The notes beneath the pieces were generated by a model that was given only the letters and a program-made list of their open reading frames with translations, was not told the origin of the DNA and did not search any database. 61,944 nucleotides of DNA from a virus. Positions 1-61,944 of this stretch are shown here, in pieces (the first letter of the stretch is position 1; each line of letters opens with the position of its first letter). The translations under genes were made by a program, and so were the position numbers. Location of the stretch: IMG/VR virus record IMGVR_UViG_3300036768_001294, positions 1 through 61,944 of that record. The stretch is one strand, 5' to 3'.

Positions 1-422
1 CTGCAAATTCTCTTCGCCGCGACCATATCGGCGAGGGCGAGCCTATTTTTACTGCTGCACGCGGTGCACTAGCGATGGCTTCCGCCACGCGCGTTAATGA
101 ATGGCGTCTCAAAGTGCCTGATAATTCCAGTCTTACGCGCGTTGATGTCATGTATGGTACGGCGCCGTCATCATCTCGTCTATTCAAAATGAAAGTATGG
201 TCTTTAGCCAGTGGCAATGTCGCGTCTCAATTCGTGGCAAAAGGATACTGCCAAGCCACAATGGCGGGGACTTCTGTGCTCAGCTTCCCGCTTAAAGTTC
301 TCTCCACGGTCACGCTTCCGGCTGGGAGTGTCCTAGCTTTCTCCATGGTCACCGGGAATCCTACCAGCACAGCCGGTGTGAGATTAGCTGTGTATTTAAC
401 GAAAGGGTTTGCCCAGGCTTAA
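1..422 (+). CDS. Virion-associated protein, C-terminal part (start lies before the window)
   Basis: The frame beginning at base 3 is open from the window edge through an internal ATG at 75, so the gene starts upstream and that ATG is probably not its start. The visible part is about 139 residues, beta-rich with many Ser, Thr, Val and Gly and no cysteine cluster or transmembrane segment except one Cys. Its segment 'VDVMYGTAP...FKMKVWSL' resembles 'IAILFGTAAQ...FGIKMFGF' in the next gene, suggesting tandem paralogues. It heads a run of fibre or decoration genes, so a virion surface role is likely. No family name is recognised. Confidence 0.6.
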   Translation, partial: ANSLRRDHIGEGEPIFTAARGALAMASATRVNEWRLKVPDNSSLTRVDVMYGTAPSSSRLFKMKVWSLASGNVASQFVAKGYCQATMAGTSVLSFPLKVLSTVTLPAGSVLAFSMVTGNPTSTAGVRLAVYLTKGFAQA

Positions 423-448
423 TAGGGACTATGAGTAGGAGTTAGCGT

Positions 449-913
449 ATGGGGGCTTCTCATCTCTCAGGGCCGCTGACAGTTGCCCAGGGAATCGCCA
501 CGGGCGGCGTTTTTGCTCGAAGCCTGGCCACGACCAGCAGCGGCCCCATGTTTTCCGTAGCCTTGAGCCGGAGCGTGTCCACCCATGTGGCAGCTAGCGG
601 CGCAATCCTGGATAATTGGGTCTTTGCTCCATCCAGGAATATTGCAATTCGTGAGATTGCCATTTTATTTGGGACGGCTGCTCAGGGTGGGAATTTTGGC
701 ATTAAAATGTTCGGCTTTTCAGCTGCTGTTGGCACCCTGACAAGCAAGGGCGTGGTCAACACTAGTGTGGCTGGTGGCCGAAAAGTCATTCGATTTACTG
801 GCTTGTCGGTGACTTGCAACACTGGCAGAGCCTTCGGCATTGCGGTCAGTGCCGTTGGCTCAACAGCACCTGGTCGGGGTGGAAAGGTTACGTTGCACTA
901 CACATATCAGTGA
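449..913 (+). CDS. Small beta-rich virion protein, paralogue of the preceding gene
   Basis: A 154-residue protein. AGGAG at 437-441 lies seven bases before the ATG. Composition is typical of phage fibre or decoration proteins: Gly, Ser, Thr, Val and Ala dominate, with alternating hydrophobic residues. It shares the '[F/Y]GTA...KM' stretch with the preceding open frame. It is followed by a strong factor-independent terminator, so it is the last gene of a transcription unit that enters from outside the window. Function is inferred only from position among fibre genes. Confidence 0.6.
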   Translation: MGASHLSGPLTVAQGIATGGVFARSLATTSSGPMFSVALSRSVSTHVAASGAILDNWVFAPSRNIAIREIAILFGTAAQGGNFGIKMFGFSAAVGTLTSKGVVNTSVAGGRKVIRFTGLSVTCNTGRAFGIAVSAVGSTAPGRGGKVTLHYTYQ

Positions 914-944
914 TGATTCTTCAGTGGGCTGCTGCTCTTCAGCG

Positions 945-980
945 AAGGCCGGTGCCGCTGTAGCGGCCCCGGCCTTTTTT
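945..980 (+). terminator. Rho-independent terminator
   Basis: AAGGCCGG at 945-952 pairs with CCGGCCTT at 969-976, with a nested CCGCT/AGCGG stem inside, followed by six T. It separates the upstream unit from the gene at 995. Confidence 0.85.
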
Positions 981-994
981 CTTAGAGGTGTATA

Positions 995-1318
995 ATGCAG
1001 AGTTTCTTAAGTAACATGGGAGTCTTGGTGATTACCGCCGGTGCCACATCAAGTCAGCTCCTTTCCAACTTTCGTGATGCACGGGCTATCGGCATTTTTG
1101 CGGGTTCGACTGCGCATACAGGTACGATTAAGGTACAAGTTTCTCCTGTAAGTGGTTTGACTCTGCGTGACTTGACATCGGCTGGCAGCGATGTTGTGAT
1201 TCAGGCAGGCAAGTGCGTCGTGATCACCGAGGTTGTCTTTGAGCAGATTCGCTTGATCTCATCGCTTCCTGAAGGCGCTTCTCGTTATTTCGGAGTCATG
1301 AAGCGCTGGGAGGGGTAA
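995..1318 (+). CDS. Small virion protein (hypothetical)
   Basis: A 107-residue protein with GAGG at 985-988 before the ATG. It has beta-rich, Gly/Ser/Thr-rich composition and a central 'GTIKVQVSPVSGLTLRDLTSAG' type stretch, close to what is seen in phage proteins annotated as fibre-associated. It opens a new run after the terminator and sits directly before the 410-codon gene. No catalytic motif is visible. Function unknown; decoration or fibre subunit is the likely role from neighbours. Confidence 0.6.
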   Translation: MQSFLSNMGVLVITAGATSSQLLSNFRDARAIGIFAGSTAHTGTIKVQVSPVSGLTLRDLTSAGSDVVIQAGKCVVITEVVFEQIRLISSLPEGASRYFGVMKRWEG

Positions 1319-1322
1319 AAAG

Positions 1323-2555
1323 TTGTCCCGCAAACGGCAACACTATATAAGCCGCTATCACAAAGTTCACGCGATAAGTACGGCTGGCATAAGTCCAGCC
1401 ATGATCTTGGATAGGAAAAAGCAAACATTAGTGCCATTTTATGATGAAGAATGGATGACTTTGCCGGATGGGCTGATCATTCCAGTACCAAGTGGCGGTA
1501 TCTTTAGTGGAAGACAGATTCCCGTTTTGAGTTTTGGCATTAGCGGCACTACAGCGGGTGCACAGACCATCATCGCCCTGAATAATGCTTATGTAGCTGG
1601 GACATCTGGCAATGCTATTGCCGCTAGGATCTCACTAGACAGAAATCGAACACTTACAGATATTCTTTTTCATATTACAAGCTATACGGGCACAGCAAGT
1701 TTAGTCACAAGCATTAACTGGGAAATTAGAACGGGATCATTTTCAGCACCAACGACTGCTCCAGCTGGATTGATTGCCAGTGGTGTGATCGATCCACAAT
1801 CGGCAACCGGTTGGATTAACATTAGCGGTTTAAATGTCAGTCTCACGGGTGGTCAGTTTATCTGGATTATCATTGCCGATGCCGACGGCAGTGCAGTTAA
1901 TTTCGCAAACGTCCTCCAATTCAATAATAGTTCCTTGGTCGGCGGCATACAAACCGCATCTCTTTGTATGACGGCTACGACGACCAATGGTTTTGTAGCC
2001 ACATCATTATCCAACCAGCCAGCCTGTATTGTGACGCGCTATTCGGACGGAGCAACCTTTGGATCACCAATCACATCAGTGGCTGGCAGTGCCTCCTCAA
2101 CAAATCGTCGTGGCCTCTTCATGTCCGATGGTTTTTCTGGAGTTGTCGATATTTTTGCCGTAGCTGGTACAGCTAGTGCACTTTACAATGGTGCCGAAAT
2201 CATTGCCGATAGCAACACTCCAGGCGGATCCACACTCGGCTCTGCCAGCACGATGATTGCTTTTTCAACAGCATTATCTGGGGCCATCTTTAATCCACCT
2301 GTGCGAGTAGGGGCTAGGACGCCAATTCGCGCCGTGCTTACAGTTTCCGGTGCGGCAACTACTCCCAATAAAGCGAGCATCGGCACAGGAAGCAATGCGA
2401 TTTTGCGTTCAGCCATGCTTGGCGGCGGGAAGTGGTATTGGGCCGAATCAAATGGACTCATCGACTGGAGTAACGATGATATCAATGCTTGGCCGTTCTT
2501 GATGCTCATCGTCGATGATATTTCAGTGGCTGGAGCGCTCACATTAATCACTTAA
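1323..2555 (+). CDS. Fibre or tail-surface protein, beta-rich
   Basis: A TTG start at 1323 is chosen because GGGAGGGG at 1309-1316 lies at proper distance and no upstream ATG exists. The 410-residue product has a short basic N-terminus (SRKRQHYISRYHK) followed by a long Ser, Thr, Gly, Ala and Ile-rich region without motifs, as in phage fibre and appendage proteins that attach by the N-terminus. Residues around 70-240 look like a carbohydrate-binding-type beta sandwich by composition ('WINISGLNVSLTGGQFIWIII'). The specific fold is inference. Confidence 0.65.
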   Translation: MSRKRQHYISRYHKVHAISTAGISPAMILDRKKQTLVPFYDEEWMTLPDGLIIPVPSGGIFSGRQIPVLSFGISGTTAGAQTIIALNNAYVAGTSGNAIAARISLDRNRTLTDILFHITSYTGTASLVTSINWEIRTGSFSAPTTAPAGLIASGVIDPQSATGWINISGLNVSLTGGQFIWIIIADADGSAVNFANVLQFNNSSLVGGIQTASLCMTATTTNGFVATSLSNQPACIVTRYSDGATFGSPITSVAGSASSTNRRGLFMSDGFSGVVDIFAVAGTASALYNGAEIIADSNTPGGSTLGSASTMIAFSTALSGAIFNPPVRVGARTPIRAVLTVSGAATTPNKASIGTGSNAILRSAMLGGGKWYWAESNGLIDWSNDDINAWPFLMLIVDDISVAGALTLIT

Positions 2556-2587
2556 ACAGCATCACACCTATTATAGAGCCAATTGAA

Positions 2588-3541
2588 ATGCCAAAATTAA
2601 AAATCATGAGCTTGTCAGGTACGCAAACACCCGTCGATGATGCCGTGCTTGATATGCCATATGTTTTTGGTGTATCGATCCGCCAACTTTGGTCAAATAT
2701 TGAGCTGGCTCCTGGAGTATTTGACTGGACATTTCTCGATAGCGAAATTTCACGGATTCGGGCAAAAAGTAAAAAAGTGATGTTACGACCAGTTATGGGT
2801 GGTCAGAATGTTCCATCATGGCTATTCAGTCTTGGTGCTACGTCATACTCAACTATTGGTCCAGACGGAACACGCACGACAATTGTTCCATGGTGGGATG
2901 CTGTTTATATGGGGCGAGCCAAACTCTTTTTAGGGGCGCTTGGTACTCGGTATAAAACAAAAGTTCATACATTGGCCGTTCCCATTGGAAATACATTTAC
3001 AGCAGAAATGAATATATGGGCAAATGCTAATGATGGGGATCTTGACGAATTGATGGCTCTTGGATATAGTTTCGATGGAATGATTAATGCCTTTGTTGAT
3101 CTCTTAACATCAGCATCCAATGCCTTTCCAAATTCATTGTGCACCGTTGCTATTGGTCCAGCTTCAGCGGATCTTGTTGGGGCTGATCGCTATTTGCCAG
3201 CGAAGACGCTATGGCAGAAAGCATCTCCCATCCTGGGATCTTTGTTATATTTCCAGGGTAATGATGTGCAATACTATGCACCACTGGTTGATAAACCATC
3301 TGAACGCTGGAAGGTGCTGCAATCAGTGAGCCCGCAAGTGGGTGGCCAGATGCTTTGGTTTGTCAGCGGTGACACGTCATATCGTATGGCCCAGGGAAAC
3401 AGCACCATTCCTCCCGAAGATGTGCTTAGGCAGGCTATCCAGAACGGTGTGAATTTCCATACCCGTCATCTTGAGATCTACCAGCGCGATGTCCTAGCAT
3501 TTCCATCCATTATTCAATGGGGTTCCCAGCTTGTGGTGTAA
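2588..3541 (+). CDS. TIM-barrel glycoside-hydrolase-like tail spike or fibre-associated enzyme
   Basis: 317 residues. The N-terminal part ('VSIRQLWSNIELAPGVFDWTFLDSEI') matches the pattern of beta-galactosidase/GH-A clan barrels, where a first strand is followed by 'W..IEP.PG.YDW..LD' and then 'I..R' and 'MLRPV'. 'TAEMN' near residue 140 and 'HLEIYQRDV' near residue 300 place acidic residues at the ends of barrel strands 4 and 7 to 8, where the catalytic acid/base and nucleophile sit in this clan. It lies among fibre genes, so it likely degrades or binds surface polysaccharide during adsorption. The fold is a pattern call; the substrate is unknown. Confidence 0.6.
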   Translation: MPKLKIMSLSGTQTPVDDAVLDMPYVFGVSIRQLWSNIELAPGVFDWTFLDSEISRIRAKSKKVMLRPVMGGQNVPSWLFSLGATSYSTIGPDGTRTTIVPWWDAVYMGRAKLFLGALGTRYKTKVHTLAVPIGNTFTAEMNIWANANDGDLDELMALGYSFDGMINAFVDLLTSASNAFPNSLCTVAIGPASADLVGADRYLPAKTLWQKASPILGSLLYFQGNDVQYYAPLVDKPSERWKVLQSVSPQVGGQMLWFVSGDTSYRMAQGNSTIPPEDVLRQAIQNGVNFHTRHLEIYQRDVLAFPSIIQWGSQLVV

Positions 3542-3558
3542 ATTAGGAGTTGACAGGG

Positions 3559-3951
3559 ATGGAAGCACTCTTTCCCAGAGTCTTACTGAGCAATAGATCG
3601 CTCAATGGAACGTCGGTGGTAACCTCGCCGGCAATTGATCTACGTTTTGCTGTGCGACCAGAGTCCTTATTGCTATTGGCAAGCAAGTCAGGTGGAACAG
3701 CCAACCTTAGTGTGCGATACGCGATTAGTCTCGATGGAAAGACTGTTGATGGCAGCTATCTGGCAAATCGCCCGCTTGTTGATACCCTACAGGGTGACTT
3801 TCCCAATAGTGCGAAAGTCTGGAATGCCATTGCCCTCCCAAATTTTCTTGCCCCCTATCTCTTTCTACAATTTCGCGGCGTAACAGGTAATCCAGCCACG
3901 GGTGTCTTTGTCAGTGCTACTATTTACATCCGTGAAGAGCTTAGGGATTGA
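3559..3951 (+). CDS. Small virion protein
   Basis: About 130 residues. An ATG at 3559 is preferred over a TTG at 3550 because TAGGAG at 3544-3549 is nine bases before the ATG but touches the TTG. The product is beta-rich ('LSVRYAISLDGKTVDG', 'YLFLQFRGVTGNPATGVFVSATIYIREE'), with the look of a small jelly-roll or fibre-base protein. Its stop overlaps the candidate TTG start of the next gene. No enzyme motif is visible. Confidence 0.6.
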   Translation: MEALFPRVLLSNRSLNGTSVVTSPAIDLRFAVRPESLLLLASKSGGTANLSVRYAISLDGKTVDGSYLANRPLVDTLQGDFPNSAKVWNAIALPNFLAPYLFLQFRGVTGNPATGVFVSATIYIREELRD

Positions 3952-3959
3952 GATTCAGC

Positions 3960-6212
3960 ATGTCACGATATATGTGTAAGCTTACCCCGATTTTCTGGAG
4001 TCTTTTCAGCCTAATTTTCATCATCCATAATGCCAATGCTAGCCATATTCACTCAACGAGAGCAGAGCAGACGTTAGAGGAGATGATAGGAAATTCCGGG
4101 ACCATTGAACGCCTGATTATCACGGGGCAGGGCAGCGACACAGTCAGCAAACCCAATGAAGGCAAGCTCATCTATGATCGCAATAATCAGTGCTTTGCTA
4201 CCTCTGAAAATGGTGGACCATATGGTTGTTTGTCAAAGGGTGGCTCTGGGGGCTCATTTGCACCGATAGACGCTACATATATCACCCAAACCCCCAATGC
4301 TACATTGACGAATGAGCAAGCCCTTTCTTTGCTTGGGACTGGTGCATTGATCAATACCACTGGGACCGGCGTCCTGAGCATTTACGGCGGGGCATCATGT
4401 ACCAATCAATTTATCCGCGCCCTCAATCCCTCAATCACCGCCACCTGTTCCTCGGTTTCGCTTACGTCGGATGTCACGGGCACCCTGGCTATTGCAAATG
4501 GTGGCACAGGTCAGACAACGGCGTCGGCGGCCTTCAACGCACTGTCGCCAATGACGACCCTAGGCGACATAATTTATGGAGGATCTTCTGGGTCTGGAAC
4601 ACGCTTGGCTGGGAATACGACTACGACACGCAAGTTTTTGCGCCAGGTTGGTAATGGAGTATCCTCAAGCGCTCCAGACTGGGATACCATAACAGCAGCT
4701 GATGTGCCGGGATCTGCACTGACGAAGTTTGACGATACCAACGTAACGCTCACACTTGGCGGCTCGCCTAATACAGCTCTCCTTAATGCCGCATCTATCA
4801 CAGTAGGATGGACAGGACAGCTTTCCGTTCCACGGGGCGGGACAGGGGCCAGCTCTATCTCGGGCTTGGTCCTTGGCAATGGTACTTCAGCCATGACTGC
4901 CTATGGGGGAACAAGTTGTTCCAATCAGTTTCCTCGAAGCCTTAATGCCTCTGGAGTCGCTACCTGTAACAGTGTATCCCTCACAGACGATGTCACGGGC
5001 ATCCTTGGAGTGGCCAATGGCGGGACAGGGTCATCATCTTTCACCGCCGGCTCCATTATTTTCTCAGACGGGTCTATCCTAACGCAAAACAATGCCGAAC
5101 TATTTTGGGACAATGCCAATAAGCGCCTCGGCATTGGCACGACATCGCTGACAGGCAAAGTGGGCATTTCAGCTTCAAGGACCGAGACAGACCTCAATGC
5201 TGATCCAGCAGAAGTATTGATATCAACAACTTGGAATCCATCTGGCACAGGAACAGGCTCACTTATTGGGACAAAATCTTCTGTAGACACTGCCGGTGCT
5301 CAAAATCTTGGTAGAATTATAGGTTTCCTATCATCTCCTTCACATAGCGGTACTGGTACTCTTAGCAACTTGTACGGTATATATAGTACTCCAACAGTTA
5401 ACTCGGGTGCTGGTCCGGTAACCAATATCATTTCAATGTATTTCATTACTGCAAATAGCAGTACGTCCACAGTAACAAATATGGAGGGTGTGCGAATAGA
5501 CATTAATAAGTTTACAAGTGGTCCGGTGACAAACGCCAAGGCTTTATATATTCGAAGTGGATTTCAGGGTGTCACAGGCACAAAGCATAGCATTTATGTT
5601 GAAGACACTAATGCATTAAACTATTTTGGTGGCAATGTTGGCCTCGCAACGACCAGCCCAACACAATTGTTATCACTAGGAGGCAATGCTGCTCGAACTA
5701 TCTGGATGGAACGGCATACTACAGCGAACACAGCTGGAAATAGCCTAACGATTCAGGCAGGTGGAGCAACTGTTGGAGCGACTGATAAGGCTGCGGGAGA
5801 TTTGATTTTAGCACCCGGTATTTCCACAGGGAATCAGGGTGGTAAGGTACAGATTCAAAGCACTCTTAAGGGTGCATCCGGCACAACTGATCACAATCCA
5901 GTCACACATTTTCAGATTACGCAAGGACACATAGAAACACTTGGAACGGCACCGACTCTTTCAGCTGGATGTGGCACTGGTGCAACCATTGTTGGGAATG
6001 ACAATAATGGCACGATCACAACGAATGCAACGAGCTTTGGCACATGTACGGTGACTTTCGCTAGAGCTTGGACAAATGTGCCGCAGTGTGTCTTGAATAA
6101 TAGGTCATCAGCTGGAGTGACTCGTGTAACCTCGCCTTCGACAACAGCATTTACAGTAACAGGAGCTACTGGTGGCGATATCATAGACTATAGCTGCCGT
6201 GGACAATCATAG
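3960..6212 (+). CDS. Long GGTG-repeat fibre-like protein with N-terminal signal peptide
   Basis: Starts are possible at TTG 3948, ATG 3960 or ATG 3972; all give a basic N-terminus, a hydrophobic core (PIFWSLFSLIFII) and an 'NANA' cleavage-type site near residue 25, a classical signal peptide. The body has phage-fibre repeats: 'YGG[A/T]SC[T/S]NQF.R.LN' followed by 'SVSLT.DVTG...[I/V]ANGGTG' occurs twice, with a further 'PRGGTGASS'. A 'FWDNANKRLGIGTTS' unit and a 'VGLATTSPTQLLSLGG' unit follow, as in trimeric spike proteins. The C-terminal 80 residues hold Cys pairs ('GCGTGATI', 'GTCTVTF', 'CVLNN', 'DYSCRG'). A secreted fibre is unusual. Confidence 0.75.
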   Translation: MSRYMCKLTPIFWSLFSLIFIIHNANASHIHSTRAEQTLEEMIGNSGTIERLIITGQGSDTVSKPNEGKLIYDRNNQCFATSENGGPYGCLSKGGSGGSFAPIDATYITQTPNATLTNEQALSLLGTGALINTTGTGVLSIYGGASCTNQFIRALNPSITATCSSVSLTSDVTGTLAIANGGTGQTTASAAFNALSPMTTLGDIIYGGSSGSGTRLAGNTTTTRKFLRQVGNGVSSSAPDWDTITAADVPGSALTKFDDTNVTLTLGGSPNTALLNAASITVGWTGQLSVPRGGTGASSISGLVLGNGTSAMTAYGGTSCSNQFPRSLNASGVATCNSVSLTDDVTGILGVANGGTGSSSFTAGSIIFSDGSILTQNNAELFWDNANKRLGIGTTSLTGKVGISASRTETDLNADPAEVLISTTWNPSGTGTGSLIGTKSSVDTAGAQNLGRIIGFLSSPSHSGTGTLSNLYGIYSTPTVNSGAGPVTNIISMYFITANSSTSTVTNMEGVRIDINKFTSGPVTNAKALYIRSGFQGVTGTKHSIYVEDTNALNYFGGNVGLATTSPTQLLSLGGNAARTIWMERHTTANTAGNSLTIQAGGATVGATDKAAGDLILAPGISTGNQGGKVQIQSTLKGASGTTDHNPVTHFQITQGHIETLGTAPTLSAGCGTGATIVGNDNNGTITTNATSFGTCTVTFARAWTNVPQCVLNNRSSAGVTRVTSPSTTAFTVTGATGGDIIDYSCRGQS

Positions 6213-6221
6213 GAGGAGAAT

Positions 6222-6539
6222 ATGCGAATATACCTTATTCTTATCATGTTAGTCAGTTATTGGTTATGTGCTCATGAAGTCATGGCTGCTAATTATTCAT
6301 ACCAAAGCACTCCAGAGGAGGATCAGGCTATCAGAGTGAAAGCCGATGAAGACGGCGTAAGTCCACAAGAAGCTTTCTCAAGAATCGTAGGGTCAGCATT
6401 AGGACAAATTTTGGATAATCTGAAAAGAAACAATGAGCAAAGAATGATGAATGATGCAAGAGCATGTACGGATCGTGGAGGTATATTCCAAGTTGATACA
6501 AGGAAAGGAGATGCTCAATGGCAGTGTATCGAGCATTAA
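6222..6539 (+). CDS. Small exported protein
   Basis: 105 residues with AGGAGGAG directly before the ATG. The N-terminus 'MRIYLILIMLVSYWLCAHEVMAA' is a signal peptide with a plausible cut after VMA. The mature part is helical and charged, with two late cysteines (ARACTDRGG and WQCIEH) that could form a disulphide in the periplasm. It follows the secreted fibre-like gene by nine bases and overlaps the next exported protein, so the three probably act outside the cytoplasm. Family not recognised. Confidence 0.6.
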   Translation: MRIYLILIMLVSYWLCAHEVMAANYSYQSTPEEDQAIRVKADEDGVSPQEAFSRIVGSALGQILDNLKRNNEQRMMNDARACTDRGGIFQVDTRKGDAQWQCIEH

Positions 6540-6781
6540 AACAAGCCTTTAGAGTGGGTTGTATTGGACTAGTTATGCTCACGGCAGCTTATGCACAAGA
6601 TTGTCGCGATGAACTTGCCCAAGCTCGGTCAATGATTGAAGTGCTGCGTGCTAGTCGAGATCAGTCTGAACATCTACTCTCGCAAATGTACAGCCGTCTA
6701 CAACAGGCATTGAGAGAGTTAGAATCCCTCAAGCACAAGCCCGCTGACGAGTCATCCACCCCACAAGAGCAACCCAAATAG
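6518..6781 (+). CDS. Small exported coiled-coil protein, possibly spanin-like
   Basis: 87 residues. AAAGGAG lies just before ATG 6518, inside the end of the preceding gene. A hydrophobic segment at residues 13-25 ends in AYAQ, a signal-peptidase I type site. Residues 28-72 form a heptad-rich helix (ELAQARSMIEVLRASRDQSEHLLSQ...), and the tail is Pro/Glu-rich. Overlapping pairs of an exported protein and a coiled-coil protein are typical of spanins, but no lipobox is clear. Spanin is therefore only a possibility. Confidence 0.5.
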   Translation: MAVYRALKQAFRVGCIGLVMLTAAYAQDCRDELAQARSMIEVLRASRDQSEHLLSQMYSRLQQALRELESLKHKPADESSTPQEQPK

Positions 6782-6793
6782 GTGGAAGTCACT

Positions 6794-8149
6794 ATGCACA
6801 TTTGCTTTGTCAATCCACCAAGTCCATTTCTCATAAATGACCGTGGTGCCCCGCCATTGGGAATACTGCATTTGGCTGCAGAGTGCGATGCTGCCGGCAT
6901 GTCAGTATCATTCTGGGACATGACCGGCGATAAAAAGATCGGCAAAGCCCTTGGGGGGCGCGATGAAGATAAGCTGGAGCTGATCAAGCAAAGATTACAA
7001 TTGCTGATCGAGGCTCTCGAAGATCAAGACAATCCTATCGATCTCTTTGCAATTACTGCAACCAGCGCCCAGTATGATGCCGCTAAGCGTTTGATGTCCA
7101 TGATTCATCATGATTGGCCGAAGATTCCCATTGCCATTGGCGGACCACACGTCTCGGCTCTACCTCGGATGGCCCTTGAAGATGGATTTGATCTCGTTGT
7201 AGTCGGCGAAGCTGACATTGATTTTCCAGACTTTCTTGTCAACTATGGTAAAGATGGTCTTCGGCAACAACCATTTATCCTGACTTGTAAAAGAGAGCCA
7301 ACCGATTTAAATGCACTTCGTTACCCGCTACGCGAACTTGTGAACCTCGATAGCTACTGTGCGAATCTTACCGTTGGAGAGGGATTGGCAACAACCGTTC
7401 ACATGTCACGCGGTTGCCCATATGCTTGTGCATATTGTGTGCGGACACTTGGCTCCCTAGCGAGACGACTTCGCGTTCGCTCCATTGGCAATATTTGGAG
7501 CGAATTAACTCATCTCCGGGATACTTATGGCATTCATCGCTTTGTAGCCACCGATGATATTTGGGGCATTAAGAAAGAATGGGTGCAAGAATTTTGTGAC
7601 TGGATGGAAGGATCGCACTTTCGATTCCGTGTAAACTGCCGAGCTAATACTTTGCATAAAGAATTACTGCCTGCAATGAGGCGGGCCGGCATTACGGTCA
7701 TTTCATTTGGCTTTGAGAGCGGCTCAGAACGAGTACTCGCCGCAATTTCAAAGAATTCCGTTCAAGCCAATGAGGATGCTATAAAGGCTTGTCATGATGC
7801 TGGAATCTTAGTCAAAGCTTATCTTATTTTCGGTTTCGCAGAAGATGACGAAGCCAGCGCAGAGGCTACCAAGAAATTTATTGAGACGGCCAAGCCAGAC
7901 AGTGCTCAGATCGCTTATTTAGTACCACTACCTGGAACTCCAATCTATGAGCAAGCCATTGCAGGCGGCTGGAAGCCAAACTATAGCAGCTTATATCACA
8001 ACGGAGTCCATCATCGAGGCGGCATGAGTCGATTGCCGTGGCACACTGATAAGACAGCAGAAATTTATGAAGAACTTGTTGAATGGACCGAACGGTATTA
8101 TCAGCGAAAACAAGCTAGTCTTGAGTGTCCCATTAATCTAGGAGATTAG
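6794..8149 (+). CDS. B12-binding domain radical SAM enzyme (first of two)
   Basis: ATG 6794 is chosen over GTG 6782 because AGGTGG at 6780-6785 sits eight bases before it. The N-terminal ~165 residues are a cobalamin-binding Rossmann domain ('ICFVNPPSP', 'APPLGILHLAAE', 'IAIGGPHVSALP', 'VVVGEADIDFPDF'). A radical SAM barrel follows, with the CxxxCxxC cluster motif at C208, C212 and C215 (GCPYACAYC), 'GFESGSERVLAAI' and 'AYLIFGFAEDDEAS'. The domain order is that of methyltransferases and ring-forming enzymes acting on unreactive carbons. The substrate is unknown. Such enzymes are rare in phages; neighbours suggest a surface-sugar or virion-modification role. Confidence 0.85.
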   Translation: MHICFVNPPSPFLINDRGAPPLGILHLAAECDAAGMSVSFWDMTGDKKIGKALGGRDEDKLELIKQRLQLLIEALEDQDNPIDLFAITATSAQYDAAKRLMSMIHHDWPKIPIAIGGPHVSALPRMALEDGFDLVVVGEADIDFPDFLVNYGKDGLRQQPFILTCKREPTDLNALRYPLRELVNLDSYCANLTVGEGLATTVHMSRGCPYACAYCVRTLGSLARRLRVRSIGNIWSELTHLRDTYGIHRFVATDDIWGIKKEWVQEFCDWMEGSHFRFRVNCRANTLHKELLPAMRRAGITVISFGFESGSERVLAAISKNSVQANEDAIKACHDAGILVKAYLIFGFAEDDEASAEATKKFIETAKPDSAQIAYLVPLPGTPIYEQAIAGGWKPNYSSLYHNGVHHRGGMSRLPWHTDKTAEIYEELVEWTERYYQRKQASLECPINLGD

Positions 8150-8150
8150 A

Positions 8151-8246
8151 ATGCAGGCTTATAAAAATTGTCCCGCATGCGGGATAGGACAGCCTTATAG
8201 CTGAGGCGAAAGTTTCGTATGCCGGGTCTGCGGCTACTCAGATTAA
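8151..8246 (+). pseudogene. Zinc-ribbon minigene interrupted by an in-frame UGA
   Basis: ATG 8151 follows TAGGAG at 8139-8144 by six bases. The frame encodes MQAYKNCPACGIGQPYS, meets TGA at 8202-8204, then continues with GESFVCRVCGYSD to TAA at 8244-8246. The two CxxC pairs (CPAC and CRVC) form a complete rubredoxin-type zinc ribbon only if the TGA is read through. TGG (Trp) would differ by one base. It may be a decayed gene, a recoded gene, or a sequencing error. Neighbouring genes use TGA as a normal stop. Confidence 0.5.
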
Positions 8247-8259
8247 GGAAAAATTTTTC

Positions 8260-9027
8260 ATGATCTCAAAAATCTTTGCTTTTGCAATTGCCGCCATGCT
8301 CTTGATGATTCTCATGGTCGCTGGGTTATCCAGTGGTTGGTCTATTCAAGAGAGAGTCGACCAAACATATTTGACAATCAACGACAAATGCGGTGGAACA
8401 ATCATTTCAAAGAAACATAAGCTTGTATTGACTGCCGCTCATTGCATCTCGGATGATGAGCAGCAAAGTATACGCCGTGATTCTTTCAAAAATGGTCGAC
8501 ATGAAGAGCAATCGGGACAAGCCGAGATTCTTGCCAAGAATACCGATTTAGATCTGGCCATTCTTCAGATCAGCAGCAATTTCCAGATACTCAGCCAATC
8601 TTCCATCTTAGATCAGCATGAGCAAACCCTCCTCGGTGATGAGGTCTATGTCATTGGTAATCCACTAGGCCGATGGATAGCTACCGTCACCAAGGGAATC
8701 ATCTCAAATCTCTGGCGTGGAACCGAGTCAGGTCTTGACTGGGAGAATAAAGAAACACCGAGAAGGCTTTTCCAAGTTGATGCTGGCGCTTCAGGGGGGA
8801 ATTCTGGCGGCCCTGTCTATGATCGAGAAGGACATTTAATTGGCATTTTCGTTGAAAGCGCCGTTTCAGCCCAAGCCTTCTTCAATCCAATCATATCTGA
8901 GTACATCGGATTCGCCGTACATCACAGTACCATTCATAATTGGTTGAATGAGGTCTTGCCAGAAGAGCTTCTTTGTGGTATTACGTTCTACAAGCCCGAG
9001 ACATTATCAATCCTCACAACAGAATGA
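8260..9027 (+). CDS. Membrane-anchored trypsin-like serine protease
   Basis: 255 residues. An N-terminal hydrophobic segment (IFAFAIAAMLLMILMVAG) gives an export signal or anchor. The chymotrypsin-fold triad is visible: H61 in LTAAHC, D98 in DLDLAIL and S182 in GGNSGGPVYD, with the HtrA-like 'GDEVYVIGNPLGRW' loop. There is no PDZ domain, and the length fits a single protease domain. It likely cleaves proteins in the periplasm or envelope. It stands between radical SAM and muramidase genes. Roles in envelope penetration, lysis or virion processing are all possible. Confidence 0.85.
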   Translation: MISKIFAFAIAAMLLMILMVAGLSSGWSIQERVDQTYLTINDKCGGTIISKKHKLVLTAAHCISDDEQQSIRRDSFKNGRHEEQSGQAEILAKNTDLDLAILQISSNFQILSQSSILDQHEQTLLGDEVYVIGNPLGRWIATVTKGIISNLWRGTESGLDWENKETPRRLFQVDAGASGGNSGGPVYDREGHLIGIFVESAVSAQAFFNPIISEYIGFAVHHSTIHNWLNEVLPEELLCGITFYKPETLSILTTE

Positions 9028-9040
9028 GATTGAGGAGTAA

Positions 9041-9238
9041 ATGACAACAGTTGACCATCTTATGTCTTGGCTTTTCGACTATCGAAACCAGGTCTTAGAG
9101 TTGCTTCCGACTTGGCTCCGTAGTCAGGTTGATGGCCTATCCCAGGATGGAAAGGAGAATAGTCATGCTATGTCTCGACCATTTCAGACGGTTTGTCGTA
9201 ACTCCAGCCCTAATGGAGGTCCCAGGGTATTACTCTGA
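9041..9238 (+). CDS. Possible small protein overlapping the muramidase
   Basis: 65 codons with GAGGAG three bases before the ATG. The first ~35 residues (TVDHLMSWLFDYRNQVLELLPTWL) look like an amphipathic helix, while the last third has an out-of-frame look, overlapping the start of the muramidase by 74 bases. It could be a short holin-type or regulatory peptide, or spurious. No homology is recognised. Confidence 0.3.
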   Translation: MTTVDHLMSWLFDYRNQVLELLPTWLRSQVDGLSQDGKENSHAMSRPFQTVCRNSSPNGGPRVLL

Positions 9239-9668
9239 TTCCGCTGTCGAGTTGCTTATCGGGACAGCCCTTATTGAAAGCAACTTAATGCTTCTCAAGC
9301 AAGGGCTAGCGAATCGATACGACGGCATGGGTGTAGCGCTGGGCCTTTATCAAATCGAGCCGGCCACACATCATGATATTTGGCTGAATTACTTGGCGGC
9401 TCGTCCCAATTTCAGCACGTATATTTCAGCTTCTGGCAAGAGGCCGGATTCGGACTTGATTACCGACCTTAAATATGCCACCAAGATTGCCAGAACGATT
9501 TATTATCGTTCACCATTGCCACTTCCCCAGGCCAATGACATTGAGGGACTCGCTAAATACTGGAAGAAAGTTTACAACACAAAAGCCGGGAAAGGTGATG
9601 CAAAAAGATTTGTAGAATTATACTCTTCACTACATCGTCTTTCCTCGCCTTCAGGAGACGGCAAATGA
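9165..9668 (+). CDS. Lysozyme-like muramidase / transglycosylase
   Basis: ATG 9165 is chosen because AAAGGAG at 9151-9157 lies seven bases before it; the open frame extends to a TTG at 9129. The ~167-residue product carries 'LLIGTALIESN', with the catalytic-type Glu of SLT lysozyme folds, followed by 'GLYQIEPATHHDIW', and near the C-terminus 'GLAKYWKKVYNTKAGKG'. This pattern is found in phage lysozyme-like proteins and virion transglycosylases. It cuts peptidoglycan, either for lysis or for entry. There is no signal peptide, so a holin or virion delivery would be needed. Confidence 0.7.
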   Translation: MLCLDHFRRFVVTPALMEVPGYYSDSAVELLIGTALIESNLMLLKQGLANRYDGMGVALGLYQIEPATHHDIWLNYLAARPNFSTYISASGKRPDSDLITDLKYATKIARTIYYRSPLPLPQANDIEGLAKYWKKVYNTKAGKGDAKRFVELYSSLHRLSSPSGDGK

Positions 9669-10582
9669 GAATTCTTGTCACAGGTGGCATGGGAACAGTT
9701 GGCCGGCCGCTTGTCAAAGAACTTAAAATTCGCGGCCATGAAGTGTTTGCATGTGATTTAGCACATAGCTACCAGGATTGGTATCGGCGCTGCGATATCA
9801 GTGAGTTTCATGAACTCATTGATCTATTCGATAATTTGCCACCAATTGAACTGGTATATCATGCCGCAGCCGAATTTGGCCGACATAATGGCGAGCGATA
9901 CTCAGCGCGTCTCTGGAAAACCAACGTCGTTGGCACCAAACATATGCTGCGATTGCAGCGTGAGCTTGGCTTCAGAATGGTATTTTTCTCTAGCTCAGAG
10001 ATTTATGGTGACTACGACGGCGTGATGCACGAAGATGTTCCAGTCAAGTACCCCATAAGACTGCTGAACGATTATGCCATGACAAAATGGGTCTCGGAAA
10101 TGATGATTATGAACGAAACCGAGGCATGGGGAAACGAAATCGTTAGGGTTAGGCTCTTTAATACCTATGGGCCCGGCGAATATTTCACGCCTTTTCGATC
10201 AGTAATTGCCAGGTTTTGCTACTATGCAATCCATGGCAGGCCTTATGTTGTCTACCGAAATCACAAGCGCTCTTTCATTTATATTGATGATGCCGTAAAC
10301 ACCCTGGCAAATATCACTGATCATTTCAAGCCTGGTGAGGTTTATAACATAGGGAGTACGAAACTATACAGCATTGAGGAATTGTCTGATAAGATCCTGC
10401 GGTTAACAGGCAGGCATGAAAATCTTGCACATTTTCAGAATCAGGAATTACTCACGACTAAACAGAAAATTGTTGACACCGTCAGAGCCAGTGAAGATCT
10501 CGATCACAAGATTACTGTTGATATCGATGAAGGATTAACAAGAACCATAGAATGGATGAGGCAAGTTTATCATGAAGCCTGA
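9665..10582 (+). CDS. NAD-dependent sugar epimerase/dehydratase (extended SDR)
   Basis: 305 residues, overlapping the previous stop by four bases (ATGA). The Rossmann fingerprint TGGMGTVG is at residues 6-13. 'VYHAAAEFGRHNGE' and 'FFSSSEIYGD' follow, and the catalytic YxxxK is YAMTK. 'RLFNTYGPGEYFTPFRSVIARF' and 'RSFIYIDDAV' are typical of UDP-glucose 4-epimerase and dTDP-glucose dehydratase relatives. It makes or interconverts a nucleotide sugar in the cytoplasm. It starts the sugar island and is translationally coupled to the glycosyltransferase downstream. Confidence 0.88.
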   Translation: MRILVTGGMGTVGRPLVKELKIRGHEVFACDLAHSYQDWYRRCDISEFHELIDLFDNLPPIELVYHAAAEFGRHNGERYSARLWKTNVVGTKHMLRLQRELGFRMVFFSSSEIYGDYDGVMHEDVPVKYPIRLLNDYAMTKWVSEMMIMNETEAWGNEIVRVRLFNTYGPGEYFTPFRSVIARFCYYAIHGRPYVVYRNHKRSFIYIDDAVNTLANITDHFKPGEVYNIGSTKLYSIEELSDKILRLTGRHENLAHFQNQELLTTKQKIVDTVRASEDLDHKITVDIDEGLTRTIEWMRQVYHEA

Positions 10583-11390
10583 CTTGAGCATTGTGACTCC
10601 ATGCTACAACAAAGCTGAGCACTTGGTGAATTATTTCATTAGCCTGGGGAATCAATCATTTCCTCATGATCGTTTCGAAGTCCTCATCATTGATGATGGG
10701 AGCACAGATCAAACACTCCCAGTTGTACGAGAAGCTCGTCGGGTTTTTGATTATAAAATTCGATACATATATCTTGATCGCCCAGGTCGTTCTACAGCCA
10801 GTGTTCCGCATAATGTTGGAATACGCAAGGCTAAGGCTGATATTATCGTTCAAGTTGGGCCGGATATTATCATGGCCAAAGATGCTTTAGCATTGCATCA
10901 TGCTTATCAGAGTATGGGATTTGACCATCTCTATGTATTTGGACGATGCTATCGCGTGCACTCACCATTTGCTCAGTCCCTGCTGAATACTGTAGACTGG
11001 CAAAATGACTTTAGGCAATTAGAATCTCTTTTCATTGGCGAGTTTCATCATAGCCGTGTATGGTCAGTGCCTTATTGTGCCTCTCTTCATAAAAAGTGGT
11101 TTGAGCAGCTTCATGGTTATGATGAAAGCTATGATGACATATTCCCCGATGATTCTGACATGGTTGTGCGGTTATGGGCTATTGGCGTTGAGACATTTAA
11201 TGCCGAAGATATTTGGGCCGCTCATCAATGGCATGAGCAAGAAGATCCTCTATGCGGGCCCGATTGCCCATGTCCCTTAGCCCAAAAGAGCAAGACTTGG
11301 CCCGGCCCAGATATGAAATACAATGGGACGCCAGAGGATCTTGTAAGGAATCCGAATGGATGGGGGGAATTCCCAGCGGAGGAGATCTAA
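10572..11390 (+). CDS. Family 2 glycosyltransferase
   Basis: 272 residues, GT-A fold. 'LSIVTPCYNKAEHLVNYFISL' and 'FEVLIIDDGSTDQT' form the nucleotide-binding start of GT2 enzymes. 'ADIIVQVGPDIIMAKDAL' stands where the DxD metal site is expected, and 'GYDESYDDIFPDDSDMVVRLWAIG' holds the acidic catalytic-base region. The C-terminal Cys-rich tail 'CGPDCPCPL' is unusual. The start overlaps the epimerase by 11 bases. It probably transfers a sugar made by the neighbouring enzymes; donor and acceptor are unknown. Confidence 0.85.
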   Translation: MKPDLSIVTPCYNKAEHLVNYFISLGNQSFPHDRFEVLIIDDGSTDQTLPVVREARRVFDYKIRYIYLDRPGRSTASVPHNVGIRKAKADIIVQVGPDIIMAKDALALHHAYQSMGFDHLYVFGRCYRVHSPFAQSLLNTVDWQNDFRQLESLFIGEFHHSRVWSVPYCASLHKKWFEQLHGYDESYDDIFPDDSDMVVRLWAIGVETFNAEDIWAAHQWHEQEDPLCGPDCPCPLAQKSKTWPGPDMKYNGTPEDLVRNPNGWGEFPAEEI

Positions 11391-11391
11391 T

Positions 11392-11775
11392 ATGCCTTAT
11401 GAACTTCTTGAGCCGCCTATTGATCAAGGGTTTATTATAAAGGATTCGGGAAAACGTCAGCAGTATAAAAGCGGGATGGTCAGAGATACAGCGGATGACA
11501 AGGTCGATTATAGTCTTGTCCTTGATGGACCGATGTTTTTGCGTTGGGCCGAGCATTTGACAAAAGGTGCAAAGAAGTATACCAAGAGGAATTGGCTCCT
11601 GGCTACGGGAAAAGAAGAGTATGATCGTTTCCGGGAATCGGCTGTTCGGCATTTTGTTCAGTGGTTTTACGGCTTCACAGATGAGGATCATGCCGCAGCC
11701 GTCTTTTTCAACATCAACGCAGCTGAGTACTTAAGAGGGATTTTAGATGGCAAGCAAAAAGGTGGTCATGTTTGA
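11392..11775 (+). CDS. dATP/dGTP diphosphohydrolase-like protein (DUF5664/dGTP_diPhyd_N type)
   Basis: ATG 11392 has GGAGGAG seven bases upstream; an in-frame ATG at 11356 has none. The 127-residue protein contains 'KSGMVRDTADDKVDYSL', 'WAEHLTKGAKKYTKRNW' and 'ESAVRHFVQWFYG..DEDHAAAVFFNINAAEYL', the pattern of the phage dATP/dGTP diphosphohydrolase N-terminal family, MazG-like all-alpha pyrophosphatases with acidic metal ligands. It would convert purine dNTPs to dNMPs. It is followed by a deoxynucleotidase-like HAD protein, which could act on the product. Related proteins belong to 2-aminoadenine phages, but no purZ is in the window. Confidence 0.7.
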   Translation: MPYELLEPPIDQGFIIKDSGKRQQYKSGMVRDTADDKVDYSLVLDGPMFLRWAEHLTKGAKKYTKRNWLLATGKEEYDRFRESAVRHFVQWFYGFTDEDHAAAVFFNINAAEYLRGILDGKQKGGHV

Positions 11776-12346
11776 TGTCGATGGCGTTCTGGCCAATTGC
11801 AATTCGGTCTATGCAGAGCTAGCTGCGGAGAAAGTCAATAATTATATGCTACCGATGCATCCCCTAGAATCCCCTGGATGGTTTACCATGCATGAGCGAT
11901 TAGGGGATGATGCTCCAAAGATTTTCAATTATGTCTGGGAAAAGCCCGATGTCTTGGACGCTGCTGTCCCACTCTTCACGCCAGAGCAGGCCGTGAAGAT
12001 CAATCACATTCAGTCTTTAGCCAGCACCTACTTTGTGACCAATCGTGGGCCCGGATCTAAACGTGTGACCGAGGTATGGCTTGAGCGGCATCTTCGATTC
12101 AGGGCGACGGTCATCGTCAGCGCGCGTAAAGACCTTGTAGCTGAGGCCATTGGAGCTGATTTCTCAATCGAAGATCATGCGCCCAATGCCATTATGATTG
12201 CCATGGCCAGTCCAAGGACTCGGTCATATTTGCTCCATCGTCCTTACAATGAGATTGATGCCAAGCGCTTAGGAGCTTGCATTCAAATCGTGCTGAGCTT
12301 GGATACATTCCTCGACGATGTCTTGAGAGCGATTTCCAATGATTAA
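11747..12346 (+). CDS. HAD-family 5'(3')-deoxyribonucleotidase-like phosphatase
   Basis: 199 residues, overlapping the diphosphohydrolase by 29 bases. HAD motif I is 'VVMFDVDGVLAN' with Asp nucleophile and DxD. Motif II is 'YFVTNRG', and motif IV is 'DFSIEDHAPNAI'. The N-terminal cap region includes 'GWF..HERLGDDAPKIFNYVWEKPDVLDAAVPLF', similar to NT5C-type deoxynucleotidases. It likely dephosphorylates deoxynucleoside monophosphates. With the preceding gene it forms a two-step route from dNTP to deoxynucleoside. Confidence 0.75.
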   Translation: MASKKVVMFDVDGVLANCNSVYAELAAEKVNNYMLPMHPLESPGWFTMHERLGDDAPKIFNYVWEKPDVLDAAVPLFTPEQAVKINHIQSLASTYFVTNRGPGSKRVTEVWLERHLRFRATVIVSARKDLVAEAIGADFSIEDHAPNAIMIAMASPRTRSYLLHRPYNEIDAKRLGACIQIVLSLDTFLDDVLRAISND

Positions 12347-14405
12347 TATTTGGCTGGCTCAAGTAAATAATGCTTATGGCCATAGCCTTTTTCTTCCCTA
12401 CTCCGTAGGTTGCCTAGAGGCATATGCTCGGGCCCAGGAAGACCTTGCTCAATGCATATTCAAGGGCTACATCTTCAGAAGGGAGCCCCTTGACGATATC
12501 ATTAAGCGAATCGAGACTTCCGGGGACATCGACATCTTGGCAATCTCATGCTATCTCTGGAATTGGGAGTATTCCAAAGCACTCGGCACTGCTGTCAAAG
12601 AGCAGTGGCCCAATTGTCTCGTAATTATTGGTGGTCCACAGCTTCCAAGCCTTCCGCCCTCATGCCAATTATCAATCAAAGGCGAAGCTTCAGAAGCTTT
12701 GGCCCATGGTGGAGTATTTGATGAGTTCCCGTCGGCGGACATCGCGGTCTATGGTGAAGGGGAGCTTGCTTTTGCAGAAATCCTACGAGCAGTATCAGGA
12801 TTTCACAGAGGCAGAGGAATCGAGATTAAATCAGGAATCTTTGAGAAGTTACGAACGATTACAGGATTGGCTATTCGAACCGACAGAGGCACCTATTTTA
12901 CAGGAGAACCTCAGCGCATCCGAGATCTTTCCCAGCTCCCCTCCCCCTATCTCACAGGATGCTTCGATTCCCTCCTCGCTCATCGCGCCTATGACGAGGA
13001 AACGGGTGCTGAAACTCGCATAGACTGGCAAGCCAGTCTCGAAAGCAATCGTGGTTGTCCGTACATGTGCTCATTTTGTGCATGGGGTCCAGAATCACTT
13101 GCAAAGTTTTTCCAGTTTCCCTTAGAGCGCATTTATCGCGAAATTGAGTGGATGGGGCAGCAGCATATTCGATACCTGTATTCATGCGATGCCAATTTTG
13201 GGATTATCAAACGCGACGTTGATATCGCCAATATCCTAGCTTTTACCAAACAACTTTATGGCTATCCTAAGGAGTTTCGGGCTTGCACCGCCAAAAATAG
13301 CAATGATCAAGTCTTTGAAATCTCTAAAATCCTGCACGAAGCCGGCATGTCCAAAGGCGCCACACTGAGTTTTCAGAGCGTTGACCCCCACACCCTAGAT
13401 ATCATCAAACGAAAGAATATTAAGATTGATAATTTCGCCGAATTTCTTAAGCGTTACAGAGATCACGGCATTGCTACGTATACTGAACTCATTATAGGGT
13501 TACCGGGAGAAACAAGACAATCATTTGAGGCCGGGATAAACAGCATTCTTGATGCTGGCAAGCATGATGGGCTTAATATTTATCTTTGTCAAGTTTTACC
13601 CCAAACTGAATTCGATGATCCAGAGTACCGTAAAATTCACGGTATAATTACTGTCCGTTCACCTCTACTTCTGCAGCACAGCACTCCTATCAACGATCCC
13701 CACCAAGAATACAACGAGATTGTCATTGGCACCTCCAGCATGCCAACGAATATTTGGCGAGACACATACATGTTTTCGTGGGCTGTGCAGGCATTTCACG
13801 CGCTAGGTCTGACACGCTATCTCGCCATATTCTGTCGTCATGAGCTAGGCATGGCTTATTCCACATTCTATAACGCCCTGCTAGAGTGGATGCAAGCGAC
13901 CCCAAATTCCAATCTTGGCGATGAGTATCGCAATGTGTTATCGATTTGCGAGAGTGGAATGCGTGGAGGTGATTGGGGTCAAATTGATTATCGGTTTGGA
14001 AATATCATCTGGCCGACTGAAGAACTGACATTTCTGAGATTAGTGACTGATTATCAGAATACGTACAAAGAGATTGCCGTCTTCTTTGTGAATCTTCTTC
14101 GCCAGTGCTCTAGCCAATATATCTCAAGTATAGTCGTGAATCTTATTGATTATCAGAAAAATCTTCTTATTAGGCCAGATGATGATGGGCAAAGATCACT
14201 TGACATGGAAATCAACTATCATGAATACTTCTCAAAGATCTTAGATGATAAGTCGATGAAACCAATCATCAAGCCTGAATCGCTCATCATTATTTCCGCC
14301 AGATCTTATAAAGATTTGGAAGAATATGCTCGGCTGGTCGTTTGGTATGGACGAAAAGGCGGGAATTTTCTTCACAAGAATATTATTTGTTATTCGAAGG
14401 ACTGA
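12339..14405 (+). CDS. B12-binding domain radical SAM enzyme (second of two)
   Basis: 688 residues, overlapping the previous gene by eight bases. The N-terminal cobalamin-binding domain has 'PYSVGCLEAYAR', 'CLVIIGGPQLPSLPP' and 'DIAVYGEGELAFAEIL'. The radical SAM motif CxxxCxxC is at C240, C244 and C247 (GCPYMCSFC). 'ATLSFQSVDPHTLDIIKR' and 'YTELIIGLPGETRQSFEAG' are the barrel signatures of this class. The C-terminal ~250 residues are helical and of unknown function. It is only distantly similar to the first enzyme, so they probably perform different reactions. Substrate unknown; position suggests modification of a sugar, lipid or virion peptide. Confidence 0.85.
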   Translation: MINIWLAQVNNAYGHSLFLPYSVGCLEAYARAQEDLAQCIFKGYIFRREPLDDIIKRIETSGDIDILAISCYLWNWEYSKALGTAVKEQWPNCLVIIGGPQLPSLPPSCQLSIKGEASEALAHGGVFDEFPSADIAVYGEGELAFAEILRAVSGFHRGRGIEIKSGIFEKLRTITGLAIRTDRGTYFTGEPQRIRDLSQLPSPYLTGCFDSLLAHRAYDEETGAETRIDWQASLESNRGCPYMCSFCAWGPESLAKFFQFPLERIYREIEWMGQQHIRYLYSCDANFGIIKRDVDIANILAFTKQLYGYPKEFRACTAKNSNDQVFEISKILHEAGMSKGATLSFQSVDPHTLDIIKRKNIKIDNFAEFLKRYRDHGIATYTELIIGLPGETRQSFEAGINSILDAGKHDGLNIYLCQVLPQTEFDDPEYRKIHGIITVRSPLLLQHSTPINDPHQEYNEIVIGTSSMPTNIWRDTYMFSWAVQAFHALGLTRYLAIFCRHELGMAYSTFYNALLEWMQATPNSNLGDEYRNVLSICESGMRGGDWGQIDYRFGNIIWPTEELTFLRLVTDYQNTYKEIAVFFVNLLRQCSSQYISSIVVNLIDYQKNLLIRPDDDGQRSLDMEINYHEYFSKILDDKSMKPIIKPESLIIISARSYKDLEEYARLVVWYGRKGGNFLHKNIICYSKD

Positions 14406-14408
14406 GCC

Positions 14409-15116
14409 ATGCCAACTAAAACGATCAACGATGTCAGGTCCATCGTTAGTGGGCTTATTCAAGACCAAGCCGGCAAGCTAGATATTACTGCTCGCAATCT
14501 GGCCATTCAAAATGCCGTTGAATTGCACTCTATGAATGTGCCAGCTGTAAAATATCAGATCGTGACTGGTGTATCGAATAAAACGTCGAGAACGCCAACC
14601 GGTTGGTCTGATACAATCAGTCAGATCTTGAAAATCGAATTTCCGATTAATCAGCGTCCGCCTATTTATCTTGAAGAAGAAGACTTCGAAGTTATCAGAG
14701 CGGCAACAGCCTCAACGCCATTTCGCATTCTTTTTAAAACATTTATTCCCGGAGCCACATCGCCATTTGGCGTGATTTTCACGGCACCGCACAAATTAGG
14801 CATCACCGCTAATCAGAATACCATTCCAGATAATCATATTGTAGCTGTAGCAAATCTTGCGGCCAGTATTGCTTGTCAGCAGTTAGCGGCTTTTTATTCA
14901 CAAAGTGGAGATAGTTTGATTAATGCTGACTCGGTCAACTATCAATCCAAACTCCCTAATTATTTGCAAATATCGAGAGTGTATTTGAACTATTATATGA
15001 ATTTCTTTAAAATCGATGAGCGTGGATTTGCCAGACCAGCATCGATTACGGTGGACATTGATCGTGATTTTCAGTGGGGCGAACAATTCTTCTATCATCC
15101 GAGACGATGGAGGTAG
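14409..15116 (+). CDS. Probable neck / head-tail connector protein
   Basis: 235 residues beginning three bases after the radical SAM gene. A helical N-terminus (DVRSIVSGLIQDQAGKLDITARNLAIQNAVELHSM) is followed by a mixed region with 'FRILFKTFIPG', and then helices 'HIVAVANLAASIACQQLAAFYSQSGDSLINADSVNYQSK', a pattern common in phage neck and adaptor proteins. Position before an HK97-gp10-like protein and a tail protein supports a neck role. This is a context call, not a confident family match. Confidence 0.5.
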   Translation: MPTKTINDVRSIVSGLIQDQAGKLDITARNLAIQNAVELHSMNVPAVKYQIVTGVSNKTSRTPTGWSDTISQILKIEFPINQRPPIYLEEEDFEVIRAATASTPFRILFKTFIPGATSPFGVIFTAPHKLGITANQNTIPDNHIVAVANLAASIACQQLAAFYSQSGDSLINADSVNYQSKLPNYLQISRVYLNYYMNFFKIDERGFARPASITVDIDRDFQWGEQFFYHPRRWR

Positions 15117-15117
15117 C

Positions 15118-16221
15118 ATGGCGCGAATTGGGATGGTCAGCATTTGGTTTCATCGTGGTCAGACGGAAGTAACCCAGACAATTCGTCGAGCCTTAGAAGA
15201 TAATGGACATGAGGTATTCATTTTTGCACGGATGGGGCAAGTGTATGGTCAAGAGAAATGTGAAAGTGCTGATCCATATTTCGCTGTGAAAAATTTGACG
15301 ACTTGGCCCAAGTATCAGATTCCAGCTAAAGTCTTAGAATTATGGTCACGCAAGAATAAGCTTGATGCCGTAGTCTTCAATGAAGAGTATGATTTTTCAT
15401 TACCAGCTATCCTTGAAGCAAGCGGCATTAAAACCATTCACTATGTAGATTTTCTCCACAGCGATTGGAGAGAACCGCTCAAGAAGCATTATCATCTACT
15501 GTGGAGCGCTACATATAGAACCTTAAAACAGCTTGAAGATTTTGGTTTGCGCGAAAAAAGCTTTGGCATCTGGTGGGGGATTAATGCCAAACATCAACCG
15601 TATCAAGGCACAATAGAACCAGATTATGATTTCTTTACCAACCAAGGTTGGTTAGGCATCAATCTCCGCAAGGGATGTGATTTCTTTCTTAAAGCTTTTG
15701 ATCTTATCAATCAGCAAAATCGGTATACGGCCTTAATCCATGCGCAGGTGCCGCCTTCAATTCTCCCAGATGATCTGCAAGCCATTGTTCACAAATACCA
15801 AGAGGCCGGAAATCTGCAATGGCTCACGGCAACAGTGCCTCCGCCGGGTTTATATCATCGTGGGAAAGTCGTTGTGCAGCCGTCCAGATTAGAAGGTCTT
15901 GGCTTGACAATTCCTGAGGCAATGTGGCAGGGGCGGGCTGTCATCACTACCGATGCACAGCCCATGAGCGAGTTTATCGTTCAGCCAGAATTGAGGGCCA
16001 AAGTATCTAGCATTCATCAACGATATGATGGGCTTACGTTCCCGGAATGCGAGGTCGATATCTCCGATCTTGCGGAAGCCATGCAATCATGCGTTTCTGT
16101 AGGAGTGTTGTGGCGGGGCTACGGTGCATTCAACAGGAATCGCGCTGTTAGTTTATTTGACTGGGAGAAGTTCTGTAAGCAGATTCAGCGCAGCCTTGAT
16201 AGATTGGGGCTTCAGTCATGA
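15118..16221 (+). CDS. GT-B fold glycosyltransferase (GT4-like)
   Basis: ATG 15118 has AGGAGG just upstream; the open frame extends back to 15016 inside the neck gene. 368 residues. The C-terminal half carries 'VVVQPSRLEGLGLTIPEAMWQGRAVITTDAQPMSEFI', the E-x7-E-containing donor-binding motif of GT4 family enzymes. The N-terminal half is an acceptor-type Rossmann domain ('RIGMVSIWFHRGQTEVTQTIRRALEDNGHEVFIF'). It is cytoplasmic and retaining by family. It is wedged between two virion genes and shares their transcript, so it is made late in infection. Confidence 0.85.
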   Translation: MARIGMVSIWFHRGQTEVTQTIRRALEDNGHEVFIFARMGQVYGQEKCESADPYFAVKNLTTWPKYQIPAKVLELWSRKNKLDAVVFNEEYDFSLPAILEASGIKTIHYVDFLHSDWREPLKKHYHLLWSATYRTLKQLEDFGLREKSFGIWWGINAKHQPYQGTIEPDYDFFTNQGWLGINLRKGCDFFLKAFDLINQQNRYTALIHAQVPPSILPDDLQAIVHKYQEAGNLQWLTATVPPPGLYHRGKVVVQPSRLEGLGLTIPEAMWQGRAVITTDAQPMSEFIVQPELRAKVSSIHQRYDGLTFPECEVDISDLAEAMQSCVSVGVLWRGYGAFNRNRAVSLFDWEKFCKQIQRSLDRLGLQS

Positions 16222-16607
16222 TAAGCCCAAAGCTCTTACAGCATCAGGGAATGATTCATCATAAATTCCGTCACCATCAAATGACAATCTTACAGCTGGC
16301 AACATTTTTCCGCGTTGGCACACATACAATGAGGACCTTTCTTCGCGAAACGATGGAGGATTATAACGATATCGTTTTGGATTTGCGAAGGAAGATCAAG
16401 CAACGAAAACATGTTGCCAATCCAGGAAAATTGCGCCAGCTAGAGCTGCATCGTCGGAAAAGCGACTTTAGCGAGGCGGAATTAAAAGAAATCGAACAGC
16501 GTTTAATGGAGAGAAAGTCACAGACGCGCTTAATCTATCACGAATATATTATCGATCCCCTAGTTGGAGATGTTGACTATGTTGATCAACGTGATTGGGA
16601 AGTTTAA
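16218..16607 (+). CDS. Small protein with a possible helix-turn-helix
   Basis: 129 residues, overlapping the previous stop by four bases. 'MTILQLATFFRVGTHTMRTFLRE' at about residues 22-44 fits a helix-turn-helix. The rest is highly charged and helical ('LDLRRKIKQRKHVANPGKLRQLELHRRK'), like small terminase or regulator tails. Family not recognised. Its position inside the sugar/neck cluster gives no clear role. Confidence 0.5.
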   Translation: MISPKLLQHQGMIHHKFRHHQMTILQLATFFRVGTHTMRTFLRETMEDYNDIVLDLRRKIKQRKHVANPGKLRQLELHRRKSDFSEAELKEIEQRLMERKSQTRLIYHEYIIDPLVGDVDYVDQRDWEV

Positions 16608-17496
16608 GCAGAATCCTTGGGGCGTTGAATGGTTTGTTAAGGATGCTCTTGAAAAGCTAGAGCATCAGGTGAATTGCTTTGATATCAATGCCTCATATGC
16701 CATTATTAGAAATATTGCCGTTGGCTCTCTTACGATTGTCTTACAGGGTTATGGTTTGAAACCAGCGCTTATCGAGGGCGGGCGGCGAATCACAGGAAAG
16801 CCATGGATTCTCTGGCATGCCGAGGTCATGTCTCCTTTAGCAAATCCTCATGATGAAGTCGTCCTGTTCAAGATGTCCCAACTAGCTCCTATTGCCCCAA
16901 GCTTTGATGCCATTTTCCATAACTGCAACTGCTGTCTTGAAGGGATTAGAAAGCTCAGCAAGGGTCGTCCTGTTTATTGGGCTCCGGCCAATGGCGTTGC
17001 TCCAGAACTACATCGGAAACGGAAAGAAATCGCCAAGCGATATCCTCTTGGGTTTTATGGTTATCCTTCATCGAGACGGACGGATATTATTAACTACTTA
17101 AGATTTCATGGTGTAGAGATTGAATGGAAGAAGCCAGAAGATGGATTCTATGGAGAGAAGCTAGTAGAATTTATCAATCAGTGTCATTGCATGCTTAATT
17201 TGCACTACAGCGATACGCTCAATACTGAGTGTCGTCTGTACGAAAGTCTTGGCTGCGGTGTACCTGTGATTTCAGAGCCGATCTCCATGCCTGATCTTTT
17301 CTATGGCATTCCGAAAGCCCTGATGTTTGCTGAAGGCAAGCATGAGCTGCTGGAGCTTTGGAAATCCATCGAGGGAAAATTAAGTAAGCTCGTTGATGAA
17401 GGCGAGAAAGCCATGCATTGGCTGCATGAAAATGCCTCGTATGTGCAGCGCTGCGATCACTTGCTAAAAATGATTAATGGGCTTTCGCGATGCTGA
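16579..17496 (+). CDS. Glycosyltransferase, CgeB-like GT-B
   Basis: About 305 residues. ATG 16579 is favoured, with GGAG at 16566-16569; TTG 16564 and ATG 16570 are alternatives. The C-terminal domain has 'LVEFINQCHCMLNLHYSDTLNTECRLYESLGCGVPVISEPI', the Glyco_trans_1_2 (CgeB/SpoU-like) signature where the Glu contacts the donor ribose. The N-terminal half includes 'KPWILWHAEV' and 'FHNCNCCLEGIRKLSKGRPVYWAPANGVAPELH'. The beginning overlaps the preceding gene. It is one of four glycosyltransferases in this cluster. Confidence 0.75.
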   Translation: MLINVIGKFKQNPWGVEWFVKDALEKLEHQVNCFDINASYAIIRNIAVGSLTIVLQGYGLKPALIEGGRRITGKPWILWHAEVMSPLANPHDEVVLFKMSQLAPIAPSFDAIFHNCNCCLEGIRKLSKGRPVYWAPANGVAPELHRKRKEIAKRYPLGFYGYPSSRRTDIINYLRFHGVEIEWKKPEDGFYGEKLVEFINQCHCMLNLHYSDTLNTECRLYESLGCGVPVISEPISMPDLFYGIPKALMFAEGKHELLELWKSIEGKLSKLVDEGEKAMHWLHENASYVQRCDHLLKMINGLSRC

Positions 17497-18032
17497 TCGA
17501 AGTGACGTGTCAGCTTGATGAAGAGACCGAACGAAAGCTCTTCGAAAATCCGCGGCTCTTAGCTCGCTTCCGAGCCGCAGTCCAGCGTGCCTGCGATCAA
17601 CTAGAGGCAAATGTTAAGAAACGGGCGCCGAAGGCTACTGGAGATTTTCTCAAATCTATCGACTGTACCGTTCACGAATTTGGTCATCCATATCGCATCG
17701 TAGGCCGAGTGTACTCAGTTCACCCAGCAGCCGATGCCATTGAGTTTGGAGCCGGGCCACATGTTGTGCCGACTCGGGCAATCTTGCGCTGGATGCAAGC
17801 TGTTAATATGCCCATAGGCAAAGGATTAACCGTGCAAGAGGTTGCCGAACGTATTCAGAAGAGAATTGCTGAACGCGGTCTGAAACCGCACTTTACTTTT
17901 ACAGATGCTTATCAGGATGCCGTTGGCATTTTTAAGAGTGAGCTTGATCCAATCTTAGATAGTATTGACGGACATGCAGAATACTCAGCTGAATTGAGTT
18001 CAAGTGGCTCATGGCAACTACCTTGGGAATAG
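17490..18032 (+). CDS. HK97-gp10-like tail-completion / neck protein
   Basis: 180 residues, overlapping the glycosyltransferase by seven bases. 'ACDQLEANVKKRAPKATGDFLKSIDCTV' followed by 'RIVGRVYSVHPAADAIEFGAGPHVVPTRAILRWMQ' matches the HK97-gp10/Mu-gpG pattern (P.TG.L..SI ... A..IEFGT.PH..P). These proteins sit between head and tail or at the tail completion ring. It shows that the sugar genes are truly inside the morphogenesis operon. A minus-strand gene at 52.3 kb shares the same VEVG..AHV.P motif. Confidence 0.75.
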   Translation: MLIEVTCQLDEETERKLFENPRLLARFRAAVQRACDQLEANVKKRAPKATGDFLKSIDCTVHEFGHPYRIVGRVYSVHPAADAIEFGAGPHVVPTRAILRWMQAVNMPIGKGLTVQEVAERIQKRIAERGLKPHFTFTDAYQDAVGIFKSELDPILDSIDGHAEYSAELSSSGSWQLPWE

Positions 18033-18075
18033 CATCAATTCCCTAACTTTGGTACTCTGGGTTATGAGGGATGCG

Positions 18076-19164
18076 ATGGAAATTGTCATATTTGTCGGCG
18101 CTAGGCCGGGATATATCAAATCATGGTCTGTCTATAAGGCTTTTACGCAGCACGGAATATTTCCAACAGTTGTGGCCACTGGACAACATCATGACATTCT
18201 CAAGCAGCACCAGGAAATATTCTTGATGCCAGTCGATCATTGGTTGATAACAGAACAGCCACATTATGATTTGGCTGACCTTTATGGACAGATCTATAAT
18301 AAATCTTTTAAGTATTTGAAAGAACATTGTCCCAAAGCTGTATTTGTCAATGGTGACACAACAAGTGCTTTGGCCGCAGCGCAAGCAGCGTTTCATTTAA
18401 ATATTCCTGTAGCTCATATTGAGTCGGGACTGAGATCATTTGATCTAGAAAACCCATACCCCGAAGAATTTAATAGAATTACGATAGATGCTTTAAGCAC
18501 TTGGCTATTTCCTCCAACGGCATTAGCCGAGAGAAATTGCCGGCTTATTAATTCGCATGCATCTTCTGTTATAACCGGAAACACAGTCATAGATGCTTTG
18601 ATGGAGGGACTAAAGCTTCTTCCGCAAAATGAAATTACCTATGCCTCTAAGTATCTGCTCATAGATCTACATCGTCGTGAATTATCGGCAAATGCATTAA
18701 GTGAAATCATGGAGAAGATATTCCTGGCTGCCAAAGATCATGACTATATGGTAATTTGGCCGGCGCATCCCAATCCCAAGATTCAAGCAGAGGCTATGAA
18801 ATGGAAAGATAATGATACCTTTCTGATCATAGAGCCTCAAAATTACTTACAGTTTATTCGTCTTATGAGAGATGCCGACCTCATCCTCACAGACAGTGGT
18901 GGCGTTGTTGAAGAAGCCATTACATTAGGCACGCCAACGCTTCAGATCAGGAAGGCTACCGATAGACAGGAAGCTATTTTGCATCAGTGCTCATGGTTAA
19001 CGGGACTAGATGCCGATGAAGTTTACAGATTCTTGATTGGTGCCATTCAATATGCAGAAGAATGGCATAAATGGATTGAACGAGTCAAGAATCCTTATGG
19101 TAACGGACATGCTGGAGAAAAGATCGTTAAGTCTTTTCTAGGGAGATTGTCGCATGGCAAGTGA
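18076..19164 (+). CDS. wecB: UDP-N-acetylglucosamine 2-epimerase
   Basis: About 362 residues. ATG 18076 is chosen because family members start with a short 'MKI...GTRP..IK' strand, here 'MEIVIFVGARPGYIKSWSVYKAF'; GTG 18004 lies inside the tail gene. 'FVNGDTTSALAAAQAAFHLNIPVAHIESGLRSFD...YPEEFNRITID', 'VITGNTVIDAL' and 'LILTDSGGVVEEAITLGTPTLQIR' are the substrate and UDP-binding motifs. It converts UDP-GlcNAc to UDP-ManNAc in the cytoplasm, a precursor of surface polymers such as enterobacterial common antigen or teichoic acids. The gene lies between two virion genes. Confidence 0.9.
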   Translation: MEIVIFVGARPGYIKSWSVYKAFTQHGIFPTVVATGQHHDILKQHQEIFLMPVDHWLITEQPHYDLADLYGQIYNKSFKYLKEHCPKAVFVNGDTTSALAAAQAAFHLNIPVAHIESGLRSFDLENPYPEEFNRITIDALSTWLFPPTALAERNCRLINSHASSVITGNTVIDALMEGLKLLPQNEITYASKYLLIDLHRRELSANALSEIMEKIFLAAKDHDYMVIWPAHPNPKIQAEAMKWKDNDTFLIIEPQNYLQFIRLMRDADLILTDSGGVVEEAITLGTPTLQIRKATDRQEAILHQCSWLTGLDADEVYRFLIGAIQYAEEWHKWIERVKNPYGNGHAGEKIVKSFLGRLSHGK

Positions 19165-20431
19165 GCATGTTTGTCTTGTGGTCATGACGAAAAATGAGTC
19201 TGAGAATGTTTTGGCAATGCTTAAGTCCTGTGAGGGTCTATATAGTGCCGTCGTCTGGGGCTTTGACGACAAGACCGAGGATAATACGAAGGAGTTGGTG
19301 TTAGAGTATTTCAAGGACAAAGATCATATTCAACAAGTTTTCTATGATTTCACCTGGAAGAATGACTTCAGCTATGCCAGAAATCTCTATTTGGATTTAG
19401 CTCTGCAAAAGTTTCCCAATAAGCCATGGCTACTCATTCTCGATGGTGATGATCTCTTATCTCCGGGAGATCCCGATAATGGCATCCCGGATAGTCGAGA
19501 GATTATCAAGGAGCTTACCAGCCTTCCCGTGGATCAAGTCAAGAGTAAGGCCATCAATTTTTACGTGTACCTTGATCCAGATCCATACGGTATTCCTACA
19601 CTCTTCTATCCAAGAGTGCACCTCGTGCGCAATCTCCCAGACGTGCGATTTCAGTTCGCAAGCCACAATGCTATCACCGTGAGTGGAGATGAACAGATCC
19701 TCGCCCGTGAGTGCATCGTCTTACATTCTCAGAAGCCCAAGAAGCGAGCAGAACGGGAAAAGCAACGCCTAGAGATGAACGTGCCCAATCTAAAAAAACA
19801 AGGTGATATTGAAGGGCAAGATGGTGCTAGAGGTCTCTTCTATCTCGGCAATACCTTGATGGATGGTGGCGACCATGAAGGAGCCGAGAAAGCCTATCTC
19901 GAATATCTGGAGAAATCCACTTGGTCAGATGAGCGTTACCAGACTCGATTGCATTTGGCGGGACTATATCTCCTGAAAAATAAGATCGATGAAGCCGAAA
20001 ATCAGGCGAGACTGGCGCTCAGTGAACAAAACCAGTGGTCAAGAGCTGAAGCCTATGTCGTGCTTTCTGATTGTGCACTTGCACGTGGCAATACGCTGGA
20101 ATGCATCCATTGGTTGCGCATCGCTGCCTCATGCATGCCTCAAGTCAATGGTCTTTTTCTCCAGGGACATCTTTTCACCTGGTTTCCCCATTGGCGCCTG
20201 GCCATGATTTTGGATAGGCTTGGTTTCTATGAAGAAGCGCTGCATCATGCAGAACAAGCCGCGCGATATCGGCCGTCACCCGAGATTGTTCAGGGCGTTG
20301 AGATACTTCGAAATTATATCGCCATGCTCAAGCAGCTCAATAAGAAAATTGCACAACTTCATGATGTTGAAACGTTCGTGCCACTCAATTGCATTAGTCA
20401 AAAGAAATTAGCAGAGCGACTGGGCCTATGA
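19154..20431 (+). CDS. Family 2 glycosyltransferase fused to TPR repeats
   Basis: 425 residues. The N-terminal GT-A domain has 'VCLVVMTKNESENVLAMLKSCEGL', 'VVWGFDDKTEDNTKELV', 'DFSYARN' and the metal-binding 'LLILDGDDLL'. From about residue 225, TPR-like helices follow ('RGLFYLGNTLMDGGDHEGAEKAYLEYLE', 'TRLHLAGLYLLKNKIDEAENQARLAL', 'AEAYVVLSDCALARGNTLECIHWL'). GT2-TPR proteins often glycosylate proteins (SunS and related S/O-glycosyltransferases), so this is the best candidate for a protein-glycosylating enzyme here. It overlaps wecB by 11 bases and the tail gene by four. Confidence 0.82.
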   Translation: MASEHVCLVVMTKNESENVLAMLKSCEGLYSAVVWGFDDKTEDNTKELVLEYFKDKDHIQQVFYDFTWKNDFSYARNLYLDLALQKFPNKPWLLILDGDDLLSPGDPDNGIPDSREIIKELTSLPVDQVKSKAINFYVYLDPDPYGIPTLFYPRVHLVRNLPDVRFQFASHNAITVSGDEQILARECIVLHSQKPKKRAEREKQRLEMNVPNLKKQGDIEGQDGARGLFYLGNTLMDGGDHEGAEKAYLEYLEKSTWSDERYQTRLHLAGLYLLKNKIDEAENQARLALSEQNQWSRAEAYVVLSDCALARGNTLECIHWLRIAASCMPQVNGLFLQGHLFTWFPHWRLAMILDRLGFYEEALHHAEQAARYRPSPEIVQGVEILRNYIAMLKQLNKKIAQLHDVETFVPLNCISQKKLAERLGL

Positions 20432-21681
20432 ATGTTACTGGGATATTAGAGAAAATTAAAAGCATTATTGCCGGTGTGACCGGAGTAGGAAAGGTATATA
20501 CATTTCGCAGATGGGTTCCTCAAGATAAAGATTTTCAAAGCGTGGTCGTTACAGGAAATCGGATCAATTTTTGGGATATCTATCGTTCCAGTGGTGAAGA
20601 GCGTTGGCCAAATGAATTTCAGTTTCAGAGATCCCACAACATTGTTGTGAGGGGATTTTTATCAGCAAAAGATGCCAGCGCCTCAGAACAAGAATTTCAG
20701 AATATCGTTGAGCGCGTGTCCAAACGGTTTCGTCTCAAGACAAATCGAACACTGAATGAAACAGTTGAATCATTAGGAAGTGGGGAACATCAAGGGCTCC
20801 AGATCTCATCTATCGATTACGGATCGATTCATGGTGCACTCTGTCATATGTTTCAGGGTCGAATTGTTGTCATTGAGAAACCGACCAATGTGCTTTCTGG
20901 GGCTACCGCCACTCAATTCAATGGTCCGCGCATTTTCTTCAAAAATGAAATCACTGATCCAAATCAATTAGCATCAATTTCCATTCGCCCAGGATTTCCG
21001 CTCTCATTCATGATTGATGAATCACCCAAGACTGTCTGGCGCTCAAAGGCCCTTGATACACCAGAGGCAAATGCTCCATATGTCCAGATTGATATCGATC
21101 TTGGAGCAAGCAAAGATATTCGTGCCTTTGCTGTAAAGAATCATAACTTTGGGGCTGGCACATATAGACTCTTCCATGGTATCACACAGATTGCTCTTGT
21201 TGAGATTACCAACTTGCTTAGCACAAAGACACCAGGACAGTGGGTAAGTTTCTTTCCAACCATCACAGCTCGCTACTGGCGGTTTGTTATGCAAGAGGCT
21301 CTTCAGCCGTCTGGATTCTTTCAAATTGGTGAACTGTGGCTTGGGAATGTTCTAGATTTCAGTAAGTGGCATGACGATAATTCGGAAAGCATCTTTTCAG
21401 ACAGACGACAACACGAGACTGACGGCGGCCAACGTTGGCGTTTAACAGGATTTCAGAGGCGTTCCAGAACATATTCATTTAGAAACATCGATCAAGATGG
21501 AGATTGGGCTATTTGGCAAAGGATTTTCAGTGATCGAGGTCGAGAGCATCCATTTTATTTTACGGTCAATCCCGCTGTGCCTTCTTCATCTTTTTTCTGC
21601 ACGATCAAAGAGGCACTAACTGAACGTAATGTGCAGACCAATAAAGTAAATCTTTCTATCACCCTTGATGAGGAGCTGTGA
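20428..21681 (+). CDS. Tail protein with discoidin-like domain
   Basis: 417 residues. The first ~150 residues ('ILEKIKSIIAGVTGVGKVYTFRRW ... EFQNIVERVSKRFR') resemble tail-terminator type proteins. Residues ~195-310 ('RSKALDTPEANAPYVQIDIDLGASKDIRAFAVKNHNF ... ARYWRFVMQEAL ... IGELWLG') have the F5/8 discoidin pattern of carbohydrate-binding beta sandwiches. The C-terminal part ('RSRTYSFRNID..WAIWQRIFSDRGREHPFYFTVNP') is typical of tail proteins. Probably a tail component that also touches surface glycans. Its domain reading is by pattern only. Confidence 0.6.
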   Translation: MNVTGILEKIKSIIAGVTGVGKVYTFRRWVPQDKDFQSVVVTGNRINFWDIYRSSGEERWPNEFQFQRSHNIVVRGFLSAKDASASEQEFQNIVERVSKRFRLKTNRTLNETVESLGSGEHQGLQISSIDYGSIHGALCHMFQGRIVVIEKPTNVLSGATATQFNGPRIFFKNEITDPNQLASISIRPGFPLSFMIDESPKTVWRSKALDTPEANAPYVQIDIDLGASKDIRAFAVKNHNFGAGTYRLFHGITQIALVEITNLLSTKTPGQWVSFFPTITARYWRFVMQEALQPSGFFQIGELWLGNVLDFSKWHDDNSESIFSDRRQHETDGGQRWRLTGFQRRSRTYSFRNIDQDGDWAIWQRIFSDRGREHPFYFTVNPAVPSSSFFCTIKEALTERNVQTNKVNLSITLDEEL

Positions 21682-21682
21682 T

Positions 21683-21922
21683 GTGGCTGAGTTTCCATTC
21701 AGACCGCCACTTCTTCCAACACCAACTCAAGTGTTAAGTCAGGCAACATCATCCATATTGAGCGCACAAGATGTTCTCAACTTGATCTTGAAACCGGAAT
21801 GGGTTGCAGCCAATCTTGTCCCAATTTTACTAGATCTCTCTCGTCGTATGATTATTATTTATGATTCCGGTGTTGATCGGTTAGCCAAAGGCAGCACCGA
21901 CGAATTGCCGTTTAGGACGTAA
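21683..21922 (+). CDS. Small tail-region protein (hypothetical)
   Basis: GTG 21683 is chosen: AGGAG at 21671-21675 is seven bases upstream and the previous stop is at 21679-21681. The 79-residue product starts Pro-rich (AEFPFRPPLLPTPTQVL), followed by a helical region and 'RRMIIIYDSGVDRLAKGSTDELPF'. It lies between two large tail genes and is probably a small morphogenesis protein. No family recognised. Confidence 0.5.
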   Translation: MAEFPFRPPLLPTPTQVLSQATSSILSAQDVLNLILKPEWVAANLVPILLDLSRRMIIIYDSGVDRLAKGSTDELPFRT

Positions 21923-21924
21923 TC

Positions 21925-24693
21925 GTGGGCTTCTTCGACGAAGTTAAAAATCCTAATCCTCATCGACTCGTCACTTTTGTGGACATTGATACCAGTGTCT
22001 CCAGGGTAACTGTAAACAGGTTTGAGACACCTTGGCGAGTTGTGGGCGCTGGTAGTGGCTATGGCAGCCCGCAAATCAGCATGGTCAGCACACCGCGGCT
22101 TGAGGGATTCTCTGCCATGCGCGTAAAGGTGCGCACTGGCGATCCGCTCTCGGTGATTTCCGATGATTTTCAGCCAACGATTAATCTGGCAAATACGGAG
22201 ACTATCCGGCTTTTCGTGCGCTGCGATAAGACTGGTTTGCCGATGCGATTGGGGATTGGAGAAGCCAGCGCTGGTGAAAATTTACTTGACATAGCGGCCG
22301 TGGCAACCGTTAACGCTTATGTAGAGCGAGAGATTAGCATTAGTCACATTCTGACGAATGACCGAGATGCCATCTCTCGCATCCAGCTAGAGATCTATGG
22401 AAAGCCCAGTGCTGGCAAGGGCACAGCATTCTTCTTTTTCGATAAATGTTTTGCCGTCTCAAAGAGTCATTTCGCCAATCATTTCCAAATCCGGACTGAG
22501 CAGCTAATTCCCGATCTCATGATTGAAACAGAGCATGCCAGCTCATTTGGGCATTTGATGGATGATTCTTATATTATGGATCAGACATCATTGATGGAAA
22601 TTGGCGGGGCAGATCTTGAAGTCAGTTCGCCGGTCAATATCTCAAATTTTAATTATTTGTTCTTACAAGTTCGGAGCAGTGTTGCTCCTCAAAATGTCAC
22701 ATTCAGTTTTGGTCAGGTTGATCCATTTGCTAATAAATTTGTACTCCCGGTTGCTACTGCTAATACCTGGCTGGACAAGAAAATCACAATTGTTAACGTC
22801 CCCAAAATAGATCGGCTAGCCGTTAAGTTTTTTTCTATTAAACCAAATGGTGACTTTGATGCTGATTTCAGATTGTTACGCGCAGGATTTTATGCGATTC
22901 CAAATCCAATTCCACAACAACGAGTGTTTCTAGAAAAGCTTCTTGACGTTGATCCGATTGTGCAGAAATTGAGCCCCATTCAGTCAAAAATCCATGTCGC
23001 TTATACACAGGCCAGATTTGATAATTCAGACGGCAGTTTCTATACCTTGCGTGATGCCGGTGAGGTATTGAACAGGCGCATTAGATTTTTCACTAATTTC
23101 GAGCATTTGCCAGTTAGCGAAGACCAGACGTTATTTCAGGGCTGGATTAATGATGAGAGCATAGATGATCTGAATTATAGGATTCAAGTTCAAGATGCCC
23201 TGTCAATTGGCATGTTTGATCTTCCAGCAAATACGACTTCTCTTCCAACTTCTTATTTCCAGAAAGCATTTTCCAGACCAGTACCCATTGTATTTGGCCG
23301 AGCACGAAGATATTTCCCAGCCCCCATTGGTGCCATCAATAGAGTTACAGTGACTATTGGCGCAACCCAATACACAGCTGGACAAATGCGCTGGTACATC
23401 AATGATCCGGCATATGGGAAAGCAGGCGGAATTTCAACTCTCTACTATCGAGGCTTACCGGTTCCTTCAGTTGCATCATTCGTCGTTGGCATTTGGGGCC
23501 CTGGAATCCAACAGCAGTCAACTGTGACTGGACGTAATTGGTCATATGATCCGGCTTCTAATCTCTTAATCACGTGGGGTGTGCCATCAAGGCCAGAGAT
23601 GATCAGCATTGATGCTCGGGGTTATAAAGATGATCCAGTGGGAACGTACACTGGCACGCCAAGTGCACTCATAGAGAATCCATCCGATGTGTACCGCTTC
23701 ACACTTCTCAAAATCCTGGGCATTGATCCAGCCATGATCGATTTTCAATCGCTAGACCAGGCTAGAACACTACTTCAGGGATATCGCGTAGCCAGAGCTA
23801 TCGTTCAGAGGCAAAATGCCTTACATCTCCTTGGGGGGAGTTTTAGTCGAGATGGTCTAGCACAGAATATGATGCTATACTTCTTTCAATCCAATACATC
23901 CGGTAAGATCAGGGTCTTGGGAGCTCAAACGCCCACGGCTATTACCATCTCAAATCGTTATTACAGCACCGGGAAAGACTCAAAAATCATTCGTGGGACT
24001 TACAAGAAAAGACCACAGCTTGATAGAATCATTACAAGGATTGAAATAGACTATGATTATGCAATGGCTTCGGGAACATATGCCGGGGGTGTTCAGATTG
24101 TCAATCCAGAAGCAGAAACCCTGTTAAAACTACAAAGGCCACAAGTTTACAAAATTATTGGCCGATGGATTCCGGGAGATGTGACGTGTTTGCATATTAC
24201 ATACCAAGGAGCAGCACAAGCCACGATGTCAATCATTGGAGAGGGAACATCCCCGAGTTATTTGATCAGGGTGACAAGCGGTAACCCTAATGAATCGTTT
24301 GAGCTGAATCTTGAGGGTGCTACGGCGCAAACCTTGACGAAGTTAAAAGCTGCCATCAATTCTAAGGCAAACTTTGTCGCAACCCTGAATCCATCAATTG
24401 TCTCAACCATGGATTCACGTGGTCTGCGGGATATTAAAAATGTATCATTAGCCACAGCAAAGCATATTAAATATAGTTATGCCAAGAGTATTGCAGCCAA
24501 GTACTTGGATGAATATTCTGGCAGCCGCGATATGATCTCATGGCGTTCGCCTTGGATTGGATATGGTCAAGAGCTTGGAACATTTGTTCGAGTTCGATCA
24601 TTAGCCGAGCCAACCTCTCGGATTGCAAGAATCTTTCAGACTCGATTAGATCCTCTAGCGGGAACAGTCGATTTTGAAGCCGAGGCAATTTAA
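21925..24693 (+). CDS. Large tail tip / baseplate-type protein
   Basis: 922 residues with a GTG start two bases after the preceding stop. The N-terminal ~330 residues are beta-rich, with repeated discoidin- or CBM-like units ('LSVISDDFQPTINLANTETIRLFVRCDKTG', 'DLEVSSPVNISNFNYLFLQVRSS'). The middle ('KLSPIQSKIHVAYTQARFDNSDGSFYTLRDAGEVLNRRIRFFTNFE...LFQGWINDESIDDLNYRIQVQDAL') matches the hub-like segment of siphophage tail proteins. The end has 'ITRIEIDYDYAMASGTYAGGVQI' and 'YLDEYSGSRDMISWRSPWIG'. It is likely the central tail or tip protein before the fibre genes. Confidence 0.65.
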   Translation: MGFFDEVKNPNPHRLVTFVDIDTSVSRVTVNRFETPWRVVGAGSGYGSPQISMVSTPRLEGFSAMRVKVRTGDPLSVISDDFQPTINLANTETIRLFVRCDKTGLPMRLGIGEASAGENLLDIAAVATVNAYVEREISISHILTNDRDAISRIQLEIYGKPSAGKGTAFFFFDKCFAVSKSHFANHFQIRTEQLIPDLMIETEHASSFGHLMDDSYIMDQTSLMEIGGADLEVSSPVNISNFNYLFLQVRSSVAPQNVTFSFGQVDPFANKFVLPVATANTWLDKKITIVNVPKIDRLAVKFFSIKPNGDFDADFRLLRAGFYAIPNPIPQQRVFLEKLLDVDPIVQKLSPIQSKIHVAYTQARFDNSDGSFYTLRDAGEVLNRRIRFFTNFEHLPVSEDQTLFQGWINDESIDDLNYRIQVQDALSIGMFDLPANTTSLPTSYFQKAFSRPVPIVFGRARRYFPAPIGAINRVTVTIGATQYTAGQMRWYINDPAYGKAGGISTLYYRGLPVPSVASFVVGIWGPGIQQQSTVTGRNWSYDPASNLLITWGVPSRPEMISIDARGYKDDPVGTYTGTPSALIENPSDVYRFTLLKILGIDPAMIDFQSLDQARTLLQGYRVARAIVQRQNALHLLGGSFSRDGLAQNMMLYFFQSNTSGKIRVLGAQTPTAITISNRYYSTGKDSKIIRGTYKKRPQLDRIITRIEIDYDYAMASGTYAGGVQIVNPEAETLLKLQRPQVYKIIGRWIPGDVTCLHITYQGAAQATMSIIGEGTSPSYLIRVTSGNPNESFELNLEGATAQTLTKLKAAINSKANFVATLNPSIVSTMDSRGLRDIKNVSLATAKHIKYSYAKSIAAKYLDEYSGSRDMISWRSPWIGYGQELGTFVRVRSLAEPTSRIARIFQTRLDPLAGTVDFEAEAI

Positions 24694-25143
24694 ATGCCTT
24701 TCTTTATCAAAACAGATCGATGTGGATTTGATCTACATAACCAGCAGGATCTTGAGCCATTTATCCGGCTTCCATTATTTCGCAATACCAGCGGAATATT
24801 TACAGGATTGAGCCCATCATCACAGGGATTGAAAGTTCTGACATCACCGGGAAAAGCACTCATTGGCCTTAAGCTGTATTCTCTGGGAGCAATGAGCTTG
24901 ACAGTTCCGCAAGGATTCTCATTCATTATTGCCGTCCCTAGCGGGCTGCAAGCGGTAACAGGAATCAATTTCCCTTCTGCATTTGTAGCAGTTGCTAGCG
25001 TCAAGGCCATTGGTCCCGTTATTACCTATTTAAGGGATCTGCGGTATCGCATTGGAGATTACTGGTTACTTTCGCAAAGTGGCAAAGTTTGGCGACTTAC
25101 AGCAAGTTCGGCTGGTAGCTTTGGAGCCACATCCACGCCATGA
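24694..25143 (+). CDS. Fibre-associated protein, family A copy 1
   Basis: 149 residues starting directly after the tail tip stop. First of three consecutive paralogues that share an N-terminal 'xHNxQ...E...PxFxN.SG[V/I]F.G' motif and a C-terminal 'LRDLRxRxGxYxLL' motif. Here these are 'DLHNQQDLEPFIRLPLFRNTSGIFTGL' and 'YLRDLRYRIGDYWLLSQSG'. Beta-rich, no catalytic residues. Likely adaptor or fibre modules attached to the tail tip. Confidence 0.65.
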   Translation: MPFFIKTDRCGFDLHNQQDLEPFIRLPLFRNTSGIFTGLSPSSQGLKVLTSPGKALIGLKLYSLGAMSLTVPQGFSFIIAVPSGLQAVTGINFPSAFVAVASVKAIGPVITYLRDLRYRIGDYWLLSQSGKVWRLTASSAGSFGATSTP

Positions 25144-26045
25144 ATCTATTTTGGATATTTAATACCGCATTGCGGTGCCTATTTACGAGGCACAACCAGC
25201 AGGCTCAAGAAGTGGAGGCAAGATTTCCTGACTTCACAAATAGAAGTGGAGTATTTGAAGGCTTCCAGCCTCTGGTACAAGGGAATCTTCAAATCAGTTT
25301 TTCAAATGGAATAGCTCTTATTGATGGGAAAAAGGTTGAGCAAAATAGTGCAGCTTTAGTGACTGCTGCTAATAATACATTCTCGTTCTTTGCATTGAGG
25401 CCAAATGGAGCCATTACGCGCGCAACATCACTGAGTTCCATCCCCCAGCCTCATGCCATTCTTGCCGTGGCTCAAGCTTCTGGAAATGCCATTATTGCAT
25501 TACGGGATCTGCGAATTCGGCTGGGATCATATTTTCTCATGCAAGGTTATATTCCCAGCGGAGCTGTAGTTGGCAGTGGGGGAGCACCTCCTGGCGGTGG
25601 TGGCACTGGAGGCGGCGGAGGAGGTGGCGGAGGAGGAGGCGGCGGCGGAGGTAGCGGAGGGGGTGGCGGAGCCGGACCCACTGGAAGCCAGACTCCCACA
25701 GCGGGCAAGGAGATTATTATCACAGATCCTGGTACAGTAGTTCCTGGGCCAGCCCCCATTATACCGGGACCTGGAGCGCCAACGTCTGGTATTGGTAAAG
25801 TACCGACAGGAGCTACAGTTAGAGCATTGGGTTTCTCCAATTTTTCGACGCTGTTTTTTACAAGAAAAGTATTATCCACAGGTCTAATTCCAGTAATAGG
25901 CGGAGTTTTTGAATTAAAGGTTAAATCTCTCTTGGAGATGTCACCACAGCAAATGAACGCAAAGACTAATCAGATTTCTTCCAAGGGAGCCAATATTCTC
26001 TTTGCCGATGAGCTAGAAATGTCCTTTGGTGGAGCGACAGCATGA
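25140..26045 (+). CDS. Fibre-associated protein, family A copy 2, with poly-glycine linker
   Basis: 301 residues, overlapping copy 1 by four bases. The N-terminal 140 residues repeat the family A pattern (HNQQAQEVEARFPDFTNRSGVFEGF ... LRDLRIRLGSYFLMQG). A Gly-rich linker of about 30 residues follows, encoded by GGN-rich DNA at about 25590-25670, and then a Pro/Gly 'PGPAPIIPGPGAP' hinge and a ~90-residue C-terminal domain ('RALGFSNFSTLFFTRKVLSTGLIPVIGGVFELKVK'). The flexible linker probably lets the distal domain reach the surface. The extra domain distinguishes it from copies 1 and 3. Confidence 0.65.
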   Translation: MNLFWIFNTALRCLFTRHNQQAQEVEARFPDFTNRSGVFEGFQPLVQGNLQISFSNGIALIDGKKVEQNSAALVTAANNTFSFFALRPNGAITRATSLSSIPQPHAILAVAQASGNAIIALRDLRIRLGSYFLMQGYIPSGAVVGSGGAPPGGGGTGGGGGGGGGGGGGGGSGGGGGAGPTGSQTPTAGKEIIITDPGTVVPGPAPIIPGPGAPTSGIGKVPTGATVRALGFSNFSTLFFTRKVLSTGLIPVIGGVFELKVKSLLEMSPQQMNAKTNQISSKGANILFADELEMSFGGATA

Positions 26046-26494
26046 TTCGGCTAATTTCTGGTGAGAAGTGTTTTGCTCCACGGCACAATGCTCAAGCATT
26101 CAGTGCAGCTGGGCGGCGCTATCCATTTTCTGTTGAAGAATGCGGTGTTTTGACCGGGCTTAATCCAACAGCAGTTAGTTTGACAGCGGTGAGGATTTCT
26201 ACTGGCGCAGCAGCCGTGAATGGCGTGTTGAGAACATTTGGAGCAACGATACGTTCAGTCACGACTGGAAGACTCAATTTTATTTACGCGACGACGGGAA
26301 TCAGAGTTGCTACAACCATCTCAACTATTCCAGATGCTATAGCCTTGTTGGCAGTAGTAAAACGTACAGCTACTGGTCTCACACTTCGAGATTTACGCCC
26401 CCGTGCCGGATTCATCGTGCTACTAAGTCCAGGTGGCGCGACTGCTTGGAGATTGGCAGTTAGTTCTGGTCAATTTTTACTTTATAAACTTTAA
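26042..26494 (+). CDS. Fibre-associated protein, family A copy 3
   Basis: 150 residues, overlapping copy 2 by four bases. It carries the family A signatures 'APRHNAQAFSAAGRRYPFSVEECGVLTGL' and 'LRDLRPRAGFIVLLSPGG'. Alternating hydrophobic residues and Thr/Ala richness suggest beta structure. The three copies diverge strongly outside the shared motifs, implying old duplications. Followed nine bases later by the first family B gene. Confidence 0.65.
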   Translation: MIRLISGEKCFAPRHNAQAFSAAGRRYPFSVEECGVLTGLNPTAVSLTAVRISTGAAAVNGVLRTFGATIRSVTTGRLNFIYATTGIRVATTISTIPDAIALLAVVKRTATGLTLRDLRPRAGFIVLLSPGGATAWRLAVSSGQFLLYKL

Positions 26495-26503
26495 GAGGAT
26501 TTC

Positions 26504-27475
26504 ATGGGAGTTACAATATATCGTAGTACTGATGTTTCAGCTCCAGTTCTTAGTGGAACAACGGGAACGCTCATTGCGGTCCTTGATGCCTGTTTAGTCA
26601 ATGGTTATGGCTCTAAGCCAGCTGCTGGCTGGACAAAAGCATTCAGTGGCACCAACTTAGCCGCTTATAAAATGGGAGGCTCTATTGGCCATTATCTCCG
26701 CGTGGATGATAGCGGCCCTGGGGCTGGCGGTCCCATAGAAGCCAGAGTCCGTGGCTTTGTGACAATGAGCGATGTGAATACGGGAACGGGACCGTTTCCA
26801 ACAGTGTCACAGAAAACAAATGGCTTATTTGTCCGCAAATCAGCGACCTCGGATAGCACGCCTCGACCTTGGCTTGTTGTTGCCGATAATAAAACTTTTT
26901 ATATGTGGGTCCTCACTGGCGATGCTACAGATCGACAATATGGATGGAGTTTTGGCGAGTTTTTTTCACTAGTTCCAACAGATCCTATGAGATCCATCAT
27001 TATTGCCAGGGACACTGAAAATTCATCAACTCTGTCGTCTACCGTTGATGGTCTAGGTTTTGGAGTATTTGGTTTGGGCTCATTAGATTCGAATATTGTC
27101 GGATCGTATGTGGCTGGGACAGTCAATGGTGATGTGAGTAGCACAGCCTATGCAAGATTGGGTGATGCAGGTCTTATTACATCCCCCTCAGTAAGCGGTG
27201 GTGCATATACTGGGAGCATTCAATTTCCCAATGCTGTTAACGGACTTCTTTATGTTTCCCCAATTCGACTCAAACTTGGATCATCCAATTCCCAAATTAG
27301 GGGGCGCCTCAGAGGATTATGGCATTGGGGACATCCATTCGCCAATGCTGTAAATAACATGCAATTTGCTGGAATAGAAACACTTGCCGGGCGACAATTC
27401 ATGATTGTCAAGGGTGATTCTTCGTCTGTCACGCTTTGGGTTGTAGAGATTTCAAATACTTGGGATACTAATTAG
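26504..27475 (+). CDS. Fibre paralogue, family B copy 1
   Basis: 323 residues with AGAGGA upstream. It starts a four-gene tandem family sharing 'Y.STDVSAP.L.G..G.LI.VLDACLV.GYG...A.GWTKAFSGTN.A.Y' at the N-terminus, 'RG[F]..MSDV.TGT.PFPTV.QK..G[L/I]F[V/I]RKS.T.DST.RPW' in the middle, 'GW.FGE.[F/Y]S' and a C-terminal 'RGRLRGL[W/M]..GHP..'. It ends with 'EISNTWDTN'. The family is common in phage tail regions as receptor-contact or structural repeats. No enzymatic motif. Confidence 0.7.
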   Translation: MGVTIYRSTDVSAPVLSGTTGTLIAVLDACLVNGYGSKPAAGWTKAFSGTNLAAYKMGGSIGHYLRVDDSGPGAGGPIEARVRGFVTMSDVNTGTGPFPTVSQKTNGLFVRKSATSDSTPRPWLVVADNKTFYMWVLTGDATDRQYGWSFGEFFSLVPTDPMRSIIIARDTENSSTLSSTVDGLGFGVFGLGSLDSNIVGSYVAGTVNGDVSSTAYARLGDAGLITSPSVSGGAYTGSIQFPNAVNGLLYVSPIRLKLGSSNSQIRGRLRGLWHWGHPFANAVNNMQFAGIETLAGRQFMIVKGDSSSVTLWVVEISNTWDTN

Positions 27476-27487
27476 GGAAGAAAGCCA

Positions 27488-28438
27488 ATGACCGTTAGAT
27501 TATATCGTAGCTCAGATGTTGGTGCTCCGGCCTTGACGGGACAGGTCAATTCACTGATCAATGTCCTGAGCGCTTGCTTAGTGGATGGCTATGGAGCTCA
27601 GGCCCCTGCATTATGGACCAAAGATTTTACGGGTGTAAACAAAGCCGTGTTTAGGGCAGGGGCTGGGCCAAAGCACTATATTCGCATCGATGATAGCGGT
27701 CCTGGGATAAATGGTGCTGCTGAAGCAAGGGTTCGAGCTTTTGAATCGATGACCGACGTGGACACAGGAACATTTCCATACCCAACAACGTCTCAGCGTG
27801 CGAATGGGATTTTTATTCGCAAGTCAGCAACTGCTGATGCAACGGTCAGACAGTGGATCGTCCTTGCTGATGAACACACCATGTATATGTTCGTATCAAC
27901 TGGAGGAACAATTGATTGGGTTGGTTGGTCATTTGGGGAATTTTTCTCATTTTCATCAATTGATGCGCAGTGGAGATCTGTCCTAATCGCCATCAATGCT
28001 GAAGGCAGTAATGCTGCTTCAGATTTCTCGCTCAGTCGAAATTTTACTCCTGGTGCTGGGGCTTCAGATGCAGCAATATATATAGCGCGCTCTGAAGATG
28101 GTACTGTGAATAGCATACAAGGGTCAATCTACGGAGATAGATCTCTTTCAAGCATAGTAACGAATAATGCTACGAATGCTGGTATCTTGGCGGCTCCGAA
28201 TCCTGTGGATGGTGGTTTTTATGTGTCAAGGATGACGCTAGCATATCTTACCTCTCCCGTCATACGAGGAATGCTGCGAGGATTTCATCACTGGGGACAT
28301 CCAAGAGGAGCGGTGGGTAATGCCGTCATTAATGGGTCCGGAAATTTTGCCGGGAAACAATTGCAGTTGATAGATGCTGGAATCGGACTTAATGCATCAT
28401 ATCTTCTAGAGATTTCTAATACCTGGGAATTGAATTGA
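27488..28438 (+). CDS. Fibre paralogue, family B copy 2
   Basis: 316 residues. It carries all family B blocks: 'SSDVGAPALTGQVNSLINVLSACLVDGYG', 'DFTGVNKAVFR', 'FESMTDVDTGTFPYPTTSQRANGIFIRKSATADATVRQW', 'GWSFGEFFSF' and 'RGMLRGFHHWGHP', ending in EISNTWELN. Differences from copy 1 concentrate in the segment around residues 170-235, the probable variable or exposed region. Its stop overlaps the start of copy 3. Confidence 0.7.
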   Translation: MTVRLYRSSDVGAPALTGQVNSLINVLSACLVDGYGAQAPALWTKDFTGVNKAVFRAGAGPKHYIRIDDSGPGINGAAEARVRAFESMTDVDTGTFPYPTTSQRANGIFIRKSATADATVRQWIVLADEHTMYMFVSTGGTIDWVGWSFGEFFSFSSIDAQWRSVLIAINAEGSNAASDFSLSRNFTPGAGASDAAIYIARSEDGTVNSIQGSIYGDRSLSSIVTNNATNAGILAAPNPVDGGFYVSRMTLAYLTSPVIRGMLRGFHHWGHPRGAVGNAVINGSGNFAGKQLQLIDAGIGLNASYLLEISNTWELN

Positions 28439-29442
28439 TGACGGTTAGAGCTTTTACAAATCTTAGTGTCAGTAATAGCCTCACCGGACAAGCTGGAAGC
28501 CTTATTGACATACTCGATGCTTGTCTTGTCAGTGGTGCCGGTTGGACCAAAGCGTTTTCTGGCACGAATAAAGCTGTATATCGGGCTCCACAGGGTCAGC
28601 AATTCTATCTTCGCGTTGACGACACCGGGCCAGGGGCTCATGGAGGACGTGAAGCCAGAGTTCGCGGTTTCGAGTCAATGACCGATGTCGATACAGGCAC
28701 AAATCCATTTCCCACTGTTGCTCAGAAAGCCAATGGACTATTTGTTCGTAAGTCAGCAACTGCCGATACCACAGTTCGCTCATGGAAGGTCTTTGTGGAT
28801 GAACGCACATTTTATATGTTTATACAAACTGGTGACATTGCCGGCACCTATTTTGGTTGGGCATTTGGTGAGATCTATTCTTTCAAGACAAACGACCCTG
28901 GACGAACGATTCTCATTGCTAGGCCCAATGAAGCCAATACGAGCGGTTATGCTGGAGATGAGCCATTTGCCTATGCTATCGTGAAGCCTTCAAATCTGTC
29001 CCAACCAGCCCACTACCTCGCTAGAGCTGTTGGTGGAGGTGCTGGAGCAAAAGCTTGTGGAAAGATCCAGGCTGGTCTCACTTCTTCAAAAGACCTCGAT
29101 AATCAAGTGACCGAGGCCCTACCGATTATTGGTTATTTGGATCAACCTCCGACCACCAGTCATCGATGGAAGCTTGCAAGCTTACGAGTAATCGAAGATG
29201 ATGGCTCTGGAAACATGGTCATTCGCGGTCGGCTTCGCGGACTCATGCAAGTCTGTCATCATCCAGCGTACGCACAAACCATCCTCATAGACAATGCAAT
29301 ATTTTCAGGTCAAGGAAATCTTGCCAATCGGGCGTTCCAGACAGTTTTGGTATTGGGACGAGCAGCATTTGACTCAACGGGCAAAATCGCTTCTGGCAGC
29401 GCTGCCGCCGTTGAAATCACAGATTGGGAAGTCTCATCATGA
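28438..29442 (+). CDS. Fibre paralogue, family B copy 3
   Basis: 334 residues from ATG 28438, which overlaps the previous TGA; a TTG at 28435 is less likely. Blocks: 'TGQAGSLIDILDACLVSGAGWTKAFSGTNKAVYR', 'RGFESMTDVDTGTNPFPTVAQKANGLFVRKSATADTTVRSW', 'GWAFGEIYSF' and 'RGRLRGLMQVCHHP'. It lacks the 'NGYG' insertion before GWTK and ends VEITDWEVSS, so it is the most divergent copy at both ends. Segment 170-260 is again variable. Confidence 0.7.
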   Translation: MTVRAFTNLSVSNSLTGQAGSLIDILDACLVSGAGWTKAFSGTNKAVYRAPQGQQFYLRVDDTGPGAHGGREARVRGFESMTDVDTGTNPFPTVAQKANGLFVRKSATADTTVRSWKVFVDERTFYMFIQTGDIAGTYFGWAFGEIYSFKTNDPGRTILIARPNEANTSGYAGDEPFAYAIVKPSNLSQPAHYLARAVGGGAGAKACGKIQAGLTSSKDLDNQVTEALPIIGYLDQPPTTSHRWKLASLRVIEDDGSGNMVIRGRLRGLMQVCHHPAYAQTILIDNAIFSGQGNLANRAFQTVLVLGRAAFDSTGKIASGSAAAVEITDWEVSS

Positions 29443-30404
29443 CTGTAAGACTGTACCAGTCTACAGATACAAGCGCTCCATCACTCACAGGAGAAAATGG
29501 ATCGCTTATTACTGTACTTGATGCTTGCCTTGTCAACGGCTACGGAACAAAAACTGCTGCGGGGTGGACCAAAGCTTTCAGCGGAACAAACAAGGCTGCA
29601 TATCGCATGGGTTTGGGGCTCCAGAACTATGTAAGAGTTTACGATGATGGCTCATCCGGAGATGGGCGCCAAGCACTTACACGCGGATTTGAGACCATGA
29701 GCGATGTCGATAACGGTCTCCTGCCTTTTCCAACAGTCCAACAACGATTGCAAGGAATCTTCATTCTCAAATCCACGACAGCAGATAGTACAGCGCGCCC
29801 GTGGAAGATCTTAGCCGATGAACGCACCATCTATATGTTTACTAAGCCGGATGGCTCGACATTTTGGTCAGGCTGGATGTATGGCGAAATTAATTCTTTT
29901 GTTAGTGGTGATCTAGGTCGATCTTCCATCGTTGGAAGAATTGCTTCGATGTCGAATACACCAGCCGATGGAGAATGGCTTGATCGTTACACTCATCTCT
30001 TAGGCTTCTCAGTTGATGGTCTCTCATCTTTTCATTACATGGCACGCCCTGTAGATTACACAAAGACTGGATCAGTAGAAGGCGGCCAAGGTGGTGACCT
30101 GGAAATCCTCAAAGCTGGTACTGTGAGAGACCCTGGCATTTCCCGCCCCAATCCCGCCGACAATCGTACATATCTCTCCCGCATTTATGCATTCTCATTA
30201 GCCGTAGGCGGATCGAGAGGATCAATTCGCGGTTACTTGAGGGGCCTTTGGCAGTATTGTCATCCAAGCAGCACGGTCACGGATGGAGACGTACTAACCG
30301 GTGCCGGATCATTAGCCGGTCGATCATTTTTGATTCTTAAGCCAACGGGAAATTCAATCGTATATTGTCTTGAAACATCAAACACTTGGGACACATCTAG
30401 CTAA
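29439..30404 (+). CDS. Fibre paralogue, family B copy 4
   Basis: 321 residues from ATG 29439 (four-base overlap with copy 3). Blocks: 'YQSTDTSAPSLTGENGSLITVLDACLVNGYGTKTAAGWTKAFSGTNKAAYR', 'TRGFETMSDVDNGLLPFPTVQQRLQGIFILKSTTADSTARPW', 'GWMYGEINSF' and 'RGYLRGLWQYCHP', ending ETSNTWDTSS. 'NGYG.K.AAGWTKAFSGTN' is nearly identical to copy 1, suggesting conversion between copies 1 and 4. It ends the late fibre block. Confidence 0.7.
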   Translation: MTVRLYQSTDTSAPSLTGENGSLITVLDACLVNGYGTKTAAGWTKAFSGTNKAAYRMGLGLQNYVRVYDDGSSGDGRQALTRGFETMSDVDNGLLPFPTVQQRLQGIFILKSTTADSTARPWKILADERTIYMFTKPDGSTFWSGWMYGEINSFVSGDLGRSSIVGRIASMSNTPADGEWLDRYTHLLGFSVDGLSSFHYMARPVDYTKTGSVEGGQGGDLEILKAGTVRDPGISRPNPADNRTYLSRIYAFSLAVGGSRGSIRGYLRGLWQYCHPSSTVTDGDVLTGAGSLAGRSFLILKPTGNSIVYCLETSNTWDTSS

Positions 30405-30460
30405 ATGTCCTATAGTATCAATATTTTTCATGTTTATTTGTCAACAAGGAATTTCATAAA

Positions 30461-30823
30461 ATGATTGGGGAGGTATTTCATCTTGTCATAAATCAATTCG
30501 GAAGCATCAAAATGTCAGATGCCATGATAGCTTTAATTTCAGCAATTATTACATCAATTGGTCTCACATTGATCAATAGATTGCTATCTACACCATCTGA
30601 GCATTGGAAGCAAGCTGCCGAGATACGAGATGAGCTTCGCAATGATCTCAAGCGTGCCCAAGGTGAGCTTGAGATGCTCAGAGGCGAGATTGCGGAAAGA
30701 GATAGAGAAATTCTTGAGTTACGAGAGCAAATTATAGATTTAAATACCGAGTTGAAGAAAGTCAAACTTATTCTTGAAGAATATCAGACCAGAAATCTAA
30801 GAGTAGAGAGTTCATTTAATTAG
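30461..30823 (+). CDS. Small membrane protein with long coiled coil (holin or spanin candidate)
   Basis: 120 residues. ATG 30461 has AAGGA upstream; ATG 30512 would also keep the key parts. A hydrophobic segment 'MIALISAIITSIGLTLINRLL' is followed by about 65 residues of heptad helix ('EIRDELRNDLKRAQGELEMLRGEIAERDREILELREQIIDLNTELKKVKLILEE'). One TM plus a long coiled coil just before terminase fits an inner-membrane spanin or a holin-like protein. No second TM is seen, so a canonical holin is less likely. Confidence 0.55.
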   Translation: MIGEVFHLVINQFGSIKMSDAMIALISAIITSIGLTLINRLLSTPSEHWKQAAEIRDELRNDLKRAQGELEMLRGEIAERDREILELREQIIDLNTELKKVKLILEEYQTRNLRVESSFN

Positions 30824-30835
30824 TCGAGTTGCAAC

Positions 30836-31582
30836 ATGGATATTCCAGAAGACGAAGTTTGGATACCAACAGGAGAAAAGGGTCGTCCGCCCAAATTTTC
30901 TCCCAAGTATGGCTTAGAACATCGGGCCCTCGCTTATGAAGCATTCTTAAAAGGGGCGAATTGGACAGATTGCGCGAGGGCTTTTGCCCATCATGATCCT
31001 GCAAAAACTGGACGCATGCTCGTCAAAAAATGGGCAAAAGAAGATGGGTGGCGGCGTTCTATCAAGGCTGATCAGCAGTATAAGATGAAGATCGAACAGA
31101 GAATCACGACTGATCCCGTTCGAATCTCAAGAGAGATTGATATACTTTGCTTGAAAATGCAGCAAGTTGCAGAAAATTATATCGAAGGATTCTTTGAGGT
31201 CGATGATGAAGGGCAGCAGAAAGTTGTCATCGACGCAGCATTCAAAACCAGAGATTTTGCTGATATGGCTGCCGCATTGCGGATGATTCACGAGACCAGA
31301 ATCAAGATCCGAAAAGCCACCGAGGAAGTCAATAAGACAAATAAACAGGGTGGCGGGAAAGATTTCATCTCATTCATGAAGGAAATTGGTAAAGAGAAGA
31401 TGGCCGAGCGGAATGCCCTCGTGAAAATAGAAACTTCGCATATCAACAAGGAATCATGGGATGCCTACAAAGCGCGCAGACAAAAAGCTGACCGCGAAAA
31501 TTCGGAAGCTTCCGAAGAAGACGATGCGGGAGAATCCGAAGACACGTCTTATTCGCGAACCACCTATCCCGAGATTACATAG
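30836..31582 (+). CDS. terS: Terminase small subunit
   Basis: 248 residues, directly before and overlapping the large terminase gene. The N-terminal region 'GLEHRALAYEAFLKGANWTDCARAFAHHDPAKTGRMLVKKWAKEDGWRRSI' looks like a helix-turn-helix DNA-recognition domain of terminase small subunits. The middle is helical (oligomerisation), and the end is strongly acidic (NSEASEEDDAGESEDTSY), as is common for subunit contact. It would recognise the packaging site. Assignment rests on position and domain pattern. Confidence 0.65.
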   Translation: MDIPEDEVWIPTGEKGRPPKFSPKYGLEHRALAYEAFLKGANWTDCARAFAHHDPAKTGRMLVKKWAKEDGWRRSIKADQQYKMKIEQRITTDPVRISREIDILCLKMQQVAENYIEGFFEVDDEGQQKVVIDAAFKTRDFADMAAALRMIHETRIKIRKATEEVNKTNKQGGGKDFISFMKEIGKEKMAERNALVKIETSHINKESWDAYKARRQKADRENSEASEEDDAGESEDTSYSRTTYPEIT

Positions 31583-33203
31583 GACGCACAAAGATATCTG
31601 GAACTTTATCACCGATGAACAAGTAACTCCAGATGCAGCATATGGCGAGCTTAAGCAAATCTTCAAACGCTACTACGATGATCCTGTGCGATTCGTTACC
31701 GACACTCTTGCACCGGTTGCCTACACTGGAAGACTTGGACCAGATCCCTGGCAGTGCGATGTCTTAGAAGCCCTCCTCGAACATCGTCTCGTAGCCGTAA
31801 AATCCGCCCATGGTGTCGGCAAAACCAGCTGCTGCGTGTTTGCTGCATATTGGTTTCTCACAACTCGATATCTTTCCAAAGTCCCCATCATCGCCCCCAC
31901 CTTTGGCAAGCAGATCAAAGCCATGATCTTTGCCGAGATGCATTTGTGGCGGAAGCGCTCCTTGCTGCGCGATATCTATACCAGCAATCAGACCAAAATC
32001 GGCATTGTAGGCGCAGAGATGGAGTGGTTTGCTGAGGGCGTTGCGGCTGAGGAACCCGATAAAGTTGAAGGCTTCCATGCCCCTGGTGGCGTCTTTTATA
32101 TCCTTGACGAAGCCAAAGGCATTAAGCACAAGATTTGGGATGCTGCAAGAGGCGCACTCACCGGCACAGAAGATCGCATGCTAGCCGTATCCACTCCGCC
32201 TCTCGCTCCCGTTGGCGAGTTTGTCAGAGTCTTCACCCATTTGCGAACCACCTGGAAGACCTTTTCCATTGGTCCCACACCGCGTCAATCTAAGGAATGG
32301 CGTCAAGAGCGTGAGCGAGAATGGCCAAAGGGATCGCCAGAGTATGTTTCTAAAATCTTGGGAGAAATTCCCACATCTGCAACAGATCGTACCATCATTC
32401 CGCTCAATCTCATCGAAGCCGCCATGAAACGTCAGCCGACAGCAGAGATGTTGAAAGGGCCGTCGCGGATTGGCATGGATGTGGCGCGTTATGGGCAAGA
32501 CTCAACCGTTTTAGCCTTCCTACAAGGCAAGGCAGTAACCAGGCTTGAAACATTTTCCAAGCAAGATACGGCCACAAGTGCAAAGATCCTCGAAGAGGCA
32601 CTGCCGTATTATGATAGCGCACAGATCGATGAAGTCGCCGTTGGTGCAGGAGTCATCGATCCCCTATCTCATCATCCTGAGTTGAAAAAGAAGATCATTC
32701 CCGTCCGCGCCAACGATGCTTCACCAGAGCCAGAGCGGTATCATAATCTGGCGACATGGATGTGGTTTAAATTTTTGGAGTGGCTTGAGGCTGGAGGCAT
32801 ATTGCCATACGATGATGAACTCTGCTCTCAGTTAGCCTCAAGAGAGTACGAGTGGCATTACCAGTACGGAAGGATGAGCCGGCGCCTCACCTCCAAATCA
32901 AAATTAGCCACTTCCGGCAAATCACCGGATAAAGCCGAAGCCGTCATTCTCGCTGTCGTTCAAGTACCAAGAGCAATGGCTGTGATTCTTGGTGATAAAG
33001 ATATGAAAGAAGAACAAGAGAGTCTTAGGAGTCTCGAAGAGAAAGCTCAATCCATCCGTCGATTAAGATCACAAGAAAAAGAAGCAGTTGATGAAGCACC
33101 AGAAGATCGACGGCTTGATCGTTTGGGAATCCATAGTCATCATCGTAAACAACAATTCTTTTCGAGGGAAAAATCAATTGGATTTTGGAGACGAAAGCCT
33201 TGA
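31461..33203 (+). CDS. terL: Terminase large subunit
   Basis: 580 residues. ATG 31461 has AAGGA seven bases upstream; an ATG at 31524 is an alternative. The ATPase half has Walker A 'SAHGVGKTS' at residues 115-123, Walker B 'VFYILDEA' ending at D216/E217, and coupling motif 'LAVSTPP'. The nuclease half has 'RIGMDVARYGQDSTVLAFLQG' (first catalytic Asp, D340), 'DEVAVGAGVIDPL' and 'DKAEAVILAV'. It packages and cuts phage DNA at the portal. It overlaps the small subunit by 122 bases. Confidence 0.92.
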   Translation: MPTKRADKKLTAKIRKLPKKTMRENPKTRLIREPPIPRLHRTHKDIWNFITDEQVTPDAAYGELKQIFKRYYDDPVRFVTDTLAPVAYTGRLGPDPWQCDVLEALLEHRLVAVKSAHGVGKTSCCVFAAYWFLTTRYLSKVPIIAPTFGKQIKAMIFAEMHLWRKRSLLRDIYTSNQTKIGIVGAEMEWFAEGVAAEEPDKVEGFHAPGGVFYILDEAKGIKHKIWDAARGALTGTEDRMLAVSTPPLAPVGEFVRVFTHLRTTWKTFSIGPTPRQSKEWRQEREREWPKGSPEYVSKILGEIPTSATDRTIIPLNLIEAAMKRQPTAEMLKGPSRIGMDVARYGQDSTVLAFLQGKAVTRLETFSKQDTATSAKILEEALPYYDSAQIDEVAVGAGVIDPLSHHPELKKKIIPVRANDASPEPERYHNLATWMWFKFLEWLEAGGILPYDDELCSQLASREYEWHYQYGRMSRRLTSKSKLATSGKSPDKAEAVILAVVQVPRAMAVILGDKDMKEEQESLRSLEEKAQSIRRLRSQEKEAVDEAPEDRRLDRLGIHSHHRKQQFFSREKSIGFWRRKP

Positions 33204-33267
33204 CACACGCGGCTCCATGTGATAAAAATTGATAAAACTCGATCATGGTCTGCAAGAGGAAAGGCTA

Positions 33268-34047
33268 TTGATAGAAGCTTTTCTGTCAGACATTCACTTT
33301 CCCGTTCACGAAAAAGCCACTTGGAATTTGACATTGCGATTGCTGAAGAAGATCAATCCCGATGTCATTTTCTTGGGTGGGGATATCTTTGACATGCTGC
33401 CTGTTGGCTCTTACGTAAAGAGCCCAGAGAAGGCGATTCGGCTTCAGGAAGATCTTGACATTGGCATTGCTGAGCTTCGGCGGTTACGACAGAGCTTTCC
33501 TTCCGCGAAAATCTACTTCAAATGCGGAAATCATGAGACGCGGCTAACTCGATTCCTCTTTTCACGGGCCGCCGAGCTTGCTGGATTGAGAAAATTGCAT
33601 TTGCGGAGCTTACTAGATCTGGATGAGTTAGATATCGAGTATATCGATAATGATGAGCAGTTTAAGATCGGTGAGCTTTGGCATATGCATGGCAATGAGA
33701 TCCCTGTAGGCAGCGTCTATCCTGCACGAAATCTCTATCTCAAAGTCGGCGTCAACGTGATTTTTGGGCACTTCCATCGCGAATCGAAGTATCTCGACCG
33801 GGCAATGGATAAGAAGTCCAGAGGAGCTTGGGGCAACTCTTGCATGCAGACCTTTGATCCAGAGTATCTGTTTCACAATCAATGGACCCATGGATTCCAC
33901 ATTGTCGAGTATAATCGCTACGGCCGATTTCGTGTTGAGCCTTTTACCTTCTTCCAAGAGCATTCCAAGGAATGTTTTGTTTACCAGGGCAAGCTAATGC
34001 TTGAGCCGATGTCAGAGCCCAAGAAGGTCAAAGAGCACAAGTTATGA
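33268..34047 (+). CDS. Calcineurin-like metallophosphoesterase
   Basis: TTG 33268 is chosen (GAGG eight bases upstream, and the protein then starts 'IEAFLSDIHFPVH'); TTG 33229 has no binding site. Metal motifs are D-x-H in 'LSDIHFP', 'FLGGDIFDM', 'KCGNHETR', 'WHMHGNE' and 'FGHFHRES', a full set for a two-metal phosphoesterase. Length about 259 residues. Likely a cytoplasmic phosphodiesterase or nuclease of the phage MRE11-like or YfcE-like kind; substrate unknown. It sits just after terminase, as in several phages. Confidence 0.82.
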   Translation: MIEAFLSDIHFPVHEKATWNLTLRLLKKINPDVIFLGGDIFDMLPVGSYVKSPEKAIRLQEDLDIGIAELRRLRQSFPSAKIYFKCGNHETRLTRFLFSRAAELAGLRKLHLRSLLDLDELDIEYIDNDEQFKIGELWHMHGNEIPVGSVYPARNLYLKVGVNVIFGHFHRESKYLDRAMDKKSRGAWGNSCMQTFDPEYLFHNQWTHGFHIVEYNRYGRFRVEPFTFFQEHSKECFVYQGKLMLEPMSEPKKVKEHKL

Positions 34048-34271
34048 GCTGGACAGATTCGGTCTTTCAGCGTATCTTATGTGGGTGGGAAATCCGCCCA
34101 TACTCATCCGACCAATGCAGCTGTCGGTATGGATGGTGGAAGCCCATTGAAAACGGTGGAGCACGATTTTTCGGCTGCCTTGGGCATACCGATATTCCAG
34201 AAGTCTATGGCGAAAGCGAAGAAAAAAGCGAGAGTGAGAGAGATCAAAGCATCGCCCAAGCTACCAGTTGA
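34044..34271 (+). CDS. Possible small protein coupled to the phosphoesterase
   Basis: 75 codons, start overlapping the previous stop (ATGA). 'MSWTDSVFQRILCGWEIRP ... CSCRYGWWKPIENGG' looks reasonable at first but the end is low-complexity Ser/Glu. It overlaps the frame 34081-34443 almost fully, so only one of the two is likely to be real over this stretch. Confidence 0.3.
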   Translation: MSWTDSVFQRILCGWEIRPYSSDQCSCRYGWWKPIENGGARFFGCLGHTDIPEVYGESEEKSESERDQSIAQATS

Positions 34272-34443
34272 GCCTGGAGAGATTCATCATATCTCTCTCA
34301 CGCTCCGCGGCAGCTATTGGGATGCAAAGTGTTTAACATGTGGCCGTGGAGCCATGTGCGGTGGTGGTGTTGGTGATGCTGAAGCCATGCTGCGGCGTTG
34401 GGTTGAGTGGCATGCATCACCAAATGAATTCTTGGAGCCATGA
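34081..34443 (+). CDS. Small Cys-containing protein
   Basis: Up to 120 residues from GTG 34081; ATG 34207 is a shorter alternative. The C-terminal half is convincing: 'IHHISLTLRGSYWDAKCLTCGRGAMCGGGVGDAEAMLRRWVEWH' has a CxxC...C arrangement of zinc-binding type, and the stop overlaps the start of the next gene. A basic stretch (MAKAKKKARVREIKASPKL) precedes it. Family unknown; the N-terminal boundary is uncertain. Confidence 0.5.
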   Translation: MGGKSAHTHPTNAAVGMDGGSPLKTVEHDFSAALGIPIFQKSMAKAKKKARVREIKASPKLPVEPGEIHHISLTLRGSYWDAKCLTCGRGAMCGGGVGDAEAMLRRWVEWHASPNEFLEP

Positions 34444-34658
34444 TGGATTGGTTAGCCGCAGGATTAACGATTCTCTCGTGTGAGCTGCTGGTGCATAAGA
34501 AGTGGTATGGTTGGATTCTTGGTTTAGTGAATCAAGGAGTGTGGTACTATATCAGCATCACGAATCGATTATGGGGCGTTGCGGTCTTAGCTACCATCAT
34601 GTCTATCATGAGCGCGCGCGGTCTGCTGCGCTGGTATAGGGAAGAGTACAATGAATGA
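34443..34658 (+). CDS. Small membrane protein (PnuC-like fragment fold)
   Basis: 71 residues; the second of two adjacent ATGs is better spaced from GGAG at 34434-34437. Two or three short TM helices: 'MDWLAAGLTILSCELLVHKKWYGWILGLVNQGVWYYISITNRLWGVAVLATIMSIMSARGLLRWY'. 'KWYGWILGLV' and 'WG..VLA..M.IM...GLLRW' are reminiscent of nicotinamide riboside transporter repeats and of small phage membrane proteins. Too short for a full transporter; it may oligomerise. Confidence 0.6.
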   Translation: MDWLAAGLTILSCELLVHKKWYGWILGLVNQGVWYYISITNRLWGVAVLATIMSIMSARGLLRWYREEYNE

Positions 34659-34827
34659 GAACGCCGGACGGCGAGTCATGCTGGTTAACTGGACATTTCC
34701 CGGCAAGCTGACGTTAGGCATGACCGGCACTATCATCTCAGAGCATGAGCGCTACGTGATGGTGCAATGGGACAACTTGAGTAAGCCATTAGCCATGCGC
34801 TATGAAGAAATCAAAATCACCCTCTAA
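34651..34827 (+). CDS. DUF4314-like small protein
   Basis: 58 residues, overlapping the previous stop by eight bases. It encodes 'GRRVMLVNWTFPGKLTLGMTGTIISEHERYVMVQWDN ... [10 protein letters not shown]', matching the DUF4314 pattern of an SH3-like barrel ('G.RV.L......P...L..G..GTV......G.V.V.WDNG..L....'). These are found in phages and plasmids with unknown function. Confidence 0.6.
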   Translation: MNENAGRRVMLVNWTFPGKLTLGMTGTIISEHERYVMVQWDNLSKPLAMRYEEIKITL

Positions 34828-35083
34828 AGGCCTTCACCTAGTTGGTCGGGAGATCATGTATGCGATTGATCGAAAATCCTGGCCAGTCTTCGAAGATGAT
34901 GAAGGTCTATACGCCGTTCGTTATATATGGAATGAATTTTCCCTACAGCACACGCACCTAACCATCATTCCAATCGATGAACCCACCAGCACCCTGGCTA
35001 TTCGCCCAACTTGGCGTCCTCGTCAGCATTGGATCTCGGACATATCAGCCACTGGCACTCATCTCACAACTTCGCCAGCGTAA
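34802..35083 (+). CDS. Hypothetical protein, last gene of the late plus-strand block
   Basis: 93 residues, overlapping the DUF4314-like gene by 26 bases and converging with dcd, whose end it overlaps by 20 bases. The basic start '[22 protein letters not shown]' is followed by '[35 protein letters not shown]'. No motif recognised. The last 30 residues may be spurious read-out into the convergent gene. Confidence 0.4.
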
Positions 35084-35630
35084 TGCCCGTTTGCGCCTGA
35101 TATTTCCCCGACCGATCCGCATACGAAACGTCACACACTTCAGCGCTGCCTAAGAAGATTACCTGTGCCACACCCTCATTAGCATAGATCTTTGCCGGTA
35201 GTGGCGTTGTGTTGGCAATCTCAATCGTCAGATGCCCTTCCCATCCCGGCTCAAGCGGCGTCATATTCACCGCGATGCCGCATCGGGCATACGTACTTTT
35301 GCCCAAGACAATCCCGAGCACATGATTAGGCATGCGAAAGTATTCGACCGAGCGCCCCAACACAAACGAATTAGGAGGAATGATGCAGACATCACCCTCA
35401 TAATCGACAAACGAGCGCGAATCAAATCGTTTGGGATCGACAACCATCGCATTGATGTTCGTGAAGATCTTAAATTCTGGGGCAATTCGCATATCGTAGC
35501 CCATCGAAGAGAGCCCATAGGAGATGACCCCTTGTCGTTGCAAACGCTCTTCAAAGGGCTCGATCATGCGATGTTCGATGGCATAGCGGCGAATCATCCG
35601 GTCTGTAAAAATCTGGCCGTAACGCTTCAT
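35064..35630 (-). CDS. dcd: dCTP deaminase
   Basis: 188 residues, near the size of E. coli Dcd. The start is ATG at 35630 (minus strand) with GGAGG five bases upstream; longer starts would run into the preceding gene. Motifs: '[13 protein letters not shown]', '[16 protein letters not shown]', '[16 protein letters not shown]', and the active-site block '[39 protein letters not shown]' with the catalytic Glu. It makes dUTP from dCTP, feeding dTMP synthesis. Third gene of the minus-strand replication operon. Confidence 0.92.
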
Positions 35631-35664
35631 GATATCCTCCATGCAGAATAGACCCATCATATCT

Positions 35665-36372
35665 TTAATTGGGACAGATGGTTTGAGAAGGCTGACCTTT
35701 AGCAAGATAGCTGGGTGTCGCCCTTTGCATCATGCCTTTAATAAAGTCATCGATGCGTTGCTGCTGTTCTGGCGAGCGCTCGGGAATTTCTGGGGGATGA
35801 ATCATTTCCCGGTCAATCCGCATGATCTTGTAGGACTTATCGATCACATAGGTATCTTTAGGAGTTGGGTTGTAGACGGGCTCCTTAATGGGCTCGCCGT
35901 AAAAGCACATGGGGACGGGCTCTAATTTCCACCGCCACGGCCAGTGATGCAGAAAGGATTTGATGAAGAGACGCTTCAATTCGGACGCCTCAACTTCCGT
36001 ATTGACCGATAAGAACTTGTGACAAGTATTTGGCCAGGTTTGCCACATATCTTCCAAGGCATGGCCCATGACCGGATCTTCAATGATCATTGTGGCCGTT
36101 TTGCCGTACCCTAATGCCGTTTTCAGCGTCTCAAAGGCCGTGAGGGCTTGTTGCTCACCATCCCCATCGATGAAGCGTATCAACTCAGCAACTTTAGGGA
36201 ACTGGTTACACCGTTCTACCGCCACATCGATAGCCTGCAACACATCGTGCAACTCATAGTGGGAAAGATGTTTGAAATAGAGGCTCACTAGCTCAGATTG
36301 TTTCTTGCGCTCAAACGCTAAGAAGAGATCTTGAAAAGCCCTTGAGAATCGGTCAAAATCTTTAGACTCCAT
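35665..36372 (-). CDS. Helicase-loader-like replication protein
   Basis: 235 residues with GGAGG in the gap after the upstream gene. The N-terminal ~70 residues ('[60 protein letters not shown]') have the helical pattern of helicase loaders of the SPP1 G39P type, where 'Y...L......V..A........FP.V.E.' is typical. The rest is charged with a Pro-rich end. It sits between the replisome-organiser fusion and dCTP deaminase, while the DnaB gene is 23 kb away. It probably brings DnaB to the origin. Confidence 0.55.
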
Positions 36373-36373
36373 C

Positions 36374-36964
36374 TTACGCCTCCTCTAAGAGATTCGAACC
36401 TTCCGCATCACGCGGAGCTTCCATCATGGCATCGCCTTCCTGACCATCATCATAGTGGCCTTCCTTGATTTTGGCAAAGAACTCCACGCCATTCTTGTCC
36501 CGCGCCGTGACTAACCAGTCAAATGTGACAAAAGGGCGGCTCTTTAAAAAGCTGGATTGCTCGATCTTCCGCAGAATCTCCTCCCAGTCTCGACGCTCCG
36601 GCATCAGCTTCAGAGCCCGACGAATCGCCCGCCGTCGTCCGGGACTAATCACGGTCACGCGCTTGCGCTCATCTTGAACCCAGCTATTCCAGAGATCCAC
36701 GAGGTTTTGGACATTATCGGAAAATCGACGTGATGCCAAGTGGTGATGCCGAGCCGCCTGTTCCGGATAAGAGAGGAGGCTAGGAACATCATCATCAAGG
36801 AAAAGCTCATAGCGCGAATCAATCTTGGCAAGATCCCGAAGCGAGACAAGCGCTGCAATCGCCTTAGAATTCCGGACAATCACAATGGGCTTGCCAATCT
36901 CCTGAATAGAATCCAGCAACTTCTTCACATTAATCGACAATTCAGAAGCCGTGATTTGTTGCAT
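36374..36964 (-). CDS. Phd/YefM-type DNA-binding domain fused to a replisome-organiser domain
   Basis: 196 residues. Residues 1-50 'MQQITASELSINVKKLLDSIQEIGKPIVIVRNSKAIAALVSLRDLAKI' fit the Phd/YefM antitoxin fold ('ITASE.R.N....LD.V.E.GEPI.I.R..K..A.LVSLED'). Residues 88-175 'NLVDLWNSW ... VISPGRRRAIRRALKLMPERRDWEEILRKIEQSSFLKSRPFVTFDWLVTARDKNGVEFFAKIKEGHYDD' match the C-terminal domain of phage replication initiators, which usually reads 'FDWLL....NF.KILEG.YDD'. No toxin gene is adjacent. It probably binds the repeat region upstream and recruits the loader. Confidence 0.6.
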   Translation of the reverse strand: MQQITASELSINVKKLLDSIQEIGKPIVIVRNSKAIAALVSLRDLAKIDSRYELFLDDDVPSLLSYPEQAARHHHLASRRFSDNVQNLVDLWNSWVQDERKRVTVISPGRRRAIRRALKLMPERRDWEEILRKIEQSSFLKSRPFVTFDWLVTARDKNGVEFFAKIKEGHYDDGQEGDAMMEAPRDAEGSNLLEEA

Positions 36965-37283
36965 CGTCCTGCTTTCTCCTAATTTTCAGATTGTTGCGAA
37001 AACGTTTCACCAAGACCAACCATCCAGCTGCCTATGATATAGCATCAAGCTAGGAACAGGTCAAGAGCGAATTCTGAATGCGATGAAAAAAATCTGACAC
37101 CCGTCTTTCCACGACGAACCTCCAATCTTTTTCCATATGTTGTTCCACAAAACCCATCCCACCCTTCTTTCCACCTTCCGCCAATAAATCCAACCATATA
37201 GCATATTCAACTGCCTCACCACCGCCACACCACAAAAGAAAATTCCCTTCCCCCCACACCCCCTATCCCTTTTAAGAAAATAT

Positions 37284-37331
37284 GAGTGAGTGAGTGAGTG
37301 CTTGCTTTTTTTCTTTTTTTTTTTTTTTTTT
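37284..37331. repeat. GAGT microsatellite and poly-T tract
   Basis: Four GAGT units (37284-37300) are followed by CTTGC, seven T, one C and eighteen T ending at 37331. Such a tract is easily melted, and is also prone to sequencing slippage, so its exact length is uncertain. It could serve as an unwinding element. Confidence 0.7.
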
Positions 37332-37372
37332 AAGAAGAAAAGAAACCAGAAGCTTTTACTTCTAGACCTTAG

Positions 37373-37464
37373 ACTGGTAGCTCATCTGAAGATTACTGGC
37401 TTCTGATTCAGCCTACGACTCTATACTGGTAGCTCATCTAGGGTCCTTACGGCTTCTGATTCAG
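37373..37464. repeat. Two direct repeats of about 39 bases, period 52-53
   Basis: Each copy begins ACTGGTAGCTCATCT (37373 and 37425) and ends GGCTTCTGATTCAG (37398 and 37451), with unrelated bases between. The end block can fold as a short hairpin GGCT/AGCC in copy 1 and GGCT/AGTC in copy 2, the change keeping a G-T pair. This suggests an RNA or DNA structure under selection, though two copies are weak evidence. Confidence 0.65.
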
Positions 37465-37509
37465 TCTTTGTCTTTTCTTTTACCCCTCAAAGGTCAAAGC
37501 TTAAACCCT

Positions 37510-37695
37510 AGATACCGTTTGCTTTGAGAGATGTTAATCCTGCCTCCCTCCAATATCTTACCACGGTGGTACTACCTTAAAAGCCACAGACTCTAGGCTT
37601 CCCACCTATCCTTAGATACGGTTTGCTTTGAGAGATGTGATTCAAACCCCCTCCATGATTCTACCACGGTGGTACTACCTAAAGAACCACAGACT
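37510..37695. repeat. Two direct repeats, period about 104, each with a GTAC-centred dyad
   Basis: Copies start at 37510 and 37614 with AGATAC[C/G]GTTTGCTTTGAG, and contain TACCACGGTGGTACTACCT (37559 and 37662) and CCACAGACT. GGTGGTACTACC (37565-37576 and 37668-37679) is a near-perfect dyad around GTAC. Phd/YefM family proteins bind short palindromes of this kind, and such a domain is encoded about 600 bases away on the minus strand. Confidence 0.65.
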
Positions 37696-38025
37696 TTAAA
37701 CTCCGTTCCCATTAGCTTATATTGTGAGATAGCTAGACACATCCTGACTTTAAATCAAACAAGCTAAAACCAAGTCGGAAAGCTTAAGCTGCAAATTCTT
37801 TTTGTCTTTCAAAAAATTAAAAAAAATCCCCTCTCTCACGAATGCACGCACGCACTAGAATTTCTTTGAGGTAGGGGGGGCGCGGGGGGGAAGGAACTTT
37901 CTTTTCCAGCGCCACACCGCTCGCCAAAATCCATCATCAGCAGGTCCGCAAAGGCCTATGAAATCCGGAAATGGGCGTAAAACGCTCAGAATTGGTTTAT
38001 AGGGCGAGTTAAGGAGAGAGGGTAT

Positions 38026-38250
38026 ATGTTGGTAGCGGGTAGGAGAAAAAGTTTCAATAGCGGGCAAAAGAGAGGGGAAAAAGGGGTAAATTGGAAGTTG
38101 ATGCCAGACCCATTTTTAGGGTTGGAAGAAATTGACCCTCTCCCTATAAACCATCTCGGGGGGGTTGCTCAGGGGATACAAAAAATTTTGGGTATGGATT
38201 GGGGGATGGATGGTTGGGAAATATTCTGGCTGGCATTTGGCCGCCCCTGA
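38026..38250 (+). CDS. Possible small protein in the origin region
   Basis: 74 codons with GGAGAGAGGG before the ATG. The product is 'LVAGRRKSFNSGQKRGEKGVNWKLMPDPFLGLEEIDPLPINHLGGVAQGIQKILGMDWGMDGWEIFWLAFGRP'-like in parts: basic start, amphipathic end. A stretch of its DNA near 38157-38188 resembles 40224-40257 on the other side of the GC-rich block, so the similarity may be of DNA rather than protein. Weak candidate. Confidence 0.25.
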   Translation: MLVAGRRKSFNSGQKRGEKGVNWKLMPDPFLGLEEIDPLPINHLGGVAQGIQKILGMDWGMDGWEIFWLAFGRP

Positions 38251-38349
38251 TAGGGTCACGTAATCTGTCTCCACTCTTTATCGCTTCCCACTCTTGCTCT
38301 TCCCTCTTGCTCCCTACCAGCTCCCCCCTCCCTCATCATGAGCCCCTCA

Positions 38350-38405
38350 TTTTGAGGGTCAAATTTTGACCCTCTATTTCTGAACCTCACTTTCTGACCC
38401 TCCAC
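38350..38405. repeat. Left iteron array (14-bp units)
   Basis: Four adjacent 14-base units. TTTTGAGGGTCAAA (38350-38363) is in plus orientation. TTTTGACCCTCTAT, TTCTGAACCTCACT and TTCTGACCCTCCAC (38364-38405) are in minus orientation. The core is GAGGGTCA (one unit GAGGTTCA). The first two units form an inverted repeat with 10-base arms. A further GACCCTC lies at 38134-38140. Confidence 0.8.
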
Positions 38406-39252
38406 AATCGCCTCTCATTTTGATAGGCCACCCCCGTTTCGGAAGTGGGAGTTTTCGTGTTCCTTGTTGCCCAGAATTACAATATCGTAATCCGATAACA
38501 TAAGTGCTGGATTTATAAGGGGGCAATTTCAAAAAAAATAAAGTGCCGAGCTGCGAGGCCACATCTGGCGCGGGTTTGCAGGCTTTTTAGGCCCTAGACG
38601 AGGCAGCTGGTGGGGCTAGAGCGACCAGCGGTTAGGGCAAAGCCAGGCAGCATAGGCGATGACGTGGGGAAAGAGTTGCGGGCCCGCGCGGGGCCGGCGT
38701 CGGTGGGGCCGCGTCGCCCCCGGGCATGCTGCGTGCAGGGGGCGGGCGCGGGGGCCGCCGAGGGCGCGTGGGCGGTTGGGGGCGGGGCGAGCGCCTGGGC
38801 GGGCCTGGCGGCTGCGGCACGCATCATGCCCTGGGGGCTGCGGGCGTGGGGCGGCGGCACGGGCACGAGATAGCCGCTGGGCCGATCCGGCGGGTGAGTC
38901 CTGGGGCCGTGGGAGACCGCCAAGCCCCGCCAAACCTGGGCGTCCCGGGAGTGTGGCGGGAGTTGGCCATAGTTTCATCCCACCCACTCCCACCCTAAAC
39001 ACACCAGCTCAAGCGGCCAGAGCCGGCCAAGCCGCGTGGCTGGCCGGTTCCGTATACCCCCCGGGGGTATCGAGGCCAAGCCAGACGGGCGCGTCCGGGG
39101 GGTCTCACCAGCGTCTGGCAGTTTGGTGGTGAGAAGTGTCGGTGCGCCGGGGCGCTCGGGCATGCCGCTGGCAGGCGCTGCGCGCTGGCCAGCGTCACGC
39201 CCTTCGCTTCGGGGCGTGGAGGCGCCGGGCTGGTCTCCGCGGGCGTTGGGCT

Positions 39253-39366
39253 GGGCCGTGGGTCCACTCCGTGCTTCCCGCTGCACGGCGCGTCCCGCCC
39301 CTGGGAGCGGGTTGGTGGGGCCGTGGGTCTACCCAGTGCTTCTCGCCCAGCTCGGTGCCCCGCCCC
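39253..39366. repeat. Tandem repeat, period 65, in the GC-rich block
   Basis: GGGCCGTGGGTC begins copies at 39253 and 39318. Similarity runs about 49 bases to a shared CCCGCCCC end (39294-39301 and 39359-39366) and also covers roughly 14 bases before each start. The differences are mostly substitutions and short indels, as expected for an old duplication. Confidence 0.6.
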
Positions 39367-39402
39367 CCAATGGCTCGCTCTGCCTAGGGGCCTCTGCTGC
39401 TG

Positions 39403-39464
39403 GGGCCTGTTCAGGTTGCCACCCACGCTTCTTGGGCCTGTTCGGGTTGTCACGGCTGCTTCTT
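39403..39464. repeat. Tandem repeat, period 31, in the GC-rich block
   Basis: GGGCCTGTTC begins copies at 39403 and 39434. By eye 25 of 31 positions match, ending GCTTCTT in both. It lies directly before the AT-rich stretch 39516-39530 (TAAATATATATATCT) and the palindromes CTCCCCCTGGGGGAG (39485-39500 region) and TCCCCCGGGGGGA. Confidence 0.6.
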
Positions 39465-39946
39465 GGCTCCGCGCTATATACCTCCCTCCCCCTGGGGGAG
39501 TGAGAACCTGAACTAAATATATATATCTCCCCCGGGGGGATCTTTGTACCCCCCCTCCCCCCTCAGATATAGTTGTCTATTCCTCAAAATTTGAAGATTG
39601 CCTAATTGCAGCCACGTTTTCACCAACCCCCTAATTTTTCTGCACGAGGCTTGGGCGTTCCCCCGCTCGGGCGTGTGTGGTGGGCATAGGCGCTGGTGGC
39701 AAGCGGAGCCGTGGAGAAGGTCTGGCCCGAGCGGGGTCCGGCCACTCGGCAGAGCCCGAGCCCGCTTCGCGGTCTCGGCCCTACGGGCGAGTGTCCGTAA
39801 CGCCTCCGAACAAATCAGGGCAAGTTCCACTGCTGGGTGAGAAGAAGCGAAAGCAGGAGACGATCCCCCCTAAATCCCCCGCTGGGGGACTTTGGAGAAG
39901 AAAGAGCCCGCCCCCTCCCTGAGCTGAGGGGAATATACGCGGGGAA

Positions 39947-40079
39947 GCTCGCCGCAAGGGACCTCAGCCCTCCCGACATCCGGTTGTATTTGTCGAGCGC
40001 GCATAGGGGATGACACGCGCTCGACAAATCTCCACCGGAACGGTCGGGAGGGGCCGAGGGCTCCCCCGTTGCGGCGAGC
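39947..40079. other. Long imperfect stem-loop, about 133 bases
   Basis: Four helices stack in register: GCTCGCCGCAA (39947) with TTGCGGCGAGC (40069); GCCCTCCCGAC (39967) with GTCGGGAGGGGC (40043), one bulge; TCCGGT (39979) with ACCGGA (40033); and ATTTGTCGAGCGCG (39988) with CGCGCTCGACAAAT (40016), 14 perfect pairs. The loop is CATAGGGGATGACA. No T-run follows on either strand, so it is not a terminator. It ends 75 bases before the right iteron array. Confidence 0.85.
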
Positions 40080-40153
40080 GGTCAGTGGTGAAGGAACACA
40101 TACCGCATCACCCGCGTAAAGATCTCAGCTAAGGGGAGGGGGCGGGTTTAAAA

Positions 40154-40209
40154 CTGAGGGTCAACGTGTGAGGGTCAGATTTTGAGGGTCAGAAATTGAT
40201 AGTCAGCAG
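40154..40209. repeat. Right iteron array (14-bp units)
   Basis: Four head-to-tail units with exact 14-base period: CTGAGGGTCAACGT, GTGAGGGTCAGATT, TTGAGGGTCAGAAA and a decayed TTGATAGTCAGCAG. The core GAGGGTCA equals that of the left array, which points the opposite way, so the two arrays face outward/inward around the GC-rich block. Confidence 0.85.
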
Positions 40210-40359
40210 GGGGAAGAGTGAGGATTGGGGGAGTGGCTCAAGGGAGCCGAAAAAAAGTTTGTGTGAGATTAAAGGATCGTGAGGACATGCCGATAATTAA
40301 ATTAGGCAAATACTTTGTGTTGTCTGGGGGAATTGTTGGACAATTGGAGGGAGAAGGCC

Positions 40360-41550
40360 ATGTACCAAGACTTCTTAGCATTCAATCATTTCACGGCAAC
40401 AGGCGAGAAGACGTTTCGGGTTTACGAGGCGCTCATAGAGCATGAGCACTGCAATGCATTGGAGCCATTAGCCGATCACTTCCCAGAGCATCGGGAAGGA
40501 GAGGCGACAGAATTAGATCCACATTATCCCATTGATCCGGCCTTTCATCATCGCCCTGATTCATTTGAGCCCGCCCCATGCGGGCTTTCGACGAGGCAAC
40601 GGATTGACTGGGAGGACCTTCGTCTCAAAGGCGGCAGGGTGATAGGCCGCCATGAAGTAGTCTCGGACATGCCGTATTATCTTACAGCGCAGTTTATTGC
40701 TCGCAAATTGGGCTGCACCGTGGCCCAAGGCCAAATTCTATCGCGTCTGTGGCAGGCCTTAGATGCCACTGAATCCATGGTGCTGGAATTTGCAGAGCAG
40801 TTTCAATCTGCGGATATGGCGATTCAGTACTTTTCTGAGTTGGTAGAACAACTGCCAGTGATCGATCCGGACGATGCGCTTGAGCATCGTGTCGAGAGCG
40901 ATGTAGCCAATCTGTATCATGACATGACGGCGGAGAAGGCATTGTTGGCACTGGAGAAGGTCCCTAGTGCCGCAATGATTGCTCACAGACTCAATGTCTC
41001 GCTGGCAAGAGCTGGTGAGATTCGCGAAGAGTTGTTACTGGCGGTATCCGATCCGCAGGTAGGCATGATGGGCGAAGACGAAGAAGAAGATGAATTGGAA
41101 GAGGAAGAGGACGATGCCGATCTTCGGGCGTGTCTTTCTGAAGGTTGGCACTTGATGGATGACCTGGATGACAGGGACCCAGATTCCTGGCTGCAAAGCC
41201 AGCCCGCTCATATCCAGGTTATCATTTCTAAAGTCCGTCGGGCCACGACCTTGGCAGAGCTAGGTCGCTTGGCTCAGCGTCTATATGCTGAGCCCGAGCG
41301 TTGGTCCAAGGTGCAGTCCGGGGCGTTCTGGGCTGAGTATTCGGCCCGGAAGCAGCACATTCAGCATGATCTCATTCACCGCCATGCTCGCCTGCGGCGC
41401 GCCCTGGAGAAGCTGCGCACCCTCCATGGCGCCGATTTGGCCAGGGCGGGGAAGCGCTTGTTCCTCTTGCAGAGGGAGCAACCATCCTTCTATACCCAGG
41501 ATGGTTGGACCCTCTTATGGGGAGAATATAAGGCCCTGAAGTCTAGGTAA
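40360..41550 (+). CDS. Hypothetical protein next to the origin, acidic helical
   Basis: 396 residues from ATG 40360, with GGAGGGAG six bases upstream. Mostly helical. 'YLTAQFIARKLGCTVAQGQILSRLWQ' and 'SAAMIAHRLNVSLARAGEIREELLLAV' could be helix-turn-helix units. A long acidic run (GEDEEEDELEEEEDDAD) near residue 245 splits it, and the C-terminal third is rich in Leu, Arg and Ala. It begins 150 bases after the iterons and is the only gene of its transcription unit, ending at a triple terminator. It could be an origin-binding or partition-type protein; no family is recognised. Confidence 0.6.
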   Translation: MYQDFLAFNHFTATGEKTFRVYEALIEHEHCNALEPLADHFPEHREGEATELDPHYPIDPAFHHRPDSFEPAPCGLSTRQRIDWEDLRLKGGRVIGRHEVVSDMPYYLTAQFIARKLGCTVAQGQILSRLWQALDATESMVLEFAEQFQSADMAIQYFSELVEQLPVIDPDDALEHRVESDVANLYHDMTAEKALLALEKVPSAAMIAHRLNVSLARAGEIREELLLAVSDPQVGMMGEDEEEDELEEEEDDADLRACLSEGWHLMDDLDDRDPDSWLQSQPAHIQVIISKVRRATTLAELGRLAQRLYAEPERWSKVQSGAFWAEYSARKQHIQHDLIHRHARLRRALEKLRTLHGADLARAGKRLFLLQREQPSFYTQDGWTLLWGEYKALKSR

Positions 41551-41558
41551 CCGTCAAG

Positions 41559-41597
41559 GGACGGGGAAGATGTTTATCTTTCCCCGTCCTAATTTTT
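41559..41597 (+). terminator. Rho-independent terminator
   Basis: GGACGGGGAAGAT (41559-41571) pairs with ATCTTTCCCCGTCC (41576-41589), followed by TAATTTTT. It begins within a direct repeat AACCGTCAAGGGACGGG that recurs at 41608; the second copy forms another GGACGG/CCGTCC hairpin (41618-41647). Confidence 0.85.
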
Positions 41598-41663
41598 CGC
41601 GGAACAAAACCGTCAAGGGACGGGAAAGAAGTCTTCGGTGTCCGTCCTTGGCATAAAAATTGC

Positions 41664-41704
41664 GGGCAAAAAATCGCCTCGCTGCGCTCGGCGATTTTTT
41701 GCCC
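41664..41704. terminator. Bidirectional terminator with perfect 15-bp stem
   Basis: GGGCAAAAAATCGCC (41664-41678) pairs exactly with GGCGATTTTTTGCCC (41690-41704). The A/T blocks inside the stem give U-runs on either strand. It insulates the origin region from the early operon. Confidence 0.75.
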
Positions 41705-41714
41705 ATCGGCGTGC

Positions 41715-41743
41715 TTGACGTTATCGAGAATAGGCCCTCTAAA
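41715..41743 (+). promoter_or_regulatory. Candidate sigma70-type promoter of the early operon
   Basis: TTGACG (41715-41720), a 17-base spacer and TCTAAA (41738-41743) lie just after the bidirectional terminator and about 70 bases before the first early gene. The -10 match is only four of six. Confidence 0.4.
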
Positions 41744-41812
41744 TTGAATGGTATCTGTGTGGGGGCGAGTTAGGAGGTTTAGAAGGCTAGTAGCTAGATG
41801 GAGGATAAAGGC

Positions 41813-42127
41813 ATGATCAGAGTTGAGAATTATCGGACCTACACCGGTCCGGGTGAATATGTAGGAAGGCCATTCCCGCTCGGCAACCCGTTTATGATTG
41901 GACAAGATGGAAGCCGGGAAGAAGTCATTGAGAAGTATCGACAATGGCTTCGTCAGCAATGGCGGAAAGGCGGAGTGGTGAAGGAAGAGTTGCTGTGTCT
42001 TGTCGAGAAGTATAAAAGGAAAGGGTCTTTAGTCCTAGTGTGTCATTGCGCGCCGCTGCCGTGTCATGCCGATGTGATTAAGTCGGCAATCGAGGGGATC
42101 GTGAGGAAAATGCATGTGGGAAATTGA
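41813..42127 (+). CDS. DUF4326 family protein
   Basis: ATG 41813 has GGAGG nine bases upstream; ATG 41798 overlaps that site. 104 residues. 'VGRPFPLGNPFMIGQDGSREEVIEKYRQWL' and 'LVLVCHCAPLPCHADVIKSAIE' are the conserved blocks of DUF4326, with three Cys and two His that may bind metal. The family is frequent in phages and of unknown function. First gene of the early operon. Confidence 0.8.
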   Translation: MIRVENYRTYTGPGEYVGRPFPLGNPFMIGQDGSREEVIEKYRQWLRQQWRKGGVVKEELLCLVEKYKRKGSLVLVCHCAPLPCHADVIKSAIEGIVRKMHVGN

Positions 42128-42217
42128 AGAGGATTTGGATTTCGAAAGGAGGTACATGGATATTGATCCAGTGTACCGGAAGTTTAAACGCTTTAGTAGT
42201 GATGAAAGGAGTCTATT

Positions 42218-42442
42218 ATGCTAATTCGAGCATCGCTCTTCATCTGGTTTGCAGCAACCTTCTTCACTTTAGTATCGTCGATCTATTTAGTGAAGCATGC
42301 CCAACCGCCGGAGCAGCCGCGTCCAATAATCATCATCGTGCCGGCACCGCCCGCCCCGCAGCGGGAGGTGCCGAAAGGCGATGGGATGATATCTGCAAGC
42401 AGTGAAGAAAGGACGACGTTATACATTGACAAGTGGGCGTAA
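42218..42442 (+). CDS. Small membrane-anchored Pro-rich protein
   Basis: 74 residues, with AAAGGAG ahead of the ATG. One N-terminal TM (ASLFIWFAATFFTLVSSIYLV), followed by a rigid Pro-rich stretch (QPPEQPRPIIIIVPAPPAPQRE) and a polar tail. The layout, an inner-membrane anchor with an extended Pro-rich segment, suggests a periplasmic tether. A 22-codon frame from ATG 42155 ends across this start and could couple its translation. Function unknown. Confidence 0.6.
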   Translation: MLIRASLFIWFAATFFTLVSSIYLVKHAQPPEQPRPIIIIVPAPPAPQREVPKGDGMISASSEERTTLYIDKWA

Positions 42443-42467
42443 AGAGGCTTAAGAAAGGAGAATAGTC

Positions 42468-43235
42468 ATGGATTTTGGAATGTTAAACGCCATCAATCGT
42501 GCGAAACAGAGCTTAACAATGTCCGGCAATCGTGCCTATCAGCGCCATTCACTAATAGTTGAGCTTCATGGGTTGAACAAGATGCGGGTAAGTCGAAAGG
42601 AGATGATCACACGCCGGACAACGTCCTATCTTCCCAACGGCATGATCTTGGTGTACAACATGAAGTATAGTCTAGTTATCTCAGAACCATATTCCGACGC
42701 TGAGATGCCCGAACCTCCCACCCATGAGCTTTACCAGTGCGAGTGGGTTGGGGGAGAGGTCCCGAAGGGATTAGTGTCCTCCTTCATAAATGAGGCTATC
42801 GGCCTTGGATTGATCACGAAGGATGACTTCTCAAACCCCATTGTCAAGGTCTTTACATCCCGTGCCGTTGTAGGCTGGTGGCTTCCCGAAGAAGGATCAT
42901 ATCGGCAAGTCTATCGGCTGAAGGATGAGATCGACGAAGCCATAAGCTCGTCTGAAGTGTTGCTTTCTTCGAAGCGTGTTGAGATTCGAAGGGGGCAGGT
43001 GGAAATGAGCCGCCATTCATGGAATGCCTTCAATGAGACCATTAGCTTGATGGAGGGCGTGTCCCTGACGTTCGGTCGGGGGCGCGAAAGCAGGACGTTG
43101 CCGCCACTGGGATACTCGGCGGGCGAGTACAGTGTCGTTTGGTCGCTGAATGCTGATGGTCCCATCAGCATCGACGACCAGATGATTGATATCGGGACTG
43201 AGACAGTCCCGATCTTCGTGCTGTACCGTCTGTAA
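42468..43235 (+). CDS. Hypothetical early protein
   Basis: 255 residues, with AAAGGAG before the ATG. No signal peptide or TM. The sequence alternates beta and helical parts ('HSLIVELHGLNKMRVSRKEMITRRTTSYLPNGMILVYNMKYSLVIS', 'EVLLSSKRVEIRRGQVEMSRHSWNAFNETI'). Followed by a strong terminator. No recognisable family. Confidence 0.6.
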   Translation: MDFGMLNAINRAKQSLTMSGNRAYQRHSLIVELHGLNKMRVSRKEMITRRTTSYLPNGMILVYNMKYSLVISEPYSDAEMPEPPTHELYQCEWVGGEVPKGLVSSFINEAIGLGLITKDDFSNPIVKVFTSRAVVGWWLPEEGSYRQVYRLKDEIDEAISSSEVLLSSKRVEIRRGQVEMSRHSWNAFNETISLMEGVSLTFGRGRESRTLPPLGYSAGEYSVVWSLNADGPISIDDQMIDIGTETVPIFVLYRL

Positions 43236-43243
43236 CTTTTTGT

Positions 43244-43297
43244 GCCACGCCTTCCCTCTTCAATGAGACCAAAGTGAGGGGAGGGCGTGGCCTTTTT
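43244..43297 (+). terminator. Rho-independent terminator
   Basis: GCCACGCC-T-TCCCTC (from 43244) pairs with GAGGG-GA-GGGCGTGGC (to 43291), followed by five T. The loop is about 17 bases. Confidence 0.85.
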
Positions 43298-43318
43298 AAA
43301 AAAAATGGCCCAGAAGTT

Positions 43319-43431
43319 GCATCGACAATGCGACAATGCATCGACAATGCGACAATGCATCGACAATGCGTTAACAAGCATCAACAATGCGTTAACAAGC
43401 ATCAACAATGCGTCGACAATGTGTCGACAAT
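43319..43431. repeat. Short tandem repeats with core GCATCGACAATGCG
   Basis: Five units of 19, 19, 21, 21 and 22 bases begin at 43319, 43338, 43357, 43378 and 43399, each GCATC[G/A]ACAATGCG plus GACAAT or TTAACAA, followed by a half unit GTGTCGACAAT. They lie between a terminator and the gene at 43442. Single copies of GCATCGACAATG occur at 44203 and 48367, each just before a gene. Confidence 0.8.
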
Positions 43432-43441
43432 GGAGGGTATC

Positions 43442-43732
43442 ATGGAGGTTTGGATGGTTGCTGAATCGCATATAGACGGCTATTATGGACAATCTTTTAC
43501 TAACCCTCTCCTCTTTCAAAACGCCGAAAGGGCGATGGCTTGGATTAGAGAGGTTAGGAAAAGATATCAGTTATCATTTGCGCTCATGATGCGTGATCTT
43601 CCCGAGGCAACGCGCACAATTAAGGACTGGCCCCGCCCGGAAGATCTCCAGGATGTGAGCCTCATTGAGTTTACATTCTCAGGTGAAACGACTACGAATC
43701 ACGTCATGATGAGATTACCTGTGGGAGAATAG
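43442..43732 (+). CDS. Hypothetical small protein
   Basis: ATG 43442 has GGAGGG just upstream; ATG 43454 is an alternative. 96 residues: 'VWMVAESHIDGYYGQSFTNPLLFQNAERAMAWIREVRKRYQLSFALMMRDLPEATRTIKDW', a compact alpha/beta look. The open frame continues back through the tandem repeats, but that part is repeat-encoded and unlikely to be translated. First gene after the repeat block. Confidence 0.55.
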   Translation: MEVWMVAESHIDGYYGQSFTNPLLFQNAERAMAWIREVRKRYQLSFALMMRDLPEATRTIKDWPRPEDLQDVSLIEFTFSGETTTNHVMMRLPVGE

Positions 43733-43734
43733 GA

Positions 43735-44217
43735 GTGTATACATTTACCAGGGTTCTGGGCCTCTTCCGCGGCTCTGCAAAGAGGCGCATGCTAGGCCCA
43801 GAGCCAGGTGGAAAGTTCTGGGGTATTGACCCCTTTCCATGGGGTCAACCCGATTCGGGGAAGAAGACTATCTATCTAGATGAGGAGGCCTTCTTCCGCC
43901 GACATGATAGAGTGTGGCTTGGTATTCCCAATGTTGGCGGGCTTATCTGGAAGCCTATCCAGAGTCCCCATGAGTTAGATCAGTATAATTTTAAATTTGT
44001 GGATGAAGTGAATGGTTTGGGCGAAACAGTAATAATCGTCCGCCCATTTCTCCCACAATTATATGCCATCAAACGGGGCTATCGCTATTCTGCGCCCCGT
44101 TTGATGCGCTGTGATGAATGTGGGCATCACGTTGATGCAATCAAACAGCATCAGCTTGCCCACTGCGATGACTGCTGGTGGGCATGCAACATGTGCCTGG
44201 GTGCATCGACAATGTGA
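43735..44217 (+). CDS. Protein with C-terminal zinc ribbon
   Basis: GTG start two bases after the preceding stop, with GGAGAATAGGAG upstream. 160 residues. The C-terminal 45 residues carry 'MRCDECGHHVDA...LAHCDDCWWACNMCLG', three CxxC pairs with His, a treble zinc site. The N-terminal part 'WLGIPNVGGLIWKPIQ' is beta-like. Possibly nucleic-acid binding. Its last codons overlap a copy of the GCATCGACAATG repeat. Confidence 0.6.
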   Translation: MYTFTRVLGLFRGSAKRRMLGPEPGGKFWGIDPFPWGQPDSGKKTIYLDEEAFFRRHDRVWLGIPNVGGLIWKPIQSPHELDQYNFKFVDEVNGLGETVIIVRPFLPQLYAIKRGYRYSAPRLMRCDECGHHVDAIKQHQLAHCDDCWWACNMCLGASTM

Positions 44218-44233
44218 GAATGAAGGAGAAAAT

Positions 44234-44653
44234 ATGCTTATTAATTTGACCAATCATCCCAGCGCAACATGGTCTTCCGAGCAGCGGGAGGCTGCTATCT
44301 CCCGCTACGGCGAAATCGTGGATGTCCAATTTCCATACATCTCGCCGACCGCTAGCCGGTCAGATGTGGCTAAGCTGGCACAAGAGTATGTCAATAGATG
44401 CCGTTCTCTTTTACCCGATCCATACCGGCATGCCCCAACATGCCAGCTAGATCCCTGTGATTGCCCAGACGATGCTATCCATCTGATGGGCGAAATTTCA
44501 TTCGTGCTCTTATTCGCCCGCGCCTGGGGTGGCGTGGGCGATGATGACTCTCTAGCTCCAATCGTTGTTTCCACTACAGAGCGAGTAGTGGAAGACCTTG
44601 GGGGAGGGCAGAAAAAGGCTACCTTCAAGTTTATTTCTTTCCGAGAACTCTGA
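44234..44653 (+). CDS. 'LINLTNHPS' family protein of unknown function
   Basis: ATG 44234 has AAGGAG seven bases upstream. 139 residues: 'LINLTNHPSATWSSEQREAAISRYGEIVDVQFPYISPTAS', 'IHLMGEISFVLLFAR' and 'VVSTTERVVEDLGGGQKKATFKFISFREL'. I know this pattern from small conserved proteins in phages and bacteria with a Rossmann-like alternation, function unknown. An insertion with 'CQLDPCDCPDD' is unusual. The STTER and MGE blocks look functional. Confidence 0.6.
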   Translation: MLINLTNHPSATWSSEQREAAISRYGEIVDVQFPYISPTASRSDVAKLAQEYVNRCRSLLPDPYRHAPTCQLDPCDCPDDAIHLMGEISFVLLFARAWGGVGDDDSLAPIVVSTTERVVEDLGGGQKKATFKFISFREL

Positions 44654-44664
44654 GAGGTGGAGAC

Positions 44665-44898
44665 ATGTATACGGTCTATAATGATGTTGGTGGTATAATC
44701 CATCGAGGTTGCTCCTTAGAGCGTGCCATGCAGGTTGCTATCAACGATGATACGGCCGAGCCATATATTCATTCGGCCAGAGGTAAGCGGCCGGTCGTTC
44801 TTGACCAGAGAGGACAGCCTCATCTCGGAAATTATGGTGAGTCGCTTGATGACTTTCGTGACCGCCTATATGCGACCGACCAGGCATCATATTTCTGA
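44665..44898 (+). CDS. 'ARGKRP' family protein, short version
   Basis: 77 residues, with GGTGGAG upstream. 'MYTVYNDVGGIIHRGCSLERAMQVAI...IHSARGKRPVVLDQRGQPHLGNYGESLDDFRDRLY' is a clear paralogue of the N-terminal part of the gene at 57393 ('MYLVYNIAGGLIYKGKSLQKAMDFAM...ITARGKRPVAKYHGIPRLGEFGEDYDSFLDRLE'). Function unknown. The pair brackets the early operon. Confidence 0.6.
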   Translation: MYTVYNDVGGIIHRGCSLERAMQVAINDDTAEPYIHSARGKRPVVLDQRGQPHLGNYGESLDDFRDRLYATDQASYF

Positions 44899-44934
44899 GG
44901 CATGCCTGTTTCATGGCTACAAGGGAAGACCACG

Positions 44935-45405
44935 ATGGCAATCGAGAACCCACCTGATACGCCGATTTCAGAGTGGCTCTCCGGCATCGACAATCTGCTC
45001 GCTGAGATCGAGGCCGGGGATGCTGTGCCAGCGACGGTGCCGGTGATGCTGCCCCCAATTATTTGCTGGGGGTGTCACGGCGAGATTATTAACCCTCCTG
45101 CATGGGTTGTTGATCTCATGCGGGAGGCCGAAGATGCTGGACTCTATGAGTCTATTGCCGAGATTAACCATCGAGGCACGCGCGGCGTCAACTGCTATGG
45201 CTACGACGAGGGGCGTGGCCTAGCAGTGATTCAGGTGCAATATGTTTTCGGCCGTTATCGGCACCTGCGTAAGAGCTACTTTTTGATTGGGCGTGCAGAG
45301 CAGGGACGCATCTTTGTGCGCCCCGTTGGGTCACCCAGGCGCCTTAAGAAAATTCCAAAGCGGCCCGAGGCGATTGTCCAGGCCGTGCTCTGCCGCATCC
45401 AGTGA
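44935..45405 (+). CDS. Hypothetical protein
   Basis: ATG 44935 is chosen because AAGGGAAG is six bases upstream; ATG 44902 is too close to its candidate site. 156 residues: Pro-rich start (ENPPDTPISEWL), 'IICWGCHGEII' with a CxxC, a helical region, then 'GRGLAVIQVQYVFGRYRHLRKSYFLIGRAEQGRIFVRPV' and a basic C-terminus. It may bind nucleic acid. No family recognised. Confidence 0.55.
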   Translation: MAIENPPDTPISEWLSGIDNLLAEIEAGDAVPATVPVMLPPIICWGCHGEIINPPAWVVDLMREAEDAGLYESIAEINHRGTRGVNCYGYDEGRGLAVIQVQYVFGRYRHLRKSYFLIGRAEQGRIFVRPVGSPRRLKKIPKRPEAIVQAVLCRIQ

Positions 45406-45429
45406 TGGGAGGCTATAGAGGAGAAAAAT

Positions 45430-45948
45430 ATGAAGGTAATCACCTCAAGCGAGGAAATCTTAACCACCACCTGGAGCCGTCATCCTTCATCCCAGAGCTA
45501 CTGGGTGAAGCGGCTCAAGGCTATCTGGGATGAGTGGATGCCAGATCGCCTTATCTTTGATGGCGATGGCCGTAAGGTTGGGCCTCGTGATATTGTCTAC
45601 CGCCCTGCCACCGCGGGGCGCTGGGGGCGCTCGTCTGCTGTGTACGTTGGGCGAGCGCTCAAGCGAGAGCGTGCGGCCCGTGAGGCAGCCCAGCAGGAAA
45701 AGCGTGAGGCTGAGGCGCTTGCGCCTTATGAGGATGTACTTCATGAGGTGCTAAGTGCCTGTGGGGCCGAGGGATGCTTTGCTGTCAGTCTCCCTCCTGC
45801 ATGGATGCGGGTAGGTGGTGGCATCATGGTGCATGAACGGCTCCATGATGCCGGCGGGAGCCTAGGGTATCGCGTTGAAAGTCCTGCTGCGCTCCGAGAG
45901 CACCTACTAAGAGCTATTCCCGGCCACCGGCAAATCTATCACCAGTAA
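45430..45948 (+). CDS. Hypothetical protein with charged coiled coil
   Basis: 172 residues, with AGAGGAG upstream. 'ALKRERAAREAAQQEKREAEALAPYEDVLHEVLSACG' forms a charged helix in the middle. The N-terminal part 'TTTWSRHPSSQSYWVKRLKAIWDEWMPDRLIFDGDGRKVGPRDIVYRPATAGRWGRSSAVYVGRAL' looks compact. The following 150 bases (45949-46100) hold only two very short frames (25 and 16 codons) and no clear gene. Confidence 0.55.
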   Translation: MKVITSSEEILTTTWSRHPSSQSYWVKRLKAIWDEWMPDRLIFDGDGRKVGPRDIVYRPATAGRWGRSSAVYVGRALKRERAAREAAQQEKREAEALAPYEDVLHEVLSACGAEGCFAVSLPPAWMRVGGGIMVHERLHDAGGSLGYRVESPAALREHLLRAIPGHRQIYHQ

Positions 45949-46100
45949 ATTTGCATGCTGCTTTTTTACGAGGATGACCAGAACGAGGAAGCTTACTCGC
46001 TGGACGGCCCATATCGATGGCGTGGGAGATGAGGAGTAAGAATGATGGACCATGCAACCGCGGCCCTTTCAAATTTTAGCCCGCACTGAAGGGTAAGAAG

Positions 46101-46424
46101 ATGAAGCACATTAATCTTACGGTGAAATTCCTACGACAGGCATACAAACGGGCTAAGTCTATTCCAGGTTATGGATGGTGGTATCTCGTAGAGGATGAAC
46201 GGTTTGGAGGGTGCACGTATGAGTGTCCCTTCCATGTAGTATCCGGTGCTACATCCGAGAGTGAGGCTGCCGATGCGTTTCAGGTTCAGATCTGCTGTAT
46301 CGATGGCTTCCTCTCCGGATGGGATGGCGAGGATAAGATCGTCTTTCCCGATGAGTGTGAGCGGTGCTTTCGGCTTGGCAAGAAGCTGCGCGCCATACTT
46401 CATCCCGTACCAATCGATGGCTGA
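46101..46424 (+). CDS. GWD-Cys family protein, copy 1
   Basis: 107 residues. First of three related genes (also 46638 and 47023) sharing 'MKHI......LR..Y', 'Y.CP', 'I.[C]..[F]...F..GWD' and a C-terminal 'C.RC..LG.KL...L.P'. Here: 'YECPFHVVSG', 'CCIDGFLSGWDGEDK', 'DECERCFRLGKKLRAILHP'. Invariant cysteines suggest a shared zinc or iron site. Function unknown. Confidence 0.6.
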   Translation: MKHINLTVKFLRQAYKRAKSIPGYGWWYLVEDERFGGCTYECPFHVVSGATSESEAADAFQVQICCIDGFLSGWDGEDKIVFPDECERCFRLGKKLRAILHPVPIDG

Positions 46425-46441
46425 TTAACTTGGGAGAAATT

Positions 46442-46651
46442 ATGAAACGTGACAAAAATTCCCGAGCCCATCCACGATGTGAGGTGCATCCAGAGCGCCG
46501 CGGTTATCCCTTGGTGGGATACTGCCGTGATGGTGGTGGTGTCTTATATTTCTGTGATTCCTGTACAGCGCAAGCGCTACATAGTACTGTTGCGGATGTT
46601 CGCGAAGCTCGTCGGCTTCAGAAAGAGGCTTTAAACGATGAAGCATATTGA
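46442..46651 (+). CDS. Small Cys/His protein
   Basis: ATG 46442 with GGGAG upstream; the longer frame from 46364 overlaps the preceding gene. 69 residues: 'HPRCEVHPERRGYPLVGYCRDGGGVLYFCDSCTAQALH', a zinc-finger-like array, followed by a charged helix 'VREARRLQKEAL'. It lies between copies 1 and 2 of the GWD-Cys family. Confidence 0.55.
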   Translation: MKRDKNSRAHPRCEVHPERRGYPLVGYCRDGGGVLYFCDSCTAQALHSTVADVREARRLQKEALNDEAY

Positions 46652-46961
46652 ATGCTCCATTCAGGAGCTCCGTTCATTGTACAAACACCACAATGTGCGC
46701 CCATGCAAGGGCGCTTGGTTTCACTTCGATGTCGAAGATGGATTGATTTATCATTGCCCCTTATATCTTATGTATGGGCTGAATCAGCCGTCAGAGATTC
46801 GACGTATCTACGGTATTCCAGTGGATTGCAGCTGGAGTTTTGTGAGAGGCTGGGACAACTCACCAGTTACGATTCTGTCATGCCCACAGTGCTATGAGCT
46901 TGGCCAGAAGCTGAGCCGGAAATTGCGTCCTAAGCATTTTGAGCAGGAGGAAGAATTTTAA
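46638..46961 (+). CDS. GWD-Cys family protein, copy 2
   Basis: 107 residues, overlapping the previous gene by 14 bases. 'MKHIECSIQELRSLYKHH', 'LIYHCPLYLMYG', 'CSWSFVRGWDNSP' and 'CPQCYELGQKLSRKLRPKHFE' match copies 1 and 3. It is closer to copy 3 than to copy 1 ('RKLRPK.FE', 'C.[W/Y]SF..GWD'). Confidence 0.6.
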   Translation: MKHIECSIQELRSLYKHHNVRPCKGAWFHFDVEDGLIYHCPLYLMYGLNQPSEIRRIYGIPVDCSWSFVRGWDNSPVTILSCPQCYELGQKLSRKLRPKHFEQEEEF

Positions 46962-47022
46962 ACAAATTGAGAGAAGGAATTATACAGTTACGAACTCTAG
47001 CTGAACTTTTGAGGAAATTTGG

Positions 47023-47331
47023 ATGGAACATGTAGAGTTTGATGAAGATGATTTGAAAGCCTTATATAAGGCAGAAAATGCACTACCGTGCTGCGGCGTC
47101 TGGCATATGAGTGAGGGTGGATTGCAATATCACTGTCCGCTGTCACTGAAGTATCGTGACGCCTCAGCCATTCGAGTGGCACAGAAGTCGCACATTCCGC
47201 TGGAATGTGTGTACTCTTTCATAGGAGGGTGGGATGGTATAACTTCACAAGAGGAGCATGAATGCTCGCGGTGTTTCAATCTCGGTGATCAACTACACAG
47301 GAAACTTAAACCAAAGTATTTTGAGGAGTGA
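47023..47331 (+). CDS. GWD-Cys family protein, copy 3
   Basis: 102 residues. 'MEHVEFDEDDLKALYKAENALPCCGVWH', 'LQYHCPLSLKYRD', 'IPLECVYSFIGGWDGI' and 'CSRCFNLGDQLHRKLKPKYFEE'. It is translated just ahead of ssb (three-base gap), so the family may act on DNA metabolism or the host replisome; this is context only. Confidence 0.6.
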   Translation: MEHVEFDEDDLKALYKAENALPCCGVWHMSEGGLQYHCPLSLKYRDASAIRVAQKSHIPLECVYSFIGGWDGITSQEEHECSRCFNLGDQLHRKLKPKYFEE

Positions 47332-47334
47332 ATA

Positions 47335-47727
47335 ATGGCCTTTAACTTCAATCAAGTGACTTTTGGGGGTAACCTAACGCGAGATCCGGAGCTGAGGTAT
47401 TCACAATCGGGTAATCCGGTCTTGAAGCTCGGTCTGGCTGTCAACAACCGGATTAAGAAAGGTGATGCATGGGTCGATGACCCATGCTACATCGATATCG
47501 CGGTATTTGGCAAGACCGCTGAATACGTCGCCGAGCGTGTGTCAAAGGGGCAGCCAGTGCTTGTTTCTGGCCGTTTGCAGTATCGGACCTGGACGGCGGA
47601 TGATGGCTCGAAGCGTGCCAAACATGAGGTCTTGGCTGATCGAGTCATTCCCCTCACGTTCTCCAAGTCACGAGAACCCGGCTCTGACGATGAACCAGAA
47701 ACCGGCGATGATCCGCTTCCGTTCTAA
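47335..47727 (+). CDS. ssb: Single-stranded DNA-binding protein
   Basis: 130 residues. An OB fold with 'NQVTFGGNLTRDPELRYSQSGNPVLKLGLAVNN', 'CYIDIAVFGKTAEYVAERVSKGQPVLVSGRLQYRTW' and 'SKRAKHEVLADRVIPL'. The acidic tail ends DDPLPF, the tip that binds replication partners. Shorter than host SSB (short linker), as is usual in phages. A terminator follows directly. Confidence 0.93.
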   Translation: MAFNFNQVTFGGNLTRDPELRYSQSGNPVLKLGLAVNNRIKKGDAWVDDPCYIDIAVFGKTAEYVAERVSKGQPVLVSGRLQYRTWTADDGSKRAKHEVLADRVIPLTFSKSREPGSDDEPETGDDPLPF

Positions 47728-47732
47728 CCAGA

Positions 47733-47777
47733 GCCCGGAGCTGTCGTCCCATCACAACGAGAGCTCCGGGCATTTTT
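47733..47777 (+). terminator. Rho-independent terminator after ssb
   Basis: GCCCGGAGCT (47733) pairs with AGCTCCGGGC (47762-47771), followed by ATTTTT. The loop is 19 bases. Confidence 0.8.
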
Positions 47778-47796
47778 CTCTGGTGAAGGAGCTATC

Positions 47797-48159
47797 ATGA
47801 TCGCGAATGCACTATCAAAAGTTTGGAAGTTTCTGAAGAAATGTTCGTCGTTTCTACAGCCTCTGGTGAAAGTAACTGCTCACATCATTGAAGCTATCGT
47901 TATTTCATGGGCTGTTTCTTCATTAGGAGTTGTACCCACACTGATTATAGCCACAGCATTTTTGGTTGGGCAATCATATGTCATTGATAAAGCGTCCCTC
48001 ATGGTTTCAAGCTTGGCGCATCTCATGCATAAATTCTATGAGAAGGTGCAGCGCTGGATCAGGCGCCTTCAGTTTAAGATTGCTTTCTATCTGTTCTTTT
48101 TGATACTCGCCGCCCAGCTATGGCTGGGATCTGTGGAAGAAGAAGAGTGTCCTATCTGA
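47797..48159 (+). CDS. Small membrane protein
   Basis: 120 residues, with GAAGGAG upstream. Two hydrophobic segments near residues 30-60 (HIIEAIVISWAVSSLGVVPTLIIATAFLVG) and one near the C-terminus (KIAFYLFFLILAAQLWLG), separated by a basic amphipathic region (HKFYEKVQRWIRRLQFK). The tail is acidic. Could be a host-membrane takeover or superinfection-exclusion protein; unknown. Confidence 0.6.
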   Translation: MIANALSKVWKFLKKCSSFLQPLVKVTAHIIEAIVISWAVSSLGVVPTLIIATAFLVGQSYVIDKASLMVSSLAHLMHKFYEKVQRWIRRLQFKIAFYLFFLILAAQLWLGSVEEEECPI

Positions 48160-48172
48160 ATAGGAGGTGATG

Positions 48173-48307
48173 ATGGCGAGTGTGTGCGAGCTTCTAGCAA
48201 GCATCTGCCAATGGTTAGCTTCTATAGGCTTTGCGCTGATGCATATCAGTGCCTTGCTCATGAAGCTGATCCAGGAGCTATCGAGTACATACCAGACGGC
48301 TCTCTAG
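48173..48307 (+). CDS. Small hydrophobic protein
   Basis: 44 residues; GGAGG at 48163-48167 is five bases before the ATG. 'MASVCELLASICQWLASIGFALMHISALLMKLIQELS' is a single amphipathic or transmembrane helix. It overlaps nothing and is followed by a CCCGCCC/GGGCGGG hairpin (48316-48343) without a T-run, perhaps a transcript stabiliser. Confidence 0.5.
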   Translation: MASVCELLASICQWLASIGFALMHISALLMKLIQELSSTYQTAL

Positions 48308-48442
48308 CAGATGGACCCGCCCGGTAGGCAACTACTGGGCGGGGGCTCGCACCAAAACAAGGAGATGCATCGACAATGGGTGGTAATTTGTGGTTTTGTG
48401 TGTGGTATGGGATGATTTATGGTCTCATTCGTGGAGGGATCT

Positions 48443-48832
48443 ATGCAGTATCGATGGTCAAGTCCCCAACAGTGGTTTCTAGAAAAAGCGGAATTCTATG
48501 CAGATATCGGAGACAGAAAAAGTCTGATGTCGATGCTAAGACGTTCTCTTTCAGCCATTGATGGAGATTTGCTTCTGAATATCTTTCAAGATGAAGCCGA
48601 GGCTGATGGATATTTTATTCGGCTTGATCTGAAGATTTGCGATGATTGTGGCGAGGAAAAGCCACCAGAGGAATTTGCAGATCCAGACAAGCATCGGGTG
48701 CTCTATCGGGAGCAAAACATTTGTTTGGTCTGCCATCATGATTGGCTCGTTTGGAGTGGCGAGAGGTGCAACACTTGCCATGGGGAAGGAGATGATAATG
48801 GACGAGATTCGTCCACGACCAACGATCTATGA
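48443..48832 (+). CDS. Zinc-binding protein
   Basis: ATG 48443 has GGAGGG upstream; earlier starts at 48419 or the 61-codon frame from 48376 lack a good site. 129 residues: helical start 'WFLEKAEFYADIGDRKSLMSMLRRSLSAIDG', then 'LKICDDCGEEKPPEEFADPDKHRVLYREQNICLVCHHDWL' and 'ERCNTCHGEG', three CxxC pairs. 'CxxCGxxKPxxEF...R...CxxCH' is frequent in phage zinc-finger and HNH-like proteins, but no HNH catalytic set follows. Confidence 0.6.
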   Translation: MQYRWSSPQQWFLEKAEFYADIGDRKSLMSMLRRSLSAIDGDLLLNIFQDEAEADGYFIRLDLKICDDCGEEKPPEEFADPDKHRVLYREQNICLVCHHDWLVWSGERCNTCHGEGDDNGRDSSTTNDL

Positions 48833-49043
48833 AGTAGCTCGTCGCTATGCCGCTTGTCTGTATGCGTTGTCAGATGTTTTGGGAATTACACCTCTTGATA
48901 TGTTGACCAGGCATCGAGAGGTTGTCACAGCAACATTCATGCAGGCCTCACGGGAGGGTATCCGCATTTCCAGTAGCGTCAATTTGCCAAAACTCACTAA
49001 ACTTTATACGCCACCAGACTTTAGAAACAAAGAGGAGAACTAA
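48798..49043 (+). CDS. Hypothetical small protein (HTH-like)
   Basis: ATG 48798 with GGAG six bases upstream; it overlaps the previous gene. 81 residues: 'TIYEVARRYAACLYALSDVLGITPLDMLTRHREVVTATFMQASREGI'. The pattern 'L.D.LGI.P.DM...HREVV...F..A' resembles a small helical domain near DnaA/Roi-type HTHs. Function unknown. Confidence 0.5.
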   Translation: MDEIRPRPTIYEVARRYAACLYALSDVLGITPLDMLTRHREVVTATFMQASREGIRISSSVNLPKLTKLYTPPDFRNKEEN

Positions 49044-49044
49044 T

Positions 49045-49233
49045 ATGGTTGAAAGTATTATGTTGGGCCATGGTGATGTGAAAATCAAGATTCAACACTC
49101 TGAGCACCTTCAAGATTATGTTATAATCGAATTTCGACAGTCTCCATCCGTGAGACCGTTATGTCTATATCTGTATCTCACGCGCGACCAGCTTAAAGAA
49201 CTCGCAGAAGCTGCAAAGGAGGTGGTGGGATGA
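49045..49233 (+). CDS. Hypothetical small protein
   Basis: 62 residues, with GAGGAG seven bases upstream. A beta-rich N-terminal half ('DVKIKIQHSEHLQDYVIIEFRQ', 'CLYLYLTRDQLKELAEAAKEVV') ends in a helix. It overlaps the next gene by four bases. No family recognised. Confidence 0.55.
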   Translation: MVESIMLGHGDVKIKIQHSEHLQDYVIIEFRQSPSVRPLCLYLYLTRDQLKELAEAAKEVVG

Positions 49234-49592
49234 GTGAATTACCCGTAGCTAGACTCTGGATGCCGCAGAAGGATCTGATGCTCGCTCAAAAAGAAGCGAG
49301 CGAAATGGAAGAGCAATATCGGCTTTTTCTCCAACTCTCTCAGGCAGCCACACCGAATTATGCCAAGCACTTTGAACGAGAATTAGCGATAGCTCGGCGT
49401 CAGCAAATGGATAGCAATTCTTTCGTTGTTTCCTTGCGTCGCCGAGGCTATGAGTGGGCAATACGTGAATCGAAGGTCAAACGAGAAATCATCGATGAAG
49501 AAAAAGCCGCTGAGCAAGAAGCGGAACTGTGTGAACCAATAGAATCTTTTGGAAGGAACCACAAGACATGGTCGAGCCGTTGGATCAGGTAG
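49230..49592 (+). CDS. Hypothetical helical protein
   Basis: 120 residues, with AGGAGG upstream. Long charged helices ('KEASEMEEQYRLFLQLSQAATPNYAKHFERELAIARRQQMD', 'ESKVKREIIDEEKAAEQEAELCEP') dominate. No motif. Four-base overlap with the preceding gene and 25 bases with the next show translational coupling. Confidence 0.5.
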   Translation: MSELPVARLWMPQKDLMLAQKEASEMEEQYRLFLQLSQAATPNYAKHFERELAIARRQQMDSNSFVVSLRRRGYEWAIRESKVKREIIDEEKAAEQEAELCEPIESFGRNHKTWSSRWIR

Positions 49593-49768
49593 ATATTTTC
49601 GATGAAGGCGAAATCGAATCTCGTCGCTGCCCATTTGCGAATCAAATCGCCTGCTCATGGCGGGGCGATTCATTTAAGGCAGTGCTTCAGCACTGCCGAG
49701 AACGCCATCCAGACGGTACGCCTTCATTTCGTTATCAACCACCAAGATCCGATCCTGCATTAGACTAA
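49568..49768 (+). CDS. Small zinc-finger-like protein
   Basis: 66 residues. 'CPFANQIACSWRGDSFKAVLQHCRERHPD' has a C-x8-C...H-C-x3-H arrangement resembling a single C2H2-type finger. A similar arrangement ('MCPYC...HREMYAHCRIHHP') occurs in the protein at 55358. Possibly DNA-binding. Confidence 0.5.
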   Translation: MVEPLDQVDIFDEGEIESRRCPFANQIACSWRGDSFKAVLQHCRERHPDGTPSFRYQPPRSDPALD

Positions 49769-49784
49769 TCGAGGTCTCGTCACA

Positions 49785-49916
49785 ATGCTATGGTTTGGTC
49801 CATTCGATTTCCATGTGCCGCATCGTCATTACTGCGTTGAACATGAGCATATTTGGTGGTGCACTCGGAGTAACTGCAAGGAGTGGATCTTAATCTGTTC
49901 CTTACACAATGCATAG
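49785..49916 (+). CDS. Very small Cys/His protein
   Basis: 43 residues from ATG 49785, with GAGG about ten bases upstream. 'HRHYCVEHEHIWWCTRSNCKEWILICSLH' holds four Cys and five His in 29 residues, fitting a small zinc site. It stands alone between two genes in an otherwise empty 177-base gap, which supports its reality. Confidence 0.45.
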   Translation: MLWFGPFDFHVPHRHYCVEHEHIWWCTRSNCKEWILICSLHNA

Positions 49917-49945
49917 TCTTGATAATCTAGTTGGAGGTGGGTTAG

Positions 49946-51451
49946 ATGGACATCAGACAGCAATTCAAGGCTGCCAGAAATCGAAGTGTGCCACTTGTCG
50001 GGATTGTCAGTCCCGATGCTGCAGCAACAATTTCCTGGATTCAAAAATCCTTGCCAAATGAGACGCCCATCACATTATGGGATTCAGCTAGAGGTCTTCT
50101 CGGCGCTAATAATCAAGGCGCTGAGAAAATCCTTGCCATAACGGGCATTGACAATGCCCTTGAATTGCGAAATCTAACGAGCGATCCCGTCAATTCGATG
50201 GATATCGTCTCGAAACTCCCAGAGCAATCCATTAGCATCTTCTTAAATTTACAAGCCCATTGGCATGCTCCAGAAGTTGCGCAGGCTGTGTGGAACCTGC
50301 GAGATCTCTTTAAGTCTGACTTTAGAACATGCGTGATAATTGGTCCCGAGCTGAAACCACCGCTTGTGCTCCATCACGATCTCGTTATTCTTGATGAACC
50401 ACTGCCCTCTGACGATGAGATTGCGCACATTGCACTCTCAATGTATGAGGCTGGTGGTCTTCCCACTCCAGATGAAACCGTCTTGCGGCGAATTTGCGAG
50501 ACTGTTCGTGGGCTCTCCGCGTTTGCCGCAGAGCAAGCCATTGCCCTGAGCATGAATGGCAAGGGCATGAATTTTCGTCTGCTTTGGCACCATAAGCGCA
50601 AGCAGATTGAAAATACGCCCGGATTGAAAGTGCATCTAGGTGGTGAGACCTTTCAGGATCTAGCCGGCCTAGACAGCGCCAAACACTTTATCAGCGGCCT
50701 CTTCCGCGGACCAAATCCTCCACGGGCTATTGTGTACGTCGAAGAAATTGAGAAAATGTTTGCAGGCTCCTCCAGCGATTTCGCTGGCGATGGTGGTGTG
50801 GCAAAGGATGCTCTTCAGACAATTCTCACCGAAATGGAGGAGAACGATTGGTCTGGCATGATTCTTGTAGGTCCACCAGGATCAGGAAAGAGCCTCATTT
50901 CGCGGGCGGTGGGTGCAACATTTGATGTGCCAACCATTGCCTTTGATTTGGGGGCGACTCGCCAATCATTGGTTGGTGCCTCGGAGCAAAATATTCGTGC
51001 GTGTTTCCGAGTGATTCAAGCGGTGGCGCAGAAAGGTGGAGCCTTTTGGATTGCCACTTGCAATAAACATGAAGTCCTACCGCCGGAGCTTCGGCGTCGG
51101 TTTCGTTACGGCATTTGGTACACGGGCATGCCGGATGAGCAGGAATTACAGGCTATCTGGAATTTGCAGCGTGCAAAATATCATATTCCAGAGAGTGATC
51201 CTATGCCAACAGGCATCCGTTACACCGGAGCCGATGTCCGCAACATTTGTGAGATTGCCTGGCGTTTGCAAATTCCGCTTAAGCAAGCTGCACAGTATAT
51301 TGTGCCAATTGCTATTTCCGATCCGCAGTCGATTTTGCGGCTTGAGGAAAGTGCCGATGGACGATTCCTCAATGCCAGTCATCCTGGTGTCTATCGGCGA
51401 TCAAAAGTTGAGAATGTGGAGCGACCGCGAAGATTAGCGATGGAGGGTTGA
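49946..51451 (+). CDS. Ycf46-like AAA+ ATPase with permuted Walker motifs
   Basis: 501 residues, with GGAGGTGGG upstream. Residues 95-165 ('SIFLNLQAHWHAPEVAQAVWNLRDLF', 'CVIIGPELKPPLVLHHDLVILDEPLPSDDEI') match the N-terminal domain of Ycf46-type ATPases. The AAA+ core is out of order: a Walker-B-like 'AIVYVEEIEKMF' (261-272) and 'DALQTILTEMEEND' come before the P-loop 'GPPGSGKS' (309-316). These are followed by 'FDLGATRQSLVGASEQNIR', sensor 1 'FWIATCNK' (N373) and 'LPPELRRRF' (Arg finger). In ordinary family members Walker B lies after the P-loop. All parts are present, so it is likely active. It lies near a DUF1257 gene. Confidence 0.8.
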   Translation: MDIRQQFKAARNRSVPLVGIVSPDAAATISWIQKSLPNETPITLWDSARGLLGANNQGAEKILAITGIDNALELRNLTSDPVNSMDIVSKLPEQSISIFLNLQAHWHAPEVAQAVWNLRDLFKSDFRTCVIIGPELKPPLVLHHDLVILDEPLPSDDEIAHIALSMYEAGGLPTPDETVLRRICETVRGLSAFAAEQAIALSMNGKGMNFRLLWHHKRKQIENTPGLKVHLGGETFQDLAGLDSAKHFISGLFRGPNPPRAIVYVEEIEKMFAGSSSDFAGDGGVAKDALQTILTEMEENDWSGMILVGPPGSGKSLISRAVGATFDVPTIAFDLGATRQSLVGASEQNIRACFRVIQAVAQKGGAFWIATCNKHEVLPPELRRRFRYGIWYTGMPDEQELQAIWNLQRAKYHIPESDPMPTGIRYTGADVRNICEIAWRLQIPLKQAAQYIVPIAISDPQSILRLEESADGRFLNASHPGVYRRSKVENVERPRRLAMEG

Positions 51452-51452
51452 G

Positions 51453-51899
51453 ATGAGGAAACACTTGCCTACCAAGATGGAAATTCTTGCCGACCTCTGC
51501 CGAGTAATGGAGGCGACCAAGTCTCCTCAATGGCCAAATGGTGATACGAGGTCATCTGTGTATTTTGCGAAAGGCTCTTATAGCCGTTATGCCGTCTATC
51601 ATGTCTTCACAAAAGGTTGGGAGCAAGTGCTTAAATCTCTCAACAAAGAGTTGGAGACTGTAGGCAAGGCAACTTTAAGAAATTTACGGGAGCGTGAGGA
51701 GATTGGCTCAGTCCCAAAACGTGAGTATGTTTATAAACCTAGGACTTGCTTGGCATGTGGAAAAGTGTTTAAATCATTTGGCCCGGAAAACCGGAAATGT
51801 CAGCGCTGCAAGACTCTAAGGCCTCACTTAGAGGCGGCTGGTGAAGAAGAATATCATCTCTATATACCATTTATCAGCCACGATAGCATGGAGATTTGA
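51453..51899 (+). CDS. Zinc-ribbon protein
   Basis: 148 residues starting one base after the ATPase stop. An alpha/beta N-terminal domain ('ADLCRVMEATKSPQWPNGDTRSSVYFAKGSYSRYAVYHVFTKGWEQVLKSLN') is followed by 'RTCLACGKVFKSFGPENRKCQRCKTLRP', a classical CxxC-x13-CxxC ribbon similar to ribbons in host and phage transcription-associated proteins. Probably nucleic-acid binding. Confidence 0.6.
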   Translation: MRKHLPTKMEILADLCRVMEATKSPQWPNGDTRSSVYFAKGSYSRYAVYHVFTKGWEQVLKSLNKELETVGKATLRNLREREEIGSVPKREYVYKPRTCLACGKVFKSFGPENRKCQRCKTLRPHLEAAGEEEYHLYIPFISHDSMEI

Positions 51900-51916
51900 A
51901 GTTTTGGGGGTTAGGT

Positions 51917-52303
51917 ATGGAAAGGACCGTGTATAAGCTTGTCTTTGTATCTGGTAGCCGTCTAGAGTCATACGCAGCGATTGCTGGAGCCAGAGTCCGT
52001 TATCGAGTTGGCCGTTGGGTCACAGCGCGGAAACATTTGGCTGAGCGCGGATATCATCTCTTGGTCTTTGATTCGGTTGAAAATTTACAAGATTTTATTA
52101 CGGCATATAATCTGGATGAAACGCTAGTCCATGGTTATCTGGCGCAGGCAGATGGAATTATCGACAATCTTCCACCGCCTGCCTTGTTTTACAAAGTCCG
52201 TAAGGACGAGTATGACATTTTGCCGACACCGGGAGCGAAGTGGCCGAAAGGGACGCTTATGGCCAAGCGAGTTAAATTAATCAAGCGCATTTTTGGGGGG
52301 TAA
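51917..52303 (+). CDS. Hypothetical protein
   Basis: ATG 51917 is preferred over TTG 51896. 128 residues: 'VYKLVFVSGSRLESYAAIAGARVRYRVGRWVTARKHLAERGYHLLVFDSVENLQDFI' has the look of a small alpha/beta domain that may have an SH3-like or ADP-ribosyl-binding fold, and the C-terminus is basic (KGTLMAKRVKLIKRIF). It converges with the minus-strand gene at 52314. Confidence 0.55.
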   Translation: MERTVYKLVFVSGSRLESYAAIAGARVRYRVGRWVTARKHLAERGYHLLVFDSVENLQDFITAYNLDETLVHGYLAQADGIIDNLPPPALFYKVRKDEYDILPTPGAKWPKGTLMAKRVKLIKRIFGG

Positions 52304-52313
52304 CTTGGCGTTG

Positions 52314-53060
52314 CTAGATGCCATCAAATCCATTGCCTTCGCTGTCCACGGTGCCATCCCTCGTGCTAGCATAACGTATTTGATAAGGCTCCCAAAATTC
52401 AGTAGGTAGCGCAGCATCACCGATATCCGCATGTCTCATACTCAACTCAAATTGGATCATACCATTATAAAACATTGATTTTGGTGGTGTCCCATCGCTT
52501 GCAATTTCATGCTGTAACGACCATTCATTCCACCCGGGACCGGGATGACCTAGCGACCACCGGCGTAAATTCTGTGCGGGTGCAACATGTGCCTTACTAC
52601 CAACCTCAACTGGCTTTCCATATGGTACATTTTTTGTATGAATGACATTTGTGAAATATATGTAATCATACATTTCGAAATAGAAAGTCCAATAAGTCCT
52701 GACTTCGCCATTATAACCATAAAAGGAATCATAAACTAGCCATGATCGTTCAGTCCATCCAGAGGACCTAAAAAGTGGATAATCAGCTAATCGCTTTATG
52801 CCAGCGCTAAGCCTACCAGTAAAGAAAGGTGTTTGTCCTTTAATTTTTTTAATAAGAAGCTCTGTCATCCACTCAAAGTGAGTTAAGGCTTTCTGATAGC
52901 TAACTTCGCGTGCCGCCGTGTCGTAGCCGGTTATAACTTTCCATCTAAAAAGATTATCTTGCATTGGTTCTTCAACATATGCCTTAGCAATGGCCCACAC
53001 ATCATAACGAAAGCAAATCATGACGGCTGGGGCAGTATAGTTAAGTAGTACCGTAGACAT
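52314..53060 (-). CDS. Lone minus-strand gene, HK97-gp10-like motif
   Basis: About 248 residues from the ATG at 53060; a TTG at 53102 is possible. It stands alone on the minus strand inside the early operon. 'FFTGRLSAGIKRLADY' and 'VPYGKPVEVGSKAHVAPAQNLRRWS' match the pattern of gp10-type tail-completion proteins and echo 'ADAIEFGAGPHVVPTRAILRWMQ' in the gene at 17490. The N-terminal region ('VLLNYTAPAVMICFRYDVWAIAKAYVEEP') is hydrophobic. A sigma70-like promoter precedes it. It may be a moron or a relocated morphogenesis gene. Confidence 0.6.
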   Translation of the reverse strand: MSTVLLNYTAPAVMICFRYDVWAIAKAYVEEPMQDNLFRWKVITGYDTAAREVSYQKALTHFEWMTELLIKKIKGQTPFFTGRLSAGIKRLADYPLFRSSGWTERSWLVYDSFYGYNGEVRTYWTFYFEMYDYIYFTNVIHTKNVPYGKPVEVGSKAHVAPAQNLRRWSLGHPGPGWNEWSLQHEIASDGTPPKSMFYNGMIQFELSMRHADIGDAALPTEFWEPYQIRYASTRDGTVDSEGNGFDGI

Positions 53061-53089
53061 AGCTTTTACAGTTCGCTCCTCATCTGAGT

Positions 53090-53115
53090 GTAGCTCGCGC
53101 AACGGCGCGAGAAGC
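53090..53115. promoter_or_regulatory. Hairpin in the leader of the minus-strand gene
   Basis: GTAGCT-CGCGC-AACG-GCGCG-AG-AAGCTAC forms a stem with the perfect inner helix CTCGCGC/GCGCGAG and a four-base loop. It lies between the promoter and the start of the minus-strand gene and has no T-run, so it may control translation or mRNA stability. Confidence 0.55.
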
Positions 53116-53158
53116 TACGCGGCTTTAGCCGAAGTAGAGTATTACAAGTATGTTGTCA

Positions 53159-53186
53159 ATTATACATCACGGTGCATTTCACACAA
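53159..53186 (-). promoter_or_regulatory. Sigma70-like promoter, minus strand
   Basis: Read on the minus strand: TTGTGT, a 16-base spacer and a perfect TATAAT preceded by TG. It points at the lone minus-strand gene about 100 bases away and would allow expression independent of phage operons. Confidence 0.6.
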
Positions 53187-53225
53187 GCATCGTCTCCTAA
53201 AAGGATTAGTAAAGGAGGGATTTTT

Positions 53226-53636
53226 ATGAGCCACATGGCACAAGTGAAGACGAAGATTCGTGATGAGACAGCTATTCTTGCTGCGGCAAAAGCTTTGGGA
53301 ATTCCCGTTGAACGAAACAAGGGAGCCCGCTTTTTTATGGGGACTTCTGAGATTTGTGATTTTGTTCTGAATCTCAGAGGTCGGTATGACTTGGGATTAA
53401 AACGTCAGCCTGATGGGACATATAGCTTCATTGCTGATGAAGAGCTTATCAACCCCGAGCGTTATTGCAGTCGTAGTGTCGAGGGAACAAACATGATTGG
53501 CAAGGGAGCCGGGAGATTCAAGCAGGAATATGCCTACGCAGTCTTGCAAGCCCAGGCGCGTAGGAAAGGTCAACGCCTTATGCGACAGGATCTTCCCAAT
53601 GGACGGATTCGCGTTATGATCACAGGTGGTCGATGA
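53226..53636 (+). CDS. DUF1257 (Ycf35-like) protein
   Basis: ATG 53226 with AAAGGAGGG upstream. 136 residues: 'MSHMAQVKTKIRDETAILAAAKALGI' and 'RYDLGLKRQPDGTYSFIADEEL', plus the C-terminal 'FKQEYAYAVLQAQARRKG', match DUF1257, whose plastid and cyanobacterial members are Ycf35. Function unknown in all hosts. The next but one gene is DUF2997, its usual partner, and a Ycf46-like ATPase lies 2 kb upstream. Confidence 0.8.
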   Translation: MSHMAQVKTKIRDETAILAAAKALGIPVERNKGARFFMGTSEICDFVLNLRGRYDLGLKRQPDGTYSFIADEELINPERYCSRSVEGTNMIGKGAGRFKQEYAYAVLQAQARRKGQRLMRQDLPNGRIRVMITGGR

Positions 53637-53667
53637 AAATCTTTTGAAATTCTTACAGGAGATTGGC

Positions 53668-53871
53668 ATGAAGCCAAGGCGAATTATTCAAAGCCGAAGC
53701 GGTGAGAGATTTATTGAATCAGATCTGGAGAATTGGGAAGAACAGTACGAGGCATGGCTTTCATCGAAAAAACCTTGCCCTCTACCCAGAAACCATCCAG
53801 CATTTCTAGCCCCAGAGAAATTTGGCTGTCATTACATTGAGGAGGAAACAATTGAAACGGATCGAGATTGA
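53668..53871 (+). CDS. Hypothetical small protein
   Basis: ATG 53668 with CAGGAG seven bases upstream; the frame opens earlier at GTG 53626. 67 residues: 'RRIIQSRSGERFIESDLENWEEQYEAWLSSKKPCPLPRNHPAFLAPEKFGCHYIEEETIE'. Acidic, no motif. It sits between DUF1257 and DUF2997 and overlaps the latter by 20 bases. Confidence 0.5.
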   Translation: MKPRRIIQSRSGERFIESDLENWEEQYEAWLSSKKPCPLPRNHPAFLAPEKFGCHYIEEETIETDRD

Positions 53872-54037
53872 GATCGATGAGCAGGGCGAAGTTTCCGTTG
53901 AAGTGAGTGGTGCTTATGGCCAGGAGTGCGAGGCCATGACGGCGGATATTGAGAAAGCCTTGGGCACCGTTTCCAGCCGTAAGCGCAAGAGTGAATATTA
54001 TCGAGCGCAGCGCCAACAACAACATATTCAGCAGTGA
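53852..54037 (+). CDS. DUF2997 protein
   Basis: TTG 53852 has GAGGAGG six bases upstream. 61 residues: 'KRIEIEIDEQGEVSVEVSGAYGQECEAMTADIEKALGTVSSRKRKSEYY' is a clear DUF2997 pattern ('I.I.I..DG.V..EV.G..G..C...T..IE.ALG.V..R..T.EYY'). DUF2997 commonly accompanies DUF1257 in cyanobacteria and other bacteria. Function unknown. Confidence 0.8.
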   Translation: MKRIEIEIDEQGEVSVEVSGAYGQECEAMTADIEKALGTVSSRKRKSEYYRAQRQQQHIQQ

Positions 54038-54044
54038 GGGAAAC

Positions 54045-54347
54045 ATGGAAAACATTCATATCGAGATTACTTCAGACGGTACGTGTATGGCTATTTGGAA
54101 AGATGAGCATAACCTAGATGAGTTAGGTGATCTTGAAGTCACTCGTCTATCTGATGTCGAATTTGATAACGAAGCTCAGGGATGGAGAGTGCACTTCAGG
54201 AATGGTGTAACCTTACCTGGTGTCTATAAAGAGCGTATTAGAGCTCTGGCTGCCGAGGTGAAATACGTTGAGGAACATCTTAGTGAATTTGCAGATTGGT
54301 TGCTGAATCGATCTACACCGATTATGTACGATCCAAGCATGTCCTAA
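54045..54347 (+). CDS. Hypothetical acidic protein
   Basis: 100 residues, with GAGGGA before ATG 54045. 'IHIEITSDGTCMAIWKDEHNLDELGDLEVTRLSDVEFDNEAQGWRVHFRNGVTLPGVYKERIRALAAEVKYVEEHL' looks like a short beta barrel followed by helices. Similar small acidic proteins are common in phage early regions as host-takeover factors. No family recognised. Confidence 0.55.
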   Translation: MENIHIEITSDGTCMAIWKDEHNLDELGDLEVTRLSDVEFDNEAQGWRVHFRNGVTLPGVYKERIRALAAEVKYVEEHLSEFADWLLNRSTPIMYDPSMS

Positions 54348-54375
54348 GATGTATAGAAGAGTGGAGGTACGGACG

Positions 54376-55290
54376 ATGGAAGAGCGCGTTAATCCGTTTG
54401 ATAATAGTCTGTGTCTTAGCATTAACATTCATAAGTTCGGTACGACTCGCAAGGTAAGACCGGATCTAGTGGAGACCGATGCAGATAAGAGACTTGTGAA
54501 AATTAGCAAGAAGATTTTTGACTCAAATGCGATGCAGCAGATCAATATGATCGATACGCAAATCCGGGATTACCTGAAGCGTTATACAATTGTTAATGCG
54601 CTTATGAAGCCGGGGATCTATTTGGTGCCACTTGATCATGTCACAGCTGTCGAGGAATTTATTCGGCAGAAGCTAGAAGATCGTGGCTATTGGATCTACC
54701 AGCTGGGTGAGGAATATGAGCTAGTCAAGGAGGAATTTCGTCAGAGGCTGGGTTCACTTTATAACGAATCCGACTATCCATCGGCTGAACGAGTCAAAGC
54801 TAAATTTAGTATTACTTATGAATGGTTAGCCATGGATGTTCCCCAGAAGCTGCAGTACATTAATCGTAACATTTGGCTGAGCGAGCAGGAGAAAGCGCAG
54901 CAGAAAATTCAAGTTGTTGCTGAGCGTATTGAGCAAATTCTGACGGCTTCGATGAGTGAGCTGATCAATCATCTCATTGATCGACTTACGGATCGAGAAG
55001 ATGGTAGGCGAAAGAAGTTTGCGAGCAACATGATCGAGCGCGCCCGAGAATTCTTTGAGACCTTCCAGGCGAAGAATATCATTGGCTCGGAAACGCTTAA
55101 TGAATTAGCTGCTCGTGGGAAACTTCTTCTGGATGGTATTGATGTAGAATCCCTTCGCGATCAAGCCCATCTACGAGAGAGCGTTCGTCAAGGATTTGAG
55201 AAAATTCGGGAGGCCATGAGCTCGATGGTCGTCGCGGCTCCAAGTCGTGCCTTGCAGTTAGAAGATGACGACTCCGACTCTCTCTTCTAG
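54376..55290 (+). CDS. DUF3150-like helical protein
   Basis: ATG 54376 has GGAGG about nine bases upstream. 304 residues: 'CLSINIHKFGTTRKVRPDLVETDADKRLVKISKKIFD ... IDTQIRDYLKRYTI ... KPGIYLVPLDHVTAVEEFI' then long helices ('QQKIQVVAERIEQILTASMSELINHLIDRLTDREDGRRKKFASNMIERAREFFETFQ') and an acidic tail. This pattern is like DUF3150 proteins, which in phages often lie near MoxR-type AAA+ genes. The family call is tentative. A strong terminator follows. Confidence 0.5.
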   Translation: MEERVNPFDNSLCLSINIHKFGTTRKVRPDLVETDADKRLVKISKKIFDSNAMQQINMIDTQIRDYLKRYTIVNALMKPGIYLVPLDHVTAVEEFIRQKLEDRGYWIYQLGEEYELVKEEFRQRLGSLYNESDYPSAERVKAKFSITYEWLAMDVPQKLQYINRNIWLSEQEKAQQKIQVVAERIEQILTASMSELINHLIDRLTDREDGRRKKFASNMIERAREFFETFQAKNIIGSETLNELAARGKLLLDGIDVESLRDQAHLRESVRQGFEKIREAMSSMVVAAPSRALQLEDDDSDSLF

Positions 55291-55299
55291 ATAAAGAAA

Positions 55300-55338
55300 A
55301 GCAAGGCTGCAACTTTCGGTTGCGGCCTTGCTTTTTTT
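55300..55338 (+). terminator. Rho-independent terminator
   Basis: AGCAAGGC-T-GCAAC pairs with GTTGC-G-GCCTTGCT around a five-base loop, followed by seven T. Confidence 0.9.
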
Positions 55339-55357
55339 CTTGACTATAGGAGGTGCC

Positions 55358-55723
55358 ATGCCCGGAGAAGATCATTGCGAGCTCGATGAAGATCTTGAAA
55401 CAATTCATTTAATGTGTCCTTACTGCCGAGATAGTATTTCTCCTTGGATATTTCCAACCCATCGTGAAATGTATGCGCACTGCCGCATACATCATCCCGA
55501 GAAAAAATCTCTCGTAGAAGGTTTGGAGCAACCGCCGGATGGTATTCAGATTTCCTATGAGCAGCGTGTAGAATCAGACTACGGTGGGTCTTATAATATC
55601 ATGCGATTTAAAGAGCTTGATGAAAGAGGTATTGATAATTGGATAGAGTGGGAGTCCATGGAGACCAAAGCTTTCGCAGATTTTCCCAATAGGAAGAGTA
55701 ATATGCTGAGGCCACTATCATGA
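55358..55723 (+). CDS. Zinc-finger protein
   Basis: ATG 55358 with AGGAGG upstream, right after the terminator. 121 residues: 'IHLMCPYCRDSISPWIFPTHREMYAHCRIHHPEK' gives a C-x2-C-x13-H...H-C-x3-H(H) array, a C2H2-like finger; the C-terminal half is acidic and unfolded-looking. It overlaps the RuvC-like gene by four bases. Possibly a regulator or nuclease accessory. Confidence 0.55.
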   Translation: MPGEDHCELDEDLETIHLMCPYCRDSISPWIFPTHREMYAHCRIHHPEKKSLVEGLEQPPDGIQISYEQRVESDYGGSYNIMRFKELDERGIDNWIEWESMETKAFADFPNRKSNMLRPLS

Positions 55724-56151
55724 TCTGGTTAGGCATCGATCCCGGACTCAGTGGCGGTATTGCTATCATACATCAAAATCTAGAGGCAATAGCCTGGAAA
55801 ATGCCACCCACTGAACGAGATATTGCTGATCTCTTACTGTCAATTTCCAAAATGGATGTGCATCTGTGTTTCATTGAGAGCGTGCACAGTTTGCCACGCC
55901 AAGGAGTGGCATCGACATTCAAATTTGGCCGAAGTTATGGATTCCTGCGTGGCTTGCTCGTCGCTTTTAAGATACCTTTTGATGAGGTCTCACCCTTAAA
56001 GTGGCAGCGAGCTATGGGCTGTTTAAGTCATGGTAACAAAAATGTTACGAAGGCAAAAGCCCAACAACTCTTCCCTCAACTCACTGTCACCCATGCAACA
56101 GCCGATGCTTTGCTCATCGCCGAATACTGTCGGCGTTCTCATCGAGACTAA
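55720..56151 (+). CDS. RuvC-like Holliday junction resolvase
   Basis: 143 residues, an RNase H fold. 'WLGIDPGLSGGIAII' (first Asp), 'LCFIESVHSLPRQGVASTFKFGRSYGFLRGLL' (Glu), and 'ATADALLIAEYCRR' (final Asp) give the RuvC catalytic set; 'VSPLKWQRAMG' is the typical central block. It cuts branched DNA before packaging or during recombination. It is grouped with the exonuclease and annealing-protein candidates. Confidence 0.88.
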   Translation: MIWLGIDPGLSGGIAIIHQNLEAIAWKMPPTERDIADLLLSISKMDVHLCFIESVHSLPRQGVASTFKFGRSYGFLRGLLVAFKIPFDEVSPLKWQRAMGCLSHGNKNVTKAKAQQLFPQLTVTHATADALLIAEYCRRSHRD

Positions 56152-56230
56152 TCATGGATCTACATCCAGGTCCTTGTCCTTGGTGTTATCGGGTGTTTTG
56201 TTGCCGGTGTTCTAGCTTGAAGGAGCCAGA

Positions 56231-57220
56231 ATGCTTAGTCAAGAACAACGTGATCGACGAAGACAATCCATTGGTGGATCAGACATTGGAGTTATTGCAG
56301 GAGTCAACCCTTATAAGTCAGCATATGACTTATATCTCGAAAAGATCGGTGAGAAAGCCGATGATGCCCAAAATGATGCACAGTACTGGGGACTCCTGCT
56401 AGAAGAGCCGATTGCAAAGTTTTACTCCATCCAGCATCAAGAAATCCTACATGCCTTCACAGAAACCCTCATTCATCCAGATTATCCATTTCTTACCGCC
56501 AATCCTGATCGCGTCATTCTTGATGAAAATGGTCAGGCAAAACGAGTCATTGAGATTAAAACTGCTGGCATTGGCGGCATCAAACACTGGCATGATCAAG
56601 ATTCCCCTGGTAAACTGAGACCACCCGATTATGTCTCTCTTCAAGCCAATTGGTATGCTGGATTTCTTGAGTGTCAAGAGATCGATATTGTTCTCTTGCA
56701 CTTTTGCGAATCTTTTGACACGAATCGTTATGTCGAATTTCGGATGGACTTCGATCCTGAGCTCTTCAGACTCAGCGTTGAGATGGCCGTCGATTTCTGG
56801 CAGAATCATGTCATGCCGCAAAATCCTCCACTTCATACATGCACTCCAAAGGAATTCGATCATTATTTGCAGCGCAAATTCCAAGAGAGTACGGAAGAAA
56901 TCATTGAGTCAACGGCCGAGCTCGATCAGTTAGCCAGCAAATATGCGCACGCCAGTCATCAAGAAGATTTCTGGCATCGCCAGAAAACAATGCTGGCAAA
57001 TTTGTTCAAGCAAGCGATTGGTGAGAAATCCGGCATTATGGGAAAAAACTGGATTTGTCGCTGGGTTCCCATCAAGAGCGGTGGTGTGGATTGGCGAGCC
57101 CTCGCTGCTAGCAAAAATCCCAGCTATGAAGAATTGAAACAGTTTGAGCGTCCGGGTTACCGGCGCTTATATTTTCGCATGAAAGAGCAGGTGGATGACA
57201 TTCGGTCCGATGCATTATAG
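56231..57220 (+). CDS. YqaJ-type viral recombinase / exonuclease
   Basis: 329 residues. 'RRQSIGGSDIGVIAGVNPYKSAYDLYLEKIGE', 'QYWGLLLEEPIAKFY', 'LTANPDRVILDENG' and 'RVIEIKTA' form the lambda-exonuclease-like PD-(D/E)xK core, with D in NPDR and the ExK in EIK. A C-terminal ~100-residue extension follows. It resects double-strand ends to feed the annealing protein at 57836. Confidence 0.9.
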   Translation: MLSQEQRDRRRQSIGGSDIGVIAGVNPYKSAYDLYLEKIGEKADDAQNDAQYWGLLLEEPIAKFYSIQHQEILHAFTETLIHPDYPFLTANPDRVILDENGQAKRVIEIKTAGIGGIKHWHDQDSPGKLRPPDYVSLQANWYAGFLECQEIDIVLLHFCESFDTNRYVEFRMDFDPELFRLSVEMAVDFWQNHVMPQNPPLHTCTPKEFDHYLQRKFQESTEEIIESTAELDQLASKYAHASHQEDFWHRQKTMLANLFKQAIGEKSGIMGKNWICRWVPIKSGGVDWRALAASKNPSYEELKQFERPGYRRLYFRMKEQVDDIRSDAL

Positions 57221-57230
57221 GAGAGAAGTG

Positions 57231-57377
57231 ATGGATGAGCTCAGGGGTTTTGCTGAGTATGAGTTTTATCATCAAGAAGATTCAGAGATCGATGCACTTT
57301 ACGAGGATTTCTTCAAAAGTACCGATATAAGCCTTGCCGCTTATAAACTTTTCAGAGAATTTGATGATGATCTCTGA
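57231..57377 (+). CDS. Small acidic protein
   Basis: 48 residues from ATG 57231, with GGAGAG six bases upstream. 'DELRGFAEYEFYHQEDSEIDALYEDFFKSTDISLAAYKLFREFDDDL' is strongly acidic and helical. It could mimic DNA or bind a nuclease. It lies between the exonuclease and the ARGKRP fusion gene. Confidence 0.5.
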   Translation: MDELRGFAEYEFYHQEDSEIDALYEDFFKSTDISLAAYKLFREFDDDL

Positions 57378-57392
57378 AAGATGGAGATGACA

Positions 57393-57839
57393 ATGTACCT
57401 TGTGTACAACATAGCTGGTGGTCTTATTTACAAGGGCAAATCGCTGCAGAAAGCCATGGATTTTGCCATGGGTTTTAGGGCTGAACATTATATCATCACA
57501 GCCCGTGGAAAACGCCCCGTGGCCAAGTACCATGGCATACCGCGTTTAGGGGAATTTGGGGAAGATTATGATAGCTTCTTAGATCGATTGGAGAAGGCAG
57601 AACCCCCTCAGGAGGACAATATGAACCGAGATGAGCAATACATCGATGCCGTGCTGGCAAAAGTGAAAGCACTATGGATGCAGCATCCCTGGTTTCGGTT
57701 GGGCATCCTGCTTCACATTTTTTCCCACGATAAGACTAGTGGCCCTGTTGCCTATCTGGATGATTGTCATTTCTTCGATGATCAGGCCGAGTACGAGAAA
57801 CTTGTTCGCCACATTGATGGAAAAGGAGAGAACGCATGA
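57393..57839 (+). CDS. 'ARGKRP' protein fused to a second small domain
   Basis: ATG 57393 has GGAG six bases upstream. 148 residues. The first ~70 are a paralogue of the gene at 44665. The rest ('RDEQYIDAVLAKVKALWMQHPWFRLGILLHIFSHDKT') has the 'W..HP..RLG.LL' pattern of an independent phage family. A strong internal site (GGAGG, five bases, ATG 57621) could start the second domain separately, giving 72 residues. It is therefore a fusion with a possible internal start. Confidence 0.6.
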   Translation: MYLVYNIAGGLIYKGKSLQKAMDFAMGFRAEHYIITARGKRPVAKYHGIPRLGEFGEDYDSFLDRLEKAEPPQEDNMNRDEQYIDAVLAKVKALWMQHPWFRLGILLHIFSHDKTSGPVAYLDDCHFFDDQAEYEKLVRHIDGKGENA

Positions 57840-58867
57840 CCGAATTTGAGGGCGAAATTATCGAGAATATGCCAGCCATTGCCGACTCATCTCCAATGCC
57901 AGCGACAACTCACGGCATGATGCAGGTGCGCACACCTTACGTGGCGGCTATGCAAGTGGTGAAGCCTAGGGACATGGCCCAGGTTGAGCGAAACATTCTC
58001 AAGCAAGCCGCGATGCTTGGTGATCATGCTTTTTACTCTTGGGGCGCTGGCAAGGGCCGTGTGGAAGGCGGCACCATCGAGCTGGCTATGATGATGTTCA
58101 ACACTTATGGAAATTTAACGATCATTGCTGAGCCCGTTCAAGAGTCAGCCGAAGCCTGGATCTTTACACACTACATCGTTGATTTAGAGTCAGGTACAAG
58201 CGCACCGCGTCAATGGCGTGAGAGTAAACGTTCTAAGGTCGATGGAAATCTCGATCCAGAACGCAAAGATGCAATCCGCTTCAGCCGCGGTCAGTCGAAG
58301 AACATTCGCAATGTAATCCTTAATAAAATGCCGCGGTGGCTGATCGAGAAGGCTATCGAGGAGGCAAAGCGCGGCGTTAGGGGGCGCTTAGAGCAGTATA
58401 TTAAGAATAACGGCCTAGCAGCCGCACAACAGTATATTTTGCAGCAGCTTAAACGCTATGGTGTCACAGAAGAAATGGTCTTGGAAAAAATGGGGAGGGC
58501 AGATGTTAAGGGACTTGATATTGATGATCTTATCCAGCTTTCTGCTGACTTTAGGGCTATTGATAGTGGCCAAGAGCATGTAGCAACTCTCTTCCCGATG
58601 AAGGAAAGCACTCCGAAAATCGATTTAAAGGACAAGCTTCGCAGCAGCCTGTCCAAAGTTCAAGAAGCTGATATCATCGAAAAGAGAGATACCGAAGCTG
58701 AGATGGTAAATAGCTTATCCGTCTCACTAGGTAAAGCACCTTACACGTGGCTTGTGTCCGATGGCCTTCGAGAATATCTCGTTGAAGGCGACGACAACAA
58801 GCGCTGTAGCTGCAAGGCCAAAAATCCCTGCCTGCATATCCTCGCCGTTGCCAAGTTCACGGCATAA
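57836..58867 (+). CDS. Candidate single-strand annealing protein with SWIM zinc finger
   Basis: 343 residues, ATGA overlap. 'AFYSWGAGKGRVEGGTIELAMMMFNTYGNLTIIAEPVQESAEAWIFTHYIVDLESG' and 'RGQSKNIRNVILNKMPRWLIEKAIEEAKRGVRG' resemble phage recombinases that partner YqaJ exonucleases. The last 40 residues 'KRCSCKAKNPCLHILAVAKF' form a SWIM finger (CxC...CxH), often used for DNA binding. It would anneal single strands made by the exonuclease. Assignment is from neighbours plus pattern; the SWIM motif is clear. Confidence 0.6.
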   Translation: MTEFEGEIIENMPAIADSSPMPATTHGMMQVRTPYVAAMQVVKPRDMAQVERNILKQAAMLGDHAFYSWGAGKGRVEGGTIELAMMMFNTYGNLTIIAEPVQESAEAWIFTHYIVDLESGTSAPRQWRESKRSKVDGNLDPERKDAIRFSRGQSKNIRNVILNKMPRWLIEKAIEEAKRGVRGRLEQYIKNNGLAAAQQYILQQLKRYGVTEEMVLEKMGRADVKGLDIDDLIQLSADFRAIDSGQEHVATLFPMKESTPKIDLKDKLRSSLSKVQEADIIEKRDTEAEMVNSLSVSLGKAPYTWLVSDGLREYLVEGDDNKRCSCKAKNPCLHILAVAKFTA

Positions 58868-58871
58868 TCAG

Positions 58872-58916
58872 AAAAGCGGGCTGCTCTGTTGGAAAACATG
58901 TGGTAGCCCGCTTTTT
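58872..58916 (+). terminator. Rho-independent terminator
   Basis: AAAAGCGGGCT (58872-58882) pairs with AGCCCGCTTTTT (58905-58916), closing the recombination operon. Confidence 0.85.
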
Positions 58917-58954
58917 CTATCATGGATTTGGTTTCTGAAGGAAGGAGATGTTCG

Positions 58955-59392
58955 ATGGATTCCTCGCTTATTCTCGTCAGCCCAAAGAAGTTTTACCTCC
59001 CAGAAACGAAGCATTATTTGCTAAGACAAGCTGTCTCCGAGCTTATTGTTGAAGATAATCACTGGATGTTTATCCTGGCTCTCACTGATACGCATTTGTA
59101 TGATTTGCTGAAGGATTTCGTCTTCAGTCGTGAAGGTGGTTCAGTTCCCATGCTGATTCTCAACTCATTATCTATTCCCTTAACAGTTGTATTTGTTCCA
59201 AAAGAGCGTTTTAGCGAAGAGGAGGTTGAAGAGTTTTTACAAAGTTTGGGAATGAAGTACATTCGATATGAAGAAGAAGGTGAAGATAGCTCTATGATTG
59301 TTTTGGGCGAACGACCAGGATTTATTGATGGCCAAGGCATGCTCATTCAATCATTTGGCCAGTGGATGCTCATCGATTCTCTTCTCAATTAG
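58955..59392 (+). CDS. Hypothetical protein before the helicase
   Basis: ATG 58955 with GAAGGAG seven bases upstream. 145 residues: 'LILVSPKKFYLPETKHYLLRQAVSELIVEDNHWMFILALTDTHLYDLLKDFVFSREGGSVPMLILNSLSIPLTVVFVPKERFSEEEVEEFLQSLG' has alternating strands and helices. It ends 11 bases before dnaB, so it may belong to the replisome. No family recognised. Confidence 0.55.
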   Translation: MDSSLILVSPKKFYLPETKHYLLRQAVSELIVEDNHWMFILALTDTHLYDLLKDFVFSREGGSVPMLILNSLSIPLTVVFVPKERFSEEEVEEFLQSLGMKYIRYEEEGEDSSMIVLGERPGFIDGQGMLIQSFGQWMLIDSLLN

Positions 59393-59402
59393 GTTCCCAA
59401 TC

Positions 59403-60731
59403 ATGCCGAGTAATAATCATGTTCCGCCAGCTCTCATGAGCGCCGAGAGAAATGTTCTCGGCGCTCTGCTTCTTGATGGTGAATTATGTAATCAAGTGAT
59501 TGATATTCTTCCACCTCATCAGGGCACATGGTTTCACCATGCGGCTCATCATCTCATATTTCAGGCAATCCTTGTGCTCTATGAGCGCCATGAGCCTATC
59601 GACTTACACACGGTCTCAAATGTTCTCATTCAACGGGAACAATTGCAGAAAGTTGGCGGTAGTCGGTATCTCGCTGAGCTCATGGAGTCCGTCGTCTCCA
59701 CAGCGAATATCACATTTCATGCGAGACTTATTCGAGAAAAGGCGATTTACCGAACGCTCATCAATATTGCTTCATGTCTCTCCGATTCGGCTTACCGAGG
59801 AGAGAATCTTCAGGAAATCATAGGATCTGCCTATGATTCTTTGATGCAGGTTTCGCAGCTCCAAAATTCTTCTGATTTTGTGACCATGGAGCAAATGGTT
59901 CCGCGCATTATCTCAGAGGCACAACGTCCACGGTCACAGACACTGACTGGCCTTGATACAGGCTTTCCAGAATTAAATCGGATGACGGGTGGCTTTCAGA
60001 ATGCTGATTTGATTATTGTGGCTGCAAGGCCGGGACAAGGGAAAACGTCTTTAGGCTTGCAGTTTGCTGTAACGGCTGCTAGTATCCAAGATCGTCCCAT
60101 CGTGATCTTCAGCTTAGAGATGAGCAAGGAGCAGCTAGTCCAACGCATGATCTGTGCCGAGGCCCGGATTGACTCCTCACATTTCCGTCGAGGTCAGCTC
60201 CAGCATGATGAGTGGGACCACATTATGACAGTCAGCAGCCGCCTACAATATTTGCCGATTTTCATCGATGAGACACCGGGCTTGACAACAGTCGATATGC
60301 GTGCGCGGCTCAGACGCATCCGTACAGAGCGCGGACTTGCATGCATCATTGTGGATTATCTGCAATTGATTTCCCCTAAGAAACATCGAGATAACCGGAC
60401 GATGGAAGTATCTGAAATCAGCCGTGATCTAAAGCTCATGGCTAAGGAATTTGATGTGCCAGTTATCGCAATGGCCCAGCTCAGCCGGGCTGTGGAAAGT
60501 CGGCAGCCTCCAGTTCCACAGCTCTCAGATTTACGTGACAGCGGCGCCATTGAAAATGATGCCGATATTGTGATGTTCATTTACCGTGGCGATATTTACC
60601 AGCCCAATACTGATACAGGCGTAAGACTCATGCTTGCCAAACATCGTAATGGGCCAACGGGAGAAGTGAAATTAATGTTTCATAACGACTATGCTCGTTT
60701 TGATAGCGTTATTCGGGAGTCCTATGATTAA
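59403..60731 (+). CDS. dnaB: Replicative DNA helicase, DnaB family
   Basis: 442 residues from ATG 59403; the frame opens further upstream but inside the previous gene. The N-terminal domain is 'SAERNVLGALLLDGELCNQVIDIL'. The RecA-like domain has Walker A 'ARPGQGKTSLGLQFA', 'VIFSLEMSKEQLVQRM', Walker B 'CIIVDYLQLI', 'PVIAMAQLSRAVESR' and the C-terminal 'DLRDSGAIENDADIVMFIYR' and 'KHRNGPTGEV'. It unwinds DNA at the fork as a hexamer and is probably loaded by the product at 35665. Confidence 0.95.
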   Translation: MPSNNHVPPALMSAERNVLGALLLDGELCNQVIDILPPHQGTWFHHAAHHLIFQAILVLYERHEPIDLHTVSNVLIQREQLQKVGGSRYLAELMESVVSTANITFHARLIREKAIYRTLINIASCLSDSAYRGENLQEIIGSAYDSLMQVSQLQNSSDFVTMEQMVPRIISEAQRPRSQTLTGLDTGFPELNRMTGGFQNADLIIVAARPGQGKTSLGLQFAVTAASIQDRPIVIFSLEMSKEQLVQRMICAEARIDSSHFRRGQLQHDEWDHIMTVSSRLQYLPIFIDETPGLTTVDMRARLRRIRTERGLACIIVDYLQLISPKKHRDNRTMEVSEISRDLKLMAKEFDVPVIAMAQLSRAVESRQPPVPQLSDLRDSGAIENDADIVMFIYRGDIYQPNTDTGVRLMLAKHRNGPTGEVKLMFHNDYARFDSVIRESYD

Positions 60732-61011
60732 AGATCAAGAGCTTAAAGAATTGTTTCTTAAATATGCTTTGCTGCTGGCTGATCTCAACTTTTACGCTCC
60801 GGAAGATGGATTTGAATTCGCGCTCTGGCGCGACATGAAGCAAGATCAATGTACATATGGTGATAGATTGGATTACCAGAATATTCGCAAAATGTCTCAG
60901 CTCCTCAACGGCTGGTTTGTATATAGCTGCGAAAAGAAGAGGATGGAGATCATACCTCTCGATCAATGGGAGGAAATCTTCGCTAGACAAGAAAAAAATA
61001 AGATGCTATGA
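60724..61011 (+). CDS. Hypothetical small protein
   Basis: 95 residues from ATG 60724, overlapping dnaB by eight bases. 'LKYALLLADLNFYAPEDGFEFALWRDMKQDQCTYGDRLDYQNIRKMSQLLNGWFVYSCEKKRMEIIPLDQWEEIFARQEKN' has a compact alpha/beta look. Translational coupling to dnaB suggests a replication-related role. A strong terminator follows. Confidence 0.55.
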   Translation: MIKDQELKELFLKYALLLADLNFYAPEDGFEFALWRDMKQDQCTYGDRLDYQNIRKMSQLLNGWFVYSCEKKRMEIIPLDQWEEIFARQEKNKML

Positions 61012-61027
61012 TTATCACTGCTACTTG

Positions 61028-61059
61028 CCCAGCAGTCCTCTGACTGCTGGGTTTTTTTT
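61028..61059 (+). terminator. Rho-independent terminator
   Basis: CCCAGCAGTC pairs perfectly with GACTGCTGGG around a four-base loop, followed by eight T. Confidence 0.95.
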
Positions 61060-61176
61060 GTTCGATTTTCCGCCCATCGAAACTGCGTGGCAATCATCCT
61101 ATGGTGTTGATAAGCTTGTGTTGAAATCTCTGGTTTGACCATGTTAACAGCCCATAAACAAGTTGGAGGATTTAAA

Positions 61177-61434
61177 ATGGAAGTGACAGAGCGCTTACGG
61201 CAGCTTGTTGAGTACATGGCTCGTTCTATTCTCGACGACGAGCATCCCCTGAAAGTGCATGCTGTCAATGGTGCCGAAAACATCGTGCTTGAGGTCTCAT
61301 GCAGCCCCGATGATATTGGCTTGCTCATCGGGAGAAATGGCCGGGTCATCGAGTCTATTCGCACGATTGTACGCGCTGCCTGCCGCGGTGAGCACATTCG
61401 TATTACCGTGGAAGTTCTTAATTCTCGAAACTGA
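61177..61434 (+). CDS. KH-domain RNA-binding protein (KhpA-like)
   Basis: ATG 61177 with GGAGG upstream. 85 residues: 'VEYMARSILDDEHPLKVHAVNGAENIVLEVSCSPDDIGLLIGRNGRVIESIRTIVRAAC' is a single KH domain with the GxxG loop in IGRNGR. It matches bacterial KhpA/YlqC in length and sequence pattern. KhpA binds many small RNAs and mRNAs in the host. In a phage it could bind a phage RNA or disturb host RNA control. Confidence 0.85.
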   Translation: MEVTERLRQLVEYMARSILDDEHPLKVHAVNGAENIVLEVSCSPDDIGLLIGRNGRVIESIRTIVRAACRGEHIRITVEVLNSRN

Positions 61435-61447
61435 ATAGGTGGATCTC

Positions 61448-61777
61448 ATGAAGCAATTGGAATTAGCCTTTGGGGCTCCACTCTGCCTCGTCATATTTCT
61501 GGCTGGAATAGGGCTTTTGGCTGGTGCTAATGCTATGGTTGTATTCAAAGCCATAGTCATAGGACTTCCTGTCACCGCCTATCTCTGTTTCGCCATTTTC
61601 ACCGCAATTTGGGCGATTCGCGTTGGTGAGATAGGTGTCAAGCAGGGCATGACCTTTCAGGCAAAGTTTTACTTTTACCATGGCGTGGCTGTAATTCTGA
61701 CTGTCGTTCTCTCAGCCTCGGGAAGTTTTATCATCTTATTTGCATTGCTGATTGGGAGATTGCTTAGTGCCATTTAA
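61448..61777 (+). CDS. Integral membrane protein
   Basis: 109 residues from ATG 61448, with AGGTGG upstream. Three hydrophobic segments: 'GAPLCLVIFLAGIGLLAGANAMVVFKAIVIGLPVTAYLCFAIFTAIWAI' and 'GVAVILTVVLSASGSFIILFALLIG'. Tailless, no charged motif. Possibly a superinfection-exclusion or holin-like protein; family unknown. Confidence 0.6.
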   Translation: MKQLELAFGAPLCLVIFLAGIGLLAGANAMVVFKAIVIGLPVTAYLCFAIFTAIWAIRVGEIGVKQGMTFQAKFYFYHGVAVILTVVLSASGSFIILFALLIGRLLSAI

Positions 61778-61944
61778 TGATCTACTTCAGGCAAATGGCG
61801 TTCGATTGACGGAGACCTCTGCCTACCTTGCTGGACAAGACCCAGATTATGCTGACAATTTGCGTCAGGGTTTTCGGCGTCTGAGCCAAGTGCAGAATGA
61901 TCGTGACCTGCTGCCTATCGAGCAGCAGCGCATGATCGAAATCG
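61767..61944 (+). CDS. Hypothetical protein, 5' part (continues past the window)
   Basis: GTG 61767 with GGGAG eight bases upstream opens a frame to the window end, overlapping the membrane protein by 11 bases. 'PFNDLLQANGVRLTETSAYLAGQDPDYADNLRQGFRRLSQVQNDRDLLPIEQQRMIEI' is helical and might be a structural-assembly or lytic-cycle protein. The family cannot be judged from 59 codons. Confidence 0.45.
   Translation, partial: MPFNDLLQANGVRLTETSAYLAGQDPDYADNLRQGFRRLSQVQNDRDLLPIEQQRMIEI

Follow-up and report, generated by a model that had tools for sequence, protein, structure and literature searches.

The viral genome fragment IMGVR_UViG_3300036768_001294 (positions 1-61,944; this complete stretch of 61,944 nt is referred to as the window, and genes are named by their start position) encodes glycan-building enzymes among genes for virion assembly, which raises the question of what these enzymes modify. 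Among phages, glycosylation of the virion has been described for a few that infect actinobacteria, and it influences immune recognition. An earlier note on this DNA had proposed that a sugar-modification island, woven gene by gene into the neck and tail operon, decorates a virion protein with an N-acetylmannosamine-type sugar, rather than the DNA or, early in infection, the host surface. The reading preferred here, to which we assign about an even chance, is that a virion protein is glycosylated in the cytosol late in infection and that the sugar may be C-methylated; in this reading, we infer the acceptor as well as the target.

All genes named in that note were found in their places among the virion genes, on the + strand like the other genes given with coordinates below, and their identities were supported by Pfam, NCBIfam, PDB, or profile matches. 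The virion genes, for which profiles were built from up to 38 related loci, display the connector, gp10-like, terminator order of the HK97-type neck module. They encode a head-tail connector (neck) protein (14409..15116; homologues in 38 loci, profile 8e-52), an HK97-gp10-like neck/tail-completion protein (17490..18032; profile matches of 4e-16 to 1.4e-37), and a tail-terminator-like protein that continues in frame into an F5/8C-type distal-tail-like domain (20428..21681). In the latter protein, terminator similarity (profile 6e-29) is limited to the first ~150 residues, and the F5/8C-type profile matches at about residues 166-383 (6.2e-6). A tail tube or tape measure protein could not be detected in the window. 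The phage carries four tandem tail proteins, and its capsid protein gene lies outside the fragment.

Interleaving of sugar and virion genes occurs at two junctions, with three open reading frames between 14409 and 17490, and two between 17490 and 20428. The first insertion comprises two GT-B type glycosyltransferases with refined starts (15118..16221, Pfam Glyco_trans_1_4, 4.2e-12; 16579..17496, Pfam Glyco_trans_1_2, 2.9e-8) and a 129-residue protein of unknown function (16218..16607), for which Pfam and PHROG searches gave no match. The second insertion comprises a non-hydrolysing UDP-GlcNAc 2-epimerase of the WecB type (18076..19164) and a family 2 glycosyltransferase with tetratricopeptide repeats (GT2-TPR; 19154..20431). 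The remaining sugar genes are not woven in, but form one block upstream of the neck gene, consisting of an SDR nucleotide-sugar epimerase/dehydratase (9665..10582), a family 2 glycosyltransferase (10572..11390), a PF18909 gene, an NT5C-like HAD gene, and a radical-SAM gene. The enzymes listed in the earlier note are thus all present, but its inventory had omitted the cobalamin radical-SAM proteins 6782 and 12339, and open reading frames 11392, 11747, and 16218. Five of the overlaps between starts and stops are real, i.e., SDR/GT2 (11 nt), GT-B/16218 (4 nt), 16579/gp10-like (7 nt), 2-epimerase/GT2-TPR (11 nt), and GT2-TPR/terminator (4 nt, ATGA), whereas two others disappear with over-extended gene starts: start 15016 is likely 15118, preceded by GGAGG and 1 nt past the neck stop, and start 18004 is likely 18076, preceded by GAGG and 43 nt past the gp10 stop.

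The arrangement is unique to the window when compared with its relatives. The three neck genes are contiguous in 35 of the 35 related loci that have all three (about 28 of them distinct), and wherever the three can be seen together, the neck homologue directly precedes the other two. The neck/gp10 gap has a median of -1 nt in these relatives (range -4 to 265) versus 2,373 nt in the window, and the gp10/terminator gap a median of -1 nt (range -14 to 72) versus 2,395 nt. In Microcystis phage Mae-JY22 and some 37 related loci, these three virion genes follow one another in this order with no genes in between, and GT2 or radical-SAM domains were absent from 15 related viral records. Since genes that are contiguous in the relatives are 2.4 kb apart twice here, the sugar genes were inserted, in this lineage, into a virion operon that is otherwise conserved. 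The interleaving is real, but the earlier note had also asked whether related phages keep it, and none of the 35 relatives does. Pattern scans with the single proteins 21925, 14409, 19154, and TerL yielded no relatives. Two other sets of candidate relatives were rejected: 36 loci from tail-protein alignment A1 have only the tail module in common with the window, and Aphanizomenon phage Yong-DA, which has both sugar enzymes, looks like an exopolysaccharide plasmid with rep, parA, and parB and without virion genes.

Co-translation of the island with late genes, as proposed before, is likely, because the gp10-like and terminator genes lack a Shine-Dalgarno sequence and start inside the upstream transferase genes. 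Promoter-like and terminator-like sites in the window were near chance (44 versus 37.2 +/- 4.6, and 18 versus 16.6 +/- 3.9, respectively), and a search for RNA families gave none. A foreign codon usage of the island was considered and rejected, as its usage resembles that of the virion genes (means of 0.053 against 0.065, p = 0.27), which leaves no sign of recent arrival.

With respect to the sugar involved, 2-epimerase 18076 (Pfam 1.3e-80) passes the NCBIfam wecB equivalog cut-off (TIGR00236; 274.3 bits versus 210.15), matches PDB 6vlb at 3.5e-57 with aligned catalytic motifs, and contains GDT, H-(I/V)-E-x-GLRS, P-x-PEE-x-NR, and HRRE, as aligned with 6vlb and 1v4v. Synthesis of UDP-ManNAc by this enzyme is well predicted from its sequence, which agrees with the proposed N-acetylmannosamine-type sugar, but the sugar that is attached may differ, and the radical-SAM methylases had been overlooked. 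SDR 9665 (Pfam Epimerase, 2.7e-39) has as its best PDB match 8w3u (also 9ar1), a 'dTDP-glucose 4,6-dehydratase related protein' (2.1e-97), and transferase 10572 matches Pfam Glycos_transf_2 (1e-16). None of the glycosyltransferases, including 10572, nor the SDR, 2-epimerase, or radical-SAM proteins contains a predicted membrane segment (19-residue hydropathy maximum of 1.45 or less for the island enzymes), and the island enzymes thus look soluble.

To our knowledge, most GT2-TPR proteins are uncharacterised. Protein 19154 combines a GT2 domain and TPR in one protein (Pfam Glycos_transf_2, 1.3e-6; TPR_2, 4e-10), as does GmaR, and its nearest solved relatives are GmaR (8e-4) and SunS (1e-3), both with weak similarity. 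GmaR, the Listeria flagellin O-GlcNAc transferase, likewise has a GT2 domain followed by TPR and shares a W-(K/E)-NDFS-x-ARN stretch with 19154; its TPR domain has been proposed to recognise flagellin (PMC9638930). Unlike 19154, GmaR has an antirepressor domain, and the similarity is weak (E 8e-4). SunS, the peptide S-glycosyltransferase of the SPbeta prophage, is also a phage-encoded GT2 protein and uses a peptide as acceptor, but this is a bacteriocin peptide, and 19154 falls far under the SunS equivalog cut-off of NCBIfam (18.5 versus 350 bits). The earlier view of the GT2-TPR design as typical of protein glycosylation is thus in line with both nearest solved relatives, albeit at E values of about 1e-3. 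No tblastn match to 19154 was obtained among 50,697 phage records, and a match in one of 299 genomes from a single bacterial phylum is too little to infer an origin.

Besides these enzymes, the island includes protein 12339 (12339..14405), a homologue of the TokK/CysS/KedN5 group of cobalamin-dependent radical SAM methylases (PDB TokK, 1e-96; CysS, 2.6e-49). It aligns with TokK over about 520 residues, keeps the cysteines of the CX3CX2C cluster (C240, C244, and C247), and conserves, as W74 and W249, the tryptophans W76 and W215, whose roles in the TokK active site were taken from PMC9692996. Both the cobalamin-binding and the radical SAM Pfam domains are present, the B12-binding match of 30.4 bits being just under the cut-off of 32.1; with 241.7 bits versus 700 for NCBIfam KedN5, the protein is a homologue and not KedN5 proper. 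Whereas TokK, CysS, and KedN5 act in antibiotic biosynthesis, 12339 is set among phage virion genes, and a tblastn search of 50,697 phage records gave no match to it. On other viral contigs, homologues of the TokK type often neighbour nucleotide-sugar SDRs (19/111) and UDP-sugar dehydrogenases (7/111), which ties methylases of this type to sugar pathways. The nearest of these viral loci (L077-L080) were rejected as kin of the operon, being multi-radical-SAM islands without neck genes. A second cobalamin-binding radical SAM protein (6782..8149; BchE/HpnJ/ApyD-like; Pfam B12-binding, 1.5e-14; Radical_SAM, 2.2e-14) matches NCBIfam ApyD at 5.7e-40, yet under the cut-off, and is possibly an outlying part of the island. 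The radical-SAM methylases probably change the nature of the sugar. The upstream block comprises more than a sugar pathway, because a small PF18909-domain protein (dATP/dGTP diphosphohydrolase N-terminal-like; 11392..11775, AGGAG at start 11392, Pfam 1.8e-10) and a HAD-type 5'-nucleotidase-like protein (NT5C/phrog_420; 11747..12346, PHROG 1.8e-13, Pfam NT5C 1.4e-5) act on nucleotides.

In the glycosylation pathway that we propose, soluble enzymes, whose genes interrupt the conserved neck operon in no fewer than two places, would be made along with the late virion proteins. The 2-epimerase would convert host UDP-GlcNAc to UDP-ManNAc, and the SDR would alter another nucleotide sugar. GT2-TPR would then attach the first sugar to a virion protein in the cytosol, its TPR part holding the protein, after which the three other transferases would extend the glycan. 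C-methylation of a sugar may be carried out by one of the cobalamin radical-SAM proteins or by both. Candidate targets are the neck, gp10-like, and terminator-fusion proteins, and the four tandem tail proteins. A more specific version, in which the transferase pairs feed ribosomes into the neck gene behind them and neck or tail proteins receive a TokK-type C-methylated sugar while they are being made, appears improbable.

Modification of the host surface late in infection is a tentative alternative, in which altered LPS or capsule precursors allow progeny to avoid debris or infected cells, or exclude other phages. Envelope polysaccharide synthesis typically involves a WecB-type epimerase, SDR, and glycosyltransferases, similar islands of SDR, UDP-sugar dehydrogenase, and radical-SAM genes are common on viral contigs, and late expression would fit such a change as well. 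However, the lack of membrane segments leaves the island without a flippase or membrane transferase of the GtrA/GtrC type and speaks against a lipid-linked system of O-antigen conversion, although host carriers could still serve soluble transferases. The GT2 domain of 10572 weakly matches GtrB-like PHROGs, but unlike the Gtr serotype-conversion cassettes of temperate phages, the island is not a three-gene cassette, and it sits in the neck operon instead of an early or lysogenic region. GT2-TPR, in addition, points weakly to protein acceptors. We consider it unlikely that the genes are passengers that serve host metabolism and landed in the operon through chance recombination at gene boundaries: the nucleotide-related genes in the block and the 0/15 domain count in related records would fit such cargo, but two separate insertions with coupling kept on the downstream side, virion-like codon usage, intact frames, and retained catalytic motifs would not. 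DNA hypermodification, with transferases glycosylating modified bases and dNTP-acting genes supplying unusual nucleotides, is very improbable, in line with the earlier note. Phage transferases that glycosylate DNA are known (Pyle 2024, cited in PMC12619734), and nucleotides are the substrates of the PF18909, NT5C-like, and dCTP-deaminase proteins, but the scans of this incomplete contig, one of which listed 25 of 30 families, showed no family of hydroxymethylase/thymidylate-synthase, TET, or DNA methyltransferase, and the sugar enzymes are encoded within the virion operon, far from the genes for replication at 49-61 kb.

Virion protein glycosylation as proposed here resembles that of mycobacteriophages, of which the virions carry glycans on capsid and tail-tube subunits (as cited in PMC12619734 and PMC11256854), and in which glycosyltransferases encoded by the phage presumably modify virion proteins (Che8 among others; Freeman et al. 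2023, as cited there). In Maravista, related to Che8, the glycosyltransferase genes are described near the 3' end of the genome and not inside the neck module (PMC11256854), and the passages of the citing papers that treat this system mention no cobalamin radical-SAM methylase, which the window does contain. If our reading is correct, cobalamin-dependent C-methylation would be added to phage glycans, as a virion glycan in a phage with its neck-tail junction rebuilt by a terminator/distal-tail fusion. The glycan pathway spliced into the neck operon, with uninterrupted relatives as natural 'before' states, would then offer a clean way to ask what purpose a virion glycan serves. Even without a virion target, the locus illustrates that coupled assembly genes can accommodate enzyme genes between them while the operon stays intact.

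All genes named in the earlier note were recovered on the plus strand of this virus record, a linear sequence of 61,944 bases. Comparisons with Pfam, PHROGs, NCBIfam, and PDB assigned an SDR nucleotide-sugar enzyme (9665; genes are named by start coordinate), a GT2 (10572), two GT-B type transferases (15118 and 16579), a WecB-type UDP-GlcNAc 2-epimerase (18076), and a GT2-TPR protein (19154), and the island block also encodes a PF18909 protein, an NT5C-like HAD protein, and a 129-residue protein with no assigned function. The enzymes listed in that note were thus all present, and the list had left out two cobalamin-binding radical-SAM proteins (6782 and 12339).

The virion genes 14409, 17490, and 20428 matched no named virion-protein family in Pfam. 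Homologues of 14409 (28% identity, E 1.5e-23), 17490 (weak by itself, E 0.002), and the 20428 N-terminus (E 9e-14) are neighbouring genes in Microcystis phage Mae-JY22. Alignment of the 14409 family yielded 37 more loci (23 viral contigs and 14 bacterial genomes), distant at about 30% identity to the window genes, and profiles from these loci strongly match all three. Gene order in the relatives runs from portal through Mu-F-like, capsid, connector, gp10-like, terminator, and tail tube genes to tape measure, which supports the proposed 'neck' and 'gp10-like' labels; names such as capsid, tail tube, and tape measure are putative in these loci, assigned by order, size, and sequence features.

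The proposed interleaving of sugar-enzyme and virion genes is real. In all 35 relative loci with the three genes visible (about 28 distinct, some contigs being near-duplicates), nothing lies between connector, gp10-like, and terminator genes; the connector-gp10 gap has a median of -1 nt (range -4 to 265) and the gp10-terminator gap a median of -1 nt (range -14 to 72), whereas the window gaps are 2,373 and 2,395 nt. Moreover, a GT2 or radical-SAM domain was detected in none of 15 related viral records, with 14 of 14 control genomes positive and the window itself also detected by the GT2 search. The arrangement therefore reflects insertion specific to this lineage at two junctions, with a further block ahead of the connector gene.

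Two of the gene overlaps implied by the earlier note disappear with refined starts (15118 and 18076); those of 16579 with the gp10-like gene (7 nt) and of the GT2-TPR gene with the terminator gene (ATGA) stand. Neither of these downstream genes has a Shine-Dalgarno sequence in the window; one occurs at the gp10-like gene in 20 of 35 relatives and at the terminator gene in 20 of 35, and since several relatives also do without, the coupling may be ancestral and preserved by the insertions. Promoter-like and terminator-like sites were near chance level, and codon usage did not differ detectably between island and virion genes (p = 0.27).

The 2-epimerase 18076 scores above the curated cut-off with intact catalytic motifs, so that UDP-ManNAc production is well supported; this does not extend to ManNAc as the transferred sugar in the proposed N-acetylmannosamine-type modification. 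The 12339 protein aligns with TokK, a methylase of carbapenem biosynthesis (E 1e-96), and with CysS, which acts in that of cystobactamids (2.6e-49), with conserved cluster cysteines and tryptophans matching TokK W76 and W215. TokK/CysS-like genes are common on IMG/VR viral contigs, with at least 563 related stretches, and often neighbour nucleotide-sugar SDRs and UDP-sugar dehydrogenases. On this homology and neighbourhood, a C-methylated sugar is a reasonable guess. Of these loci, L077-L080 carry several radical-SAM genes along with UDP-sugar dehydrogenases.

The function of the island, and with it the acceptor, is inferred. The earlier note took the GT2-TPR design to indicate protein glycosylation, which is consistent with a weak match to its nearest solved relatives in PDB, GmaR and SunS, both polypeptide-directed (acting on flagellin and a peptide, respectively); in GmaR, recognition of the protein substrate has been proposed for the TPR part (PMC9638930). 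A Gtr-type lipid-linked system is unlikely because no island enzyme has a membrane segment, and host carriers could still be used. DNA as acceptor is disfavored, as base-hydroxylating enzymes typical of DNA modification were not found in the window among the families listed. Glycans on mycobacteriophage capsid and tail-tube subunits are reported, as cited in PMC12619734 and PMC11256854, so that glycosylation of phage virions has precedents; judged by the collections compared here, what is new is a pathway spliced into the neck module with a TokK-type methylase within.

The stretch 61752-61943, which runs off the contig end, weakly resembles the portal protein of the relatives in its N-terminal part (E 1.9e-4), and no capsid gene was found in the 61,944-base window; the record is therefore a fragment without the portal/capsid segment, and the natural main target may lie outside it. 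The gene at 20428-21681 joins the terminator-like domain in frame to a second domain. Six relatives encode this second domain separately, as a gene or part of one that lies 3.6-4.5 kb downstream, after the tail tube and tape-measure genes. No homologue of tail tube or tape measure could be detected in the window: either loss of the long tail has left a short-tailed virion, or these genes moved into the missing segment. Four tandem paralogues of a tail protein (phrog_9600) at 26504-30404, with 42-46% identity to the first, have a conserved N-terminal and a divergent C-terminal half, and a minus-strand gene at 52314-53102, amid rightward early genes, carries a second gp10-like stretch (i-E 1.3e-8).

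Immediately upstream of the island, the probable lysis region (6222-9668) includes one of the cobalamin radical-SAM genes. It also encodes a phrog_3108 protein, a trypsin-like protease whose N-terminus bears a hydrophobic segment, and a pair of small proteins that are likewise hydrophobic at their N-termini, one of which weakly matches phrog_13662. The segment 36374-40300 reaches 62% GC against roughly 46-48% for the contig, adjoins a leftward Phd/YefM antitoxin-like gene, contains two near-repeats at 37506-37698, and gave no plasmid or RNA family match. Finally, ON073792.1, deposited as Aphanizomenon phage Yong-DA, carries exopolysaccharide genes, rep, parA, and parB and no virion genes, and on this gene content looks like a plasmid.

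Follow-up and report, generated by a model that had tools for sequence, protein, structure and literature searches.

What kind of element occupies a long stretch of phage DNA that is rich in GC, carries no genes and can be folded on paper into many stems? The locus belongs to the IMG/VR virus record IMGVR_UViG_3300036768_001294, which was analysed over its whole length of 61,944 nt (here, the window). The initial annotation had placed a hairpin-packed block at 38590-40085 and had suggested that it might be either a new large structured phage RNA or a cruciform-forming replication origin. As described below, the region looks more like a DNA control region, concerned with replication or with genome ends, than like a proven giant RNA.

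The gene content of the window includes TerL (31461-33203), three tail-assembly paralogues, a RecE/YqaJ-type exonuclease, SSB and DnaB, and the virus is therefore a tailed phage. It is probably virulent, and domain searches of the record revealed no integrase, resolvase, reverse transcriptase, telomere resolvase or member of the transposase families searched for. Three scanned proteins encoded at 26504-30404, within the run of tail genes, come from a single tail-assembly PHROG family (9600/9998), and a run of sugar-nucleotide and glycosyltransferase genes, accompanied by a radical-SAM/B12 protein, lies at 9665-21681, inside the structural region. The phage is unclassified and has few relatives in public data: its TerL matches PHROG 2 and 5902, and its best identity to any sequence found is 34-36%. 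The TerL query had no match in genome contigs, and an epimerase query retrieved from them only matches of 47-49%, mostly from methanogen genomes, which is insufficient for naming a host.

A single near relative was recovered, a 14-kb contig (L003, the same as L048) with about 77-87% DNA identity over positions 48539-61942 of the window, the gene-free region not being covered. This contig came from the viral contigs through the DnaB and AAA protein queries only; the queries made there with the first gene to the right of the gap, the initiator, TerL, a TerL alignment, the iteron pattern and the dCTP deaminase returned no other near relative, and the remaining viral loci have no more than one or two genes in common with the window, at low identity. 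The window is linear and lacks end repeats over its 61,944 bases. Since L003 runs on past the right end of the window into further genes, which by a reading of the sequence appear to encode a small KH-type protein and a portal-like protein, this end is not the end of the genome.

The gene-free gap extends from 36965 to about 40359, between the leftward genes for a predicted initiator and a dCTP deaminase and the rightward early genes, the gene orientation around it being divergent. Up to the first in-frame start (40315), it forms the longest ORF-free gap of the record, with 3350 bp (36965-40314). The reading frame that begins at that start (40315-41550) gave no Pfam or PHROG match and no relative in phages; read from an ATG at 40360, with a ribosome-binding-like GGAGGGAGAAGG, the first rightward gene (40360-41550, plus strand) would encode 396 residues. 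Just downstream, at 41549-41704, two 25-bp copies of the AACCGTCAAGGGACGGG type, 59 bp apart, are followed by a 15-bp perfect stem (GGGCAAAAAATCGCC/GGCGATTTTTTGCCC), and these are probably stacked terminators. The ORFs found inside the block were considered and rejected as genes, and are taken as chance products of GC-rich DNA, with low codon scores, no Pfam match and no codon-position GC pattern. The block is thus without genes, as had been claimed. The limits first given to it (38590-40085) enclose a real feature but are too narrow, because the gap is wider and the bracketing repeat arrays fall outside them.

The composition of this DNA is equally unusual. The best 1-kb window of the record (38543-39542) reaches 71.6% GC, compared with a contig mean of 47.7%, and the earlier count of 104 G/C in 120 bases was, if anything, conservative, the densest 120-bp window holding 106 (38678-38797). 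The maximal 1-kb GC jump over the mean amounts to 0.239. A comparison set of 92 viral loci, each 8 kb or longer and retrieved by matches to dCTP deaminase, TerL, DnaB or AAA, has a mean of 0.060 (sd 0.016) and a largest value of 0.117, less than half the jump of the window. Given this selection by gene matches and the shorter length of the loci, the set serves as a guide and not as a formal test. A composition change so extreme, with simple repeats nearby (a T-run, GTGAGTGAGTGAGTG and ACGCACGCAC), is what could be left by an assembly chimera, that is, by a GC-rich block from another organism joined in error. However, two false joins would be required, the block is flanked by matched 14-bp arrays, with just 5 bp between the right-hand array and a long fold-back, and this fold-back is imperfect (74% over its core), whereas amplification chimeras have perfect inverted repeats; a chimera is accordingly scarcely probable. 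Searches with the block DNA gave no match in phage or plasmid DNA, the sole match there being 51 bp inside the next gene, and no homologue of the block was found in the phage, plasmid or viral contig collections searched.

Whether the block is structured beyond what its composition dictates is central to the proposal of a large RNA. Because GC-rich DNA folds strongly regardless of the order of its bases, dinucleotide shuffles were taken as the control. The block contains six perfect stems of at least 8 bp, versus 3.1 in the shuffles, which is not a significant excess (p 0.09), although a 14-bp and a 12-bp stem are individually unexpected. The latter, a 12-bp perfect stem on the plus strand (39661-39736), belongs to the nested structure reported at 39661-39793, which did not withstand the analysis: the surrounding region (39640-39820) folds like its shuffles (z -0.12). 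Most of the hairpin packing is expected from the GC content alone. What does exceed the shuffles is an imperfect fold-back of 246 nt (39904-40149) and a modest cluster at 38950-39150, so the impression of a hairpin-packed block holds for these two elements and not for the number of stems. The cluster, which is made up of modest fold-backs on the plus strand and includes TATACCCCCCGGGGGTATC, has a z of about -3 to -4 (-3.5 at 38950-39149, -4.4 at 39000-39199 and, against local shuffles, -3.0 at 38995-39140). Self-BLAST additionally detected an imperfect inverted repeat, GGGCATGCTGCGTGC / GCACGCATCATGCCC, at 38717-38836 (plus strand), with a local alignment score of 19 versus 10.4 (sd 1.8) in shuffles.

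The fold-back is the sole strongly significant structure of the block, with z values of -11.2 with RNA parameters, -11.2 with DNA parameters and -13.6 for the opposite strand (RNA), and it ranked among the top two segments in a folding scan of the whole window (15 shuffles per segment). Its apex is a 14-bp stem (39988-40029) with a 14-nt loop, its right arm bears a side hairpin and its core is 74% matched. The nest previously marked at 39947-40079 is indeed significant, but it represents only the inner part of this larger structure. The fold-back contains four G-U pairs on either strand, and this equality gives no hint of selection for an RNA made from one strand. Two further identities were rejected: a resolution site for a hairpin telomere of the N15 kind, as there is no ResT-TelK domain in the possibly incomplete record and the centre of the fold-back (40002-40015) is 14 nt of unpaired sequence, and a retron, as the record has no RVT_1 domain.

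These results bear directly on the possibility that the block is a new large structured non-coding RNA, comparable to GOLLD or ROOL and possibly ending in the 246-nt fold-back. Like those RNAs, it is a long gene-free phage locus with predicted structure, it is GC-rich and, taken whole, it folds better than locally composed shuffles (z -8.1 on the plus strand, -5.6 on the minus strand). However, that signal comes from 39904-40149: without the fold-back, the remainder (38590-39903) has a z of just -1.6 (plus) and -2.9 (minus) against 24 such shuffles, and the block does not fold well beyond its composition over its whole length. The comparison with Rfam, proposed when the locus was first described, yielded no family at gathering score, the covariance models for GOLLD and ROOL included; the matches below threshold (E 0.04-5) were mostly to microRNA families, which are of an unrelated type, and they fell on both strands, several of them on the fold-back. 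Neither the fold-back's lack of strand preference, nor the lack of a promoter excess, of a clear 3' terminator and of a T-run after the fold-back, fits an RNA gene well. GOLLD and ROOL are often located near tRNA islands (PMC12286853), whereas no tRNA was found in the window. On balance, a large RNA of this kind is unlikely.

The divergence of the genes around the gap could also be served by a transcription barrier between the two operons, in which the fold-back and a palindrome at 38354-38374 would act mainly as bidirectional terminators or as mRNA-stability elements. The palindrome does resemble a terminator, having a stem and a short T-rich tail, but the fold-back is not followed by a T-run on the plus strand and only by a mixed TCTTTCTTCT on the minus strand, and 246 nt of fold-back plus 1 kb of GC-rich DNA far exceed the needs of a terminator. 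We consider such a barrier improbable.

A second clue was derived from the flanks of the block, where two repeat arrays missed by the initial annotation were found. The left array (38353-38403, minus strand) is made of three tandem copies of the 14-bp unit TGAGGGTCARAWWT, at 38362, 38376 and 38390 (0-2 mismatches), and an extra plus-strand copy at 38353 forms with it a near-palindrome of 21 bp. The right array (40155-40196, plus strand) has three tandem copies of the same unit, at 40155 (3 mismatches), 40169 and 40183, and it is this array that starts 5 bp from the fold-back. The arrays are therefore mutually inverted and, 1.75 kb apart, bracket the block, and, with up to two mismatches allowed, just one further site occurs in the 61.9 kb. 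When the left flank was compared with the reverse complement of the right one, the match scored 27, against a mean of 11.3 (sd 1.9, maximum 19) in 300 shuffles, while the similarity beyond the arrays was not significant, either outward (12 versus 10.1, sd 1.6) or inward (9 versus 8.4, sd 1.2).

Inverted arrays at both sides of a sharp composition change might be regarded as the ends of a non-autonomous mobile element or a horizontally acquired insert, the GC-rich DNA between them being foreign filler and the arrays serving, by analogy with Mu- or Tn7-type ends, as multiple binding sites. Against this, the inverted similarity stops at the arrays, no target-site duplication is seen by eye, the record contains no rve domain, Y1 transposase, or tyrosine or serine recombinase, and no second copy was detected in the record, in phages or in plasmids. 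A mobile element is thus distinctly unlikely.

The left edge of the gap offered the third set of observations, likewise missed before: a predicted initiator gene with AT-rich DNA beside it and, close by, long tandem repeats. The gene at 36374-36964 (minus strand), whose start codon is the very edge of the gap, encodes a protein of 196 residues predicted from PHROG and Pfam profiles to be a replication initiator or helicase loader. It matches a replication initiation protein family (PHROG 19658, E 4.6e-12), a DnaD-like helicase loader family (PHROG 10469, 6.7e-9) and Pfam PhdYeFM_antitox (1.8e-8), in an arrangement that fuses a Phd/YefM-like N-terminus to a C-terminus resembling O-like and DnaD-like replication initiators. 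AlphaFold models of this protein and of the product of the first rightward gene were of very low confidence. Inside the gap, the AT-rich stretch at 37271-37370, which includes a long T run, ranks fifth in a nearest-neighbour scan for the least stable 100-bp regions of the record. It is followed by two copies of a direct repeat of about 52 bp (37365-37467, plus strand; repeat families D10 and D13) and by two copies of a 103-bp tandem repeat that contains ACCACGGTGGT (37506-37698, plus strand; TRF 37509-37695, period 103, 83% matches; families D2 and D6).

The gap is placed between the late end of the map, with TerL at 31.5-33.2 kb, and the early small genes, SSB and DnaB, a position in which fixed genome ends or origins are usual. 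Together with the initiator gene, the arrays and the AT-rich stretch, this location points to cis-acting DNA. We tentatively propose, at a little less than an even chance, that the gap serves the phage as control DNA acting in cis, most likely as a replication origin and/or a site at which concatemers are processed into genome ends. The proposal starts from observed features, namely the absence of genes, the GC-rich block, the fold-back, the paired arrays, whose flank match is far above shuffles, and the adjacent initiator gene recognised by profile matches. It agrees with the presence of low-stability DNA and long tandem repeats beside the initiator gene, with a fold-back that scores equally with DNA and RNA parameters, on both strands and free of G-U strand bias, and with a boundary position in a record whose right end is not the genome end. 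We infer a mechanism in which the short repeats would be bound by a phage protein, either the initiator whose gene lies at the left edge (36374-36964) or another one; a protein bridge over 1.75 kb might pair the inverted 14-bp arrays; opening would take place in the AT-rich stretch (37.27-37.37 kb); and the GC-rich block with its 246-nt fold-back, if formed in DNA, could hold, nick or block the replication or packaging machinery.

Comparison with known systems shows partial likeness. As would be expected of an iteron-type origin, a putative initiator gene, identified by profile match, adjoins the gap, although the conjunction of this gene with AT-rich DNA and repeats is suggestive only as a sign of an origin. 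In phage lambda, the origin consists of four iterons inside the O gene, next to an AT-rich tract (PMC7466680). The locus likewise combines an AT-rich stretch and repeat arrays with an O-like initiator gene, but the arrays are outside the gene, at least about 1.4 kb away from it and at least about 1.0 kb away from the AT-rich stretch, and form two inverted groups with 1.75 kb of GC-rich DNA between them. The terminal repeat of phage T7 is flanked by short-repeat arrays. For the T7 concatemer junction, a hairpin intermediate is cited in PMC4281155 and is named in the title of Chung et al. 1990. The locus shares with the T7 junction the flanking short-repeat arrays, a strong DNA fold-back and a position that separates the late from the early end of the map, but its arrays are inverted and not direct, and the record is linear without end repeats.

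A third comparison raises an explanation of its own. In phage T5, the injection stop signal is described as containing many repeats, inverted repeats and palindromic motifs (PMC13250531), and the gap could similarly be a DNA-entry control site whose repeats and palindromes would pause genome entry after the first genes. The gene-free DNA, rich in such elements and adjoining early genes, would suit that role; however, the T5 signal has DnaA boxes, whereas none of the form TTWTNCACA is present in the gap, and an entry-control site is highly improbable.

The absence of this box from the gap also counts against a DNA control region active in replication or packaging, as does the GC skew, which shows no genome-scale switch of the kind expected at a bidirectional origin and whose dip at 35-38 kb largely coincides with the leftward genes. 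Moreover, no homologue was found that would show conservation of any of its elements, and a GC-rich block is unlike classical origins, in which the AT-rich part matters. A further objection comes from a different repeat, TGCATCGACAATG, which recurs seven times at 43318-43432, three copies being exact, and occurs singly at 44202, 44983 and 48366, all on the plus strand. L003 carries an exact GCATCGACAATG at its position 1587, within the first part of its match to the AAA gene. The copies at 43.3-43.4 kb are a candidate for a second iteron or for a recombination repeat, and as iteron candidates they are equally good.

Should the gap function in cis in replication or packaging, its layout would be unusual, a long GC-rich domain with a fold-back being enclosed by inverted iteron-like arrays; should it be transcribed, the block would be a candidate for a new large phage RNA. 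A bolder formulation, which we consider decidedly unlikely, would posit a phage locus of a new kind: a structured GC-rich nucleic acid of 1.5 kb, either RNA or extruded DNA, with inverted protein-binding arrays, needed for replication or packaging and without a known relative. In any case, the 14-bp arrays and the 246-nt fold-back provide precise targets for binding, transcript and end-mapping tests.

Finally, several strongly folding segments were also detected at 42961-45840 (z -4 to -9, 15 shuffles each), among small genes without known families, and strong folding is therefore not unique to the block. These folds lie largely inside the small genes, and at least one of them (43240-43300) resembles an ordinary terminator.

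Follow-up and report, generated by a model that had tools for sequence, protein, structure and literature searches.

A phage gene cassette with a permuted AAA+ ATPase and DUF1257, DUF2997 and DUF3150 partners

Analysis of a viral DNA stretch of 61,944 nucleotides (IMG/VR record IMGVR_UViG_3300036768_001294, positions 1 to 61,944; the whole stretch is referred to as the window) identified an AAA+ ATPase with a rearranged motif order. Alignment with its relatives showed that the beta3-alpha3 block carrying Walker B, formerly behind the beta1-alpha1-beta2-alpha2 block carrying Walker A, now stands in front of it, and that sensor 1, the arginine residue and the lid have kept their places. Recognition of AAA+ proteins rests on a fixed order of motifs, and the order within the superfamily is treated as fixed. 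With slightly better than even confidence, we read the results as a naturally occurring family of circularly permuted AAA+ motors, confined to phages and equipped with a dedicated DUF1257-DUF2997-DUF3150 co-chaperone set. If true, this would add both a new architecture to the AAA+ superfamily and a new kind of protein-remodelling machine to those of phages. The open-access literature searched contained no description of a permuted AAA+ core, which by itself does not prove novelty; the permutations met in that literature concern other enzymes, namely methylases (jumbo-phage and Dnd papers) and a peptidase (TRADD-N paper).

The catalytic core of the ATPase

The ATPase gene (49946-51451, + strand) encodes a two-tier protein of 501 amino acids. 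Walker A, Walker B, sensor 1 and the arginine finger, the classical set of AAA motifs, are all present, but their order departs from the classical one (Walker A, Walker B, sensor 1) and the protein was classed as a permuted variant. Residues 1-250 (49946-50695, + strand) comprise the N-terminal domain and the linker to the core, a degenerate D1-like region that matches the p97 D1 tier and is without a P-loop; among the aligned permuted proteins a GxxxxGK[ST] pattern occurs in this domain in one row of 104 only. The Walker B block with its acidic pair E266-E267 comes next (residues ~257-300; 50714-50845, + strand) and stands ahead of the Walker A block (residues ~301-362; 50846-51031, + strand), in which GPPGSGKS at residues 309-316 is followed by a pore-loop-like SLVG stretch. 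Sensor 1 (ATCN, N373) and the arginine-finger-like R384-R385 are located at 51053-51100 (+ strand). Judged by motif spacing, Walker B lies ~40-45 residues N-terminal of Walker A in the window ATPase, whereas all canonical relatives have the reverse order. The Pfam profile PF00004 matched the ATPase with 52.6 bits over profile positions 1-55 of 131 only; this restriction to the Walker A half is attributed to the permuted core. Pfam thus sees one half of the core, and domain libraries split or miss the permuted family.

A profile of the permuted family was built from 104 phage proteins (104 rows). The permuted protein of phage Tunturi_3, unseen by the profile, matched it in one piece (1-481, 550 bits, 1e-166). 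The canonical phage relative from RHph_I4 matched it in four abutting pieces, in the order 10-250, 298-356, 259-297 and 360-432. The D2 domain of CDC48 (6chs), compared by a PDB profile search, was likewise tiled, with chain residues 528-585 corresponding to profile positions 297-354, residues 585-627 to 255-294 and residues 630-722 to 356-443. The Walker B block of the window ATPase therefore aligns behind Walker A in both CDC48 and RHph_I4. Overall, the profile comparisons showed that the catalytic AAA+ domain is assignable to the Ycf46-like/CDC48-like AAA group.

Analysis of conservation across the 104 rows revealed aspartic or glutamic acid at position 266 in every row and glutamic acid at position 267 in 103; K315, G344, N373 and R385 are invariant, and a Walker-B-like motif after Walker A was found in none. 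Judged from the aligned proteins, at least 105 non-redundant phage proteins retain the permuted order together with conserved catalytic residues. The permuted rows occupy one side of a single branch (SH-aLRT 100), and the tree showed the permuted proteins as one clade, the block move having arisen once within the sampled tree. The probability that the permuted order stems from misassembly or misannotation, or from two genes being read as a single one, is practically negligible, as nothing was found in favour of such an artefact and it is refuted at the sequence level by the single clade, the invariant catalytic residues and the agreement among 105 open frames, non-redundant at <80% identity and drawn from many samples, including one isolate phage (Tunturi_3). 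A conserved block swap with the catalytic residues kept constitutes a natural experiment on which connections of the AAA+ core are important.

The AlphaFold2 model of the ATPase (pLDDT 94, pTM 0.86) aligned with p97 D1-D2 over 400 residues at 4.9 A (VIA Z 18.6; ~17% identity), with p97 residues 210-764 covered by model residues 1-484. Comparison with p97 D2, Vps4 and spastin gave 2.5-3.0 A over 200-213 residues, and the AAA+ fold is present in the model. The protein is predicted to be p97-like and two-tiered, with an inactive D1-like tier and an active permuted D2 tier, and the Walker B stretch is predicted to form a strand in the permuted core. Profiles of phage clamp loaders also matched the ATPase, weakly and at the level of general AAA similarity.

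Cassette genes and their co-occurrence

The first-pass annotation had placed a Ycf46-like ATPase, a DUF1257 protein and a DUF2997 protein within 4 kb. This grouping is real, as judged from the Pfam matches and from an association kept in phages, plasmids and cells; the permuted core and a DUF3150 partner, the latter more constant in permuted phage loci than either DUF, had been missed. The cassette boundary was consequently extended to 55290, adding the genes at 54042-54347 and 54349-55290. All cassette genes lie on the + strand. Between the ATPase and DUF1257 genes lies a gene for a Cys-motif protein of 148 amino acids (51453-51899, + strand; phrog_13335, E 1.8e-7), which has only weak zinc-ribbon matches; it is lineage-specific and its membership of the cassette is uncertain.

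DUF1257 and DUF2997 are unsolved families of cyanobacteria and plastids. The DUF1257 (Ycf35-type) protein of the window (53226-53636, + strand; 136 amino acids) passed the gathering score of PF06868 with 32.5-33.0 bits (cut-off 22.2), and 38 of 66 aligned phage relatives matched this profile independently. Its likely start is the ATG at 53226, since an 'MSH' start is common to the relatives. Its AlphaFold2 model (pLDDT 87) gave no confident match in the fold search (best Z 6.3 for a KA1/AMPK-type fold, short of the safe level; E 0.18 in Foldseek). KA1/AMPK adenylate-sensor domains head the list of folds at Z about 6, which is a lead only. The DUF2997 protein (53840-54037, + strand; about 65-71 amino acids) passed the gathering score of PF11211 with 60.7 bits (cut-off 24.1), and 45 of 48 relatives matched the same profile. 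Fusions of DUF1257 and DUF2997 genes occur in three lineages (loci L038/L039, L196 and L197), and because of these natural fusions it is suggested that the two proteins may act together or interact.

The small conserved protein F5 (54042-54347, + strand), which was detected by an iterated HMM in 52 of 105 permuted loci, had no match in Pfam. The adjacent gene (54349-55290, + strand) encodes a divergent DUF3150-family protein of 313 amino acids. This protein itself did not match PF11348; 19 of 55 aligned members of its family did (best 1e-19), and an iterated profile joins them. Searches of solved-structure sequences with the DUF1257, DUF2997 and DUF3150 proteins gave E values above 0.08 throughout.

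Among 105 non-redundant permuted loci, DUF3150 was present in 102, DUF1257 in 96 and DUF2997 in 91, and DUF3150 is the most constant partner of the permuted ATPases. In Tunturi_3 the ATPase corresponds to gp103, the DUF genes to gp102 and gp101, and DUF3150 to gp96. All 690 family matches in these loci were on the strand of the ATPase and none on the opposite strand. Two permuted loci had no partner at all, an ambiguous absence as IMG/VR records may be fragments. An ATPase relative was found in 12 of 50,697 phage records, including all five with a DUF1257 match; the co-occurrence implied by the first-pass annotation is thus far above chance.

The N-terminal domain of the ATPase is homologous to that of widespread canonical bacterial relatives. 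The name 'Ycf46-like', used here in a general sense, fits the family, which resembles a two-tier AAA+ protein whose first tier has degenerated, but not this permuted core. In a genome scan for relatives, the best 80 of at least 455 confirmed proteins were all canonical; scans were seeded with permuted-specific patterns. No permuted copy was found in cells at E 1e-40 in 396 + 398 genomes of two phyla, a weak search with three candidates scored per genome. The ATPase, DUF1257 and DUF2997 are conserved in phages, plasmids, bacteria and archaea, in agreement with the portable set proposed earlier; the phage system is nevertheless a variant and not a simple copy, because cyanobacteria pair DUF2997-DUF1257 with ferredoxin fed7, and in many other cells an NrdG-like radical SAM protein takes the place of DUF3150.

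Proposed function and alternatives

It is reasonably probable, in our judgement, that the permuted AAA+ ATPase, DUF1257, DUF2997 and DUF3150 of the cassette together make up a machine by which the phage remodels proteins. The ATPase would form a hexamer and pull or remodel a protein substrate through its pore by means of the conserved SLVG loop. DUF1257 and DUF2997, being fused in some genomes, may constitute one adaptor or regulator, and DUF3150 may serve as a co-chaperone, the role that its relatives probably play in MoxR-vWA operons. A protein complex of the phage or the host is the probable target, and the replication and recombination neighbours weakly favour replication and recombination complexes over tail assembly. 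DUF1257 and DUF2997 would thereby become components of a small and defined phage-encoded machine that is open to purification and deletion.

A possible, though not probable, alternative is a replication/recombination remodeller that loads, unloads or clears proteins such as helicase, SSB or recombinase at phage forks. Reading of translations placed the window cassette among SSB-like, RuvC-like, YqaJ-type exonuclease-like and DnaB-like genes, and in RHph_I4 and RcDurkin a DnaB-type helicase gene is found a short way downstream of the cassette, as is a DNA polymerase gene in RHph_I4. The argument is wholly one of gene neighbourhood, no DNA-binding feature was seen, and within 8 kb in Tunturi_3 nothing but a small ATP-dependent DNA ligase is annotated with a replication-related function.

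DUF3150 homologues on plasmids occur between genes for a MoxR-type AAA_5 ATPase and a DUF2201 metallopeptidase-vWA protein, a context that points, by analogy, to an AAA+ chaperone with co-chaperones for the phage cassette and connects DUF3150 with AAA+ systems of two different kinds. A phage MoxR-vWA pair with an N-terminal metallopeptidase has been proposed as a chaperone-cochaperone with a virion role (PMC7824862), and on a Treponema plasmid a canonical relative adjoins a phage baseplate V gene. The cassette might accordingly act in virion assembly, with DUF3150 as a shared adaptor for structural proteins; we regard this as rather unlikely, since the tail genes of the window are far from the cassette and a DUF3150 relative on a Burkholderia plasmid has type IV secretion genes, and not virion genes, as its neighbours. 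Identity with a MoxR-vWA system was rejected, the ATPase being of PF00004 type and no vWA gene occurring among the conserved neighbours.

Maturation or quality control of Fe-S or radical-SAM cofactors, with the AAA+ ATPase and the DUFs servicing Fe-S proteins, is unlikely. It would fit the ferredoxin gene fed7 of cyanobacterial cluster g (duf2997-ycf35-fed7; PMC4284462) and the NrdG-like radical SAM protein (Fer4_12, 3.8e-36) encoded in the vicinity of the ATPase gene in 45 of 85 canonical loci from cells or plasmids. Such a gene was near only five permuted loci, counted over all fetched loci including redundant ones; the window cassette is without one, and phages have DUF3150 in its place.

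The best curated name match of the ATPase is the anti-phage ATPase IetA/IteA (NCBIfam 1.2e-9, PADLOC 1.1e-10), but a defence or anti-defence system akin to IetA is quite improbable: the best match is confined to the Walker A block (37.8 of 510 bits, far under the curated cut-off), PADLOC gave no match for the other genes scanned, and the protease partner IetS was not seen. These IetA matches were judged to be general AAA similarity, and identity with IetAS was rejected.

Comparison with known systems

The remodelling machine proposed here shares features with several known systems. IetA resembles the window ATPase in the AAA Walker A block, while IetAS includes the protease partner and the window ATPase scores below the curated IetA cut-off. 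Cyanobacterial cluster g (PMC4284462) has DUF2997 beside DUF1257, as in the cassette, but its partner is a ferredoxin and the ATPase lies outside the cluster. MoxR AAA+/vWA operons have a DUF3150-like partner in common with the cassette; they differ in their AAA_5-type ATPase of normal order, and the cassette is without their vWA and metallopeptidase domains. CDC48/p97 unfoldases share with the window ATPase the two-tier fold and the positions of the pore loop and arginine finger, whereas the window ATPase has a permuted D2, a degenerate D1-like tier and no p97 N domain. Ycf46-like AAA ATPases of bacteria and plastids (PHROG 8638; the canonical relatives) have the N-terminal domain, AAA motifs, lid and DUF1257/DUF2997 neighbours in common with it, but show the Walker A-then-B order and lie in cellular operons often with radical SAM and rarely with DUF3150.

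Motif order and block exchange in the ATPase

The first-pass annotation had claimed a cluster of a Ycf46-like ATPase, a DUF1257 protein and a DUF2997 protein at 49946-54037, and Pfam matches confirmed all three genes in the window: an AAA ATPase (49946-51451), DUF1257 (53226-53636) and DUF2997 (53840-54037), the latter two above the curated cut-offs. The suggested co-occurrence in phages also held, the ATPase being present in 5/5 DUF1257 records of the phage record set. The AAA match spans only profile positions 1-55 of 131, the first hint of oddity in this ATPase.

Analysis of the ATPase revealed the order YVEEIEK (Walker B, 264-270), GPPGSGKS (Walker A, 309-316) and ATCN (sensor 1, 370-373). 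The protein is AAA+ by its motifs and fold and departs from the fixed AAA+ motif order. A relative in the isolate phage Tunturi_3 (33% identity) has the same order; the normal one is seen in relatives from Rhizobium phage RHph_I4, Aeromonas phage HJ05 and Rhodobacter phage RcDurkin. The first set of virus loci split cleanly, with Walker B either 45-48 residues ahead of Walker A (permuted) or about 54 behind it (canonical). Scans with permuted-specific segments brought the number of permuted phage proteins, non-redundant at <80% identity, to 105, and 104 of these form the alignment and profile A5. Every A5 row has the lysine, the sensor asparagine and R385, and the first acidic position of Walker B is D or E in 104/104 rows.

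Among solved structures, the D2 domain of the CDC48 protein 6chs was tiled almost gap-free by the A5 profile with the pieces out of order, chain residues 528-585, 585-627 and 630-722 corresponding to profile positions 297-354, 255-294 and 356-443. On RHph_I4 the profile matched as 10-250, 298-356, 259-297 and 360-432 in sequence, from DNA stretches that abut; on Tunturi_3, left out of the profile, it matched as a single piece (1-481, 550 bits). Matches to canonical relatives in five cellular genomes come as separate pieces and, where both were matched, the Walker A piece and the next one lie roughly 35-45 residues apart, which is close to the length of the Walker B block. Comparison at the sequence level demonstrated a block swap in the permuted ATPase. 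Walker A is not followed by a Walker-B-like motif in any A5 row, so the block changed place and was not duplicated.

AlphaFold2 with A5 gave a model of the window ATPase (mean pLDDT 94, pTM 0.86) in which Walker B (261-265) is a strand; two helices come next, and then the Walker A strand. The whole model aligns to p97 210-764 (D1 and D2) with Z 18.6 over 400 residues. We read residues 1 to ~215 as a degenerate D1-like tier because 103/104 A5 rows have no P-loop there.

Composition of the phage cassette and its surroundings

Partner families were counted with locally iterated profiles in the 105 permuted loci. DUF1257 was found in 96/105, DUF2997 in 91/105 and a fourth, DUF3150-like family (window 54349-55290) in 102/105, all three together in 88/105; a small fifth family (F5, window 54042-54347) occurs in 52/105. 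All family matches (690/690) lie on the ATPase strand. The order ATPase-1257-2997-(F5)-DUF3150 was observed in 57 loci and ATPase-DUF3150-1257-2997-(F5) in 21, and DUF1257 and DUF2997 are a single gene in three lineages. A member-by-member Pfam check of the profiles gave 38/66 for DUF1257, 45/48 for DUF2997 and 19/55 for DUF3150. The analysis demonstrated an association of the ATPase with its cassette partners.

A 262-aa gene (52314-53102, minus strand) without any family match is inserted within the window cassette in opposite orientation; it is mostly also present in the close relative L002 (~76% DNA identity), and 51896-52303 is missing from that relative. Tunturi_3 gp96 (11696-12655 of locus L003), annotated as an HNH endonuclease, matches the DUF3150 family over its full length (profile, 4e-96), and the annotation is probably wrong.

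Elsewhere in the window, 38500-39900 has a GC of ~0.70-0.72 vs ~0.50 in its surroundings, and the ORFs on its two strands overlap and are all implausible; the segment is either foreign or chimeric, or else non-coding DNA of an unusual kind. Three similar ~105-aa proteins (46101-46424, 46638-46961 and 47023-47331), a local gene family, lie in tandem directly upstream of an SSB-like gene. Two genes at separate places in the early region (44665-44898 and 57381-57839) have in common a ~65-residue stretch (MY.VYN..GG.I..G.SL..AM). Reading of translations placed two B12/radical-SAM-like genes, an NAD-dependent epimerase-like and a UDP-GlcNAc 2-epimerase-like gene (6782-8149, 12339-14405, 9665-10582 and 18004-19164), with glycosyltransferase-like genes, amid the structural genes.

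Origin, proposed mechanism and relation to other AAA+ systems

With blocks restored to a common order, a tree of 45 permuted and 57 canonical rows placed every permuted row on one side of a single branch (SH-aLRT 100), which points to one origin of the permuted core. All permuted members found so far come from virus records, and none appeared in two samples of ~400 cellular genomes, a shallow test. A search of the open-access literature turned up no description of a permuted AAA+ core. Canonical relatives (115 loci from bacteria, archaea, plasmids and other phages) have DUF2997 in 54/115 and DUF1257 in 25/115 and, since these families stand beside them, the core set is very likely older than the permutation. 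One canonical relative, in IMG/VR 3300009702_001278 (~3690-6783), is seemingly interrupted at the P-loop by an intein-like sequence ending SHN directly before TGKS.

The anatomy of the cassette is established by this study; the ring, pore threading, the complex and a client of the machine are what we infer. The ATPase would be a ring-shaped protein remodeller with one inactive and one active tier, DUF1257 and DUF2997 would form its adaptor and DUF3150 would be its co-chaperone. The machine may have a replication, virion assembly or Fe-S role.

An NrdG-like radical SAM protein is found near the ATPase in 45/85 cellular or plasmid loci of canonical relatives. A conserved cellular operon (e.g. 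loci L120, L091 and L058) in Gastranaerophilales and actinobacteria consists of a canonical ATPase, DUF2997 and the NrdG-like protein, and a further gene in it may be a very divergent DUF1257. In cyanobacteria, ferredoxin adjoins DUF2997 and DUF1257 (PMC4284462). On plasmids of Burkholderiales, a MoxR-type ATPase and a metallopeptidase-vWA protein flank a homologue of the fourth protein (HMM E 6e-36 and 1e-39), and phage MoxR-vWA pairs have been proposed to act as chaperone and co-chaperone (PMC7824862). As its relatives occur both in permuted phage loci and beside MoxR-type ATPases, DUF3150 appears to serve two different AAA+ machines as an accessory.
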